NCBI RefSeq assembly: GCF_024267655.1 | Contig: NZ_CP100595.1 | Span: 2,294,001 to 2,358,000, forward strand | Direction of reading: 5' to 3' | DNA: 64,000 nt | From: Arcobacter roscoffensis | GTDB lineage: Bacteria; Campylobacterota; Campylobacteria; Campylobacterales; Arcobacteraceae | Shown here: in pieces, positions 1 to 64,000 of the stretch | How the letters are laid out: every line of letters starts with the position of its first letter | Numbering within the stretch: the first letter of the stretch is position 1 | Translations under genes and position numbers: made by a program | Notes under the pieces: generated by a model | Seen by the model: the letters and a program-made list of their open reading frames with translations, nothing else | What the model was told of the DNA's origin: nothing | Database searches by the model: none

Positions 1-560
1 TCAGGGTTTTGTACATAAGAGTTTAAATAGTCTCTTTTTACAGTAACACTGTCATTTTGAACTACTACATTTTCATTTATATTATTTGTTTTTCTTGATA
101 TTTCATAAGATATATTTTCTTTAGCTTTTGATATTTCAAGTTTATACTCTTTTGCTTGTTTCTCAAAAATCACATGATTTTTAAAAAGTTTTGTAAGAAT
201 ATATCCATCTAGTTCTTCATACTGAGCTACAAAGTAGCTTTTCTTGTCTCTCTTATTTTCTATAATAGCCCAACCAGTATTTGAACTTGTAGAGTAAATA
301 CCTTTTAAATTATAAGAAGACAAACTTTTAATATTTTCTCTTTTTGTTTGTGTTTTAGGAATAGAAGGTCTTGATACTGTACTATTATAAAAACCATCAT
401 ATTTATTATAGTCAATATCAGAACTAGGCTCTTTTACATACTCTACAGAACTTTTAGGTAAAAAACTTCCTAAAACACTCATAAGTATATATACAAACAA
501 TGATATATAAATAAAAGGTATTAATAATTTAACTAATTTATTAAAATTTGTATTCATAAA
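1..560 (-). CDS. gspC: GspC-like type II secretion inner-membrane protein (partial)
   Basis: Open reading frame that begins at an ATG at 560 and runs off the left edge, so the C terminus is missing (about 186 codons seen). The N terminus has a short cytoplasmic stretch, one membrane segment (roughly residues 5-30) and a proline/serine-rich linker. A segment at about residues 75-140 then resembles the HR domain of GspC, with GWAIIENK, YFVAQYEEL and a following 'dG..l..l....vi..k....' pattern. In the family, GspC links the inner-membrane platform to the GspD secretin in the periplasm. The start overlaps the end of the upstream gene by 20 bases, as expected within an operon. The call rests on position in the gsp operon plus the HR-like pattern; a PilP-like protein is the alternative. 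Confidence 0.6.
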
Positions 561-1068
561 CATACCTTCCATCTTTAAATTTCATTTGTCTTAATACATT
601 TGAATAAGAGTTTTTCATACTACTTGTAGCTTCTAAATAAACTATAGCTTTTCTATCAAAAATATTTATACTTCCATAAAGCTTTCCAAAAATACCATCT
701 GCTTCTATTTGTACATTTTCATAGTCTAAAATGGAATAAGTCAAGTATATATTTGTAAGAGGTGTTGGAAACATTGATTTAAAGCTATCTAATAATCTTA
801 CATTTTTAATAGATACTTGATTGTAAAACAAGTAAGTATTTATAGATAACTTTTCTACATTTGCGACATTTATTTGCTCAAAATAAATATCTGAATACTT
901 TAAGTCAAAGCCTAAAATTTTGTTTTCAAACTGCTCATTTGAAATAACGATATTTTTTTCCTCTATCTTTTTCTCTAAGAAATAAAAAAGCTCTTGTTTA
1001 GGTAGTAAAACCATAGATATAAAAATAAAAAATATCACATAAACTAAACTCTTTAGTATTTTTTTCAT
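541..1068 (-). CDS. GspN-like type II secretion protein
   Basis: 175 residues with one N-terminal membrane anchor (about residues 8-24, ending LLPKQELF) followed by a periplasmic domain of alternating hydrophobic strands. The layout matches the small GspN family: an anchor, then a beta-rich domain with a P..L..L motif near the membrane. It lies between the GspM-like gene (1 base shared at 1068) and the GspC-like gene, the place gspN often takes. The conserved residues are too few to be sure from sequence alone. GspN is an accessory subunit absent from many systems; the safe reading is a single-pass subunit of this secretion operon. Confidence 0.45.
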   Translation of the reverse strand: MKKILKSLVYVIFFIFISMVLLPKQELFYFLEKKIEEKNIVISNEQFENKILGFDLKYSDIYFEQINVANVEKLSINTYLFYNQVSIKNVRLLDSFKSMFPTPLTNIYLTYSILDYENVQIEADGIFGKLYGSINIFDRKAIVYLEATSSMKNSYSNVLRQMKFKDGRYVYEYKF

Positions 1069-1463
1069 TATTTATATCCTATTTCTAAAGCAATATAATC
1101 TTTTTGTAGTTCCATTTTTTCTATAATTAACTGCTTATTTAAGACTCTATTTAAAAAATCATTTAACACTTTACTATCTTTTGATTCTATTTTTACTTTT
1201 AGATTTTTTTGAGTTTCAACTTTTAAAATTTTATGTTTTCTAAATTTAGAACTATTTACTATTTGATTAATTGTATTAATACTATTTTGTTTATTAGCCC
1301 AAGAATTACTAAGATTTCTATACTCTTTTGCTTTTGCCTTTAAAGATTCAAACTCTTTTGCTTTTTCATAAAAACTATTTTTTTGCTCATTTAATTGCTG
1401 AAAAGATAAAAGTACTAAGGTTAGCATTAATGCTAGTATGTATAAAGGATTTATTTTATTCAT
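1068..1463 (-). CDS. GspM-like type II secretion protein
   Basis: 131 residues: a short cytoplasmic tail, one membrane segment (about residues 7-23), a charged coiled-coil stretch (about 25-75, rich in K/E/A), and a small ferredoxin-like domain with a beta-alpha-beta pattern at the C terminus (VETQKNLKVKIES ... IIEKMELQKDYIALEI). This is the architecture of GspM/PilO, which pairs with GspL in the inner-membrane platform. The ATG overlaps the stop of the upstream GspL-like gene by 4 bases, indicating translational coupling. Sequence conservation in this family is always low, so the call relies on architecture and gene order. Confidence 0.6.
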   Translation of the reverse strand: MNKINPLYILALMLTLVLLSFQQLNEQKNSFYEKAKEFESLKAKAKEYRNLSNSWANKQNSINTINQIVNSSKFRKHKILKVETQKNLKVKIESKDSKVLNDFLNRVLNKQLIIEKMELQKDYIALEIGYK

Positions 1464-2377
1464 ATTTTAATCCTCACTTTTAGAGTTTGCCCTACTTTTC
1501 TAAATGATAGAATTTCATATTTTTTACTTAAGTAGTTTTTTAAACTTTCTGTATTATTAATAGATTTATACTCTAATTCAAAGTTTCTTTTTTTGATTTG
1601 AACACTCTTTAGAGTAAATCTTTTATCTTTTAAGATATAAGAAACTGCTTCTCTTAATTCAATTTGACTTTTTTGTTTTAGTTTATAAGTGTCTAAAATA
1701 GAGTTTGTTTGAATCATCGAACTAGGTAACTTGCTAGCTTTTTTTGTTGATTCTATTTTTTCTTCTAAAGTTGAGATTTCACTACTATAATCAAAGATTT
1801 TAAATATATTCACAAAACATATTAAAAGCATCACAAACAGCAATGAATAAATCTGATTAGAAGACAATGAACTGTTATATAGTTTTATATCTACTTTATT
1901 TGAGGAAAGTTTTATTTTTTCTAAATTCTTCTCTAAATCAATACTTTGAGTTAATAACGCACTTGGAACTTTTACTAAAATGTCATCGTGTGTATATAAA
2001 AATGCTTTATTGCAAATAGTAAATTGTTTGAACTCTAAACATTCAGTTTGAGCAAAATATATTGAGTTTACTTGCGAACTTGAAATAGCAGCATTTTTTA
2101 TAGCTTCAAATATCTTTTTATTTATATATGCAAAACATAAATACTTACCATCTTCAAGTTTTAACACTTGATATGAAAGTTCATTTGTTGTCTCTAATAC
2201 ATCCTCAAAAAGAGTAGGCAATACATGCCTTGCTTGTGTACTGTTTTTTACAGGTATATCAAAAACTCTAACCCAATAAAACTCAGGGGATAAAATAATA
2301 TCAACCCTATCTTTTATATTTACTTTACTATCTAAACATAAAAAGAGTTTTTTATGTTTATTTGAAACTAAGCTCAA
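1460..2377 (-). CDS. GspL-like type II secretion platform protein
   Basis: 305 residues. The first 170 form a soluble domain of the PilM/GspL cytoplasmic type, here reduced and without a clear nucleotide site. It is followed by one membrane helix (about residues 176-195), a short coiled coil (STLEEKIESTKKASK) and a C-terminal ferredoxin-like periplasmic domain (residues about 235-305). In the family, GspL recruits the GspE ATPase to the membrane and binds GspM, whose likely gene follows with a 4-base overlap. It overlaps the upstream GspK-like gene by 20 bases. Family GspL proteins are usually near 380-400 residues, so this is a short form. Confidence 0.6.
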   Translation of the reverse strand: MSLVSNKHKKLFLCLDSKVNIKDRVDIILSPEFYWVRVFDIPVKNSTQARHVLPTLFEDVLETTNELSYQVLKLEDGKYLCFAYINKKIFEAIKNAAISSSQVNSIYFAQTECLEFKQFTICNKAFLYTHDDILVKVPSALLTQSIDLEKNLEKIKLSSNKVDIKLYNSSLSSNQIYSLLFVMLLICFVNIFKIFDYSSEISTLEEKIESTKKASKLPSSMIQTNSILDTYKLKQKSQIELREAVSYILKDKRFTLKSVQIKKRNFELEYKSINNTESLKNYLSKKYEILSFRKVGQTLKVRIKI

Positions 2378-2978
2378 AGTATTTTACCTTTCCTTCTTTA
2401 TCTAAAATATAATATCCTTTTAAAATCTCTTTTAGATACATGACTTTTATTTTTAATTCATAAAGTTTACCCTCATTTGAAGAAGATAAAAATCCTAATC
2501 TATCTTTTATCTTTAAAATATCATCACTATATGTCTGTTCAATAAAAGTAATTATTATATCATCTACTTGCTTACTATTTTGAAGCTTTGGAGCTCCTTT
2601 TAAAAGATACTGTAAGTTTTCAAAACCATCTACAGAGTTATCCCAAAAAAACTCTTGTATATGTTCATACTTTTTTTTATCTTTTTCTTTTAGCAAATTT
2701 AAATCATACTTATCATACTCAACAAGTGAAAGTTGTAAATCAATATCTTTTATGGAAAAAGGTATCCCTTCTAAAGGTGGTAAATCATCTGGGTATTTTT
2801 TGATAAATTTTGAAGCTTCAGTTTGGGCATTTTTTACCATCATCAAAAGTTGGGCTTTATTTAGCTTATAATTTTGTTCACTTATATACTCATTTGTATC
2901 ATCTAAGTTTTTTAATATCAAAGCAGAAATAGCAGTGATAAATAGAAGTGATACTAAAAGAACAATGGATTTTTTCAA
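2358..2978 (-). CDS. GspK-like minor pseudopilin or type II secretion protein
   Basis: 206 residues starting KKSIVLLVSLLFITAISALI, a hydrophobic helix like that of the minor pseudopilin GspK, which also lacks the Glu at +5 found in other pseudopilins. The rest is a soluble domain with the WDNSVDGFENLQYLLKGAP region and a C-terminal strand pair. GspK caps the pseudopilus tip in the family, but usual GspK proteins are near 300 residues and have a canonical prepilin cleavage site, which is not obvious here. Position between gspF and the GspL-like gene supports the assignment. It may be a lineage-specific subunit. Confidence 0.45.
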   Translation of the reverse strand: MKKSIVLLVSLLFITAISALILKNLDDTNEYISEQNYKLNKAQLLMMVKNAQTEASKFIKKYPDDLPPLEGIPFSIKDIDLQLSLVEYDKYDLNLLKEKDKKKYEHIQEFFWDNSVDGFENLQYLLKGAPKLQNSKQVDDIIITFIEQTYSDDILKIKDRLGFLSSSNEGKLYELKIKVMYLKEILKGYYILDKEGKVKYFELSFK

Positions 2979-2981
2979 AGC

Positions 2982-4196
2982 CTAACCTAAATTCATAGAA
3001 AAGATTGGAAGAAGCATAGAAATTACAATAAATCCAATAGTCACACCAACAAAAAGCATAAATATAGGTTCTAATAAAGACAAGAAAAGATTTGTTTTAT
3101 CTTTATTTGCTTCATTGTATAAACTAGCTAGATTGTTTAATATCTCAGATAATCTACTTGTATCTTCACCTATTGCAATAGAATGAATAAAAGCTTCATC
3201 AATTTTATAAGTCTTATTTGAGTGAAGTAAACTTGATAACTTCTTACCTTCAACAACACTTGAAGAAGCATCAACAAAAACTTTTTTTATTACACTATTT
3301 TTTAAAATATTTGCACTTAAGTTTATAGCTTGAACTATAGGAACACCTGATTTTATTAAAATAGAGTTCATATATGAAAACCTAGAAAGTTCTGCTTGCT
3401 CTACCATAGTTGAAAAAAATGGCAATTTTAAAACTAATTTATCAAAAACATATTTAAAGGCTTTTGATTTTTTCATCAAAAAAACAAACATAAAAACAAA
3501 AGAGAAAATAAAAACTAAAATATAAGCATAATTATTAGAGAAAAAATCCCCCAAAGCAATAACTATTTTTGTACTTTGAGGAAGTTCTTGATCTATTTGT
3601 GTAAAAATATCAGTAATCTTTGGTACTATGAAACTAAGCATAAAACCAACCATAAAAAGTGAAATAAATAGTATAAATAAAGGATAAGCTAAAGCTTGAC
3701 TTGCTTGTTTTTTAACTCTATCTTGTTCTTTTAGAAAAGTTGCCAATTCTAAAAGAACTGATTCTAAAAGCCCACCATTTTCACTAATTTTTATTGATTG
3801 TTTATAAAACTCTGGAAGTTTTACTACACTTTGAGAATCAAGTGCCACATAAAAGTTTTTCCCTTCATCAAGATATGTTCCAATTGACTCAAAAAATGAA
3901 CTTAAAGTTTTATTGTTTTTGTATCTTTGTTTTAAAAGTTCTATTGCCGAGATCAAAGATATACCAGAGTTTAAGTAAATACTTAAATCCCTACTAAGAT
4001 AAGATAAAGTTGATAAATCTAAAGTTTTTTTTCTTTTAAAAGAGACTTTTGAGAGATTAAAATTTTCTTCTTCAATAGAAGTATATAAAATAGCTCTTGC
4101 TTTTAGTTTAGCTTTTGCTTCTTTCAAGTTTGAAGCTTCAAGTTTAGCTTTTACTTTTTTACCATTTGAATCAAAACCTTGATATTTAAAAAGCAT
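2982..4196 (-). CDS. gspF: Type II secretion inner-membrane platform protein GspF
   Basis: 404 residues, the normal length for GspF/PilC. It opens with the N-terminal FKYQGFDSNGKKVKAKLEA strand region. Two T2SSF repeats follow (about residues 65-190 and 268-395), each ending in membrane helices: about 168-192, 222-243 and 372-400. Family hallmarks seen are the LRDLSIYLNSGISLISAIELL-like first repeat and the ELSRFSYMNSILIKSGVPI motif at the start of the second. GspF is the polytopic core of the inner-membrane platform and contacts the GspE ATPase. It overlaps the upstream pseudopilin gene by 11 bases. This is the most securely identified gene of the operon after gspG. Confidence 0.93.
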   Translation of the reverse strand: MLFKYQGFDSNGKKVKAKLEASNLKEAKAKLKARAILYTSIEEENFNLSKVSFKRKKTLDLSTLSYLSRDLSIYLNSGISLISAIELLKQRYKNNKTLSSFFESIGTYLDEGKNFYVALDSQSVVKLPEFYKQSIKISENGGLLESVLLELATFLKEQDRVKKQASQALAYPLFILFISLFMVGFMLSFIVPKITDIFTQIDQELPQSTKIVIALGDFFSNNYAYILVFIFSFVFMFVFLMKKSKAFKYVFDKLVLKLPFFSTMVEQAELSRFSYMNSILIKSGVPIVQAINLSANILKNSVIKKVFVDASSSVVEGKKLSSLLHSNKTYKIDEAFIHSIAIGEDTSRLSEILNNLASLYNEANKDKTNLFLSLLEPIFMLFVGVTIGFIVISMLLPIFSMNLG

Positions 4197-4728
4197 CTTT
4201 TACCTCAACTATATTTTTATTAAAAATTTCAAAAGCATCACTTAAAGAGTCATAAATACTTGGTTTATCATAAATAGAATTAAAAATATATACTTTATCT
4301 TCTTGGGTATCTAAAATAAACTCATTTGTTTTAAAGTCATTATTGATACTAAATTTGAAAACCACATCATAGTCCACATCATTTATTCTTATTTCATCAA
4401 ACTCTTTTAGAGTTTGTATTGCTTCATATTCATAAATTTCAGGTTTCTGAGAGAAAAAAGCTGAAACAATTTTTTCTTCACTTACTAAACCATCGACTTT
4501 TGCATAACAATCAAAACTATCATCAATACAAAGGAACTCTAGTTTTTGTGAAAATTCATATGTATTAAGTAATGAATTTTTTAAGTTTTCTAAACTAATC
4601 TTTTTATTGTTTGTTTGAGTATTAAAACTATTAGTTGAAAAAACTAAGAAATATGTAGCAGAAACTATTACTATTACTATAATAAGCTCTATTAGAGTAA
4701 AAGCTTTTTTTACTCTAATATCACTCAT
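4186..4728 (-). CDS. Minor pseudopilin (GspH/GspI-like)
   Basis: 180 residues with a class III prepilin leader: short basic N terminus (MSDIRVKK), then the methylation/assembly motif AFTLIELIIVIVIV with Glu at +5. The leader would be cut by a prepilin peptidase before Ala, and no such peptidase gene is visible here. The rest is a globular domain with two cysteines near residue 70 (LCIDDSFDCYAK), possibly a disulphide. It lies 3 bases downstream of gspG, and its 3' end overlaps gspF. Which minor pseudopilin (H, I or J) it is cannot be told by eye. Confidence 0.75.
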   Translation of the reverse strand: MSDIRVKKAFTLIELIIVIVIVSATYFLVFSTNSFNTQTNNKKISLENLKNSLLNTYEFSQKLEFLCIDDSFDCYAKVDGLVSEEKIVSAFFSQKPEIYEYEAIQTLKEFDEIRINDVDYDVVFKFSINNDFKTNEFILDTQEDKVYIFNSIYDKPSIYDSLSDAFEIFNKNIVEVKDAF

Positions 4729-4731
4729 TTA

Positions 4732-5103
4732 TTACTTACACTTTGAGTAGTAAATATCATCTTCTGTGCTTTCTTTTTTATCAGCACCCTTTGATACTAA
4801 ATCAAAACCACCCTCATTTGAAATATAAATGAAGTCATTACTCCATGCATCTTTTGGAAGCTTTCTATCTTCAAAATATTTCTTTTCAACTAATAAACCT
4901 AAACCCTCTTGTGTTTGAGGATAAGAAGAGTTGTCTAATTTATACATCTTTAAAGTTTGTGCAATACTTTTCATCTGAATACAAACTATTTTATCTTTTG
5001 CTTCATCACTTTTACCTGTAAGGTTTGGTAATACAAAAGCAGCCAGTAATCCTAAGATAATAATTACTACCATTAATTCCATTAAAGAAAATGCTTTTTT
5101 CAC
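4732..5103 (-). CDS. gspG: Major pseudopilin GspG
   Basis: Prepilin with KKAFSLMELMVVIIILGLLAA at the N terminus, Glu at +5, and the hallmarks of GspG: NLTGKSDEA, the YKLDNSSYPQTQEGL segment and a C-terminal acidic loop (KGADKKESTEDDIYY) where the family binds calcium. An upstream in-frame TTG at 5112 would abut the ribosome site. The GTG at 5103 sits about 9 bases after an AAAAGG motif and gives the usual leader, so it is preferred (123 residues). It is the first gene of the operon that continues to the GspC-like gene. Confidence 0.93.
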   Translation of the reverse strand: MKKAFSLMELMVVIIILGLLAAFVLPNLTGKSDEAKDKIVCIQMKSIAQTLKMYKLDNSSYPQTQEGLGLLVEKKYFEDRKLPKDAWSNDFIYISNEGGFDLVSKGADKKESTEDDIYYSKCK

Positions 5104-5131
5104 TTTTTGCAACCTTTTTTAAAATTATGAT

Positions 5132-5137
5132 ATTATA
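5132..5137 (-). promoter_or_regulatory. -10 element for the gsp operon
   Basis: TATAAT on the minus strand, about 29 bases before the preferred GTG of gspG. No clear -35 hexamer lies at 16-18 bases. Campylobacterota sigma70 promoters often lack one, so the -10 and its position carry the call. Confidence 0.45.
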
Positions 5138-5165
5138 GTGTCTTTTTCTTAAAATAAATTGTTAT

Positions 5166-5738
5166 TTATTCATATTTTATTGTTCTTGGAAGCTGTGTAA
5201 CTAAATTGTTATATTCTTCTTTACTAAGAGATATACTAAGCACTATACTATCAGTAAACTCTTTATCTTTAATAACTATTTCCATAGAGTTTAAAAGATA
5301 CTCTAATTTAGACAACTCAGCATATTGACAATAAAGCTTTTTCGTTATTAATTCTTTATATTCAAAAAATTCTGCTTTGTTTATAACTTCATTTACACTT
5401 GAGCCATAAGCTCTAACTAAGCCACCAGTACCTAGTTTAATTCCACCAAAATACCTTACAATAATAACTGCACTATTTATGATACCTGCACCTGCTAAAA
5501 CTGCTAGACAAGGTTTTCCAGATGTTCCTTTAGGCTCTCCATCATCACTACTATTTTCAACAACTTGTCCATACTCATTTAAATATCTATAAGCATAAAC
5601 AAAGTGTCTTCCTTTTGGGTGTTCCTCTTTTAGTCTTTTCATAACTTCATCAAATTTATCATAAGGCATCATATGTGCTATAAACTTTGATTTTTTCTCT
5701 TCATACGTGTTTTCAAACTCTTCTTTTACAAACTTCAA
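5166..5738 (-). CDS. yigZ: YigZ/IMPACT family protein
   Basis: 190 residues. The N-terminal UPF0029/IMPACT domain is clear: KKSKFIAHMMP, the GRHFVYAYR motif, GEPKGTSGKPCL and VRYFGGIKLGTGGLVRAYG. A C-terminal ferredoxin-like domain follows at about residues 135-190. The family is widespread, and its eukaryotic relative IMPACT regulates the Gcn2 kinase; the bacterial role is unsettled. The start is a TTG preceded by GGGA; no better in-frame ATG lies upstream. It diverges from tlyA, with a TATAAT at 5764-5769 on its own strand. Function beyond family membership is not claimed. Confidence 0.9.
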   Translation of the reverse strand: MKFVKEEFENTYEEKKSKFIAHMMPYDKFDEVMKRLKEEHPKGRHFVYAYRYLNEYGQVVENSSDDGEPKGTSGKPCLAVLAGAGIINSAVIIVRYFGGIKLGTGGLVRAYGSSVNEVINKAEFFEYKELITKKLYCQYAELSKLEYLLNSMEIVIKDKEFTDSIVLSISLSKEEYNNLVTQLPRTIKYE

Positions 5739-5763
5739 ATAAAATCCCGTTATATTAAAATAA

Positions 5764-5769
5764 ATTATA
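5764..5769 (-). promoter_or_regulatory. -10 element for the yigZ-family gene
   Basis: TATAAT on the minus strand, 26 bases from the proposed TTG start. A -35 hexamer is not evident. Confidence 0.4.
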
Positions 5770-5802
5770 GTATATATAAACTATTCTTGATAAAAATTTA
5801 AC

Positions 5803-5808
5803 TATAAT
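5803..5808 (+). promoter_or_regulatory. -10 element immediately before tlyA (possible leaderless transcript)
   Basis: TATAAT ends only 5 bases before the ATG of tlyA at 5814, and the bases between (ttcgc) contain no Shine-Dalgarno sequence. Transcription 6-7 bases after the hexamer would start at or just after the A of the ATG, giving a leaderless mRNA. Confidence 0.4.
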
Positions 5809-5813
5809 TTCGC

Positions 5814-6524
5814 ATGAGATTAGACCAATACCTAAAAGACAACTTTCAAATACAAAGTAGAAATAAAGCAAGTGAACTTATAAAAGCAAATAAAATAAAA
5901 GTAGATAACAAAATAGTTTCAAAACCATCTTTGGATGTAAATGAAACAAATAAAATCGAAATACTTGAAGATGAGTTTTATGTAAGTCGAGCTGCGTATA
6001 AACTAAAACACTTTTTAGAAGAACTTCCAAGTTTAAAACTTGAAAATAAAAATGCCCTTGATATAGGAAGTAGTACAGGTGGATTTACACAAATACTTCT
6101 AAATCAAAATGTAAAAAGTGTAACTTGTGTAGATGTTGGTTCAAACCAATTACATGAGAAAATAAAAAGTGACAAAAGAATTAGCTTTTTTGAAAATACA
6201 GATGTACGAGACTACAAAAATGAAAATGGCTTTGAAATAGTAACTTGCGATGTGTCTTTTATTTCTATTTTAAATATTATTGAAGATATAAATAGATTAA
6301 GCACTAAAGATATAATCATCTTATTTAAGCCTCAGTTTGAAGTTGGAACAAATGTAAAAAGAGATAAAAAAGGTGTGGTAAAAGACAAAAAAGCAATAGA
6401 AAATGCTAGAACTAAATTTTTAGATAACACTAAACTTTTAAATTGGGAACTAAAATACAACTCAAAAAGTAAACTACAAGGAAAAGATGGAAATGAAGAA
6501 GAACTTTTCTACTTTAGTAAATAA
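5814..6524 (+). CDS. tlyA: TlyA family rRNA 2'-O-methyltransferase
   Basis: 236 residues. Residues 1-60 form an S4 RNA-binding domain (MRLDQYLKDN, SRNKASELIKANKIKV). An FtsJ-type methyltransferase domain follows, with the SAM motif ALDIGSSTGGFTQILL, CDVSFISI and LFKPQFEVG, which supply the catalytic Lys/Asp residues of this family. TlyA proteins methylate ribose 2'-OH of cytidines in rRNA (C1920 of 23S, in some also C1409 of 16S) and affect capreomycin sensitivity. Older annotations call the family haemolysin A. The gene overlaps the start of ribF by 38 bases, or by 32 if ribF begins at its second Met. No ribosome site precedes the ATG. Confidence 0.92.
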   Translation: MRLDQYLKDNFQIQSRNKASELIKANKIKVDNKIVSKPSLDVNETNKIEILEDEFYVSRAAYKLKHFLEELPSLKLENKNALDIGSSTGGFTQILLNQNVKSVTCVDVGSNQLHEKIKSDKRISFFENTDVRDYKNENGFEIVTCDVSFISILNIIEDINRLSTKDIIILFKPQFEVGTNVKRDKKGVVKDKKAIENARTKFLDNTKLLNWELKYNSKSKLQGKDGNEEELFYFSK

Positions 6525-7335
6525 AAACACAATAACTTCTATAGCAATAGGAGGCTTTGATGGAATGCATGCAGCACATCAAAAACTTTTTGAGAAGCTA
6601 GATGAAAATGGTGCAATTTTATCTATAGAATCGGGCTACGCAAACTTAACACCTAAAAGTCACAGACAAGAGTATTCAAAGTATCCTATTTACTACTATG
6701 TACTTGATAATATCAAACATCTTGAAGGAAGAGAGTTTATTAAACTTTTAAAAGAAGAGTATCCGAACTTAAAAAAAATAGTGGTTGGATTTGATTTTTG
6801 TTTTGGTAAAGGTAGAAAAAACTGCGTAAAAGAACTAGATGAACTTTTTGATGGAGAAGTTGAGGTTCTTGATGAGATTAAACTAGATGATATAGCTGTT
6901 CACTCAAGAGTAATAAGACAATACCTAAAAGATGGTGATATAAAAACAGCAAACAAACTTCTAGGGAAAGAGTATAAAATCTACGGAAAACACATCAAGG
7001 GTCAAGGCTTAGGAGCAAAAAGTTTTGTACCAACAATAAACCTTTTCATAGAAGAGTTTTTACTACCAAATGAAGGTGTTTATGCTACAAAAACTATACT
7101 AAATGAAAAAGAATACAACTCTATAACTTTCTTAGGACATAGAGTAACAACTGATGGTAGTTATGCAGTTGAAACACATATATTAGATGAAGAAGTAAAA
7201 AACGAAGAGTTTATTGTACAAGTTAAATTTTTTGAAAAATTAAGAGATAATGCAAAATTTGATAGTTTTGATGATTTGAAAAAGCAGATTCTTTTGGATA
7301 TAAAAAAAGCTAATTTATATCTACAAAACTTATAG
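6487..7335 (+). CDS. ribF: Bifunctional riboflavin kinase / FAD synthetase
   Basis: 282 residues. The N-terminal FAD synthetase domain (about 15-150) shows IGGFDGMHAAHQKLF (the family's GxFDGxHxGH site, here with Ala in place of the Gly) and VGFDFCFGKGRK. The C-terminal riboflavin kinase domain (about 160-280) shows GQGLGAKSFVPTINLF, GVYAT and VETHILD. It converts riboflavin to FMN and then FAD in the cytoplasm. It overlaps the end of tlyA, so the two are probably co-transcribed. A second Met two codons in is an equally good start. It converges on and overlaps the next gene by 6 bases. Confidence 0.93.
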   Translation: MEMKKNFSTLVNKNTITSIAIGGFDGMHAAHQKLFEKLDENGAILSIESGYANLTPKSHRQEYSKYPIYYYVLDNIKHLEGREFIKLLKEEYPNLKKIVVGFDFCFGKGRKNCVKELDELFDGEVEVLDEIKLDDIAVHSRVIRQYLKDGDIKTANKLLGKEYKIYGKHIKGQGLGAKSFVPTINLFIEEFLLPNEGVYATKTILNEKEYNSITFLGHRVTTDGSYAVETHILDEEVKNEEFIVQVKFFEKLRDNAKFDSFDDLKKQILLDIKKANLYLQNL

Positions 7336-7752
7336 TTCTAAAACATACTTTATTTTACGGTACCTTTTGTTTTTTATAGTAATATAAACATTTGAAAAAG
7401 TCAATTTATTTTTAAAATAGATTGCCTTTTGAGCTTTAAAGGTTGTTCTTTTATAAATCCCTTTTGGATTTAACATCACAAACTTTCCTTCTAAGAAATA
7501 AGCCTTTGTAAAATCAATTTTAGTATCTTCTATAGAAAATTTTCCATTTAAATAAAAAGATGAATTTGAAACAATTTTTTCCTTATTAAAAAATCTAAAT
7601 TTATTAAATTTTATGGGATTTATATTTTTAGAATTAGCAGATATTTTATAAACTATTTTATCTTCTGTTACTTTATACTCTTTTATATCATTAAGCACTA
7701 TTTTAAGTTCAGCAAATAAAAAAAGAGGAAAACACAAAAGAAGAAGTTTCAA
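7330..7752 (-). CDS. Hypothetical exported protein
   Basis: 140 residues with a clear signal peptide (MKLLLLCFPLFLFAEL) followed by a domain of alternating strands, basic (many Lys) with few acidic residues. The run of short beta-strand-like segments with 'F......a.....g....' spacing could suggest an LptA/LptC-like beta-jellyroll, but there is no firm signature. It is not recognised. It converges with ribF, and the stop codons lie within a 6-base overlap. It is probably a monocistronic gene or the 3' end of the giant lipoprotein transcript. Confidence 0.6.
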   Translation of the reverse strand: MKLLLLCFPLFLFAELKIVLNDIKEYKVTEDKIVYKISANSKNINPIKFNKFRFFNKEKIVSNSSFYLNGKFSIEDTKIDFTKAYFLEGKFVMLNPKGIYKRTTFKAQKAIYFKNKLTFSNVYITIKNKRYRKIKYVLEL

Positions 7753-7791
7753 ATTTTACCTTTGAAATAAAAGTAATTATATATGATTTTT

Positions 7792-7821
7792 ATTAAAAGT
7801 AGAGAAAACTCTACTTTTAAT
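7792..7821 (-). terminator. Hairpin terminator after the giant lipoprotein gene
   Basis: Perfect 13-base-pair inverted repeat (attaaaagtagag / ctctacttttaat) with a 4-base loop, 3 bases past the stop codon of the 7825-15768 gene. The 3' arm contains CTTTT, but no long U tract follows, so it may be a stabilising hairpin as much as a terminator. Confidence 0.6.
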
Positions 7822-7824
7822 ATA

Positions 7825-10800
7825 CTAGAAGTTATCAGAAATATAAGTATTTAAACCTGTTGTTGTATCTGAAGAGATAAATTTCTCTGTGAAAATAAAT
7901 CCAGTTAATAATTTATTTGCCTGTTCTATCATATATGTACCTGCATCATTAACTACTTTTAAATAAACGATTTCATTATCTAAAGTTAAAACTAGTTGAT
8001 TATTAACAGAATCACTTGTCCATGTACCAACTTCATCTGTAGTTCTTATATACATTGGGTGTGGGTCTGAAGAACTTGCTGTATCTATACCTTTTACAAC
8101 TTTATTGTCTGATGTCAGCATAATATCTCCATACTTTTCAGAATATGTAGTCATACTACTATTTGTATAAGTAAATCCAGCAGTTAATGTAGCTAAATCT
8201 ATAATTGCTATTTGTGATGTACCATCATAATATGAAGGATCAGTCCAGTCCCAACTGTCCCACTCAATTGAATTAGCAGGTGTTGTTATTTCAATATTTG
8301 CAGTTGTTTTATATACATCTGTATACCCTGTAATCAACTCCGTACTTACAAGAGTTAGAGTTCCTGCTTCACCTGTAGCTGCTTCAGTATATGATGAAAC
8401 TTGTGCATTTGATGTACTTGGAGTAACATTTAAAGTAAAAGTATCATTATCAGTTACATATGAACCTGAATCATTTTGATTGTACTCTGTTCCAACTAAT
8501 ACACCTGTTGAACCATTATCAGTATAAGACATAGAGTCATACCAGTCATCTCCAACTGATAAGAAAGTGTTAGCTGTTAACTCTGCAAAAGTTAAAGTAT
8601 CAACTTGACTTAAAGCATTTGTAACAGATGTTACTGTTTCAACTTTTTCTTGGCTAGTCTCTTCATCAAAAACTGTAATTTTCATTCCATTTTTAATCTC
8701 TTCTTCAAATAAAATATAGAAACTACTATTTGAAGTACCTGTTACTCCTTCTTCACTACAAGTAGCTGTGATATTAACTTTATTTGGATTTGTACTATCA
8801 ACACTCCAAGAACCTGAACAACTTCCCTTTGTATCTCCACCTGCTGTATCATCAAACATCTCTTCATAATCACCTGATGATTTAAATGTTAAACTAGCTT
8901 CACCGTATGAATCTACGAAATTAAAAGTTTTATCCTCAATCATAGATTTATTAAAAGTGAATGTTGTACCAGTTGAAGTATCATCATCAACTAAAAAATC
9001 AATTAAAGCTTGACCACTTAAAGTTGAATTATCAGGCTTAGTAATTTTAAGAACAACATCATCTATCTTAGAATTTTCTGCTGTTGGCATAGTTTGAGGT
9101 TCTTGCGAAGCTGTGTAACTATGGTAATAGTACATATCAGAGTATTCACATCTTAAGTCATTGTAGATTTTTGCCATATCAGTTGAGATTAAAGTATCAT
9201 TTCCACCACAAGTATTTGCCCAATTAGAACCAAAGTCACTTATATCTAAAGCTCCTGCAGAACTAAATAGTTTTGAAAGGTCAACTTCAATAGATTTTAT
9301 TTCATCATCATTTTTAACATCCATAATGTATGAACTAGCAGTTCCATCTAAAGCATCTTTAATTTTCTTAGCTTCATCTAAATCTTCTTGTGTCATCTCA
9401 TCTTCAAAACCAATAGGAAGTTTAGAAACTAAAGTTAATGCTTCAATTGCATAAGTCTTAGCTGTATCAATTCTTGCTCCATCTACTAACTTGAAAAACT
9501 CTCCTGTATTTAATACAGCTGCTGGGTCAATTGCTATATCGTTATATTCAAAAGTCCCACCATAACCATCACTGTGTTCTCTTGTTTTATAGTCAGCATC
9601 ACTACCAAATCTATATGCAGCTAAATTATCCAACTTAAACGCAACTGCAAGTAAAGTCGCTCTAAATGCAAGTGATTGTTCATAGTTCATAGATACACCA
9701 TCATGGTCATAAGCAGCAGTTGGATTACTATCAGGGAATAATAAACCTATATCATCACTCATTTGTTTTAGTTCAGTTGCAACATTATGTAACATATTAG
9801 TAGAAAAATTTGATAAATTATATGCACTAATACTATCTGCTAAATTCTCATCAATATTTATAGTATCTAATACTGTTGATTTAATATATTGATTTAAATA
9901 ATTAGTAGTTGATAAATCACTTGGAACATCAAATGTTAATAATGATGCTAAATCTTCATCATTTGCAAGTTCTGCTACTCTAATCATAGTTTTTGCTAAA
10001 GTTGCATCAGCACTAGTCTCTGATGAAAGGATAGCTTCAGCTTCATCTATTTTAGTATCAATATTATCTGTTTCAATATCCGTGTTTTCAATTACAGCAA
10101 TTGCTTCTTGAACAGCATTACTTAAAGGTTCACCAGCTCTCGCTTCAAATCCTAATAAATCTACTTTTGTAATATCTAAGACATCTATTTCTTGTGTCTC
10201 AGTTGTTTCAATATTTGACTTAGCTCTAACTTGTGTTCTATCAAACTCTAAATCTAAAGCAGTATCAGATATTTGTACACTTTTCTCAGTATATTCTTCA
10301 ATAACTGTACCTGTTGATTTATTGATTTTTGCAACATTAAACTTAATAGTGTTTCCATCAATTTCTTGTTTAACAGAATAGAAGAATGTACCATCTGAAA
10401 CAGTACTATCCACATCTACAAACATTTCATTTGCATACTCTTCTTCTAAGTTGTCTCCATTAACATCATATCTAGCTACATAATAGTACATATGACCAGC
10501 TTTAATTCCAGTAGTTACATAAATAGTATCACCAGCTGTGTTTACATCATGCATAACTGAAGTAACTTGTGCTTGAGAATAAGCATTTACTTCTAAAATT
10601 TCTAAATCAGCTTTGATTATAGTTTTAGGCTCATCTAAATAAGTTCTAGCTTCCGCTCTTGACTCACTTCCCTTATCTGCATTAAATGCTTCAATATGAA
10701 TAGTATTACTAGTTAAGTTTTTTATTGCACTATTTCCAGATATATTATATTTACTACTATATCTTTTCTCAACCCAAGTTCTATCAAAGGCTTCAAAATA

Positions 10801-13800
10801 TTGTTCTTGAATATCATTAAATGCTGTGTCAATATCTGTTTGATTATAGTCTTCTAAAGTTGTAGAAATAGACTCACTTCCATTTGCTTGAATAGTTCCA
10901 TTTACAAACTCGAAAAACTCAACAGTAAATCCACTTGTAGTTTTAGTAATAATATCATACTCACCACTTCTAAATACTACTTTAATTTTTCCATCTTCAA
11001 TAGTTTCATACTCTAAGAACTCAGTAAAATCATCATAACCACTATCAGCTAAGATAATATCATTTTCTCTAAAGATATATGTTTCATACATATTTGAAAG
11101 TTTTTTACCAATTACATTTTCTTTATTAAATGGAGCATCTAAAACACTAATATTTACTGTGGCACGACTCTCTTCAATACCATCTGTAACTGTATACATA
11201 AATGTATCATCACCTAAGTATCCACTACTTGGTGTATATACTATTTTACCATCTACAGTTTGCGCACTACCATTCATAGGAGTAGTTAAAGAACCATCTT
11301 TTATAGTTAATGTAGTGTCTTTATCCTCATCCGAATCATTTGCTAAAACATCAATAGTTACAGCTGTATCAACTAAAGTATTTGCAGTGTCATCTACTGC
11401 TTTTGGAGCATCATTTACATTTGTAACAACAATAGTAAACTCTTCAATAGTTTTTTCACCAGATAAATCTGTTGCTGTAAGTTTCATTAGGTGTTCACCT
11501 ACATGCTCATTTAAAGCATTTACAGTTAATACACCATCTATAAAATCCATCCAAGAAGGAAGTAAAACACCATCAGCAAAAGTAACATCTAATTCTAATT
11601 TATCATCTACATCAATATCTTTAAATGTTGCACTAAAATCAAAGCTCTTAGGAGTATCTTCTAACACTTCTAATGTATCAATTGCAGTTACTAGAATAGG
11701 TGCATCATTTACATTTATAACCTCAATATCAAAACTTGCACTAACTTTTGCACCTTCTTTGTCTGTTGCCGTAACTGTAAATGTTTCAGTACCAACAGCA
11801 TCATTATCAGGAGTTCCACTAAATACTCCGTTTTCAAAGCTTATATCTTCTGGCATTGTTCCCGATGAATCAACTAAAGTATAAGTTAAAGCATCTCCAA
11901 CATCTACATCTTCAAAATACTCTTTTAAATCTAATGTAAATGGAGTATCTTCATATGCAGTTTGTTTTGGTATTGTTAAAGCTGTTGGGTCATCATTTGT
12001 ATTTTGAACAACAAGCTCAAAAGTATCACTTACTTCTTTTTCACTGTCTTTTGCAGTTACTTTTATCATATGTGTACCTACAAAATCATTTCCAAGATTT
12101 CCACTAAATACACCATCTACAAACTGAATATCAGAGGGTAAATCAGTTTCTTCTGAGTCTTTTACTAAAACTGCTGTGTAAGTTAAAGCGTCTTTATCAA
12201 TATCTTTAAAGTTTGATGTAATATCATAAGTAAACACTTCATCTTCATTTACAACTTTATTTTTTATAGTTTCCACTAATTCAGGAGCATCATTTACATT
12301 TGTAACTGTGATCGTAAATAATAAAGGATCACTTTTCGCACCATTACTATCAACTGCTAAAACTTTAATACTTAAAACTTCTCCAACTGCTTCTTGTCCA
12401 GGAGTTCCAGTTAAAATACCATTTGATAAAGTTACACCATATGGTAAAGGAGTTCCATCTTCTTGAGAAGCTATATATGTTAATGTATCTGAATCAACAT
12501 CACTAAACTTAGATTTTAAATCAAGAGATAATGTTTCACCCTGTGCAATAGTAAGATTCTCTTGTATAGTTACACTTGGCTTATCATTTACATTTACAAC
12601 TTCAATGTTAAATGAATCTAAAGATGAAGTAGCCTGTCCATCAGTAACACTAATAACAATACCTTCATGAGAACCTACATCACTATTTGTTGGTGTACCA
12701 CTTACTTTTCCAGTATCTGGATTTATTCCTAACCATGATGGATTATTTGAAATACTAAATACTAAAGTATCTCCATTTACATCATTTGCAATTGGTGTGA
12801 AGCTATATAATTCACCTTGTTTTATAGAAGTTGGAACAGTTCCACTAATAGTTGGAGCTGCTTGTGTTGTTTCAAATTCAGTTACCTCTAAAGCCATATC
12901 AAGTTCACCTGTTAAATCACCATCATTAACTGTAACTTTAAAGTTGTGAGTATTATTCCCTGATTCTGTATATTCTAAAGAAGAACTTGTAATCTCACCT
13001 GTTGAAGGATTAATACTTAAAAAACTTGGAGCATCAACTAATGCAAAAGTATAAGGAGTAGAGTCACTATTTTCAATATCAGTAACATCAACTTTTACAG
13101 ATAAAGAACTATTTTTAGTTTTACTAATACTTGTACCTGTTGGAACAGATAATACAGGAGCTAAATTATTTACTGTAATTGTAAATGGTGTAACAGTAGT
13201 TTGCCCTGCATTATTAACAGCTGCAATTTCAATATTTGAAGTTGTCCCTTCATGGGACTTTTGACTTGGTTTTACTGTAATTACTCCGGTAACACTATTT
13301 AAGCTTGCAAATGATGGTAAAGAGTTATTTAAAACTATCCATGAACTTACATCTGTCCCAGATAGTGTTATTGTTGAAGTTTGACCATTTGTTACAGAGT
13401 CATTCCCCATTATACTAAGTTCACTTGGTGTAGGTTTTATAGTAAGAGAAATAAATTTAGTTACAAAATCTCCTACAGTTATTTCACTTTCTACTTTTGT
13501 ATCATTAGAAGGACTAGTTTCATGTCTTACTTTTAATGTTTGACCATTAGTAATTGTTCCACTTGTAGTCCAACCAGTGTTATTAATGTTAATCTCACCA
13601 TCTGTAACAGATACATTTGTATCTGTATTTATACCTTTGATAGTAACAGCTTCTGACTCAATAACTCTACCAGGTTCAACACCTTCATTTATAGAAAAAG
13701 AGAAACTATTAGGTTTAGTATCATCCGCTGCTTTTGTATAAGAAACTAAATTAGATGTAATTCCACCTATATTAACAGTAGTAACAGTTTTTGTTAAGTT

Positions 13801-15768
13801 TTCAGAAGATGAGGTATGTTTTACAACAACAGCATCTCCATTTTGAACAGTTCCATTTTCACTTGTGAAATCTCCACTATTAATACTATATTGACCATTT
13901 TGCACACTAATTGGCGTTGTAGCATTAATACCAGCAACATTTATTGTTGTAGTAATTTCATCAGAAAGTGCAACTTTTGTATTTGCTGAATTATCAATAG
14001 TAAATTCATTTGGTACTGTATCTTCAGCTAATGCTTCACTATAAGAGTTAAACTCAGCTACTTTTGTACCTATTCTTAAAGAAGAAGTTGTTTTTGTACT
14101 GTTTGAAGAAGATGAGGTATGTCTTACATATACAACATCATTTAAAGATACTTTACCATCTTCATCTGTCCATGTTCCAAACTCACCTATTTTATATTCA
14201 CCATTTTCAACAGAGACGTCAACCTCACCTGTAATACTTAATACAGTTACAGGAGAAAATGTATCTACAGTTGAACTTAGTGAAGTATCATAAATAGTAT
14301 CAAAACTAAATGCTGTAGGCTCTTTATCTTGTGCCACAGTAAATGATTTAAAGTATGTTTCTACTTGATTGTCTCCTAAACCAAATGTCACAGTTGTTTT
14401 GGTTCTAGTAGAGTATTCACTTGATGTAGTATGTCTTACTTTTAAAGTATCTCCATTATTTATAGTTCCTGCTGCACTTGTATAGGCACCATTATTTATA
14501 CTATATTCACTACCATCTGAGATAAATATATCAGTTGCAGTATTTATACCTTCAATTGTAATAGTATTACTTTCTACTTGTGTGTTTAAGGCTTGTGCAG
14601 TAGAAGAAGTAAAATCAAACTCTTTTATTTTAGTATCAGCTACAAAAGGATCTGATTCTGTAGTTACATTATATTTAAATTTTGTACCACCAATATCAAG
14701 TGTTGCTATAACTTTTGTATCATAAGAAGGTGAAGATTGAAGTTTTAATTTTAATGTATCACCATTTTTAATAGTTCCAGAATTAGTAAATGCTTCACCG
14801 TTTATACTAAACTCTGCCGTCGTTGAAGAAGAAATAGAAATTTGTGCTTCGCTATTTCCATAAATACCCTCTACTATAATCTCTTCTGATTCATAAGATG
14901 TTCCTAAAGAAGCTTCTAGAATATCATTAAAGTCAATAGAGTTATCTAAAGAAATAGTCCCAGCTAATAAATCATCACTACTTGGAACATTGTCAAGTTC
15001 AATAACACTCTCCATAGTTGCAGCAACTTCAGATAAATCAACATCTTCTTCTTTTTGCTTTAACTCTTGAAAAACAACTTCAGCTTCATCATCAACTTCA
15101 CCATCTGTTAAGTCAGTGGCTAAATTTTCTAGTGTTTTTTCTGGATCTTCTGTAGCAGTTAATGCAGCAGAGATTTTAAGAAGCTGAGTATTGGCAGCCT
15201 GATTTGTTCCCTCACTACCATCAGTTAAATCTAAATCTTCTAAATCAGTATTTTCATCAAGCTTTAAATTAAATGTCTCTTGAACAACATTTTTTGCAGT
15301 TGCAGTTGCATCAGTGATGGATACATTATTTGCCATTTGTTGTTTAATACTTTTTGCAGCGATATGTGTAAGAATATTAATATTTACAGTAGGAGTTGTA
15401 CCTTCAACTACATTTGTTACAGCAGTTAAAAGTCCACCTGCTGTATATTCACCAGTATTTTCATTTAAATATTCACCTTCAACTTTAAATTCTGTTGGTC
15501 CACTCCATGGAATAGAAGAAAAACTAAACTTACCTAAAGAGTTTGTAGTTGTAGTAATAGCTGAGATAGTATTATCAGCATTACCTTGACTATCAAGCTT
15601 TGTTGCAGTCACGGTCTGTCCCTCTTTAAAAGGTCCTTTGTGACCTCCACCTCCTGCACCAGTATTTCCTGATGAAGAAGTAGAAGTACCACCTCCTCCA
15701 CCACAACCAACTAGCATACCAGCAACAACTGTAGATAATACAACATTTTTTATATTAGAATTCCCCAT
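7825..15768 (-). CDS. Giant repeat-rich lipoprotein, putative surface adhesin
   Basis: 2647 residues. The signal peptide ends in a lipobox (GMLVGC, Cys22) followed by a Gly/Ser-rich tether (GGGGGTSTSSSGNTGAGGGG), so it is predicted to be lipid-anchored. About residues 45-130 resemble a carboxypeptidase-regulatory-like fold, and about 130-280 are helical and acidic. Five repeats near 100 residues follow (about 285-795), each with 'NGDTLKVRHTSS....T.T..T..IG'. Eight putative-Ig/cadherin-like repeats come next (about 795-1545), ending with 'F.I.V.NVNDAP' linkers. The last 1100 residues are unique, with several Cys and Trp. A good AAGGAG site precedes the ATG. Calcium binding by the cadherin-like repeats is likely by family. 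There is no type I secretion signal, so export is by Sec/Lol. The ligand is unknown. Confidence 0.8.
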   Translation of the reverse strand: MGNSNIKNVVLSTVVAGMLVGCGGGGGTSTSSSGNTGAGGGGHKGPFKEGQTVTATKLDSQGNADNTISAITTTTNSLGKFSFSSIPWSGPTEFKVEGEYLNENTGEYTAGGLLTAVTNVVEGTTPTVNINILTHIAAKSIKQQMANNVSITDATATAKNVVQETFNLKLDENTDLEDLDLTDGSEGTNQAANTQLLKISAALTATEDPEKTLENLATDLTDGEVDDEAEVVFQELKQKEEDVDLSEVAATMESVIELDNVPSSDDLLAGTISLDNSIDFNDILEASLGTSYESEEIIVEGIYGNSEAQISISSSTTAEFSINGEAFTNSGTIKNGDTLKLKLQSSPSYDTKVIATLDIGGTKFKYNVTTESDPFVADTKIKEFDFTSSTAQALNTQVESNTITIEGINTATDIFISDGSEYSINNGAYTSAAGTINNGDTLKVRHTTSSEYSTRTKTTVTFGLGDNQVETYFKSFTVAQDKEPTAFSFDTIYDTSLSSTVDTFSPVTVLSITGEVDVSVENGEYKIGEFGTWTDEDGKVSLNDVVYVRHTSSSSNSTKTTSSLRIGTKVAEFNSYSEALAEDTVPNEFTIDNSANTKVALSDEITTTINVAGINATTPISVQNGQYSINSGDFTSENGTVQNGDAVVVKHTSSSENLTKTVTTVNIGGITSNLVSYTKAADDTKPNSFSFSINEGVEPGRVIESEAVTIKGINTDTNVSVTDGEININNTGWTTSGTITNGQTLKVRHETSPSNDTKVESEITVGDFVTKFISLTIKPTPSELSIMGNDSVTNGQTSTITLSGTDVSSWIVLNNSLPSFASLNSVTGVITVKPSQKSHEGTTSNIEIAAVNNAGQTTVTPFTITVNNLAPVLSVPTGTSISKTKNSSLSVKVDVTDIENSDSTPYTFALVDAPSFLSINPSTGEITSSSLEYTESGNNTHNFKVTVNDGDLTGELDMALEVTEFETTQAAPTISGTVPTSIKQGELYSFTPIANDVNGDTLVFSISNNPSWLGINPDTGKVSGTPTNSDVGSHEGIVISVTDGQATSSLDSFNIEVVNVNDKPSVTIQENLTIAQGETLSLDLKSKFSDVDSDTLTYIASQEDGTPLPYGVTLSNGILTGTPGQEAVGEVLSIKVLAVDSNGAKSDPLLFTITVTNVNDAPELVETIKNKVVNEDEVFTYDITSNFKDIDKDALTYTAVLVKDSEETDLPSDIQFVDGVFSGNLGNDFVGTHMIKVTAKDSEKEVSDTFELVVQNTNDDPTALTIPKQTAYEDTPFTLDLKEYFEDVDVGDALTYTLVDSSGTMPEDISFENGVFSGTPDNDAVGTETFTVTATDKEGAKVSASFDIEVINVNDAPILVTAIDTLEVLEDTPKSFDFSATFKDIDVDDKLELDVTFADGVLLPSWMDFIDGVLTVNALNEHVGEHLMKLTATDLSGEKTIEEFTIVVTNVNDAPKAVDDTANTLVDTAVTIDVLANDSDEDKDTTLTIKDGSLTTPMNGSAQTVDGKIVYTPSSGYLGDDTFMYTVTDGIEESRATVNISVLDAPFNKENVIGKKLSNMYETYIFRENDIILADSGYDDFTEFLEYETIEDGKIKVVFRSGEYDIITKTTSGFTVEFFEFVNGTIQANGSESISTTLEDYNQTDIDTAFNDIQEQYFEAFDRTWVEKRYSSKYNISGNSAIKNLTSNTIHIEAFNADKGSESRAEARTYLDEPKTIIKADLEILEVNAYSQAQVTSVMHDVNTAGDTIYVTTGIKAGHMYYYVARYDVNGDNLEEEYANEMFVDVDSTVSDGTFFYSVKQEIDGNTIKFNVAKINKSTGTVIEEYTEKSVQISDTALDLEFDRTQVRAKSNIETTETQEIDVLDITKVDLLGFEARAGEPLSNAVQEAIAVIENTDIETDNIDTKIDEAEAILSSETSADATLAKTMIRVAELANDEDLASLLTFDVPSDLSTTNYLNQYIKSTVLDTINIDENLADSISAYNLSNFSTNMLHNVATELKQMSDDIGLLFPDSNPTAAYDHDGVSMNYEQSLAFRATLLAVAFKLDNLAAYRFGSDADYKTREHSDGYGGTFEYNDIAIDPAAVLNTGEFFKLVDGARIDTAKTYAIEALTLVSKLPIGFEDEMTQEDLDEAKKIKDALDGTASSYIMDVKNDDEIKSIEVDLSKLFSSAGALDISDFGSNWANTCGGNDTLISTDMAKIYNDLRCEYSDMYYYHSYTASQEPQTMPTAENSKIDDVVLKITKPDNSTLSGQALIDFLVDDDTSTGTTFTFNKSMIEDKTFNFVDSYGEASLTFKSSGDYEEMFDDTAGGDTKGSCSGSWSVDSTNPNKVNITATCSEEGVTGTSNSSFYILFEEEIKNGMKITVFDEETSQEKVETVTSVTNALSQVDTLTFAELTANTFLSVGDDWYDSMSYTDNGSTGVLVGTEYNQNDSGSYVTDNDTFTLNVTPSTSNAQVSSYTEAATGEAGTLTLVSTELITGYTDVYKTTANIEITTPANSIEWDSWDWTDPSYYDGTSQIAIIDLATLTAGFTYTNSSMTTYSEKYGDIMLTSDNKVVKGIDTASSSDPHPMYIRTTDEVGTWTSDSVNNQLVLTLDNEIVYLKVVNDAGTYMIEQANKLLTGFIFTEKFISSDTTTGLNTYISDNF
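11132..13425 (-). repeat. Eight Ig/cadherin-like protein repeats in the giant lipoprotein
   Basis: Coding repeats of about 90-100 codons. Most end in the F.I.V.NVND.P linker, and many share 'P..I.F..G..SG.....vG.....v.atD..g'. The DNA has diverged between copies, so these are old duplications. The last copy carries the 'DVLANDSDED' motif of cadherin-like tandem-95 modules. Confidence 0.8.
13383..14913 (-). repeat. Five ~100-residue 'NGDTLKVRH' repeats in the giant lipoprotein
   Basis: Five tandem units sharing 'V.I.GI......vsdGeysIn.g.fts..GTi.NGDtl.VrHtSS....T...tv.iG', separated by a 'dt.p..F.F' linker. Similar units occur in many secreted proteins of marine bacteria. A short hydrophobic core with a conserved His/Arg pair is visible in copies 2-5; copy 1 is the most diverged. 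Confidence 0.75.
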
Positions 15769-15957
15769 AAAATCTCCTTGTGAATCAAAACTTGTTATTA
15801 AATAAGTTTGTATACATTATTTTTACATAATAGAACTTAATACATCTAATAAGCTTTTATAAAAACCTAAAAAATAATAGTATTTTTAAACTTTTTCATC
15901 AGTTATGGGTTTAGTTAAATTATTATTTTTATTATTTACTTTTCCATAATTAATTAT

Positions 15958-16848
15958 TTAAAATTCATTTTCATAGTAATAATAATCTAGAATCTCATCT
16001 TTTGCAAGTTCATCATATAGATACATTTTTTCTACTAAGTTTTTTTTCTTTATAATTCCCTTATATAAATATCCATTTTTTTCTATATAAACCAAATAAT
16101 TACCTTTTTTCAAATATCCTTGTATTTTTGGCTTAATTTTTAAAACTTCTAAATCATTAAAGTTTACAATTTCCCAAGTTCCTGTATTTAAGACTATTGA
16201 ATCAGTTTTTAAATCATATTCACTTAAAGTCCCCATATTACCACTTGATGACTCTGTCAAAATCAAAGCCTTTGTTTTAGAATATTTATTTAATAAAAGA
16301 ATATTAGATTTCTTGTTTTTTTCCAAAATAAACTCATCAAGACTTCTAAAATATTTTTCCTTTCTTTCTTTACTAAAATTTATAACTTTTTCATTATAAA
16401 AAATAAAACTATTTTTTATATACTTTATTGAAATTTCATAAATCTTAGAATTACCACTAAATATTTTATTATGAAAAGAAGCATTTCTCATTTTAATGTA
16501 TTCAATTTCTATATCATTATAAGAAGACTTTGAAAATAAGATATTATCATTTAGTTCAAATTCCCTCTCACCTAGGATAGGATCATCCTTTAAGATGAAA
16601 TTATCATTTATTAAATCAAAAGATTTTAAAATTAGGTTTCCATTTTTTTTGATAAACACATTTTTAACTACAAAAATATTTACACCATTATTTATGTATT
16701 CAAAAGAGATATCATACATAGGTAGATTAAATAAATTTTCTATATTTACTCTTATTTCTTTTTCAAAAATATCATCAATAGCATATAGACTTTTAAATGA
16801 TAAAAATATACTAAGAAAAAAAGAAACTAGTTTTATTTGTATTTTCAT
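15958..16848 (-). CDS. Hypothetical exported protein
   Basis: 296 residues with a signal peptide (about residues 1-23, ending SLYA before IDD). The mature part is rich in Asn, Lys, Ile and Tyr, with strand-like patterns (LFNLPMYDISFEYINNG, GNLILKSFDLIND) and an acidic Tyr-rich tail (DYYYYENEF). No known domain was recognised. It lies upstream of, and in the same direction as, the giant lipoprotein, separated by 189 bases, so a functional link is possible but unproven. Its higher Asn/Lys content than neighbouring housekeeping genes suggests a fast-evolving surface or periplasmic protein. Confidence 0.6.
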   Translation of the reverse strand: MKIQIKLVSFFLSIFLSFKSLYAIDDIFEKEIRVNIENLFNLPMYDISFEYINNGVNIFVVKNVFIKKNGNLILKSFDLINDNFILKDDPILGEREFELNDNILFSKSSYNDIEIEYIKMRNASFHNKIFSGNSKIYEISIKYIKNSFIFYNEKVINFSKERKEKYFRSLDEFILEKNKKSNILLLNKYSKTKALILTESSSGNMGTLSEYDLKTDSIVLNTGTWEIVNFNDLEVLKIKPKIQGYLKKGNYLVYIEKNGYLYKGIIKKKNLVEKMYLYDELAKDEILDYYYYENEF

Positions 16849-16954
16849 TAAAACTCCAATCTATATAAAATAATATTATATTGTATTTTTTAATAAATTA
16901 GAAGCATATAAATATTTTTATCTAGATTTATAATAATTTAGATAAAATATCCCT

Positions 16955-17665
16955 ATGGTAGATAAAGTATTTGAAAAATCAATAACAAAACAATTTGAGT
17001 TCGATGAAGATGTTGCATCAGTATTTGATGATATGCTAAATAGGTCAGTTCCTTTTTATAAAGAAATGCAAAGATTATCTATAAACTTTGCTTGTAACTT
17101 TTTGGAAGAAGATGACAAGGTATATGATTTAGGCTGTTCAACTGCCTCAACACTTATAGAGTTATCAAAACATTGTGAAAAAAATTTAAACCTTATAGGT
17201 ATAGATAACTCAGAAGCAATGCTTAGTCGTGCTTCAAAAAAAGCAAAAGCTTTTGGTGTGGATATTGATTTAATAAACGCAGACTTACATGACGTTTCAT
17301 ATAAAAATGCAAAACTTATACTTTCAAACTATACACTTCAATTTATAAGACCACTTCAAAGAGAAAAATTAGTTAAAAAGATTTATGATTCTTTAGAAAA
17401 TAAAGGTATTTTTATATTTAGTGAGAAAGTTATCTCTGCAAACCCTACTTTAAATAAACAATCAATTGATGAATATTATGAGTTCAAAAAAACTCAAGGG
17501 TACTCAGAGTTTGAAATAGCTCAAAAAAGAGAAGCATTAGAAAATGTCTTGATACCATATACAGAAGATGAAAATAAACAAATGATAAAAGATGCTGGTT
17601 TCTCACATTGTGAGACGATATTTAAATGGGTAAACTTTGCCACATTTATAGCAATAAAAGAATAA
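16955..17665 (+). CDS. cmoA: Carboxy-S-adenosyl-L-methionine synthase CmoA
   Basis: 236 residues with the CmoA signature throughout: the [19 protein letters not shown]-terminal region, the SAM motif [25 protein letters not shown], and SNYTLQFI. CmoA makes carboxy-SAM from SAM and prephenate. CmoB then uses it to form 5-oxyacetyluridine at position 34 of tRNAs; no cmoB is visible in the window. Length and motifs are normal. No strong Shine-Dalgarno precedes the ATG, but a TATAAT lies at 16929-16934. The peroxiredoxin gene begins 11 bases downstream, so the two probably form an operon. Confidence 0.95.
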
Positions 17666-17676
17666 AGGATAATTAT

Positions 17677-18180
17677 ATGTTAGAAATAGGAACAAAAGCA
17701 CCTGATTTTTGCGCACTAAACCAAGATGATATTGAAATTTGCTCAAGAGACTTAAAGGGTAAATGGATTGTTTTATACTTCTATCCAAAAGATATGACTC
17801 CTGGTTGTACAACACAAGCTTGTGATTTTACAGAAGCACATCCCAAATTTGACGATTTAGATGCAGTAATTTTAGGTGTAAGTCCTGATGATGCAGCAAA
17901 ACATAGAAAATTTATAGAAAAAAAAGAGCTATCTATTACGCTATTAGCAGATGTTGATAAGAAAATGTGTGAAGACTACGGCGTATGGCAACTAAAAAAA
18001 TTCATGGGTAAAGAGTTTATGGGAGTTGTTAGAAGTACATTTATTATTACCCCAGAGGGTGAAATAGCTGCTATTTGGGAAAAAGTAAATGTAAGAAAAA
18101 AGAAAACTGTAAAAGGTGAAAAAATAGAGATTGTACATGTAGAAGAAGTTAGAAAAAAACTTCAAGAACTACAAGCATAA
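17677..18180 (+). CDS. bcp: Bcp-type thiol peroxidase (peroxiredoxin)
   Basis: 167 residues of the AhpC/TSA family, Bcp/PrxQ group. The active-site segment YPKDMTPGCTTQACDF carries the peroxidatic Cys and a second Cys five residues on, the PrxQ pattern for an internal disulphide. 'GVSPDDAAKHRKFIEK' and 'GVVRSTFIITPEG' follow. It reduces hydrogen peroxide and organic peroxides in the cytoplasm using thioredoxin. An AAAGGA ribosome site lies 7 bases before the ATG at 17677, which is preferred over a longer frame starting inside cmoA at 17626. Confidence 0.95.
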   Translation: MLEIGTKAPDFCALNQDDIEICSRDLKGKWIVLYFYPKDMTPGCTTQACDFTEAHPKFDDLDAVILGVSPDDAAKHRKFIEKKELSITLLADVDKKMCEDYGVWQLKKFMGKEFMGVVRSTFIITPEGEIAAIWEKVNVRKKKTVKGEKIEIVHVEEVRKKLQELQA

Positions 18181-18194
18181 ATTTAGGAAATAAA

Positions 18195-19238
18195 ATGAAT
18201 AGACTTTTAAACAAAATTACAATTATTGGTTCATCTTTACTTTTAAGTGCAACACTTGCAAGTGCCGAAACAACAGTTTGTTATAAAGATAAGTGGAATA
18301 CACCTTCAACAATTGAAACTACAAAACTTGATGGTGGTTTATGTGAAGGAAAATTTTCAGTAAAAGATATGGAAGAAAAAGGTTGGAGAGTATTAGATAT
18401 AAAAATTGACTCAAACCAAAACTCTTTAAGTTATAAATATTTACTTACAAATGACAAACTAACAAAAAAAGAGATAAAAAAAGTTGATACAAATGAAAAT
18501 ACTCAAAAACTTTCATATCAAGCTTTTGGTGTAAAAATTGATAATATCAAAGACAATAAAACAGTAATTGATATTGGGAACTTAATAGTTGGTCAAAGTG
18601 GAGTCGTTATACATCTTCACGACAGAGATAAAAGACTTATAGTTGCAAATGCAAAAGTTATAAGCTCTGATGACACAAGTTCTACTGTAGAGTTTAGTAA
18701 GTTTAATGATATAAAACAAGATGCTTTACCAACTTCAAAAAGAGAAGTACAAAAAGGTGATATTTTAGCACTTAATTATCTTTACACTTCATCAATGCTA
18801 ATAGCTCCAAATCAAGAAGCATTCCAAATTGTAAGAGAAAACTTCAAATACAATAATTTTTTACACTCAGATGTATTTGCAGCGCAACTTAAAGTAAATG
18901 AAGAAGCATTACCTTCTAAAAAGTCTATTCAAGAATTTGCAATCAAACAAAACCTAAGAACTATATTTATAGTTATTGAAAATAAAGTATATGTAGTAGA
19001 TGTAAAAACATTTAAAACATTAACAAATTATGATATTAACTACAATTCTTCAAAATCTGAATTACCATTCTATACAAGAATTGAAGATATAGAAGATGCT
19101 CCTTTAGATTTTGACTTTAGTTTTGATTTATCTATTTTAAACTTTTTATTAGATGAAGAAGACAAGCTTGATGAAAAAAAATCATCTAAAACTAATAGTT
19201 ATGAAGACTATTATAAAAATATTTTAGGAATTAACTAA
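18195..19238 (+). CDS. PgbA-like exported protein (plasminogen-binding N-terminal domain type)
   Basis: 347 residues with a signal peptide (cleavage near ASA-ETT). A short Cys-containing segment (VCYKDKW ... GLCEGKFS) is followed by EKGWRVLDIKI. A domain at about residues 90-290 then runs YQAFGVKIDNIKDNKTV, GQSGVVIHLHD and LAPN..-type motifs. The arrangement resembles the PGBA_N domain of Helicobacter and Campylobacter surface proteins, in some of which a C-terminal lysine binds host plasminogen. This protein ends in ...KNILGIN, not Lys, so plasminogen binding should not be assumed. It shares one base with the next gene. Confidence 0.6.
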   Translation: MNRLLNKITIIGSSLLLSATLASAETTVCYKDKWNTPSTIETTKLDGGLCEGKFSVKDMEEKGWRVLDIKIDSNQNSLSYKYLLTNDKLTKKEIKKVDTNENTQKLSYQAFGVKIDNIKDNKTVIDIGNLIVGQSGVVIHLHDRDKRLIVANAKVISSDDTSSTVEFSKFNDIKQDALPTSKREVQKGDILALNYLYTSSMLIAPNQEAFQIVRENFKYNNFLHSDVFAAQLKVNEEALPSKKSIQEFAIKQNLRTIFIVIENKVYVVDVKTFKTLTNYDINYNSSKSELPFYTRIEDIEDAPLDFDFSFDLSILNFLLDEEDKLDEKKSSKTNSYEDYYKNILGIN

Positions 19239-20626
19239 TGATAGAAAAAGAACATTTAGATTATTTAACATCTATTGTTGGAGAAGAAAATGTAAAAGCT
19301 GACAAAGCTCACTTAATTGCTTATTGTTATGATGCAACAAGAGAGAGATTTGAACCAGATGCAGTAATTTTCCCAAGAGACGAACAAGATATTTCAAAAA
19401 TCTTAAGATTTTGTAATGAAAACAAAATAGTAATTGTACCAAGAGGTGCAGGTTCTGGATTTACAGGTGGAGCATTACCATCAAATGGTGGTATTATTTT
19501 ATCACTTGAAAGACATATGAACAAACTATTAGAAATTGATATGGAAAATATGGTTGGTGTAGTTCAACCAGGACTTATTAATATGGATTTTCAAAAAGCA
19601 GTTGAAGAAGTTGGATTATTTTATCCACCAGATCCAGCAAGTGAAAACTACTCAACTTTGGGTGGAAATGTAAGTGAAAACGCAGGTGGTATGAGAGCTG
19701 CAAAATATGGTATTACAAAAGATTATGTAGTAGCATTAAGAGCTGTTTTACCTAATGGTGAAATAATTAAAGCAGGTAAAAAGACTATTAAGGATGTTGC
19801 AGGATATAACACAGCAGGTATCTTAATAGCAAGTGAAGGAACATTAGCAATAATCACAGAAATCACTTTAAAATTAATTCCAAAACCAAAATTTAAACAA
19901 ACATATATGGGTGTATTTCCAGATGTGAATAAAGCTATGAATGCAGTATTTAAATCACTTGCAGCAGGAGCTAATCCTGTAGCAATGGAATTTTTAGATG
20001 CTTTAGTTATTAAAGCATTAAAAGAGAAATTTCCTCAAGTAGAGCTACCTGAAAATGCAGGTGGTATTTTAGTTGGAGATGTTGATGGTTCATCACAAGC
20101 AGAAGTTGACTCACAAATTCAAACATTAAAAGAAGCATTTGCAAAATTTGGTTCAGTTGGTTTTATTGAAGCAAAAGATGAAGCACATGGAAATTCACTT
20201 TGGTTTGCAAGAAGAAATGCAAGTCCTGCAACAATGATTTATGGAACAAAAAAACTAAATGAAGACATTTCAGTACCTAGATCAAAACTTCCGGAAGCAT
20301 TAGATGCTATTTATGCAATTGGTGAAAAGTATGGCTTTAATGTACCATGTTTTGGACATGCAGGAGATGGAAATATCCATGTAAATGTAATGGTAAAAGA
20401 CAAAACAAATCCAAAAGAAATGGAAGATGGGCACAAAGCGATTGAAGATATATTCCAAATGGTTTGTGACATGGGTGGAACTTTATCAGGAGAACATGGC
20501 ATTGGCTTATCAAAAGCACCATTTATGAATATAGCTTTTAATGAAGCAGAAATTGAACTATTTAGAAGTATTAAAAAAGCCTTTGATCCAAATAATATTT
20601 TAAATCCATTTAAAATGGGACTTTAA
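19238..20626 (+). CDS. glcD: FAD-linked oxidase, GlcD / D-lactate dehydrogenase type
   Basis: 462 residues. The N-terminal PCMH FAD-binding domain shows VPRGAGSGFTGGALP, DPASENYSTLGGNVSENAGG and RAVLPNGEIIKAG. The C-terminal FAD-linked oxidase domain shows PCFGHAGDGNIHVNVMV and the terminal GTLSGEHGIGLSKAPFM. These fit the glycolate oxidase GlcD subunit and the related D-lactate dehydrogenases, which oxidise 2-hydroxy acids and pass electrons to the respiratory chain. Separate GlcE and GlcF genes are not adjacent, so the electron partner is unknown. Its GC content is a little above its neighbours, as expected for a conserved enzyme. Confidence 0.9.
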   Translation: MIEKEHLDYLTSIVGEENVKADKAHLIAYCYDATRERFEPDAVIFPRDEQDISKILRFCNENKIVIVPRGAGSGFTGGALPSNGGIILSLERHMNKLLEIDMENMVGVVQPGLINMDFQKAVEEVGLFYPPDPASENYSTLGGNVSENAGGMRAAKYGITKDYVVALRAVLPNGEIIKAGKKTIKDVAGYNTAGILIASEGTLAIITEITLKLIPKPKFKQTYMGVFPDVNKAMNAVFKSLAAGANPVAMEFLDALVIKALKEKFPQVELPENAGGILVGDVDGSSQAEVDSQIQTLKEAFAKFGSVGFIEAKDEAHGNSLWFARRNASPATMIYGTKKLNEDISVPRSKLPEALDAIYAIGEKYGFNVPCFGHAGDGNIHVNVMVKDKTNPKEMEDGHKAIEDIFQMVCDMGGTLSGEHGIGLSKAPFMNIAFNEAEIELFRSIKKAFDPNNILNPFKMGL

Positions 20627-20632
20627 TGACAA

Positions 20633-21430
20633 ATGAATAGTAAAGATAAAAAAGATAGCTTAACAAAAAAGATAATATCAAGAATTGATTCATTTTTTAA
20701 TGATGATACAACATATTACGCAGCTAGTTTAAGCTTCTTTACTATCTTTTCTATTCTTCCCATAATTGCTTTACTTATAGCAATTATTTCAAGCTTTCAA
20801 GAATTTCAAGCCTATATAGATATATTTATTGATTATATATTTAATATTATAAATCCAACACACTCAGCAGATATTGTAACAACACTAAAAGACTATATTT
20901 CAAATTCTAGTAAATTGGGTTGGTTAGGAATAGTTTATATGTTATTTGTATTTATTATGTTCTTTAAAGACTATGAGTATATAGTAAATAAAATTCACAA
21001 ATCAAAAAGAAAATCAATACATTTCTCTTTTATTTTCTATTCTTTATATTTAGTTATGCTACCTATAATATTTGCAGCACTAAATATAGTAACAGCTTTC
21101 TATGACAATAATATTCTAAATATAATTTTTTCATATTTATTTTCGTGGCTTATTTTTTATTCACTATTTAAATATAGTGTAAATAGATATATAGATGATA
21201 AAGCAGCACTAATATCATCCCTTGTAACCCTTATTATTTTGTCAATAACTAAAAACCTATTTGTATATTATGTTATTTATAATAAAACATACACTACAAT
21301 ATATGGTTCTTTAGCCACACTTTTATTTACATTTTTTTGGATATATATATCTTGGATAATATATTTATATGGAATAAAAATGTGTCATAAATTAAACATA
21401 CAATATCAAGCAAGAAAGAGTAATACATGA
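20633..21430 (+). CDS. YihY/BrkB family membrane protein
   Basis: 265 residues with about six membrane segments. The family signature is near the N terminus (DDTTYYAASLSFFTIFSILP), and the last helices carry TTIYGSLATLLFTFFWIYISW, typical of the YihY/BrkB family (once annotated as ribonuclease BN). The biochemical role of the family is not settled; serum resistance was reported for a Bordetella member. It begins 6 bases after glcD, and its stop overlaps the ATG of the next gene by 4 bases, so it belongs to the 16955-22377 series of genes. Confidence 0.88.
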   Translation: MNSKDKKDSLTKKIISRIDSFFNDDTTYYAASLSFFTIFSILPIIALLIAIISSFQEFQAYIDIFIDYIFNIINPTHSADIVTTLKDYISNSSKLGWLGIVYMLFVFIMFFKDYEYIVNKIHKSKRKSIHFSFIFYSLYLVMLPIIFAALNIVTAFYDNNILNIIFSYLFSWLIFYSLFKYSVNRYIDDKAALISSLVTLIILSITKNLFVYYVIYNKTYTTIYGSLATLLFTFFWIYISWIIYLYGIKMCHKLNIQYQARKSNT

Positions 21431-22377
21431 AAAAAAAGATTTTATTAAGTATTTTAACAGCAAGCACTTTATCTTATGCAAATCAAATAGATAATAAAAC
21501 CTTTTTAGATGATTTTATAGAAAACACAAATGACTTTAGAGAAACTATTCATTCATCGATAATAAACACATCAATAAAGGTAGATAACTACTTCTTTGAA
21601 GACACAGTTGATAATCTAGACTATCATAATGCCTATGGTTTATTAGAGTTCTCAGCTTCACAAAATCAACATGAAAGCATAGTTCTTGATCAAAGGGTAA
21701 AAATTAAACTAAAACTTCCAAGACTAAAAGAAGCTATACATTTAGAAATAGAAACAGATGAACAAAGAGATACTATTGATAATGTAGAAAACAAAACATC
21801 AAACAGTAAAAACGATGATGTAAGTTTAGCTTTAGGCTATTATAAAACACTTAGAAACAAAATAAATCTAAAAACAAAAGTTGGTCTAAAAATAAAATCT
21901 AAACTTGATCCATTTATAAAAATAGAAGCAAAAAGAACTTTTGAAAATCCAAACAGTAATTATATATATACATTAAGTCAAGCATTTAAATACTCAAATT
22001 TAAATGATTTAGAATCAACAAGTTATTTTAAGATAGATAGACCTTTAAATGAAACATTATCAGCACATAATTTCTATCAACATTATTTGCAATCACAGAA
22101 AAAAAATGATAGTGAATTCTATAGTTCAATCTATTTAGATCAAAAACTAACGAATAAAGACTATATAAGATACACAGCAAATACAAACATAAATAATATA
22201 GATTCAGATATGAAAGTAAAAAGATATGCCTTAAAATTAAAATATAGACATTTTATAAAAAAGTGGTTATATCTAGATACAGTTCCAGAGAACTATTATA
22301 GTAGAGAACAAGATTTTAAACCAAGATACGCAATAAGATTTAACCTTGGTATGTATTTTAATAAAGATTCATACTAA
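21427..22377 (+). CDS. Probable outer-membrane protein of unknown function
   Basis: 316 residues with a signal peptide (MKKKILLSILTASTLSYA). The mature protein alternates polar and hydrophobic residues in strand-like stretches rich in Tyr, Lys and Asn, and ends in an aromatic residue (FNKDSY), as in many beta-barrel proteins. Repeated 'l..kl.l......l.......' patterns suggest 8-12 strands. No family was recognised. The ATGA overlap with the BrkB-family gene implies translational coupling. It is the last gene before the rRNA operons. Confidence 0.6.
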   Translation: MKKKILLSILTASTLSYANQIDNKTFLDDFIENTNDFRETIHSSIINTSIKVDNYFFEDTVDNLDYHNAYGLLEFSASQNQHESIVLDQRVKIKLKLPRLKEAIHLEIETDEQRDTIDNVENKTSNSKNDDVSLALGYYKTLRNKINLKTKVGLKIKSKLDPFIKIEAKRTFENPNSNYIYTLSQAFKYSNLNDLESTSYFKIDRPLNETLSAHNFYQHYLQSQKKNDSEFYSSIYLDQKLTNKDYIRYTANTNINNIDSDMKVKRYALKLKYRHFIKKWLYLDTVPENYYSREQDFKPRYAIRFNLGMYFNKDSY

Positions 22378-22531
22378 TAAATACTTAGAGTAGTATTCTC
22401 TCTTAGCATGAGCCTTTTATAAACTAAATAAATCAACTTCGTATGCATGTAAAGTAAATAAGAAAGTAATAGGAAGAAGAATAAAAGAATATGTAAAATA
22501 AAAATAGAAGAATGGGGGCTAAAAAATTCAG

Positions 22532-22589
22532 CTAAAAAAAAAGCTTCTATCTAAAGGAACTTTAGAGAAGTTCAAATAGATAAAAGCTT
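22532..22589 (-). terminator. rRNA operon A terminator
   Basis: On the minus strand, two 22-base arms (22568-22589 and 22541-22562) form 19 pairs around a 3-base internal mismatch and a 5-base loop, followed by a run of nine U. It lies 17 bases past the 5S gene: a classic intrinsic terminator. Confidence 0.9.
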
Positions 22590-22605
22590 AATAAATATAC
22601 TCAAG

Positions 22606-22723
22606 AGCTGGCAGCGGCCTACGTTTCCACAAGTGAAACCTGCAGTATTATCAGCGATGAAGTGCTTGACTTCCAGGTTCGGAATGGGGCTGGGTATTTC
22701 CACTTCTCTGTAACCACCAGCAA
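22606..22723 (-). rRNA. rrf: 5S ribosomal RNA (operon A)
   Basis: About 118 bases. The ends pair (GCUGG near the 5' end, CCAGC at the 3' end), and the internal sequence carries the usual 5S loops (CACGUUUC-type replaced by GGUUACAGAGAAGUGG; CCGAACCUGGAAGUCAAGCAC-like region). It is identical to the copy at 28552-28669. Ends are estimated to within a few bases. Confidence 0.93.
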
Positions 22724-22876
22724 TATGAGTATAAAAAGTTCTAAATAAACTCTTTATACTCACATTAGGTAATGAGTGTAAAGATAATGTTAAAGTCTTA
22801 ATGAATGAAACAATTCACACATTTATCAAGTATGCATATACTTAATAAGATAGTAAACCAAGAAATATATTAAAAA

Positions 22877-25785
<2,909 letters not shown>

Positions 25786-26123
25786 TTTATGTTGATAAAG
25801 TAATTTACATTACTTCACCGTTTGAATAATTATTCCTTGGCTACTATCTTATTAAATATATTACTATATTCAATAAAAAAGTTGTGTTTTAAAAATTGTT
25901 TCTTATTTTAGTTCATATTTAAACTTTCATTTAAATATTCGCTAGAAAAATTTTAAGACTTTAACATTATGTTTTTAAATATCATATCCTTTATTATCAA
26001 ATAAAGAATGTTTAAAGATTATAAATAATCTTTATAAACCGAATATAGAAAAGGTCGATATTCCCTTTTTTTACTAACTTTGTTAGTTTCTGAGATAAGA
26101 ATCGAATCTTATCTCTTTCTCTG
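25786..26123 (-). other. 16S-23S spacer A, without tRNA genes
   Basis: 338 bases. The 23S stem arm is at 25833-25855 and pairs with 22842-22864. The 16S stem arm is at 26031-26050 and pairs perfectly over 20 bases with the leader at 27762-27781. The middle (25996-26025) is a short AT-rich stretch where operon B has tRNA-Ala and tRNA-Ile. These stems are the expected RNase III substrates. Confidence 0.85.
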
Positions 26124-27640
<1,517 letters not shown>

Positions 27641-27856
27641 TGAAGTATTTGAAACTGACAATTTTTGTATTAAATTACAAAATTATCACTCAAAATGCTT
27701 TTTACTTTCGTAAAAAACTTAAATAGACAAGAATTGTATTTCTTGTTTTTTATATCGTTTATTCTATATTCGGTTTATAAAAATTACTTCTTATTAACCT
27801 TCTGTTTTTAAAGATCATAATCTCTTTTAGAACTTCTTGTCGTTCCTCTGAAATTG
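27641..27856 (-). promoter_or_regulatory. rRNA operon A leader with boxA-like site and processing arm
   Basis: About 215 bases from the predicted transcript start to the 16S gene. A boxA-like UGAUCUUUAAAAAC lies at 27804-27817 (compare E. coli UGCUCUUUAACAA), suggesting Nus-factor antitermination. The arm 27762-27781 pairs with spacer bases 26031-26050 to close the 16S processing stem. Confidence 0.65.
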
Positions 27857-27863
27857 GATGGGA

Positions 27864-27892
27864 ATTATAGACAAATATCTCTCGCTTGTCAA
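27864..27892 (-). promoter_or_regulatory. Consensus sigma70 promoter of rRNA operon A
   Basis: Minus strand TTGACA (27892-27887), 17-base spacer, TATAAT (27869-27864): an exact match to consensus at both hexamers. An A/T-rich stretch resembling an UP element lies upstream to about 27922. The identical promoter precedes operon B. Confidence 0.92.
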
Positions 27893-27922
27893 GCGATTTT
27901 TCTAAATTAAAGCTTAAATTTT

Positions 27923-28389
27923 ACAAATTGTCATTTAATTTAACTATTATTATTAAAGTAATGCATAAACACAATATATATATTGTTTATTAAAATAAAT
28001 TTAAATTGTTTCTGTTTTATATTTTGAATTATTCTTTAATTTCTTTATAAAAAAAGGCAATTTTTTTACTTTGTTTGTGTTTATTTTTGATTTTTTGAGA
28101 ATAAGATAGTGATTTCTTTAGAAAATCATAGAAAAGAATTTTCAAATTTGTATTTTTCTCTTTTAATTTATCTATCAAAGTAAAAAACTACTCATTTTTT
28201 ATTAAAAAAATCTAAGTATTTTTATAAATTTATTCATTGAAAGTAGATAAAAATCTATAAATACTATGTATTTTTAAATAGACTTTCTAGATTTTACATA
28301 AGAGAGATGAGTCATTTTAATTAAATAATAATAATATTGCAGAAATATGTAAATATAAAAGAGAAGAGTTCTTAGAGCGATGGTACAGT
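27923..28389. other. Unique AT-rich spacer between the two rRNA operons
   Basis: 467 bases with no open reading frame or RNA gene that I can support. It contains a 14-base palindrome (caatatatatattg, 27972-27985) and an imperfect hairpin around 28239-28287. It shares no visible similarity with the flanks of either operon (22378-22443 or 34126-34196). Confidence 0.6.
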
Positions 28390-28477
28390 TGCATGTAAAG
28401 TAAATAAGAAAGTAATAGGAAGAAGAATAAAAGAATATGTAAAATAAAAATAGAAGAATGGGGGCTAAAAAATTCAG

Positions 28478-28535
28478 CTAAAAAAAAAGCTTCTATCTAA
28501 AGGAACTTTAGAGAAGTTCAAATAGATAAAAGCTT
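28478..28535 (-). terminator. rRNA operon B terminator
   Basis: Same 22-base-arm hairpin and U9 run as operon A, 17 bases after the 5S gene. It would also stop transcription before it crosses into the promoter region of operon A. Confidence 0.9.
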
Positions 28536-28551
28536 AATAAATATACTCAAG

Positions 28552-28669
28552 AGCTGGCAGCGGCCTACGTTTCCACAAGTGAAACCTGCAGTATTATCAG
28601 CGATGAAGTGCTTGACTTCCAGGTTCGGAATGGGGCTGGGTATTTCCACTTCTCTGTAACCACCAGCAA
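28552..28669 (-). rRNA. rrf: 5S ribosomal RNA (operon B)
   Basis: Identical to 22606-22723 at an offset of 5946 bases; same paired ends and length of about 118. Confidence 0.93.
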
Positions 28670-28822
28670 TATGAGTATAAAAAGTTCTAAATAAACTCTT
28701 TATACTCACATTAGGTAATGAGTGTAAAGATAATGTTAAAGTCTTAATGAATGAAACAATTCACACATTTATCAAGTATGCATATACTTAATAAGATAGT
28801 AAACCAAGAAATATATTAAAAA

Positions 28823-31731
<2,909 letters not shown>

Positions 31732-32012
31732 TTTATGTTGATAAAGTAATTTACATTACTTCACCGTTTGAATAATTATTCCTTGGCTACTATCTTATTA
31801 AATATATTACTATATTCAATAAAAAAGTTGTGTTTTAAAAATTGTTTCTTATTTTAGTTCATATTTAAACTTTCATTTAAATATTCGCTAGAAAATTTTA
31901 AGACTTTAACATTATGTTTTTAAATATCATATCCTTTATTTCTAAAGAACATTTTGGTTATTAAAACCAAATATAAATTCAATTCTTATTGAACTTATAT
32001 TTAGTTTTCAAA

Positions 32013-32088
32013 TGGTGGAGAATAGCGGGATCGAACCGCTGACCTCCTGCGTGCAAGGCAGGCGCTCTCCCAGCTGAGCTAATTCCCC
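32013..32088 (-). tRNA. tRNA-Ala(TGC)
   Basis: 76 bases including an encoded CCA. Acceptor GGGGAAU pairs with AUUCUCC (one G-U), anticodon loop CUUGCAC with UGC, and T arm GCGGUUCGAUCCCGC. It sits downstream of tRNA-Ile in the usual Ile-Ala spacer order. Confidence 0.97.
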
Positions 32089-32130
32089 ATCTGTTTTAAT
32101 CTTTAAAAGTTAATTTCAAATAGATATAAA

Positions 32131-32207
32131 TGGTGGGCCTACCAGGACTTGAACCTGGGACCTCACGATTATCAGTCGAGCGCTCTAGCCAGCTGAGCTA
32201 TAGGCCC
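32131..32207 (-). tRNA. tRNA-Ile(GAT)
   Basis: 77 bases including an encoded CCA. Acceptor GGGCCUA pairs with UAGGCCC, anticodon loop CUGAUAA with GAU, and T arm CCAGGUUCAAGUCCUGG. It is transcribed just after the 16S gene. Confidence 0.97.
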
Positions 32208-32326
32208 ATTATTACCTATCTTTTAAAGTAATCTTTATAAACCGAATATAGAAAAGGTCGATATTCCCTTTTTTTACTAACTTTGTTAGTTTCTGAGATA
32301 AGAATCGAATCTTATCTCTTTCTCTG

Positions 32327-33843
<1,517 letters not shown>

Positions 33844-34059
33844 TGAAGTATTTGAAACTGACAATTTTTGTATTAAATTACAAAATTATCACTCAAAATG
33901 CTTTTTACTTTCGTAAAAAACTTAAATAGACAAGAATTGTATTTCTTGTTTTTTATATCGTTTATTCTATATTCGGTTTATAAAAATTACTTCTTATTAA
34001 CCTTCTGTTTTTAAAGATCATAATCTCTTTTAGAACTTCTTGTCGTTCCTCTGAAATTG
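33844..34059 (-). promoter_or_regulatory. rRNA operon B leader
   Basis: Same leader as operon A: boxA-like site at 34007-34020, and processing arm 33965-33984 pairing with 32234-32253. Confidence 0.65.
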
Positions 34060-34066
34060 GATGGGA

Positions 34067-34095
34067 ATTATAGACAAATATCTCTCGCTTGTCAA
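34067..34095 (-). promoter_or_regulatory. Consensus sigma70 promoter of rRNA operon B
   Basis: TTGACA, 17 bases, TATAAT on the minus strand, identical to operon A. Homology between the two operons ends at 34125, about 30 bases upstream of the -35, so the A/T-rich UP-like segment is shared too. Confidence 0.92.
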
Positions 34096-34196
34096 GCGAT
34101 TTTTCTAAATTAAAGCTTAAATTTTGGAATTTGTGGGTTTTTATCCTCTTTCTTTCTCTTTTTATTTAGTTTTACTAGGTTTTATTTGTGTACAAC

Positions 34197-35534
34197 CTAC
34201 CTTTCATGCATTGCATTTTCCTTTGTTTTCAAAATTGGCTTTAAAATATAGTCTAATATTGTCTTTTTTCCTGTTATAATATCTACGCTTGTGATCATTC
34301 CTGGTATTATTGGAAACCTTTCTTTATTCTTTTCTAAATAGTTTTTATTTGTTTTTATTGTTACCTTATAATAGCTTTTTTGATTTTTATCTTTTTCATC
34401 TATAATACTATCTGCTGATATTTCTGTAATACTTCCTTCTAAAGCTCCATATATTGAAAAATCATAAGCTGTTATTTTTACAATTGCTTTTTGCTTTGGG
34501 TTGATAAAAGCAATATCTTTAGGATCAATTTTTGCTTCAATTAATAAGATTTCACTTTGTGGTACTATTTCTATTAAATCCATTCCTGATTTAATTACTC
34601 CACCTACAGTATTTACATTTATTTGTTTTACTATTCCATTTACTGGTGAATGCAATATTGTTTTATCTACCTTATCTTTTTGCGCTACAATTTTTGATTC
34701 ATATTTTTTTATTTCAGTATTTATCTTTTGAAGTTCATTTGATGCTTGGGCTTTAAATATTTTTGTTTTTTCAATTATTCTATTTTTCGCTTCTTGTATT
34801 GCATATTTTGCTTTTGGTATTTGAATATATGTAGTTTGTAAATCACCTTCAAGTTTTGCTAACTCTTTTTTTATTTTTAATAAATCTACTCTTGATCGTG
34901 AACCTTTATTTACCATTTTATTTATAGTTCTATATTCTTCTTTTACATATTTTAATCTTTTTTTCAATTGAACGCTGTCATTTTGCAATTCTTTTAACTC
35001 TTGTTCTTTTTGTTTTAATTGTATTTTAAATATATTAGATGTACTAATTAGTTCTTCTACTCTTGATAAAAAAAGTTTTCTATCATTTTGAATAAATTCT
35101 TCTACATTAGTTCTCAATTCTTTTGAGTATTCTAGTTTTTTAATATCTTTTGATATATCAACACTAGATTCAGCTTCCAATCTTTGCTGAGTAACTAAAA
35201 GATGATAGTATGTTTGTTTATTCTCTTCTAGTGATGCTTGAAACCTAGTAGTATCAATTTTCATCAAGGCTTGACCTTTTTTTACAATTGAACCTTCTTT
35301 TACTAGAATTTCTGAAATTAATCCACCATCTAAGCTTTGTATTTTCTTTATTTTCTCAGAAGGTATAACCTTTCCCTCACCTCTTGTTAATTCATCAACT
35401 TCTGCTAAATATGCCCACACAAAGGCTCCTACAAAAAAACAAACAATTATAAAGAAAAAAAGAATAATTTTTGGATTTAGTTCAGCATTTTTTTGAGAGT
35501 GTAATGTGTCTACAAAATTTATATCTTTTTGCAT
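34197..35534 (-). CDS. Type I secretion membrane-fusion protein (HlyD/LapC family)
   Basis: 445 residues: a short cytoplasmic tail, one membrane helix (about residues 24-45), then ADELTRGEG-type lipoyl/barrel sequence (EVDELTRGEGKVIPSEKI). A long periplasmic coiled coil follows (about 95-290, rich in Lys/Glu/Gln), and a C-terminal beta-barrel part contains HSPVNGIVKQINVNTVGG. This is the adaptor linking the ABC exporter to the TolC-like channel in type I systems. It begins 1 base after the exporter gene ends. Transcription runs on toward the promoter of rRNA operon B; no strong terminator is visible in the 60 bases between. Confidence 0.92.
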   Translation of the reverse strand: MQKDINFVDTLHSQKNAELNPKIILFFFIIVCFFVGAFVWAYLAEVDELTRGEGKVIPSEKIKKIQSLDGGLISEILVKEGSIVKKGQALMKIDTTRFQASLEENKQTYYHLLVTQQRLEAESSVDISKDIKKLEYSKELRTNVEEFIQNDRKLFLSRVEELISTSNIFKIQLKQKEQELKELQNDSVQLKKRLKYVKEEYRTINKMVNKGSRSRVDLLKIKKELAKLEGDLQTTYIQIPKAKYAIQEAKNRIIEKTKIFKAQASNELQKINTEIKKYESKIVAQKDKVDKTILHSPVNGIVKQINVNTVGGVIKSGMDLIEIVPQSEILLIEAKIDPKDIAFINPKQKAIVKITAYDFSIYGALEGSITEISADSIIDEKDKNQKSYYKVTIKTNKNYLEKNKERFPIIPGMITSVDIITGKKTILDYILKPILKTKENAMHER

Positions 35535-37727
35535 TTAAATCCTTTTAATTCTTGCAGTCTTTTTTACTTGTGTTTTTCCAAAAGAAGATATGATTTTTTC
35601 TTTTGGTCCATCTGCCACTACTTTTCCATCTTCTATAACTATCAATCTATCAACTAATGATAATAAAGAAGGTTTATGAGTAATTAGTAATAGCGTTTTA
35701 TCTTTTATAATTGTCTCTAAACTTTTTTTGAATTTTGTTTCAGATAATTCGTCCATCATATTTGTTGGTTCATCTAATAGTAATATGTTTGGATTTGAAA
35801 GAATGGCTCTTGCAAGAGTAACTGATTGTCTTTCTCCACCGGATAGACCTTCACCTCTCTCCCCTACTATCAAATCATAACCTGCTTCATGTTTACCTAA
35901 AAAATCATGTACACCTGCTATTTTTGAAGCTTTTAGTATTTGCTCGTCACTTGCATATTGTTCTGCTATTGATATATTATCTTTTATACTTCCCATAAAT
36001 AAAAAAGGTTCTTGAGGAACATAACCAATTGATCTTCTTAAATCAACTGGATCTATTTGTCTTATATCAGTGTTATTTACTATAACTGAACCCTTATCTG
36101 GTTCATATAGATTTAATAAAAGCTTTGCAAACGTAGATTTACCAGAACCAATTTTTCCTATGATCCCTACTTTCTCACCCTCTTTGATTGTAAGATTTAT
36201 ATTTTTTAGCACATTAAATTTTTGATCTTTATATGAAAACTCAATATCTTTAAATATGATATCTCCTTTTAAATCAGGTCTACTTAAAAAGTTTTTATTT
36301 GGATCTCTTTCAACAGGCATTTTCATAGTTTCATCAATATTTTCAAGAGACAGCATGGTTCTATCAAGCCTTATAATCATACCAACAATTTGAGACACAG
36401 GTCCAATAACTCTACTATTCAACATCATAGCAGCTATAATTGCTCCCATTGTTATTGTTCCTTCACTTGCTAGAATTACACCAAACGCTACTATTAATAC
36501 TCCTGATAGTTGTGAAATAAAACCTACAAAATAAGTAACTATTTGTGATAAATAGTGAGATTTGTTTCCATAATAAGAAGTTTGAGAGATAGATCTTTCC
36601 CAATGAGTTCTCATTCTATTTAATGCTCTAACACTTTTAATGATTTCTAAACCTGTTACTGTTTCAGTTAAAACAGTCTGTTTTATTTGCTCTTCTTTTG
36701 CAGAATTTAAAATATTTTTTTTAATAGGTCTTTGCATAAACCAAGAAAATGTTATTGCTATTAACATAGTTGCTAAACTAACATATGCTAAATCTCCTCC
36801 TATATAAAAGATAACTCCTATAAAAAGTAAAACAAAAGGTAAATCAACAAAAGCAGTAATAGTTGCTGTAGTGAAAAATTCTCTAACACTTTCAAAGGAT
36901 TGTAGTCTACTTACAAACATACCAGTAGAACTTGGTTTTGAATCCAGTTTAATATTTAACAGTTGATCAAATATCTTACTTGACATACGAATATCTGCTC
37001 TTTTTCCTGCTTGTTCGATAAAGTAGGCTCTAATTAATTTTAGTATTAAATCAAAAAACAATACAAAAACTATACCTACAAGTAAAACCCATAAAGTATC
37101 TATTGATTTATTTGGTAATACTCTATCATATACATTCATAGTAAATAAAGGAACAAATATAACAAAAATATTTATTAGAATTGCAGCTATAATTACTAAT
37201 TTATAAATAGATATATTTTTTTTCATTGTTCTAAAAAACCAGCGTTTATTATCTTTTATATCTATATCTTTTTGTACTCTATTTTCAAAATTATAAGCTG
37301 GTTTTACTATCAGAAGGTTATTTGTATAAATCTGTTGAAGACTCTCAATAGAAATATGGGTTTCACCTTCATTTACATGTGGCATTATTAAAGTTACTAT
37401 TTTATCTTTTTTATCTATATTTAAAACTACACAAGCTTTATTATCTTCTAAAATCATTACTGCAGGTAAAGCTTTATTGTCAATTTCTTCTATTTTTCTA
37501 GAAACTGCTTTTGTTATAAGTCCGATTTTTTTTGCAGCAGTTTTAAACATAGATGGAGTCATCAAAGAATCATGAATAGCAAGACCTGCTATCAATGACT
37601 CTTTTGAAGATGCTCTTTTATGGAATTTAGAAAGAAAAAATAAAGACTCTAAAAGTGTATCAATCTTTTTAGAGTCATCTTTTATTGAATCGAAATCTTC
37701 ACTGAAATTTATATTTTTTTCACTCAA
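35535..37727 (-). CDS. Type I secretion ABC exporter (LapB/RtxB family)
   Basis: 730 residues. The N-terminal C39-peptidase-like domain (about 20-150) lacks the catalytic Cys, as in exporters that bind unprocessed substrates. A six-helix membrane domain (about 170-460) is followed by an ATPase domain (about 490-720) with Walker A GKIGSGKST, signature LSGGERQS, Walker B ILLLDEPTNMMD and an H-loop (LITHKPS). It belongs to the family that exports giant RTX or LapA-type adhesins. It lies 8 bases after the TolC-like gene and is joined to the HlyD gene. The likely substrate in this window is the adhesin at 57663-64000. Confidence 0.93.
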   Translation of the reverse strand: MSEKNINFSEDFDSIKDDSKKIDTLLESLFFLSKFHKRASSKESLIAGLAIHDSLMTPSMFKTAAKKIGLITKAVSRKIEEIDNKALPAVMILEDNKACVVLNIDKKDKIVTLIMPHVNEGETHISIESLQQIYTNNLLIVKPAYNFENRVQKDIDIKDNKRWFFRTMKKNISIYKLVIIAAILINIFVIFVPLFTMNVYDRVLPNKSIDTLWVLLVGIVFVLFFDLILKLIRAYFIEQAGKRADIRMSSKIFDQLLNIKLDSKPSSTGMFVSRLQSFESVREFFTTATITAFVDLPFVLLFIGVIFYIGGDLAYVSLATMLIAITFSWFMQRPIKKNILNSAKEEQIKQTVLTETVTGLEIIKSVRALNRMRTHWERSISQTSYYGNKSHYLSQIVTYFVGFISQLSGVLIVAFGVILASEGTITMGAIIAAMMLNSRVIGPVSQIVGMIIRLDRTMLSLENIDETMKMPVERDPNKNFLSRPDLKGDIIFKDIEFSYKDQKFNVLKNINLTIKEGEKVGIIGKIGSGKSTFAKLLLNLYEPDKGSVIVNNTDIRQIDPVDLRRSIGYVPQEPFLFMGSIKDNISIAEQYASDEQILKASKIAGVHDFLGKHEAGYDLIVGERGEGLSGGERQSVTLARAILSNPNILLLDEPTNMMDELSETKFKKSLETIIKDKTLLLITHKPSLLSLVDRLIVIEDGKVVADGPKEKIISSFGKTQVKKTARIKRI

Positions 37728-37735
37728 TTGTTTAC

Positions 37736-39391
37736 CTATTTAGATTTTTTTATAAAATATGAATTTGGAAACTTATAATCTAAACTCTCTTTTAATGAAA
37801 CAGCGTTCTGTTTTCCTTTTATATTATAAGCAGCTAAAGTATATGAGGCTTTTGAATTTAATATAACTTTTAACTTTTGATTGTTTTTTAAATCGGTTTT
37901 AGTATTATCTAAAACATCTTGTGCTTTTTTCATAGTTGAATATGTATTTAAAAATAATGCATATTCATTTTCAACTGAAGTTTTTGGTGTAGATATTTGT
38001 GTCTCTAAAGTAGAAGACTCCTCTAAATTTAACTCTTCTTCCATATCTTTTAACTCATCTTTTTTAGGTTCTTCTTTAAAAAAGTCGTCTGCATCACATA
38101 CTTGTCTTTGTGAATCAGATATAGTGTTTTGTAATGTTGACATTAATTTTAAGATTTTATAATATGATTGATACATATTAAATTGAGTGTTAATCAGTGA
38201 TATTTTAGAATTGTATAAGTCTGCTTCAACATTTAAAACATCAATAAAACTTCTTGTTCCTGAATCAAATTGATCTTTATAGATTTCTATGATTTGCTTA
38301 TTTTCTTCAATAAACTGTTTTAATTCAATTATTTGACTTTTTGAAGTTTGATAAGTATTAAAAGATGAAGTTAGTTGATCGATAATGTCTTTTGTCACGA
38401 CATCAAGCTTAGCTTTAGATTCTTTAAGAAATAGCCTCTCTCTTTGAGATGCCTTCTCATCAGATAAACCATTAAAAATATTATATGTTAACTCTATTTT
38501 TCCTGTGTATCTTTTTGTTTCAGTTTCATCAGTGATAAGTTCATCATCATGAATAGCTTGAAGTTTAAATTTTAAAGTAGGTAAAAAGTTTGAATCTGTT
38601 TGAGCTAATTTTTCTCTTTGTTCTTTTATATTTTCTATCTGCTCTTTGATTTTATAATTTGAACTTAATGCAATAGTTTTTAAATCTTTTAAAGATGATG
38701 GAACTTTAGATTCATCAATACTTGGTCTACAAATTTCACCTAAAACTTTCATACCAACATTTTTATCAAATGAACTTTTTGCTAGATTGTAGTTATTTAT
38801 TTCATCAAATAATTTATTTTTTGCATTATGAATTTTTGCTTTTGTTTGAACCTTATCTAAAATAGTACCGTTTATATCTTCTGTTTCTCTTGCAATTTGA
38901 AGATAATTATTATGAACTTTTATATTATCTTCAGAGATATTTATTCTTTCTTGCGACTTTACCATATTTAAATAAGAAATAATTCCATCTAATATAATAT
39001 TTTCTATATCATCAGAGTTTTTATATTTATTAGACATATAAGTATATTTTGCACTCTCAATTTTACTTGAAGATAATCCTCCATCATAAAGAAGTTGTTC
39101 TAAATCAAGTCTAATATTATTTCCTGTTCTTGTTTCATTCGTATTTAATGTAGGAGACTTTTCTTTCTCTTTTATTTTTTCTAATGATGCTGTTAAATCT
39201 ACCTTTGGATAGTAAGCTGTTTTTTCTTCATCAATATAATTTTTAAATGCATTATTATTTAGTGATTTTGAATATATATCTTGATTACTTTTTAAAGTAT
39301 GCGAAACTACATCCTTTAAAGAAGTAGCTTCTCCAACACTAAAAAGCACCATTAATACAGGGATACCATAGATAAATCTATTGTTTTTCAT
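37736..39391 (-). CDS. TolC-family outer-membrane channel (LapE-like) with C-terminal extension
   Basis: 551 residues. A signal peptide (cleavage near GEA) is followed by the two OEP repeats of TolC (about 25-220 and 230-430), with the YDGGLSSSKIESA and YNIFNGLSDEKAS segments typical of LapE/AggA-type proteins. After about residue 440 comes an acidic linker, then a 75-residue C-terminal domain (KNNQKLKVILNSKASYTLAAYN). This may be a SPOR-like peptidoglycan-binding domain, as seen on some LapE proteins. It is the first gene of the type I operon, under the promoter at 39418-39446, with an AAAGGA ribosome site. Confidence 0.9.
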   Translation of the reverse strand: MKNNRFIYGIPVLMVLFSVGEATSLKDVVSHTLKSNQDIYSKSLNNNAFKNYIDEEKTAYYPKVDLTASLEKIKEKEKSPTLNTNETRTGNNIRLDLEQLLYDGGLSSSKIESAKYTYMSNKYKNSDDIENIILDGIISYLNMVKSQERINISEDNIKVHNNYLQIARETEDINGTILDKVQTKAKIHNAKNKLFDEINNYNLAKSSFDKNVGMKVLGEICRPSIDESKVPSSLKDLKTIALSSNYKIKEQIENIKEQREKLAQTDSNFLPTLKFKLQAIHDDELITDETETKRYTGKIELTYNIFNGLSDEKASQRERLFLKESKAKLDVVTKDIIDQLTSSFNTYQTSKSQIIELKQFIEENKQIIEIYKDQFDSGTRSFIDVLNVEADLYNSKISLINTQFNMYQSYYKILKLMSTLQNTISDSQRQVCDADDFFKEEPKKDELKDMEEELNLEESSTLETQISTPKTSVENEYALFLNTYSTMKKAQDVLDNTKTDLKNNQKLKVILNSKASYTLAAYNIKGKQNAVSLKESLDYKFPNSYFIKKSK

Positions 39392-39417
39392 CTTCTTTCC
39401 TTTAATTTAATAACGCA

Positions 39418-39446
39418 ATTATATACTAAAAAGATAAAAAAATCAA
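39418..39446 (-). promoter_or_regulatory. Sigma70 promoter of the type I secretion operon
   Basis: Minus strand TTGATT (39446-39441), 17-base spacer, TATAAT (39423-39418), about 27 bases before the ATG of the TolC-like gene. Four of six and six of six bases match consensus. Confidence 0.75.
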
Positions 39447-39522
39447 TAATTAATTTTAATTAAATTTATTAATTTATTATAAAATGCAACCAATTTGTAA
39501 TTATTAATAATAAAAAAATAAG

Positions 39523-39550
39523 TTGAGTTATAGTAAAATTACATCATAAT
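39523..39550 (+). promoter_or_regulatory. Possible promoter of the polysaccharide operon
   Basis: TTGAGT (39523-39528), 16 bases, CATAAT (39545-39550). Transcription would start near 39557, just at the AGAGGA ribosome site (39558-39563) of the first gene, giving a very short leader. This is moderate evidence only. Confidence 0.4.
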
Positions 39551-39572
39551 TTATTTTAGAGGAATTATTTTT

Positions 39573-40661
39573 ATGTATGAGCTACCACTTTTAGGCTTTT
39601 TTTTGATAATTTTTACATATATGTCTATAAGAAAGTTTATTAACCTTGCTCCTAAGTTAAAACTTATTGACATTCCTAATCAAAGAAGCTCACATAAAAG
39701 TGTAACTCCAAGAGGTGCTGGAATAGTTTTTGGTACGACTTTTTTAATTTCACTTTTTTTATATTATCAAGGAGAAATTACACCACATCTACTGATTATT
39801 CTTTCAATTTTGATAGTTTTTATAGGTGGAGTAGTTGATGACATTTATACACTTAGTTCAAAAACAAAACTAGCATTTATAGTTTTGGCTGCAATAATTG
39901 CTTATTTTGATGGATATACTATTAGTAGTATTGGTACATATTTTGGATATGAACTTAACTTAGGAATTATTGCATTGCCATTTACACTTTTTGCAATAAT
40001 TGCATTTACAAATGCTGTTAACTTAACTGATGGACTTGATGGACTTGCTTCATCAATTTCAATAATAATTCTTGCAGCTTTACTGACAATAGGAATTTTA
40101 AATAATGATACCATGCTTACAGTATGGCCAGCACTTTTAATATGTTCTGTCCTAGGTTTTTTGATACTAAACTGGTATCCAGCAAAAGTTTTTATGGGAG
40201 ATAGTGGTTCCTTACTTCTTGGCTTTATAATTGCAATACTTAGTATAAAGGCTTTAGAATATGTAAATCCTGTAGCAATATTCTTTTTAGCAGCTGTTCC
40301 AATTTTAGATACTTTAGTTGTATTTAGAAGAAGAAGACAAAGAGGAAAATCACCCTTTGAAGCTGATAAAAATCACCTACATCATATACTTGATAATATC
40401 AAACAAAATAAAGCATTTACAGTAAAAATGCTTATTTTTATGCAACTAACATTTTCTTGTATGTTTCTACAATTATACAAGCAAGATGATGGATTAAATC
40501 TTTTAATATTTTTTCTACTATTTTTAATATTTTTTGATCTTTTTGACCCACGAGCTAGAAAAAGACCTAAAAATGCAAAACTGAAAAAAAAATACAAAAG
40601 ATTAAAGAAAGAAAAAAAAGAAAATCAAAAACTTGAAAAAAAGCTTGAAAATATATCATAA
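39573..40661 (+). CDS. WecA/MraY-like polyprenyl-phosphate glycosyl-1-phosphate transferase
   Basis: 362 residues with about ten membrane helices. Family motifs in order: DIPNQRSSHKSVTPRGAGI, GGVVDDIYTL (Asp-Asp), NAVNLTDGLDGLA, FMGDSGSLLLGF and HLHH near residue 270. These enzymes move a sugar-1-phosphate (GlcNAc, or related) from UDP-sugar to undecaprenyl phosphate at the inner membrane and start repeat-unit assembly. The C terminus is a long Lys/Glu tail (about 330-362). Being first in the operon fits the initiating role. The sugar transferred cannot be told by eye. Confidence 0.88.
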   Translation: MYELPLLGFFLIIFTYMSIRKFINLAPKLKLIDIPNQRSSHKSVTPRGAGIVFGTTFLISLFLYYQGEITPHLLIILSILIVFIGGVVDDIYTLSSKTKLAFIVLAAIIAYFDGYTISSIGTYFGYELNLGIIALPFTLFAIIAFTNAVNLTDGLDGLASSISIIILAALLTIGILNNDTMLTVWPALLICSVLGFLILNWYPAKVFMGDSGSLLLGFIIAILSIKALEYVNPVAIFFLAAVPILDTLVVFRRRRQRGKSPFEADKNHLHHILDNIKQNKAFTVKMLIFMQLTFSCMFLQLYKQDDGLNLLIFFLLFLIFFDLFDPRARKRPKNAKLKKKYKRLKKEKKENQKLEKKLENIS

Positions 40662-40673
40662 AGAAGGAATAAA

Positions 40674-41702
40674 ATGAGATATGAAAAGATAAAAGAAGAG
40701 CTCTTAAATAATCCAAAGAGATGGTTAATAACAGGATGTGCTGGATTTATAGGCTCAAATCTTTTAGAAACTCTTTTAAAACTAAACCAAAAAGTCATAG
40801 GTCTAGATAACTTTTCAACTGGTCATCAACATAATTTAGATGATGTGAAAAATTGTGTTTCAAATGAACAATGGAAAAACTTTTCTTTTATTAAAGGTGA
40901 TATTTCTGATTATGATACTTGTGATATTGCTTGTAAAAATGTAGATATTATTTTAAATCAAGCTGCATTAGGTTCAGTTCCAAGATCAATTGATAATCCT
41001 GTAATTTCAAATAATTCAAATGTAACAGGTTTTTTAAATATTTTAACAGCCGCAAAAGAAAATGGTGTAAAAAGATTTGTATATGCTTCATCTTCATCTG
41101 TTTACGGTGATAGTGTTGAGCTTCCAAAAGTAGAAGAAAGAACAGGTAGTCTTTTATCACCTTATGCTGTTACAAAATATGTAAATGAACTTTATATGGG
41201 AGTTTTTTATAAGTGTTATGGCTTTGAATCAATTGGACTTAGATATTTTAATGTATTTGGTAGAAGACAAGATCCAAATGGAGCGTATGCAGCAGTAATG
41301 CCAAAATGGATTTCTTCAATATTAAATGGTGAAAATGTTTACATAAATGGTGATGGTGAAACATCAAGAGACTTTACATATATAGATAATGTTATTCAAG
41401 CAAATATTTTAGCAGGAACTACAACAAATAAAGAAGCTTTTGCTCAAGCATTTAACACAGCAGCAGGTGGAAGAGAAACACTAAATAATTTATATAATGC
41501 AATAACAAATGGTATAAAAGAAAAATTACCAGAATTAGAAGTAAAAGAAGCAGTTTATAGAGATTTTAGAGCAGGAGATATAAGACATTCAAATGCAAAT
41601 ATTAATAAAGCAAAAGAACTATTAGGATATGAACCAACTCATACACTTGAAACAGGCTTACAAGAATCAATAGCTTGGTATATAGAGAACTTAAAGAAAT
41701 AA
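40674..41702 (+). CDS. UDP-GlcNAc/UDP-GlcNAcA C4-epimerase (WbpP/TviC type)
   Basis: 342 residues of the extended short-chain dehydrogenase family. It shows the NAD motif [19 protein letters not shown] with the catalytic Ser/Thr region, and the YAVTKYVNE Tyr-x3-Lys site. The N terminus ([15 protein letters not shown]) is characteristic of WbpP and TviC, which interconvert UDP-GlcNAc/UDP-GalNAc or their uronic acids. Together with the dehydrogenase 24 bases downstream it should supply UDP-GalNAcA for the surface glycan. The order of the two reactions (WbpP-like or TviC-like) is not decidable from sequence alone. Confidence 0.85.
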
Positions 41703-41726
41703 ATATTAATTGGGAGAGATGAATAA

Positions 41727-42974
41727 ATGAATAAAATTTGTGTAATAGGTCTAGGATATGTGGGATTGCCATTAGCAGCAGCATTTTCATCAAAATATCA
41801 TGTAGTAGGATTAGATATATATCAAGAGAGAATTGATGAATTATCACGTGCGTTTGATAGAACATTAGAATTAAATGAATCACAATTGCAAGAAGCTATT
41901 GATAATGGTATAAAATTTACTTGTAGTATAGATGATATAAAAGATTGTAATATTTATATAGTAACAGTACCAACTCCAATTGATAAAAATAAAAGACCAG
42001 ATTTAACTCCCTTAATTAAAGCAAGTGAAACTGTAGGAAAAGTTCTAAAAAAAGATGATATCGTAATTTATGAATCAACTGTTTATCCAGGAGCTACAGA
42101 AGAAGATTGCGTACCTGTACTTGAAAAGTTCTCAAATCTAACTTTCAATAAAGACTTCTTCTGTGGTTATTCACCTGAAAGAATTAACCCAGGTGATAAA
42201 GAACACACAGTTACAAAGATTCTAAAAGTAACAGCTGGTTCAACTCCTGAAATTGGAAAAAAAGTAGATGCATTATACTCTTCTATTATAACAGCTGGTA
42301 CTCACTTAGCACCAACAATAAAAGTAGCAGAAGCAGCAAAAGTAATTGAAAATAGTCAGAGAGATATAAACATTGCATTTGTAAATGAATTAGCAATTAT
42401 CTTTAATAAACTTGGTATTAATACAAATGATGTACTAGAAGCAGCAGGAACAAAATGGAACTTCTTACCATTTAAACCAGGATTAGTTGGTGGACATTGT
42501 ATTGGAGTTGATCCATATTATTTAACACATAAAGCACAATCAATTGGATATAACCCTGAAATTATTTTAGCAGGAAGAAGACTAAATGATAATATGGGTA
42601 TATATGTAGCTAATCAAGTAATAAAACTAATGATTAAAAAAGGTCATAAAATAGAAGGTTCTAATGTATTAATGTTAGGAATTACTTTTAAAGAGAATTG
42701 TCCAGATATTAGAAATTCAAGAGTAATTGATGTAGTAGAAGAATTACAAGAGTTTGGATGTAATATAGATGTATATGATCCATGGGCAGATAAAGAAGAA
42801 GTTAAACATGAGTATTCTTTAGATTTAGTAAAAGATATAGACACATTAAAATATGATGGAATAGTAGTAGCTGTTGCTCATGATCAGTTTAAAACTTTAG
42901 ATTTATCAAATAGAGATAAAGCTGTTTTATTTGATATTAAGTCTATTACATACGATATGGATGGGAGATTATAA
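41727..42974 (+). CDS. UDP-N-acetylhexosamine 6-dehydrogenase (WbpO/TviB type)
   Basis: 415 residues. It shows the N-terminal NAD motif [27 protein letters not shown], the central [21 protein letters not shown], and the catalytic cysteine segment [15 protein letters not shown]. The C-terminal Rossmann part contains [17 protein letters not shown]. It oxidises C6 of a UDP-HexNAc to the uronic acid with two NAD. Paired with the upstream epimerase, the expected product is UDP-GalNAcA, so the polymer is predicted to be acidic. Length is normal for the family. Confidence 0.93.
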
Positions 42975-42996
42975 ACTTTTAGTTTATATTTTTTAA

Positions 42997-44520
42997 ATGA
43001 CTATTAACAAAAATAAACAATTAAAGATAGGTATTATGTTAAATTATATAACTATTTTTATGACTACAGTTATAGGATTATTTTTAACACCAATTATAAT
43101 TAAATATCTTGGTAATTCTGAATATGGACTCTATAGTTTAATGGGTGCATTTGTTGGATATTTAACTGTTATGGATTTTGGCTTAAATAATAGTATAGTT
43201 AGATTTGTTTCAAAATATCAAGCAGAAAAAAACCTTAAAGATGAAGAGAATTTTCTTTCTACTGTAATGATTATATATCTTTTCATATGCACTTTAATAA
43301 TTATAATTTCATCAATTATATATATAAATTTTGAAAATATTTTTACTGAATCTTTAACTTCAGAAGAATTAGAAAAAGCAAAATTAATGTTTTGCATATT
43401 AGTATTAAATATAGTAATAACATTACCGGGAGGATCATTTAAAGCAATATCAAATGCCTATGAACATTTTATATTTCCAAGAATATCTGAAATTATAAAA
43501 TATCTATCTAGATCACTATTAGTTGTAGTAATTTTAACTAATGGTTCAGATGCAATTGGTTTAGTAATATTAGATACTATTGCAAATATATCGATTATAA
43601 TAATTAATGCTATTTATGTTTTAAAAGTTTTAAAAATAAGATTCAAAGTACATTCATTTAACAAAAAACTTACAAAAGAAGTGTTTACATACTCTATTTG
43701 GGTTTTTGTATTTAGTATAGTAGGTGTTCTACAATGGCAATTAGGACAATTTTTAGTTGGCATTAACAGCAATACAGAAAATGTTGCTATATACTCAATT
43801 GGAGTTATGCTTGGCACATATTATGGCACATTTTCTTCTGCAATTTCAAGTGTAATGATACCCAAAGCATCAAAAATGATAATTAATAACTCATCAAATA
43901 TTGAATTAACTAATATGATGATTAAAATAGGAAGATACTCTTTTATAATCTTAATGTTAATTTTAGGAAACTTTATACTATTTGGAAGTGAATTCATAAT
44001 TTTATGGGTAGGTGAAACATATACTAAGGCTTGGATTATTGCTTTAATAATTATGATTACATATACGATACCATTAATTCAGTCTTTTGCAAATACAATT
44101 TTAGAAGTCAAAGCTTTATTTAAATTTAAAGCTATAGTTTATATTTTTTCGATTACTTTTGGTGCTTTTTTAGGATTAATACTTTTGGAAAAATCGGGTA
44201 TTGAAGGTATGATACTTGGAACTTCCATAGGGTGGTTAGTTGGAATAATTATAATGAACTTTTATTATCAATATAAGATTTGTCTAAATATAAAAAACTT
44301 TTATATGGCAATTTTTACTAAACCTTTTATCTTCTTCTTAACTATATTGACATTTTGTAATTTTATTAATAATTATTTTGACTTATATGAATTAAATTCT
44401 TCATGGTTATTTTTATTAATTAAAATAGCTCTATTTTCAATAATATATATATTTTTTTCATTCTTTCTATTATTGAATAAAAATGAGAAAAACCAATTGA
44501 AAAATTTAATAAAAAGGTGA
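42997..44520 (+). CDS. Wzx-type O-unit flippase
   Basis: 507 residues with about 14 membrane helices, and the MATE/PST-type polysaccharide-transporter N terminus (TPIIIKYLGNSEYGLYSLMGAFVGYL). It would flip lipid-linked repeat units across the inner membrane for polymerisation by the EpsG/Wzy-like protein at 49485. AT content rises from here to about 50600 compared with the two nucleotide-sugar genes before, as is common in the variable centre of polysaccharide loci. It starts 22 bases after the dehydrogenase. Confidence 0.9.
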   Translation: MTINKNKQLKIGIMLNYITIFMTTVIGLFLTPIIIKYLGNSEYGLYSLMGAFVGYLTVMDFGLNNSIVRFVSKYQAEKNLKDEENFLSTVMIIYLFICTLIIIISSIIYINFENIFTESLTSEELEKAKLMFCILVLNIVITLPGGSFKAISNAYEHFIFPRISEIIKYLSRSLLVVVILTNGSDAIGLVILDTIANISIIIINAIYVLKVLKIRFKVHSFNKKLTKEVFTYSIWVFVFSIVGVLQWQLGQFLVGINSNTENVAIYSIGVMLGTYYGTFSSAISSVMIPKASKMIINNSSNIELTNMMIKIGRYSFIILMLILGNFILFGSEFIILWVGETYTKAWIIALIIMITYTIPLIQSFANTILEVKALFKFKAIVYIFSITFGAFLGLILLEKSGIEGMILGTSIGWLVGIIIMNFYYQYKICLNIKNFYMAIFTKPFIFFLTILTFCNFINNYFDLYELNSSWLFLLIKIALFSIIYIFFSFFLLLNKNEKNQLKNLIKR

Positions 44521-44524
44521 TTAA

Positions 44525-45808
44525 ATGTTAACAATTAAACAAATAAAATTTACTAATGATGGTAAAAGAATAGAATATGACTATGAATATTCAAAGAATA
44601 TTTCAAAATATTTTAATAGTACTGATAACTTTTTTGTTGAGTTTCAAAGTGATATTAGTTCAACACCAGAAGGTTTGGCGGTCATTCCATTTCTAGGAAA
44701 TTTAGTTACGATATCATGGTTTATTGGTTTTGATATAAAATTAGACATTCTTGATAAAGAATATTATGAATCACTAATTAAAATCAAACAGGTTTTTATT
44801 AATTACTTTCCTGAAATCAAAGAAAAATCTAGTAATTTAATTGTTAATAAATTAGTAACTACTAATTATTTGACAAACAAAGAATCAATGTTATTTAGTG
44901 GTGGAGTTGATGCTTATACTACATATTTTAGAAGAAATTCTAAAAATATAGATTTAATTACTATTTGGGGAGCAGATGTAGAATTATCAGATAGTAATCA
45001 ATGGAATAGAGTTTTATCATTAAATAACAATGAGAATATTTTAAGAAATAATGATAAATGTATTATCCGCTCTAATATGAGAACTTTTTATTCTCATAAC
45101 GTAAATTTTTTACATAAAAATCTTGGATGGTGGGGAAGTGTTCAACATGGATTAGGTTTAAATTCACTTATTGCGCCATTAAGTTTTATAAAAGGTTATT
45201 CAAAATCATTTATTGCTTCTTCTTATACAGCAGATTTTCAGTATGCATGGGGCTCTACACCAGATATTGATAATAATATTAAATGGGGTTCAACTCAAAT
45301 AATTCATGATGGATTTGAACTTAAAAGACAAAATAAAGTACAAGTAATTGTACAAAGTATAAAACAACTTGAAAGTAATTTAAACCTGAGAGTTTGTTAT
45401 TCTGAAATTAATAATTTTACAAATTGTTCAATGTGTGAAAAATGTCATAGAACAATTATAGGAATTATTTTAGAAAATGATGATCCAAATAAATATGGAT
45501 TTAAGGTTACTAAGAATATTTACAAAGAAATAATAAATTCATATAAAGAAGGATTTGCTTCTGAAGGAGCTAAATACTTCTGGTGGGAGATTTTGAATAG
45601 AATTAAGGATAAAGAAAAAATTTTCATTTTTAAAAATGAAGTTGAAGAATCAAATGATTTAAAAGAACTAGAAGATTTATTAGATTTAAATATGAAAAAA
45701 AAACCACCAAATAAATCTTTGCTTAGCAAATTAAAATTTTTTTTAATAAATAAATATCCTAATTTATTTATTAAATACTCAAAGTTTAAAAAGGTTATAA
45801 GAAAATGA
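44525..45808 (+). CDS. QueC-like PP-loop protein of unknown function in the glycan operon
   Basis: 427 residues, not a glycosyltransferase. Residues 125-130 read SGGVDA, close to the PP-loop ATP-pyrophosphatase motif SGGxDS (Ala replaces the Ser). A cysteine cluster CSMCEKCHRT follows at 301-310 (Cys 301, 304, 307), like the zinc site of QueC-type enzymes. GWWGSVQHGL at 201-210 and the conserved-looking ASSYTADFQYAWGS segment lie between. PP-loop enzymes adenylate a carboxyl or carbonyl group. A role in modifying a sugar or making an unusual glycan precursor is inference. It ends 4 bases inside the pyruvyl transferase gene (ATGA), so the two are translationally coupled. Confidence 0.6.
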   Translation: MLTIKQIKFTNDGKRIEYDYEYSKNISKYFNSTDNFFVEFQSDISSTPEGLAVIPFLGNLVTISWFIGFDIKLDILDKEYYESLIKIKQVFINYFPEIKEKSSNLIVNKLVTTNYLTNKESMLFSGGVDAYTTYFRRNSKNIDLITIWGADVELSDSNQWNRVLSLNNNENILRNNDKCIIRSNMRTFYSHNVNFLHKNLGWWGSVQHGLGLNSLIAPLSFIKGYSKSFIASSYTADFQYAWGSTPDIDNNIKWGSTQIIHDGFELKRQNKVQVIVQSIKQLESNLNLRVCYSEINNFTNCSMCEKCHRTIIGIILENDDPNKYGFKVTKNIYKEIINSYKEGFASEGAKYFWWEILNRIKDKEKIFIFKNEVEESNDLKELEDLLDLNMKKKPPNKSLLSKLKFFLINKYPNLFIKYSKFKKVIRK

Positions 45809-46770
45809 AATATGCAATAATGACATATGATGAGAATAAAAAATTCTTCAATATTGGAGATTATATACAAAGTTTAGCTGCAAAACAATATTTACCTAAA
45901 ATTGATACTTATATTAACAGAGAGGAATTGGCTTCGTATAAAGGTGAGAAAGTAAAACTTATTTTAAATGGATGGTTTACTCATAATACACAAAATTGGA
46001 TTCCCTCTGAAAATATAGAACCTTTATTTATCTCATTTCATATAAATAATACTGCTGCACAAGCTATGTTAACTTCAAAAGCTATTGAATACCTAAAAAA
46101 ATACCAACCTATAGGTTGCAGGGATGAATACACGGTTGGTATTTTAAAAGATAAAGGTATTGAAGCTTATTTTAGCGGTTGTCTTACTACTACACTTGAT
46201 TCCTATAAAGTTGATGATAAAGAAAGAGGAAAGGATACTTATATAGTAGATCCATTATATAGTTACCCTAGAAAAGAGAAAGTATTCTATAACTTAAAAT
46301 GGACAATTAAAAGTCTTTTAAATGGAGACACTTTTCAATTAAATAAAAAAAGAAAACATCTTAAAAATATTTTTGATGAAGAGATACTTAATAATGCAAT
46401 TTATATTAATCAAGAACCGCAATCAAACAAATATAATGACTTAGAAAAATTTGAAATGGCAGAAGATTTACTTCATAAATATGCTAGAGCAAAACTTGTA
46501 ATTACTTCTAGAATTCATTGTGCATTACCATGTCTAGCCTTAGGTACACCCGTAATATTTATAAATGGATTTGATAGTTTTGTAGATACAAGTCGTTTTG
46601 ATGGAATCATTAATTTGTTTAATAGAGTTGATGTTAATAGTAAAACAGGTGAATTTAAAGCTAATTTTTCTTTAAAAGGAAAAATTACTTCAAATATTAA
46701 TATAAAAAATTTGGAATTACATCATAAAATTGCTGATCCAATGAAAAAAACTTGTAAAGACTTTATTTAA
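45805..46770 (+). CDS. Polysaccharide pyruvyl transferase family protein
   Basis: 321 residues. The N-terminal part has the FNIGDYIQSLAAKQYL segment typical of this family, IGCRDEYTVGILKDKGI in the middle, and ARAKLVITSRIHCALPCLALGTPVIFINGF in the C-terminal half (the TSRxHxxxP motif). The family transfers pyruvate from phosphoenolpyruvate onto sugars as a ketal, or acts as a GT-like enzyme. Pyruvylation would add negative charge to the polymer. It overlaps the upstream PP-loop gene, and the pair may act together. Confidence 0.85.
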   Translation: MKYAIMTYDENKKFFNIGDYIQSLAAKQYLPKIDTYINREELASYKGEKVKLILNGWFTHNTQNWIPSENIEPLFISFHINNTAAQAMLTSKAIEYLKKYQPIGCRDEYTVGILKDKGIEAYFSGCLTTTLDSYKVDDKERGKDTYIVDPLYSYPRKEKVFYNLKWTIKSLLNGDTFQLNKKRKHLKNIFDEEILNNAIYINQEPQSNKYNDLEKFEMAEDLLHKYARAKLVITSRIHCALPCLALGTPVIFINGFDSFVDTSRFDGIINLFNRVDVNSKTGEFKANFSLKGKITSNINIKNLELHHKIADPMKKTCKDFI

Positions 46771-46776
46771 AATAAT

Positions 46777-47859
46777 ATGAAATTACTTTACATAACAAAC
46801 GGAATAAATGGTTCTGGTGGTCTTGAAAGAGTATTATCTATTAAGGCTTCATACTTTACTGATGTATTTAACTATGAAGTAAATATTCTTACTCTAAATG
46901 ATGGGAATAAAAATATATTTTTTGATTTTAGTAGAAATATTAAATTTCATGATATTAAGATAAATAAATCTAATCCTTTCACATTTATTTCATCATATAA
47001 AAATGGTATTCAAAATGTTATTGAAAATATTTTACCTGATATTATTATAGTTTGTGATGATGGATTAAAAGGTATGTTATTCCCAATAATTTTTGGTAAA
47101 AAAATACCAACTATTTATGAAAGACATGCTGCAAAAGAGTTAAATATTAATTCTAAATTATTATTTTTTTTAATAAGACCTATTTTAAATATGTTTGATA
47201 AATTTGTTTTACTAACGAATGGTAATAAATTAGACTGGAAGGGAGTAAACAGTCAAGTGATAAATAATCCTATTCCTTTAGAAAACTATAATCCAGATTA
47301 TATTTTTGAAAAAAAAGAAAAAATTGTTCTTGCTGTTGGAAGTAATAGTTTTCATAAAGGGTTTGATTTATTGATAAACTCTTGGAAAATAGTTCATGAA
47401 AAATACCCTGAATGGAATCTAAAAATTTTTGGGAAAAAGAATCCTCGTTTAGGTTTAGAATCACTAATTGATCTTTATAATTTATCTTCATCAATCCAAC
47501 TTAATAATCCAGAAAAAAACATTTCTGAAAAATATAAATCAGCTTCAATATATGCCTTATCCTCTAGACATGAAGGATTTGGAATGGTATTAGTTGAAGC
47601 TATGAGCTTTGGAGTAGCTTGTGTATCCTTTGATTGTCCACATGGACCAAAGGATATAATTTCTAATGGGGAAGATGGTTTTATTGTAGAAAATGGAAAT
47701 ATAAATAAATTCGCTGATAAACTTATTTATTTGATTGAAAATGAAAACAAAAGATTGGAATTTGGTCATAAAGCACTTGAAAATGTAAAAAGATTTGATA
47801 TTGAGAATATTGCTTTAGAATGGGAAAGATTATTTAATCAATTGGTGAAAAATAAATGA
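46777..47859 (+). CDS. Glycosyltransferase family 4
   Basis: 360 residues, GT-B fold: N-terminal GINGSGGLERVLSIKA acceptor loop; C-terminal donor site with LAVGSNSFHKGFDLLI and EGFGMVLVEAMSFGVACVSFDCPHGP, the E-x7-E motif of family 4 retaining enzymes. It is most like the GalNAc/Gal transferases of capsule and LPS loci that carry 'SFDCPxGP'. It would add a sugar to the lipid-linked unit on the cytoplasmic face. It overlaps the next gene by 4 bases; that gene is a related paralogue. Confidence 0.9.
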   Translation: MKLLYITNGINGSGGLERVLSIKASYFTDVFNYEVNILTLNDGNKNIFFDFSRNIKFHDIKINKSNPFTFISSYKNGIQNVIENILPDIIIVCDDGLKGMLFPIIFGKKIPTIYERHAAKELNINSKLLFFLIRPILNMFDKFVLLTNGNKLDWKGVNSQVINNPIPLENYNPDYIFEKKEKIVLAVGSNSFHKGFDLLINSWKIVHEKYPEWNLKIFGKKNPRLGLESLIDLYNLSSSIQLNNPEKNISEKYKSASIYALSSRHEGFGMVLVEAMSFGVACVSFDCPHGPKDIISNGEDGFIVENGNINKFADKLIYLIENENKRLEFGHKALENVKRFDIENIALEWERLFNQLVKNK

Positions 47860-48956
47860 AAAAAATAGCAATATTAATAGATCAATTTTATGAACATGGT
47901 GGTATTGAAAAACTTGTTTCTATCAAAGCTAATTATTGGTCAAAATATTTTAATTATGATGTTACATTAATAGCAACAGAAAATAAAAATAAACCTTATG
48001 TATATGAATTAGAAAAATCAGTCAACTTTATTGACTTAAAAATTAATTTTAATAGAGAGAAGAGTTACTTTTCATCTGAAAATTTAAAACTTTTTATTAA
48101 AAATGTAACTTTAATGCAAAACTATATTGATAAAAATAGACCTGATTATATTTTAGTTGCGTCACACATTCCTATTACATATATTCTTCCATTTTTATCA
48201 CTTAATCAAACAAAGACTATTAAAGAATTCCATTTTACACAGTTTTATAGAAAAGAAAAAACTTCTTTTAAAAATAAAGTGTTTAATTTTATAGAATCAA
48301 AATATGATAAGTTGATTGTTTTAAGTAAAGAAGAAAGAAGCTTTTATAAAACAGATAATGTAATTATAGTTCCTAATCCTATAACTTCAAAATCAACCTT
48401 TAATGAATCAAATAAGACTAATACTTTTTCTGTAGTATGTAGATTTGCTCCTGTAAAGCAACTTGAAATATTAGTAGAGGTATGGAAAAACTTAATCGAA
48501 AAACTTCCTGATTTAGACTGGGATCTAAATATATTTGGTGACTATAAAAGTGAATATGGTAATAAAGTAAATACTTTAATTCAACAGTATAACTTACAAG
48601 ATAGTATTAATTTAAAAGGTCAATCTAATAAAGTATTAGAAGAAATAAAAAGTTCAAAAGCCCTTCTTATAACTTCAAGTCAAGAATGTTTTCCAATGGT
48701 TATACTTGAAGCACAATCTGTAGGAGTTCCTGTTATTTCTTTTGATTGCCCAACTGGACCAAGAAATATTATAAACAATTATAAAGATGGCATACTAGTT
48801 GAACATAACACTATTGAAGACTTTGTTAGTAAATTAATACAGTTTATAACAAATGAAAATCTTCAAAATGAGCTAATCAAAAATAGTTTGAAAAATGCAG
48901 AAAAATATACATTAGAAAAAATTATGAACTTATGGAAAGAAAAGGTATTTAACTAA
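47856..48956 (+). CDS. Glycosyltransferase family 4 (paralogue of the upstream gene)
   Basis: 366 residues with the same layout as the gene before it: IDQFYEHGGIEKLVSIKANYW at the N terminus, VCRFAPVKQLEILVEVW, and ECFPMVILEAQSVGVPVISFDCPTGP with E-x7-E. The shared 'SFDCPxGP' segment and the matching start suggest an old tandem duplication that has diverged in acceptor specificity. Both starts and stops overlap or nearly touch their neighbours, so it is inside one transcription unit. Confidence 0.9.
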   Translation: MKKIAILIDQFYEHGGIEKLVSIKANYWSKYFNYDVTLIATENKNKPYVYELEKSVNFIDLKINFNREKSYFSSENLKLFIKNVTLMQNYIDKNRPDYILVASHIPITYILPFLSLNQTKTIKEFHFTQFYRKEKTSFKNKVFNFIESKYDKLIVLSKEERSFYKTDNVIIVPNPITSKSTFNESNKTNTFSVVCRFAPVKQLEILVEVWKNLIEKLPDLDWDLNIFGDYKSEYGNKVNTLIQQYNLQDSINLKGQSNKVLEEIKSSKALLITSSQECFPMVILEAQSVGVPVISFDCPTGPRNIINNYKDGILVEHNTIEDFVSKLIQFITNENLQNELIKNSLKNAEKYTLEKIMNLWKEKVFN

Positions 48957-48957
48957 A

Positions 48958-49485
48958 ATGAAATATATATATTTGATTTGTCAAGTCTCTTTTATACCTC
49001 ATATACTTTTATTTATTAGTTCAAACAAAAAAGAAATTATTTTAAAGGATTTGTATAAAAAGCAAAAAATAAAAAATGGTTTATCTAAAGAGTTATTAAC
49101 TAATAAGTATTTTAGAATAAGCAATATATTTAGTAAATTATTAAGAGTTATATTTCCAAGCCATTCTTCTTTTACAATTGAAATCAATTCAAAAATAGGT
49201 GCTTGTGTTCATCTAGCACACCCTTATTCAACAATTATAAATGCTAAATCAATTATCGAAAATTTATATATAAATCAAGTAGTAACTATTGGAGAAAAAA
49301 ATGGTAAAAAACCTGTAATTGGTAATAATGTAGAAATTCATGCACACTGTGTTTTAATTGGTAGAATAAATATAGGAGATAATTCAATAATTGGTGCTGG
49401 TCCAGTTGTAGTAAAAGACGTGCCTAAAAATTGTGTAGTAGCAGGTAATCCAGCAAAAGTAATTAAATATTTGGAAAGTAAATAA
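48958..49485 (+). CDS. Left-handed beta-helix acyltransferase (serine O-acetyltransferase-like)
   Basis: 175 residues. The C-terminal half is a hexapeptide beta-helix: IGACVHLAHPYSTIINA, VTIGEKNGKKPVIGNNVEI, IGDNSIIGAGPVVVKDVP and the closing NCVVAGNPAKVIK. The N terminus is helical, as in CysE, but the location in a glycan operon points to an acetyltransferase acting on a sugar rather than on serine. The stop shares one base with the ATG of the polymerase gene. It probably O- or N-acetylates a residue of the repeat unit. Confidence 0.85.
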   Translation: MKYIYLICQVSFIPHILLFISSNKKEIILKDLYKKQKIKNGLSKELLTNKYFRISNIFSKLLRVIFPSHSSFTIEINSKIGACVHLAHPYSTIINAKSIIENLYINQVVTIGEKNGKKPVIGNNVEIHAHCVLIGRINIGDNSIIGAGPVVVKDVPKNCVVAGNPAKVIKYLESK

Positions 49486-50591
49486 TGTTTGATTTTATAC
49501 CTTTAGAAAACTACGCATATATTTACTATAATATAATTCTTTTATTTATTTTTTTAACTATTTTACATACTACTTTATATACAGGTTTTACAGAAGAGAC
49601 TTTTAAATTTAATAAAATCTTTGAGTTTATTTTATTTGGTTATATTTTACTATTCATGGGACTAAGACCTGTTTCTTGGTATTTTGGAGACATGTGGAAT
49701 TATTCAAAAACATTTGATTATTTTTCTATTGGATGGCATGTAGATATAACAAAAGATTTTATATTTTATAGTATAATGAATTTCTTTGTTGAAATTGAAT
49801 CTAAAACATCATTCTTTTTCTTTATTGCTTTTTTATATCTTTTAAATATATTTATTGCATCAAAAAGATTATTTAAAAATTATTCTTTCTTTGCCTTTTT
49901 AATTTTAGTTTCTTCTTTTGAATTTTGGTCTTATGGAACAAATGGTATTAGAAATGGATTAGCAACATCACTTATAATTTTAGCTTTTACATTTATGAAT
50001 AAAAAATGGATAATGTATTTGCTTTTTATATTAGCTTTTAGCATACACTCTTCTGTTTTAATACCTATTGGAGCTTACTTTGTAACAAATTTATTTAATG
50101 ATAAAGAAAAGTTTTATTTCAAAGTTTGGTTTATATGTATTTTTTTATCATTTTTTATTGGTAGTCAAATTGAAAACCTAATAACTAACCTTGGTATTCT
50201 AAGAGAAGATGTAGTCAATACATATTTTAATAATAAAGAGTTATATGCATCAAGTTTTTCCCAAACTGGTTTTAGATGGGACTTTTTAATTTATAGTTCA
50301 TTACCTGTAATAATAAGCTATTATTTTATATTCAAAAAAGATTTCAAAGATAAATATTATCAACGAATTACAAACATCTATTTGGTATCAAATTCTGTTT
50401 GGATTTTAGTTATTCAAGCAAGCTTTTCAAATAGATTTGCCTATTTATCATGGTTTATGATGGGATTAGTAGTCATTTATCCATTTTTAAAACAAGTATT
50501 TTTTAACAATCAATTCAAAATCATTGGATTTGTAATATTAGGATATTTCTCATTTACATATCTTATGAATTTTATTCTTCGAGTTATATAA
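49485..50591 (+). CDS. EpsG/Wzy-family polysaccharide polymerase
   Basis: 368 residues and about ten membrane helices. It shows the EpsG-type features: GLRPVSWYFGDMWNYSKTF near residue 60-75, and a long periplasmic loop before SYGTNGIRNGLATSLIILAF. The fit with the rest of the operon (Wzx, Wza, Wzc) supports the Wzy-dependent pathway, where the polymerase joins repeat units on the periplasmic face. Wzy proteins are poorly conserved, so topology and gene context carry the call. Confidence 0.82.
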   Translation: MFDFIPLENYAYIYYNIILLFIFLTILHTTLYTGFTEETFKFNKIFEFILFGYILLFMGLRPVSWYFGDMWNYSKTFDYFSIGWHVDITKDFIFYSIMNFFVEIESKTSFFFFIAFLYLLNIFIASKRLFKNYSFFAFLILVSSFEFWSYGTNGIRNGLATSLIILAFTFMNKKWIMYLLFILAFSIHSSVLIPIGAYFVTNLFNDKEKFYFKVWFICIFLSFFIGSQIENLITNLGILREDVVNTYFNNKELYASSFSQTGFRWDFLIYSSLPVIISYYFIFKKDFKDKYYQRITNIYLVSNSVWILVIQASFSNRFAYLSWFMMGLVVIYPFLKQVFFNNQFKIIGFVILGYFSFTYLMNFILRVI

Positions 50592-50599
50592 GGAAAATT

Positions 50600-51487
50600 A
50601 TGAAAAAGTTAACAGTATTTACGCCAGCATTTAATAGAGCTTATTGTATTCATCAGCTTTACGAAAGTTTATTGAGACAAACAAATCAAGAATTTATTTG
50701 GTTAATAGTAGATGATGGTTCATCCGATAATACTAAAGAACTAATAGAAAAATGGATTAATGAAAATAAAATAGAAATAAAATATATTTATCAAGAAAAC
50801 CAAGGAATGCATGGAGCACATAATACAGCATATGAGCATATTATCACAGAACTAAATGTATGTATAGATTCAGATGATTATATGACAGATAATGCAGTTG
50901 ATCTAATACTTAAAAAATGGGACTCAATAGAAGACAAATCAAATACCTCAGGAATTGTAGGCTTAGACTACGATATAAAAGGAAGAATCATCGGTTCTAA
51001 ATTTCCAGAAAACCTAGAATACTCTACTCTTTATGATATCTACCATAAACATAATATCAAAGGAGATAAAAAACTTGTTTTAAGAACAGACATAGTTAAA
51101 AAATATCCTAAATATCCAATATTTAAAGATGAAAGATTTGTTCCTTTAGGTACATTGTATTTGATGATAGACCAAGATTATAAACTAGCTTGTTTAAATA
51201 AACCTCTTTGTATTGTTGAATACATGGCAGATGGTTCAACTATGAATATATTTAAACAATACAAAAGACACCCAAAAGGTTTTAGATATGCAAGATCAAT
51301 TGAAATGTTATATTTAAAAGGATTTAAAAATCAATTTAAAACCATATTACACTTTATCTCATCAACTATATATGCTAAAGATTTTAAATTTTTTACAAAT
51401 AATACAAAAAAAATATCTACATTAAGTTTATTACCTTTGGGGATATTATTTCATATTTATGTAGATTTGAAAACTAGGAAGGATTGA
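50600..51487 (+). CDS. Glycosyltransferase family 2
   Basis: 295 residues, GT-A fold: TVFTPAFNRAYCIHQLYESL at the N terminus, IVDDGSSDNTKELIEKW, then the metal-binding DSDDYMTDNA (DxD). The C-terminal part carries a family-2 region with YMADGSTMNIF. It is probably inverting, adding a sugar to the growing lipid-linked oligosaccharide in the cytoplasm. GC content is back to the operon average here. An AAGGAAAA site precedes the ATG. Confidence 0.9.
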   Translation: MKKLTVFTPAFNRAYCIHQLYESLLRQTNQEFIWLIVDDGSSDNTKELIEKWINENKIEIKYIYQENQGMHGAHNTAYEHIITELNVCIDSDDYMTDNAVDLILKKWDSIEDKSNTSGIVGLDYDIKGRIIGSKFPENLEYSTLYDIYHKHNIKGDKKLVLRTDIVKKYPKYPIFKDERFVPLGTLYLMIDQDYKLACLNKPLCIVEYMADGSTMNIFKQYKRHPKGFRYARSIEMLYLKGFKNQFKTILHFISSTIYAKDFKFFTNNTKKISTLSLLPLGILFHIYVDLKTRKD

Positions 51488-51490
51488 AAT

Positions 51491-52537
51491 TTGAACAAAA
51501 TTAATATTTTACAACTTATCACAGGATTAGGAATGGGTGGAGCGGAAAAAGTTGTTTTAGATTTGGCAAAATTTACAAATAAAAATGAATTTAATACATA
51601 TGTAGTATCTATGTCAAAAAGAGATGAATTATATGATGACTTTATTCAAAATAAAATAAATACTATAAAATTAGATAAATCAAATTCTTTTAGAGATATT
51701 ATTTCACTAATAAGTTCTATCAACAAAATTATAAAAGAAAAAAATATTAATATTATTCATGCGCATATGACGCATTCTGTTATTGTTGCATCTATTTTAA
51801 AAATATTAAACCCAAAACTAAAAGTTGTATACACTTCACACAATTTTAACATTGGTTCAAAATTAAGAGAAATTATTGTTTGGTTTTTAAAACCTTTTAG
51901 AAATATTGATATAGTTTTTTCTAAAAATATTCTAAAATATTTTTACAAATCTCATTATAAAGTAATTCCTAATGGCGTTCAAATTGATAAATACAATTTA
52001 AATCTTGAAAAAAATAATAAATTTACATTTATTAATATAGGTAGACTTGAAACACAAAAAAATCAAAAGTTTTTAATAAAATTTACAAACAAATTAAAGA
52101 GTAAGTATGATTTTGAAATTCACATTGTAGGACATGGTTATCTAAACGAAGAACTTGAAAACTTAATCAAAGAGAATAAGCTAGAAAATCATATAAAACT
52201 ATTAGGATTGAGAAATGACATACCAGAATTATTAAATCAATCACATTGTTTAATTATGCCATCGCTATGGGAGGGTTTACCAATAGTAATTCTTGAAGCA
52301 GGCGCAAGTAGTTTACCTGTGCTTTCAACTCCAGTAGGAAGTATTCCTTCTTTACTTAATAAAAAGAATTCATATATTTGTGAATTAAAAAATTTTGTAG
52401 ATAATGCAGAATTTATTATAAATGATTATGAAACAGCAAAAGAAAAAGCAAATAAACTTTTTAAAAAAATTAATACTATTTATTCAATTGATGAAATAGT
52501 AAAAAAACATGAACAAATATACAAAGATTTAACTTGA
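51491..52537 (+). CDS. Glycosyltransferase family 4
   Basis: 348 residues. N-terminal ILQLITGLGMGGAEKVVLDL, a typical GT4 acceptor-binding start; IIHAHMTHSVIVA; then INIGRLETQKNQKFLI and EGLPIVILEAGASSLPVLSTP with E-x7-E. The start codon is TTG at 51491, 3 bases after the previous stop. No ATG gives as complete an N terminus. It overlaps the next gene, also a TTG start, by 4 bases. Confidence 0.9.
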   Translation: MNKINILQLITGLGMGGAEKVVLDLAKFTNKNEFNTYVVSMSKRDELYDDFIQNKINTIKLDKSNSFRDIISLISSINKIIKEKNINIIHAHMTHSVIVASILKILNPKLKVVYTSHNFNIGSKLREIIVWFLKPFRNIDIVFSKNILKYFYKSHYKVIPNGVQIDKYNLNLEKNNKFTFINIGRLETQKNQKFLIKFTNKLKSKYDFEIHIVGHGYLNEELENLIKENKLENHIKLLGLRNDIPELLNQSHCLIMPSLWEGLPIVILEAGASSLPVLSTPVGSIPSLLNKKNSYICELKNFVDNAEFIINDYETAKEKANKLFKKINTIYSIDEIVKKHEQIYKDLT

Positions 52538-53652
52538 AAACTATAATCATAACAATAAATACCTCATGGAATATCTTCAACTTCAGAGTTGGTCTTCTAA
52601 AAACCTTACAAAAAAAAGGATACAAAATAGTATGTGTTGCTCCACTTGATGACTACTCAAAAAAACTTGAAGAGTTAGGGTTTGAATACTATGAAATCAA
52701 GATGAACAACAAAGGAACAAATCCTATTGAAGATATAAAGTTAATACGTGATTATTATGCTTTATATAAAAAAATAAATCCAGATGTGATACTTCAATAC
52801 ACTATAAAACCAAACATCTATGGCTCAATAGCAGCTAGACTTTTAGACAAAAATGTGATCTCAAATATCTCAGGTCTTGGAACTGTATTTTTAAACGATA
52901 ACTTTTCTTCAAAAGTTGCAAGATGGCTATATAAAGTAAGCTTAGTGAAAAACAAAGTATTTTTTCAAAATACTGAAGATAAAAATCTATTTGTACAAAA
53001 TAACTTAGTAAAAGAATATCAAACCGACCTACTTCCAGGTTCTGGTATAAATACAGATATTTATAAAGCAGTTGAAAATATTGTACCAAATGAAAAACTT
53101 ACATTTATGATGATTGCAAGACTTGTAAGAGATAAAGGTATAGGTGAATATATAGAAGCTATAAAAATCATAAAACAAAAGTATAAAAATATAGAATTTA
53201 AACTGCTAGGTAGTCTATACTCTGGAAATCCAACAGCAGTAAGTGAAACTGAACTTCAATCTTGGATTGAAGAGGGACTTATAAACTATTTAGGTCACAG
53301 TGATGATGTTATGAGTGAAATTTTAAAAGTAGATTGTGTAGTTTTACCTTCATATAGAGAAGGATTATCTAGAGTTTTACTTGAAGCTGCTGCTTTAGCA
53401 AAACCTATTGTTACTACAGATGCACCTGGTTGTAAAGATGTAGTTGATGATGGAGTAAATGGCTTTTTATCTAAAGTAAAAGATGCTAAAGATTTAGCTT
53501 TACAAATTGAAAAAATGATACATATATCCCTAGATGATAGAAAACTAATGGGCAAGAAAAGTAGAGAAAAAGTTATTAAAGAATTTGATGAACAAATAGT
53601 AATTAATAAATATTTACAGTGCATAGATAATCTCTATAATAAAACTTTATAA
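52534..53652 (+). CDS. Glycosyltransferase family 4 (PglA/Wbp-like)
   Basis: 372 residues: N terminus NTSWNIFNFRVGLLKTLQKK, GTNPIEDIKLIRDYYALYKK, LQYTIKPNIYGSIAARL, ISGLGTVFLN, and EGLSRVLLEAAALAKPIVTTDAPG with E-x7-E. This set is shared by PglA and by GalNAc- or bacillosamine-linked transferases, which often add the second sugar next to the undecaprenyl-linked one. It begins with TTG inside the stop of the previous gene. It is the last glycosyltransferase before the export genes. Confidence 0.9.
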   Translation: MKTIIITINTSWNIFNFRVGLLKTLQKKGYKIVCVAPLDDYSKKLEELGFEYYEIKMNNKGTNPIEDIKLIRDYYALYKKINPDVILQYTIKPNIYGSIAARLLDKNVISNISGLGTVFLNDNFSSKVARWLYKVSLVKNKVFFQNTEDKNLFVQNNLVKEYQTDLLPGSGINTDIYKAVENIVPNEKLTFMMIARLVRDKGIGEYIEAIKIIKQKYKNIEFKLLGSLYSGNPTAVSETELQSWIEEGLINYLGHSDDVMSEILKVDCVVLPSYREGLSRVLLEAAALAKPIVTTDAPGCKDVVDDGVNGFLSKVKDAKDLALQIEKMIHISLDDRKLMGKKSREKVIKEFDEQIVINKYLQCIDNLYNKTL

Positions 53653-53694
53653 CTTTTTTAGTTAAAATTATATAATAAAATAAAGGGAGAATTT

Positions 53695-54486
53695 ATGAAA
53701 GATAGTATACTTGTAGTTATTTTATCTATTTTTATATTTAGTGGTTGTAGTATGAAAGACTATAAACTTTTTCAAACTAAAGATGAAAAGAAAGATGAAC
53801 TTTCAATAATTTCACAAGATGAATATGAAGAAGAAGTAGTATTTGAAAATCTTATTGCTCCAAATGACAGGGTTGATATTACTGTTTATATTCAAGCAGG
53901 ACAAGGAAGTCAGCAAATGACTTCTATACTTACTAGTAGAGATACAAATACTAGCCAAACTATCGAAGAAAATATTGGCCTTTTAGTAACTCAAAAAGGA
54001 ACTGTTAGACTTCCTTTACTAGGTAGTGTAAATGTAGCTGGCTACACACAAGATGAGGCATCGGAAATGCTTATCAAAAAATATAAGAAATATATCAGAA
54101 ACCCATATGTACTTGTAGAGATAAAAAACCAAAGAGTTATAGTAATAGGTGAAGTAAAACAACCGGGAATAGTTCCAGTTACAAATGGAACTATGAATGT
54201 TATAGAAGCTATAGCAAGAACAGGTGACCTTACAGATATGGCATCTAGATCAAATATAAAAGTAGTAAGAGGTGATTTAAGAAAACCACAAATTAGAAAT
54301 ATTGATCTTACAAACATGTCTAGTTTAGCTGTATCAAGTCTATATCTTAAACCAAATGATATTTTATATGTCCAACCTAGAAAACTTAAAGGTTATAACA
54401 AAGCATTTGATGAAATCAACCCATTTTGGAATATGTTATCTAGTATCCTAGATCCATTAAACCAAAGAAAAACTCTTATAGAGTAA
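53695..54486 (+). CDS. wza: Wza-like outer-membrane polysaccharide export lipoprotein
   Basis: 263 residues. Lipoprotein signal peptide with lipobox FSGCS (Cys18). The polysaccharide-export domain begins IAPNDRVDITVYIQAG and contains GTVRLPLLGSVNVAGYT. An SLBB domain follows: VIVIGEVKQPGIVPVTNG and VIEAIARTGDLTDMASRSN. It forms the outer-membrane channel with Wzc. It is shorter than E. coli Wza (about 380), with a single SLBB domain. A strong AAAGGGAGA ribosome site and a TATAAT at 53671-53676 precede it, so an internal promoter is possible. Confidence 0.9.
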   Translation: MKDSILVVILSIFIFSGCSMKDYKLFQTKDEKKDELSIISQDEYEEEVVFENLIAPNDRVDITVYIQAGQGSQQMTSILTSRDTNTSQTIEENIGLLVTQKGTVRLPLLGSVNVAGYTQDEASEMLIKKYKKYIRNPYVLVEIKNQRVIVIGEVKQPGIVPVTNGTMNVIEAIARTGDLTDMASRSNIKVVRGDLRKPQIRNIDLTNMSSLAVSSLYLKPNDILYVQPRKLKGYNKAFDEINPFWNMLSSILDPLNQRKTLIE

Positions 54487-54502
54487 TAAAGGTATAAAAA
54501 GA

Positions 54503-56854
54503 ATGAATCAAACGAACATTCAACATCATGATCAAATAGATTTAAAAGATGTTATAAAAACTATTTTTAGATATAAGTGGTCTATTATTATTATCACGTT
54601 TATATTTACTTTTGGTAGTGCTATATTTGCATATATAAAACCAAACATCTACTCTTCATCTGCAACTATTGAACTTATGGAAGATAAAAAAAAGTCAGCA
54701 AGTCCTGCTGACTTTATGCTTCAAGCTTTTGATGGTGGAGGAGCAAATGTAGATAATGAAATAGAAGTAATGAAATCAAGATTTTTAGCCAAAAAAGCTT
54801 TTAATCTTTTAAATTTAAAAACTAGATATTTCACTACTCATAACTTTAGAGAAATAGAACTATACAAAGACTCACCATTTGTTGTAAATAGTCACTTTTT
54901 AGATGACTTACTTTATGGAAAAGAGTTTATTTTAAAACCAATAGATGAAAATAGTTTCAATTTAAGAATAGAACCTATTTCACCTTATTCAATAAAAGGT
55001 TTTCTAAAAAATTATGGAATTATACCTTTAAAAGCTCATGAAAAAATAGTTTACAACAAAAATCACAAGTATTCTGAAACTATAAATAACCCTTATTTCA
55101 CCCTAAATATAAAAAAGATTCATGCTCTTAAAAACAAAGAGTATAGATTTAGTTTTATGACGAATAGAGGACTATATCAATTTTATAGAAAAAATATATC
55201 CGTGTCACAGGTGTCAAAAAAAGCTACAATTTTAAAACTTAGCTTTCAGGATACTTCATCACTTAGAGCAAAAGAGATTTTAAATGCTGTTCATCAGGCT
55301 TATATGAATCAAGAAATTGAACATAAAACAAAAGAGGCAAACCTTACTTTAGGATTCATAGATAGACAACTTGACTCAATAAATGCAAGACTTAAAAAAT
55401 CAGAAACAAAACTTGAAGATTTTAAAGAAAAAAATCAAGTAGTTGGACTTGGTGAACAAGCCATAAAAACTACTGAACAGTTAAGTGAGTATGAAGCAAA
55501 ACTTGAAGAAATGCAAACAGAAATAACAATCTTGTCAAATTTACAACAATACATAAAGTCAAACCAAAACCTTACAGGTCTTACTATTGGTTCTGTAAAT
55601 TTTGCGGACCCTGCTCTTGGTACTTTAGTAAATAGATTACAAGAAGAAGCTACAAGAAAGTCTACTTTACTTGTTGATTATACAGAGTTACACCCTGATG
55701 TACAAAAAGTTAGTCAAAATATATCTAGTCTAAAACGATCTATAAAAGCAGCTCTTAGAAATAATCTAAGACAATTAAATCAAAGAAAACAATCATTAAG
55801 AAATGTAATTGCTAAGTTTAACAAATCAATTGCTTCTTTACCAAAACAAGAAAGAGAATTATCAAGACTTACAAGATACTACAGTATTGATGAAAAGATT
55901 TATTCTTTTTTACTAGAGAAAAAAGCTGAAACTGCAATACTTAAATCTTCTACTATTTCAAATTCAAGACTACTTGATAGTGCAGTACAAAACTCTTATC
56001 CAATAAAACCCAAAAGAAAACTTATTGTTTTGGTTGGTATAATTTTGGGTCTTATAGTAGGATTAGCATTAGCATTCTTAAGAGAGTTCTTTAATAATAC
56101 TGTCAAGAACTCAGATGAAATTGAAAAGCTTTGCAGTATACCTTTATATGGTATTATACCTCAAAATAAAAACAAAAAAACTTCAAACCTAGTAGATGAA
56201 GCATATAGAGCTATAAGAACTAATCTACAGTTCTTACCAAAGCATGAAAGTAGTGAAGTTATAGCTATTACTTCTTCTGTTTCAGGAGAAGGTAAAACTA
56301 CTATTGCAGCAAATTTAGCAAAAATCATAGCTCAAACAAATAAAAAGGTTGTTGTTTTAGACTTAGACTTAAGAAAAGCAAGTTTACATAATGAGTTTAA
56401 CATTTCTAATAATATTGGTATTAGTAACTACCTAACAAAGCAAAATAGTTTAGAAGAAGTTCTTTACCATGATGAAAATACTAATGTTGACATCATTACA
56501 ACAGGTACGATTCCTCCAAATCCTTCTGAATTAATACTTACAGATAATATGAAAGAGTTTATTGAAATTCTAAAAGAAAGATATGATTATATTATCTTTG
56601 ATACTCCGCCAGTTGGGTTAGTAACAGATGCAATGATTCTTATGAACTATGCTGATATATCTTTTGTAGTAGCACGTGCTTCTTACACTAGAAAAGAGTT
56701 TGTTAAAAATCTTGATAGATTAAGTAAAGAGCATACTCAAAATACATTTGGAATGATTTTAAATGGTGTTGAAATTGGTGAGAAATATGGCTATGGCTAT
56801 GGTTCAAACTATGGCTATGGTTATGGAAATGACAAGTATTATAAAAATAGGTAG
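54503..56854 (+). CDS. wzc: Wzc-like polysaccharide co-polymerase with BY-kinase domain
   Basis: 783 residues. The Wzz domain has its first membrane helix near residues 30-50. A long periplasmic region (about 55-500) includes coiled coil at 270-440. The second helix is near 505-525, followed by a bacterial tyrosine-kinase domain with Walker A SVSGEGKTTIAANLA, Walker A' VVLDLDLRKASLHNEF and Walker B YIIFDTPPVG. The C-terminal tail has eight Tyr in a Gly-Tyr cluster (autophosphorylation site). It sets chain length with Wzy and couples export to Wza. The neighbouring PHP phosphatase would reverse its phosphorylation. Confidence 0.95.
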   Translation: MNQTNIQHHDQIDLKDVIKTIFRYKWSIIIITFIFTFGSAIFAYIKPNIYSSSATIELMEDKKKSASPADFMLQAFDGGGANVDNEIEVMKSRFLAKKAFNLLNLKTRYFTTHNFREIELYKDSPFVVNSHFLDDLLYGKEFILKPIDENSFNLRIEPISPYSIKGFLKNYGIIPLKAHEKIVYNKNHKYSETINNPYFTLNIKKIHALKNKEYRFSFMTNRGLYQFYRKNISVSQVSKKATILKLSFQDTSSLRAKEILNAVHQAYMNQEIEHKTKEANLTLGFIDRQLDSINARLKKSETKLEDFKEKNQVVGLGEQAIKTTEQLSEYEAKLEEMQTEITILSNLQQYIKSNQNLTGLTIGSVNFADPALGTLVNRLQEEATRKSTLLVDYTELHPDVQKVSQNISSLKRSIKAALRNNLRQLNQRKQSLRNVIAKFNKSIASLPKQERELSRLTRYYSIDEKIYSFLLEKKAETAILKSSTISNSRLLDSAVQNSYPIKPKRKLIVLVGIILGLIVGLALAFLREFFNNTVKNSDEIEKLCSIPLYGIIPQNKNKKTSNLVDEAYRAIRTNLQFLPKHESSEVIAITSSVSGEGKTTIAANLAKIIAQTNKKVVVLDLDLRKASLHNEFNISNNIGISNYLTKQNSLEEVLYHDENTNVDIITTGTIPPNPSELILTDNMKEFIEILKERYDYIIFDTPPVGLVTDAMILMNYADISFVVARASYTRKEFVKNLDRLSKEHTQNTFGMILNGVEIGEKYGYGYGSNYGYGYGNDKYYKNR

Positions 56855-56871
56855 AAGTTTTAACTTCTACC
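56850..56871. terminator. Bidirectional terminator between wzc and the phosphatase gene
   Basis: Inverted repeat ggtagaag ... cttctacc (8-10 pairs), overlapping the wzc stop codon. It is followed by a T-rich run on both strands (ATTTTATA and TATTTTTAT), so it can end transcription from either side. Confidence 0.7.
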
Positions 56872-56876
56872 ATATT

Positions 56877-57617
56877 TTATAAATATATATTTTTTATCTC
56901 ATTTTTTTCTTCTATTTTTCTAAAATTTTTACTATTCATACTCTCTTTTAAAGCATCTACATAGTTTGGTCTATGAGTGTCACTTCCTACAAAATCTACC
57001 AAACCATTGTTTATTAGATATTCAACAGCTTTTTTTACATTTTTACCATAGAAGTTATTAGTTGAGTTTACATTTATTTGAAAGCTTAAACCTGCTTCTT
57101 TTATTTGATTATATTTCTCTAAGTTCTGAGAGAAGTATGTATATCTTTCAGGATGTGCAAGTACAGGTTTATACCCTGCTTTTAAAAGTTCGTATATAGT
57201 TTGTTCTATTCCAAATACAGGAGTAGTATACGATAACTCAAAAAGAACATAGTTATCTCCAAATGTTAAAAGCTCTTTATTTTTAATAAGCTCAAAAAAG
57301 TGTTCATCATAGTAATACTCACTTGCTACTTCTAAACATATATCAATATTTTGTTTTGAAACTTCTTCTTTTAAAAGATCAAATTTTCTTAAAATATCAT
57401 CTTTTGTGTTAGGAAATCTATGAGACATAGTATGTGGTGTAGTAATCAGTTTTTTGAAACCTAAGTTTTTAAGTTCTTTAATCATTTCTATACTTTGGGT
57501 CATTGATTTTGAACCGTCATCTATTTCAGGAATTAAATGAGAGTGTAAATCAGTTGTGTAAAAATCAGGGAGTTTATTATCAGTTTTTTTAAAGTTTTTA
57601 AATATTTTTGAAAGCAA
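56877..57617 (-). CDS. PHP-type protein-tyrosine phosphatase (CpsB/YwqE family)
   Basis: 246 residues with the PHP metal-binding motifs in order: DLHSHLIPEIDDGS, TTPHTMSHRF, EVASEYYYD, LAHPERY and VGSDTHRPN. This family (CpsB, YwqE, Wzb analogues) dephosphorylates the Tyr-rich tail of BY-kinases such as the adjacent Wzc, and so controls polymer length and export. The likely start is TTG at 57617, 8 bases after an AGGAAG site. It points the other way from the polysaccharide operon, with its own transcription. Confidence 0.9.
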   Translation of the reverse strand: MLSKIFKNFKKTDNKLPDFYTTDLHSHLIPEIDDGSKSMTQSIEMIKELKNLGFKKLITTPHTMSHRFPNTKDDILRKFDLLKEEVSKQNIDICLEVASEYYYDEHFFELIKNKELLTFGDNYVLFELSYTTPVFGIEQTIYELLKAGYKPVLAHPERYTYFSQNLEKYNQIKEAGLSFQINVNSTNNFYGKNVKKAVEYLINNGLVDFVGSDTHRPNYVDALKESMNSKNFRKIEEKNEIKNIYL

Positions 57618-57635
57618 TTCTATCTTCCTTTTTCA

Positions 57636-57662
57636 ATTATTTGGCTAATTTTAGCCTAATAA
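57636..57662 (-). terminator. Hairpin after the giant adhesin gene
   Basis: Inverted repeat GGCTAA...TTAGCC, extended by TTATT/AATAA on its outer side, 0-25 bases past the adhesin stop codon. The U tract is weak. It also lies in the leader of the phosphatase gene, which is transcribed in the same direction, so it may be a partial terminator. Confidence 0.45.
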
Positions 57663-60600
57663 TTATATTTCTACGGTTACGCTATCTTCAATAAGAAGTT
57701 TTAGTACCTCATCTTGTGTATTTGTTGTTGTATATACTTGGAAGCCATCTGCATCTTTGTATGTTGAGCCATCTGTATTTAGTTTTGGCTCCCAGTTTTG
57801 TGAAGTTTCAAGTTTAATACTATCAGCTTCATCCCCCAGAATTCTTAAAGAATTATCCTCGTCTGTCAATGCTACAAAATCTTCAAGTGTAAAATTACTT
57901 AGTATATGTTCTCCACTATCTAAATCTAATTCATCTAAACCAGTAGTATTACTAAGTAGTGTACTCATATCAATTTCATTGTCAGTTTCACTTGGAGTAT
58001 ATGTATCTGTTAAATCAATTTCAACTGTTACTTTTTTTGGCTCACTCTCAACTCCTTGTTTATCTACAACTTTATAAGCAAATTCTACTTCAATATCATA
58101 TGAAGGACTTATCACTTCAAAATCTTCATTTGTTACACTATAAGAACCATCCTCTTGAATATTAACTATGGTATTACTAAGAGTTAAGGTATCAGTAATA
58201 TCAAGCCCATTTTCATCATATACAGTTGTAACTATAGAATCAGATACTTCTTTAAAAGTTAAAGTAGCAATATCTTGTAAGTCTTCATCCATACTTATTC
58301 TATAGTATAAATCTTGAACCATTTTATCGGCAATTTCATCTCTTGTCTCATCAAACAATAAGCCTCTATCTAATCCTAATTGAGCAAAAATATTTTCAAG
58401 TGTAATAGATTTGATTTCATCTACACTTAGATTTACATCTTGAGTTAACTCAGCAACAATAGTTTGTATAACTTCATCACCTAGCTTATCGTAGTTTGGA
58501 GTATCACTAAGCTTTAAAGTTCCACCATCATCAACTACTACAAAATCAAAGTTATATGATACAGTTTCCCCATTAGAATCTTCACCATTTACAGTTACAG
58601 TGATTTCTTCACCTAAAGAGTATGTTGCAACATTTAAAGTAACTATACCTTTAGTTAAATTTACACTTAATCCACCATTATTTGGCTCAAGTGTAACAAC
58701 TGGATTAGAAATAGTCTCTATACTCATAGTTACAACTTCTGATTCTTTTCCAAAATTGTTTTTAAGTGCAGAAATTAAAGCATCCATTTCTGTAGAAATT
58801 TCAGTTATGATTGCATCACTAAGAGCATTAACAATTGCATCTTTTAACTCTACATCTGTAATATCAATTAAGTTATCAATTACAGAAGTTAATATTCCAT
58901 TTTCCTGTGCAAAAATAGTATCTAAAATATCTTTGAAAGTATCAGATATAGCATCTGGATTATTTACTAAGTCACTTGGACTTAATGAGCTAATAGATTC
59001 TGTAATTTTTATTCTTGTATCATTTAAAATTTCATTATAATCAATATTATTAATATCTATACCTAAATCAACTAATAATTGATTTATATCTAAATTTGCA
59101 ATAATTGCATCTGGGTCTAATGATAATGATGTTTCTAAATTATCTAAAGCATTTGTAATATCACTTGGTAAATTTTCTATAATAATTTGATTTAAGTCTA
59201 AGCCCAATAAATCAGTCGTCTCAATCAATAAAATTTTAGATTCTTCAGTTGCATCAAATGTTAAAGGATTATTTTTAGCATTTAATAGCAAATTGTTAAT
59301 TTTATTTAAAATTGTTTGATACTCAGACGGTGAGACATCACCTGTCCAATTAGTAGTATCTAATGTTAAATCTAAAGAATCAACGATTAATGTATTTGCT
59401 AAGTCCATAGGGAAATCTGATATAGAAGCTGAAAGAGCATTTGCCTCAGTTTCTATTGAAGTACGAATAAATAGTAAATCATCTAAAGTCACAGTTGCAT
59501 TGTAAAGAGTAAATAAATCTTCTACAAATGCTTCTAAAACTAGTGTTTCATCAGATGGATTAGCTTCAATTTGAACAACTAATATTGTAATTAGACTTCT
59601 TAAAGCTGGTGTATCTTCTACTCCAATTTGAGATTCAATAGCTTCAACCATTGCAGTAACATAATAAATAGATGGATTTGATTGAATAGAAGCTATATCA
59701 GTCTGAATAGAAACTAAATCACTAGGAGTTACTGATGCATTAAATGTTATAAATAAACCATTTGCAAAACTATCTAAAATAGTATCTTGAGAAGAAGGAT
59801 TAGATTCTATATCACTTAATAGTTGAATCACATCAGAAGTTAATTGCGCTCTTTGTGTTGTATCTCCAATTTGTGTTTCAATAGAATTTACTATTTGAGA
59901 CACTAACTCATTTTGAACATTATTTGTATATGTTATGAGTAAAGGAGAAACAGCAATTTGAATATTTGTTGCTTCGATAGAAATACTAGGACCGTATATA
60001 GAGATAAGACCACTAACTAAATTAGAGTCTGCATCTGTATTTTCGGCTTCTAGTTCAGATACAAATTGAGTGACAACATCTATTAAAGATATTGAAGGAT
60101 TCAATACTGGATAAAGGTTTAATTGAGTACTTATTGCTAATTCAATATTAGAAATTAAATCTGTTCTTAAAGTCTCTACATTGGTATGAATAGAAATTCC
60201 AGAGATAATAGTTGGAATAGATGTAGATATAACTGATAAATCTATAGGTGTTACAGAAGACTCAAAAATAGTAAATAATGAGTTAGTAAAAGTTGTTTCA
60301 TTTATATTTGAAGCAATTAAATTTTCAACTAAAGTTTCTAACTCTCTTGTATGAGTTGTATCGTCAATTTGTGTCTCAATTACATCAACTATTGTATTAA
60401 CTATAATACTTGTATTTGTTTTGATATCAACTATCGCTTTTTTGATATCTGTTATATCAGAATAATTTATTGGTGATTCATAAATATCAAATAATGCCAA
60501 ACCTAAAGTCTCAGCTGCAGTTTCTGCACCTGATTGGTCTGCATTTAGAAGTTTTGAAACAAAGTCATTAATCAAATTATCTAGTTGTAAATCTTTAGAA

Positions 60601-63600
60601 CTTCCAGCTGTTAATTCACCAAATTTAGTTTCTATTATATTTTTTATAGTTGCTGGAAAACTATTTATCTTATCTTGTAAAGAATCAACCTTATTATTTA
60701 TTGGATCTGTTAAACTAGTAAGTGCAGGTAGAATATCATCAGTTGTTAAACCAAGTGAAGCAAAAGCATTTGGCAAAACTCTTGCTTGAATTTCAGCTAT
60801 TTTTTCAGAACTTACATCTATATTTACATCATCAGCAAGACTAGTTAATAGTGCATTTTGAAGTTCTGTTTGGTCTATAATTTCTGTTAATCCATTTGAT
60901 GTATCTATATTATCAAGTACTGTTTTAAACATATCAAGATTGTATGCACCTGGAAGTGTCCCATAATATGTACCAGTACTACTTTCAGTATTTACAGTAT
61001 CAGCAATAGCAACAGGAGTATCATTTGTCCCTAATATCTTTACTAATTCTATAGAGTTTACAGTATCAATACCATCCGCGACGCTATAATCAAATGATAG
61101 ATCAAGGGAATCTGTCTCATTCATCATATTGAAGATAGGAGAAATTATTTGATAATTAACAGTGCCAGTTATTTCGTCATCAGCTAAGATTAGATCACTT
61201 GTAACTACATTTAGTAATCCAGCAGTTTCTAATAATTTTACTGCAGATGCTGGTAATGTAACTGATTTAGATTCAGTTGTTGACTCGACATCTCCTGATA
61301 AAATATCTGTTAATAATGATTGAATAGATGCTCTATCTATAGATGAAATTCCACTTATTTGCTCAAATACAGAGATTAATAATTCACTTGTTGTTGTAAG
61401 CGTTACTGAAAACTGACCTAAAGATACTGTTACATCCTCAATATTATCTAAATCTGTTATCTCCATACTATTTGAATAAACAGCATTTTCAAAAGGTAAA
61501 TTAAATGCCATTCCTAAGTTATCTAAAATCACTAACTTAAGGTTTTCTTGTGTGATTGCTGTTTCAAAAGGATTTGACGGTAAGCCTGAAATTTCAGCAT
61601 TGATTGTAACTGTTCCAGCAACTGATTTATCTACAACAAATGAAACATTTGAAGCTGGAATATTTAATAATTCAATTAAAGTATCATTTACTATTCCTGA
61701 AACATCAAATTGTTCAAATAACTTTACTATTGTAGAGTTTGAAGTTGATATAGACAAAGAAATTATACCATCCGTATTAGTAACTACTGTTTCTAATATA
61801 CCTTGAGTTGCATCGTTTAAATCAGATTCTAAAACTATAATTGGATCTTTTGCAGTGATTTGAGGAGCGTCATTTGTACCTTTTACTGTTAATGTTACTG
61901 TTGTATCATTTGTTAATTCTCCATCACTTACTGTATATGTAAATACTACTGTTGCCTCTTTATCTTTTTCTAAGTAGTCAAAATCACGTCCAGGAATAAA
62001 CTCTAATTTATCACCTGTACTATTTAATTGAACACTTCCTTTTAAAGGCTGAGTAAAACTACTTATTGATAAAGGAGAGTTTTCCACATCACTATCATTT
62101 GATAAAACATCAATTTCTAAACTTTGTACATTTTCGCTTATTTCAAACCCACTGTCATTATTTGCAATAGGTACATCATTTACAGCTGTTACATTTACAT
62201 TAAATGTTTTACTTGCAGTTGTTGTTCCATCATTTACATCTAAAGTTACAACAGCCATACCATTAAAGTTAGCATTTGGAGTAAATTCAATATTACCATC
62301 ATTATTTATAATAGCTGCTCCATTTGTTGTACTAACTGTTTTTGTTAAATCATCACCATCAATATCACTTACATCAATTGTAACTATTTTTGTATTATCT
62401 TCGGCTACTGTCTGAGTTGATATATTTTCAATTACTGGTGCATCATTTACACTATTTACTGTAACTTCTACTTCTTTTACTACTTTTGCTCCATCATCAT
62501 CTGTTGTTGTTAAAGTTATTGTATCTCTTCCATTAAAGTTCTCATTTGGTGAGTATGTTATTTCACTTCCATTTATTACTACGCTTCCATTATTTGCAAT
62601 TGCTGTCGTTGTTACTGTTCCATCTAAATCACTTGCTGTAAATGTGATTGTCTTACTACTATCTTCATCTAGTGTTGTAGCACTTACAACTTCTAATGTT
62701 GGTGTATCAATTTCACCTGTTAATTTTATAGTAAATTTGTTTGAGCTTTGTTCACCTAGTTCATCTTCAACATCTATATTAATACTAATTATTTCTTCTT
62801 CACCATTTTTCAAATAATCATAATCTGATGCATCAAATTCATAATTACCATCTTGGTCTATTGAAAAACCATCTACTATATCAATAGTACTAAATACAAG
62901 TTTTTCACCTGAAGGTAAATCAATATCATTTGCAATAACTGTTCCTCTTAAAATCTGATCTTCTTGAACACTAATTGTCTGTGATTCAATTATTGGTGCA
63001 TCATTTACACTATTTACTGTAACTGCTACTTCTTTTACTACTTTAGCTCCATCATCATCAATTGTTGTTATTGTTAGTGTATCACTTCCATTGAAGTTTG
63101 CATTTGGTGTATATGTTATCTCATTTCCATTTACTACAACTGTTCCATTATTTGCTACTGCTGTTGTATTTACTGTTCCATCTATATCATTTGCTGCAAA
63201 TGTGATTGTCTTACTTCCATCTTCTTCTACTTCAAATGTAGAAACTGTTTCCAATTTAGGTTCATCATTTATATCACTTACAATTACATTAATACTTTTA
63301 GTAGTTATTGCCTTTCCATCACTTACATTTAATACAATTGTTGTTTGACCATTAAAATTTTCATTAGGAGTAAATATAATTTCATTTCCATTTAGTGAAA
63401 TAGTTCCATCAGAAGAACTTGCATTTACGATTAATGTATCATTGTCTCTATCTGTTGCATTAAATGTAAATATCAATGTTTTATCTTCATCTACTATCTG
63501 AGCATCTATATCATCAATTTTAGGAGCAAAGTTTCGTCTAGCTAAAGCATCTTGTGCATTTTGATTACCAAGGGCATTTGAAGGTAGGTTATTATCTCCC

Positions 63601-64000
63601 CCAATTCTAGCATTGTCATAATTTCTATTTTCTATACCATTTTCAGAAGCATTATTAAAACCTGGATTATTATATGTATCACCAGAACGAGCTTCTTCTG
63701 CTCCCGCAGCAGAAGCTTGAAGTGCAGTTGCTAAATCACTAATACTAGCAATAACTTCATCTTCTTCATTATCTTTAGTTAATATTAAATCTACTAGAGT
63801 AGTTCCATCATTTTGTGCTAATAATGTAGCCATATCTTTTAATATTAACTGAAAAGAATTTCCTTCTTTATCAATAAACTCAAATGCCAAATCTTCTTCA
63901 ACTAACTGAGAACTATACTTGATATCTTCTGATAATTTAATCTTAATAGTTTTATTTAACTCAAGATTATCAAGAATTAAAATATTTTGGTTCTCAACAA
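57663..64000 (-). CDS. LapA-like giant type I-secreted adhesin (partial, N terminus outside)
   Basis: The frame is open to the right edge. At least 2111 residues are seen; a TTG at 63890 is an internal codon, not the start. The first 110 resemble a LapA-type retention module (LNKTIKIKLSEDIKYSSQLVEED, FEFIDKEGNSFQLILKDM), ending in ASAAGAEEA, a likely BTLCP-protease (LapG) site. Five or six cadherin-like/tandem-95 and VCBS-like repeats follow (62000-63530). Next come a unique part (about 60950-61860), a helical segment of about 730 residues (58745-60940) with six degenerate repeats, and a beta-rich part. The C terminus (LRILGDEADSIKLETSQNW ... VYTTTNTQ) has the look of type I secretion signals. 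No RTX nonapeptides (GGxGxDxUx) were seen. Confidence 0.82.
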   Translation of the reverse strand, partial: VENQNILILDNLELNKTIKIKLSEDIKYSSQLVEEDLAFEFIDKEGNSFQLILKDMATLLAQNDGTTLVDLILTKDNEEDEVIASISDLATALQASAAGAEEARSGDTYNNPGFNNASENGIENRNYDNARIGGDNNLPSNALGNQNAQDALARRNFAPKIDDIDAQIVDEDKTLIFTFNATDRDNDTLIVNASSSDGTISLNGNEIIFTPNENFNGQTTIVLNVSDGKAITTKSINVIVSDINDEPKLETVSTFEVEEDGSKTITFAANDIDGTVNTTAVANNGTVVVNGNEITYTPNANFNGSDTLTITTIDDDGAKVVKEVAVTVNSVNDAPIIESQTISVQEDQILRGTVIANDIDLPSGEKLVFSTIDIVDGFSIDQDGNYEFDASDYDYLKNGEEEIISINIDVEDELGEQSSNKFTIKLTGEIDTPTLEVVSATTLDEDSSKTITFTASDLDGTVTTTAIANNGSVVINGSEITYSPNENFNGRDTITLTTTDDDGAKVVKEVEVTVNSVNDAPVIENISTQTVAEDNTKIVTIDVSDIDGDDLTKTVSTTNGAAIINNDGNIEFTPNANFNGMAVVTLDVNDGTTTASKTFNVNVTAVNDVPIANNDSGFEISENVQSLEIDVLSNDSDVENSPLSISSFTQPLKGSVQLNSTGDKLEFIPGRDFDYLEKDKEATVVFTYTVSDGELTNDTTVTLTVKGTNDAPQITAKDPIIVLESDLNDATQGILETVVTNTDGIISLSISTSNSTIVKLFEQFDVSGIVNDTLIELLNIPASNVSFVVDKSVAGTVTINAEISGLPSNPFETAITQENLKLVILDNLGMAFNLPFENAVYSNSMEITDLDNIEDVTVSLGQFSVTLTTTSELLISVFEQISGISSIDRASIQSLLTDILSGDVESTTESKSVTLPASAVKLLETAGLLNVVTSDLILADDEITGTVNYQIISPIFNMMNETDSLDLSFDYSVADGIDTVNSIELVKILGTNDTPVAIADTVNTESSTGTYYGTLPGAYNLDMFKTVLDNIDTSNGLTEIIDQTELQNALLTSLADDVNIDVSSEKIAEIQARVLPNAFASLGLTTDDILPALTSLTDPINNKVDSLQDKINSFPATIKNIIETKFGELTAGSSKDLQLDNLINDFVSKLLNADQSGAETAAETLGLALFDIYESPINYSDITDIKKAIVDIKTNTSIIVNTIVDVIETQIDDTTHTRELETLVENLIASNINETTFTNSLFTIFESSVTPIDLSVISTSIPTIISGISIHTNVETLRTDLISNIELAISTQLNLYPVLNPSISLIDVVTQFVSELEAENTDADSNLVSGLISIYGPSISIEATNIQIAVSPLLITYTNNVQNELVSQIVNSIETQIGDTTQRAQLTSDVIQLLSDIESNPSSQDTILDSFANGLFITFNASVTPSDLVSIQTDIASIQSNPSIYYVTAMVEAIESQIGVEDTPALRSLITILVVQIEANPSDETLVLEAFVEDLFTLYNATVTLDDLLFIRTSIETEANALSASISDFPMDLANTLIVDSLDLTLDTTNWTGDVSPSEYQTILNKINNLLLNAKNNPLTFDATEESKILLIETTDLLGLDLNQIIIENLPSDITNALDNLETSLSLDPDAIIANLDINQLLVDLGIDINNIDYNEILNDTRIKITESISSLSPSDLVNNPDAISDTFKDILDTIFAQENGILTSVIDNLIDITDVELKDAIVNALSDAIITEISTEMDALISALKNNFGKESEVVTMSIETISNPVVTLEPNNGGLSVNLTKGIVTLNVATYSLGEEITVTVNGEDSNGETVSYNFDFVVVDDGGTLKLSDTPNYDKLGDEVIQTIVAELTQDVNLSVDEIKSITLENIFAQLGLDRGLLFDETRDEIADKMVQDLYYRISMDEDLQDIATLTFKEVSDSIVTTVYDENGLDITDTLTLSNTIVNIQEDGSYSVTNEDFEVISPSYDIEVEFAYKVVDKQGVESEPKKVTVEIDLTDTYTPSETDNEIDMSTLLSNTTGLDELDLDSGEHILSNFTLEDFVALTDEDNSLRILGDEADSIKLETSQNWEPKLNTDGSTYKDADGFQVYTTTNTQDEVLKLLIEDSVTVEI
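59376..60635 (-). repeat. Five tandem helical protein repeats (78-88 residues) plus a sixth below 59375
   Basis: Units begin at IETKFG (60635), IETQIDD (60380), IELAIST (60146), IETQIGD (59882), IESQIGV (59639) and LDLTLDT (59375). Spacings are 85, 78, 88, 81 and 88 codons. Each shows 'IE.qi......l..l...l...i........ll......lf.ify...vt..dl..i...i..i', so the fold looks alpha-helical. The DNA has diverged, so the duplication is old. Confidence 0.7.
62437..63240 (-). repeat. Two close copies of a cadherin-like module in the adhesin
   Basis: About 250 bases at 62437-62690 resemble 62998-63240 at an offset of about 560, with long stretches identical (for example around 'tcatttacactatttactgt'). 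They encode tandem-95-type units with 'DEDGSKTITFAANDIDGTV' and similar. The similarity at DNA level shows a recent duplication or gene conversion. Confidence 0.75.

Follow-up and report, generated by a model that had tools for sequence, protein, structure and literature searches.

How does a segment of 732 residues, predicted to be all-helical, come to lie in an adhesin otherwise built of beta domains, and what might it do there? We addressed this question in a 64,000-nucleotide window of the Arcobacter roscoffensis genome, the whole stretch of DNA that was analysed, in which the adhesin gene occupies positions 57663..64000. Like all features described below, the gene lies on the minus strand; its start codon is located beyond the window, and the full open reading frame encodes 2124 amino acids (L002:664-7038). 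An extender chain of Big_9, Cadherin_5, Cadherin_4 and tandem-95 beta domains (61887..63551) is followed by a region designated X (61026..61886), which by sequence reading contains one or more beta domains and a smaller helical-looking insert, and for which a Pfam search returned no match. The next domain, designated Y, is split: its first strands (NDTPVAI...TYYGTLPG; 60948..61025) are separated from the remaining ones (DEDLQDIATL...DGSYSVTN...VEFAYKV; 57999..58289) by an insert of 886 residues (58290..60947). The order of X and then Y is common to this adhesin and its distant relatives. The all-helical part of the insert, delimited by a low-confidence model and by the helical moment, covers 58752..60947; it is followed by a small beta stretch (58509..58730), gapped in the other four inserts considered below, and by a last helical stretch. 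The C-terminal region (57663..57998) is common to other Arcobacteraceae adhesins and presumably represents the type I secretion end. A preceding sequence-only reading had placed the helical segment in the middle of the protein; it actually lies near the C-terminal, distal end, the insert ending 208 residues before the C-terminus.

The composition of the segment at 60947-58752 is biased toward Ile, Leu, Thr, Ser, Asp and Asn, with 25.8% Ile/Leu and only 2.2% Gly, and its amphipathic periodicity is that of a helix (z 4.7 relative to 50 shuffled sequences). Structure prediction, the check that the sequence-only reading had suggested, yielded almost pure helix and no ordinary beta modules for this segment in the whole-domain model, which is of low confidence. 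A model of a single unit of 81 amino acids (unit 4, with flanks) adopted a four-helix repeat with a mean pLDDT of 79.3 and a pTM of 0.56. The proposal of a helical, repetitive segment is thus borne out by predicted helicity, helical moment and unit model, and the helicity of the insert is well supported; the overall fold of the helical arm is inferred. Ordinary beta modules within the segment were ruled out by Pfam, both structure models and the helical moment.

We observed that the helices emerge from one loop of domain Y, a context absent from the sequence-only reading. The same locus is present in other genera, homologous inserts were found in other genera, and two orthologues at the same locus carry no insert. 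The corresponding loop is short in six distant relatives from the same class (2, 2, 2, 2, 19 and 21 residues), which were retrieved with a text pattern that admitted loops of up to 40 residues. It is long in three Arcobacteraceae genomes, whose five domains have loops of 886, 567, 388, 418 and 964 residues. When the five flank pairs were joined without their inserts and compared with the six natural short-loop domains, the profiles aligned over 116 columns with a probability of 99.4 (E = 1.2e-21). At the sequence level, the loop series and this profile comparison make the flanks of the insert one beta domain, and there is good support for a single VCBS-like domain with the helices inserted in one of its loops. 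The extenders of the adhesin are members of the VCBS, tandem-95 and Big_9 families, whereas Y is unmatched both with its insert and with joined flanks: none of the five joined frames matched the VCBS model TIGR01965 of NCBIfam, though a match was expected, and the sole NCBIfam match of the intact domain was chance-like (18 bits versus a cut-off of 119). Natural short-loop relatives of Y matched TIGR01965 weakly, two of three exceeding the 15.5-bit cut-off. The two flanks would presumably close into one sandwich in space. At a mean pLDDT of 45 and a pTM of 0.22 for the whole-domain model, such closure is not seen in structure; pLDDT is about 25 in the first Y strands, and in the later strands it is 33-55 before model residue 931 and 63-82 from there on.

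Within the helical part, we detected five tandem units with a profile built solely from the units of another species (genome G123) or with a profile extended to include the unit in question; the best of 200 segment shuffles reached 5.4 bits with the former. Unit 1 (60408..60665) was matched at 60665-60414 with 32.6 bits, unit 2 (60180..60410) at 60404-60192 with 57.5 bits, unit 4 (59676..59912), the one modelled, at 59912-59676 with 77.5 bits, and unit 5 (59415..59666) at 59657-59418 with 46.3 bits. Unit 2 is of a short type, about 11 residues being missing between helices B and C. Unit 3 (59919..60176) is degenerate: it gave no match with the G123-only profile, was found only with a profile that includes it, and has as its best partner a degenerate unit of G123 (Z 5.8). 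Unit profiles detect each other's species in both directions, with seven units counted in the G123 array. The unit starts given by the sequence-only reading (60635, 60380, 60146, 59882, 59639 and 59375) therefore comprise four secure units, a degenerate one at 60146 and, at 59375, none; the last candidate had no profile match and pairwise Z values of at most 3.5 against the other eight segments. The units are spaced 78 to 88 residues apart, and because of this variation the repeats become visible with gaps.

These data also bear on whether the segment might be unfolded, the product of low-complexity drift or of an annotation or assembly artefact. Its biased composition would fit such an origin, as would a borderline ungapped autocorrelation, in which the best offset only just reached the 95% level of globally shuffled sequences and fell short of that for local shuffles. 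The frame is open, however, in a genome assembled as one contig of 3.15 Mb, the inserts have homologues in other genera, the units score far above shuffles, and the unit model reaches a pLDDT of 79; we regard drift or artefact as exceedingly improbable. Chance or composition bias as the source of the repeats was ruled out by the shuffles.

How widely such inserts occur was assessed by several searches. The own genome contains no second copy of the segment, the sole match being the gene itself, and a plasmid search gave no match. A segment-only search of 60 relatives, with neither G060 nor G123 among them, matched the own genome only. When a five-row alignment was searched against the class, 15 of 397 genomes matched, the 14 non-self matches being confined to alignment positions 613-710 of 712, i.e., to the beta frame. 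A 12-unit profile matched one of the 397 genomes, the own one, but the negatives of this set are weak, since G060 and G123 are absent from the matches, apparently because they were not sampled, and since the inserts diverge rapidly. Among 104 genomes of the family, a nine-unit profile gave clear matches in G000 and G123. Four further matches (E 0.005-0.009), three of them with an internal stop, were read as chance. Inspection by eye of 160 residues at each of 21 loci from 14 genomes (L028-L048) revealed a beta stretch that lacks any large insert at 19, only six of which have recognisable Y domains, and a helical-looking insert at the other two, L035 and L036. By reading, related adhesins also carry helical-looking inserts in X, a second type of domain.

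The sequence-only reading knew of no named module of this appearance, and our searches agree, with no match above cut-off in Pfam, NCBIfam, PDB sequences or Foldseek against the PDB. For the helical part, neither Pfam nor NCBIfam gave a match above cut-off. The adhesin showed a sub-threshold match to TAFH (12.9 bits versus a cut-off of 27), and single units matched TAFH (3 of 12, best E 7.2e-5), VbhA (2 of 12, 8.1e-5) and T4_CASP (1 of 12, 6.1e-4) weakly. The unit profile reached a best E of 0.13 against PDB sequences. Fold searches covered the unit model against the PDB: none of 53 Foldseek matches had E <= 0.001, and the best VIA result (Z 8.4, rmsd 2.6 over 80 residues) falls in the range of unrelated helical models. 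Six Pfam families were found in the adhesin at E up to 1, none of them an RTX (nonapeptide-repeat) family. Among the matches listed in open-licence PMC, no paper announced helical inserts in such adhesins or the locus itself.

Helical repeats often dock proteins, and 886 residues are large for a simple binding head, so the helical part might have another activity, as an enzyme, as a platform on which a second secreted partner docks, or as a self-association interface between cells. Against this, Pfam and NCBIfam detected no catalytic family above cut-off in the adhesin, the only matches being the weak sub-threshold ones, and the orthologous loci that were read contain no extra partner gene beyond regulator, CpsB-like, Wzc-like and housekeeping genes. 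We consider such an activity quite improbable.

The genomic context is informative about export. Type I secretion genes encoding an outer membrane channel, an ABC transporter with a C39-like domain and an HlyD-type adaptor are located at 34197..39391. SAAG at 63702..63713, residue 109 in full-length numbering, is a candidate LapG cleavage site; the type of motif is taken from PMC6890996, and [SA]AAG is present at residues 109-114 in all five locus orthologues tested, two further ones being fragments that were left out. The LapG family PF06035 occurs at two places in the genome, one of which adjoins LapD (PF16448). The adhesin is thus probably a type I secreted, LapG-controlled surface protein. 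The claimed likeness to LapA of Pseudomonas fluorescens holds for the C39-like secretion system, the di-alanine motif near residue 110, LapG and LapD, but not for the LapA retention model NF033682: it did not match the full protein, including its N-terminal part, and in the own genome it matched only another open reading frame, below cut-off. The downstream neighbour of the adhesin (56877..57617) is CpsB/CapC-like, and by reading, look-alikes adjoin the adhesin in G060, G015, G004 and G098.

The split-domain architecture itself has published precedent. In the sections consulted of PMC12077191 and PMC10865825, modules that bind ligands grow out of a beta-sandwich close to the adhesin tip, and in one crystal structure the module exits after the first strand. 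As proposed for the adhesin studied here, the modules of the RTX adhesins AhLap, FrhA and MpIBP exit an Ig-like domain and return to complete it, and these proteins share the distal C-terminal site, type I secretion, a retention domain and LapG control. Their inserts are lectin-like CBM or sugar-binding domains, an RTX beta-roll, a PA14 domain and a peptide-binding domain, and in the same set a vWFA domain emerges from a beta-roll. The Arcobacteraceae inserts differ in their 388-964 residues and, in the adhesin, in being all-helical with tandem four-helix units; an all-alpha insert is absent from the heads described in those sections. SiiE of Salmonella is likewise a giant type I secreted beta-domain adhesin with a helical element, but according to the portion of PMC6272769 consulted this is an N-terminal coiled coil for retention, and a distal insertion of 60 residues is supposedly unstructured. 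Helical domains in fibrillar adhesins are also precedented by a cluster model resembling the helical domain at the N-terminus of group B Streptococcus BibA; there, likened by description only, the domain lies at the model's N-terminus, and the part of PMC9210967 consulted mentions no split beta domain.

We consider it probable that split domain Y, close to the distal end, houses the helical segment as a large, all-alpha, repeat-built module, in an adhesin that is type I secreted and works in the LapA manner. The protein would be exported by the system at 39391-34197, as the presence of these genes suggests, and its N-terminal part may anchor it in the envelope up to LapG cleavage at SAAG, with the cadherin/Ig-like extender chain holding the tip at a distance from the cell. 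There, the polypeptide would exit Y after its first strands, form an 886-residue helical arm that includes the five tandem units, and return to finish Y. The arm would most likely bind a surface, a neighbouring cell or a polysaccharide encoded nearby, and the number of units might adjust its reach or valency. If the tip module is exchangeable, the two orthologues without insert are as expected. The inserts of G060b and G123b end 202 and 642 residues before the C-terminus; two others, G060a and G123a, lie far from the tip (1896 and 2893 residues), an observation that speaks against this reading, as do the low confidence of the whole-domain model, the failure of the joined frames to match VCBS and the fact that repeat arrays can be mere spacers.

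A stalk-like role, in which the array makes the tip longer or stiffer without binding and its copy number sets the length, would accord with the variation from five units here to seven in the G123 array and with conserved polar unit positions that, by reading of the units and the unit model, mostly resemble helix N-caps and hence appear structural. Since both ends of the insert rejoin the same domain, however, the array would protrude sideways with little gain along the fibre axis; moreover, the beta extender chain already acts as a stalk, and none of the other Y copies has a simple unit array as its insert. A spacer role therefore seems unlikely.

Returning to the binding arm, we tentatively propose that it might define a new class of Arcobacteraceae tip modules, built of tandem four-helix units in a split-domain loop grown from 2 to ~960 residues, gained or lost as blocks between orthologues and adjusted by copy number. 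Given the helical-looking inserts in domain X, helical inserts may be a recurrent habit of this adhesin family rather than a peculiarity of one gene. The split-domain rule is a means of locating the ligand-binding heads of giant adhesins, and the graded loop lengths of homologous Y domains (2, ~20, ~400 and up to 964 residues) offer a natural record of how a head could originate. If our reading is true, an alpha-solenoid-like adhesive head of ~900 residues would be carried on a beta fibre and exported by a type I system, widening the range both of the cargo of such fibres and of type I export and folding outside the cell.

The adhesin is encoded on the minus strand, in a frame that runs from 57663 out of the window, and the full protein comprises 2124 amino acids in its own genome, a single contig of 3,154,193 bases (full-protein residue numbers equal those of P0001, the protein as cut by the window, plus 13). 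An N-terminal part of ∼110 residues with SAAG at its end is followed by an extender made up of successive Big_9, Cadherin and tandem-95 beta domains, and then by region X (61026-61886), by the VCBS-like beta domain Y with its huge insert (58290-60947) and by a C-terminal region that, according to a search of family genomes, is common to other Arcobacteraceae adhesins. No Pfam family scored above its cut-off beyond residue 704 of P0001. Region X itself seems to contain another beta domain that is split, by a helical insert of lesser size, and distant relatives (e.g., loci L028 to L033) also show the order X then Y.

The last 1409 residues of the adhesin were matched in 22 of 104 family genomes, in 18 of these only inside the last 195. 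Full relatives were found in genomes G060 (5135 amino acids) and G123 (4065 amino acids), which together hold four more copies of domain Y, all opened at the same place as here, with '[YF].G.LPG' on the N-terminal side of the break and 'D[EA]D..D' on its C-terminal side. The inserts measure 567 and 388 residues in G060, 418 and 964 in G123 and 886 in our adhesin. A class search of 397 genomes detected the Y frame in 14 others; in six of them, under a pattern permitting at most 40 loop residues, the loop comprised 2, 2, 2, 2, 19 and 21 residues. By eye, over 160 residues at each locus, 19 of the 21 loci L028 to L048 carried no large insert. L035 and L036, from two Arcobacteraceae, read as having a helical-looking insert of ∼200 residues in a domain of type X that directly precedes the C-terminal end. 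With their inserts removed, the five Y frames aligned nearly end to end with the six natural short-loop domains (probability 99.4, E 1.2e-21), which argues that the helical part is an insertion within one beta domain. It is likely that the split sandwich is closed in space, and the loops of 19 to 21 residues, which resemble a single helix, are a plausible seed of the insert. A small beta stretch lies within the insert at 58509-58730, where the other four inserts show gaps.

The sequence-only reading had proposed a helical segment of ∼730 residues in a LapA-like adhesin, and its helicity was borne out by three analyses. Hydrophobic periodicity in the segment 60947-58752 was helical (z 4.7, 50 shuffles), and the same test favored strand rather than helical periodicity in the beta extender (z 2.1). 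An AlphaFold2 model of the whole domain, built from three rows, placed residues 27-758 of 1009 in helices and short turns; because its mean pLDDT was 45 and its pTM 0.22, only its secondary structure was used. A model of unit 4 with its flanks, built from 12 rows of homologous units, reached a mean pLDDT of 79.3 and a pTM of 0.56, with helices at 2-16, 22-38, 40-57 and 64-79, beyond which the next unit begins with its own helices. The repeating unit is thus some 81 residues long and consists of four helices; read against these limits, the previously noticed motifs lie in helix A (IETQI) and helix C (LF.I[FY]), and [SA].VT..DL opens helix D. We consider it very likely that the segment is both inserted and helical.

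The same reading had listed at least five regularly spaced units and a sixth at 59375. A profile built from six G123 units only matched four units in our adhesin, which scored 32.6 to 77.5 bits where 200 shuffles reached at most 5.4. The reverse profile, from these four units, recovered six array units in G123 with 28.9 to 66.7 bits, as well as one outlying stretch at 10.6 bits, for which the highest score among 200 shuffles was 8.9. Aligned segment pairs reached Z scores of up to 13.9. The repeats thus stood, with unit 3 being degenerate (its best partner, at Z 5.8, is a degenerate G123 unit); the sixth unit found no support and was rejected. G060 contains two weak unit-like stretches, scoring 16.1 and 13.3 bits against a maximum of 11.8 among 200 shuffles. 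All five inserts are mutually related, and the unit array is clear in only two.

For the helical content of our adhesin, neither Pfam nor NCBIfam gave a match above cut-off, PDB sequences gave none and Foldseek against the PDB gave none at E <= 0.001. Single units gave weak Pfam hits to TAFH and VbhA, and VIA Z scores of up to 8.4 are within chance for helical models by VIA's own note. Split-domain architecture is already known, and the literature provides examples of helical adhesin domains in the coiled coil of SiiE and in the BibA-like domain; no all-helical split-domain head was announced among the literature matches listed.

The gene adjoining the adhesin start in G060 and G123 is of the same kind as here, response regulator-like by eye; other family adhesin genes, at L009 and L014, also read as ending or starting next to such a gene. 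A CpsB-like gene follows the adhesin in G060, the further-upstream genes of G123 read as the same as here, and a G015 fragment at a contig end has a helical-looking insert with a CpsB-like gene behind. Further loci were located via the neighboring regulator gene. The orthologues in G004 (3518 amino acids) and G098 (1054 amino acids, with a masked run) resemble our adhesin in their N- and C-terminal parts and have CpsB-like and Wzc-like neighbors as here, without the giant insert; that in G022 is truncated by a contig end, and the G108 stretch fetched contained no adhesin, its neighbors resembling type I secretion genes. Presence of the insert in some orthologues and its absence from G004 and G098 indicate that the locus stays the same while its tip module is gained and lost.

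The G060 orthologue (L023:1849-17256) has approximately two dozen near-identical cadherin-like repeats, as estimated by length, and extender length therefore differs greatly between orthologues. That of G004 (L103:9181-19737) carries four near-identical X-type domains, each with a helical-looking stretch of ∼95 residues, and no Y insert. In G060 (L023:6457-7269) and G123 (L024:11334-12197), a Y domain is succeeded by a module that reads '..GGTDISTGL.F.G...AP.GS...PLTTL..' and whose tail looks helical; these two modules, when scanned, had no Pfam match above cut-off, and '..GGTDISTGL..' look-alikes occur in L103 and L104.

Within the window, 7825-15768 encodes a 2647-amino-acid protein with He_PIG and Big_9 domains. 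It appears to be another large surface protein and, because of its lipoprotein-like N-terminus (VVAGMLVGCGGG), presumably not a type I substrate. The protein encoded at 18195-19238 matches PGBA_N, the family that covers the N-terminal part of PgbA, a plasminogen-binding protein.

Type I secretion system genes are present within the window, LapG-type proteases are encoded at two places in the genome, one adjoined by LapD, and [SA]AAG occurs at residues 109-114 in all five orthologues tested. Vibrio LapG, according to PMC6890996, cuts AAAG and PAAG peptides. We conclude that the insert is real, folded-looking, repeat-built and helical, and that the adhesin whose split domain carries it is probably exported by type I secretion. 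As described in PMC12077191 and PMC10865825, RTX adhesins have ligand-binding modules that emerge, close to the distal tip, from Ig-like domains which they split; in one solved structure the module leaves after the first strand. The helical insert is alike in place and topology, and by this fit it would be a module that projects from the adhesin and most likely serves in binding. We regard a binding role of the helical arm as somewhat favored, with a possible, unproven link between its ligand and the neighboring polysaccharide-type (Wzc-, CpsB- and glycosyltransferase-like) genes.
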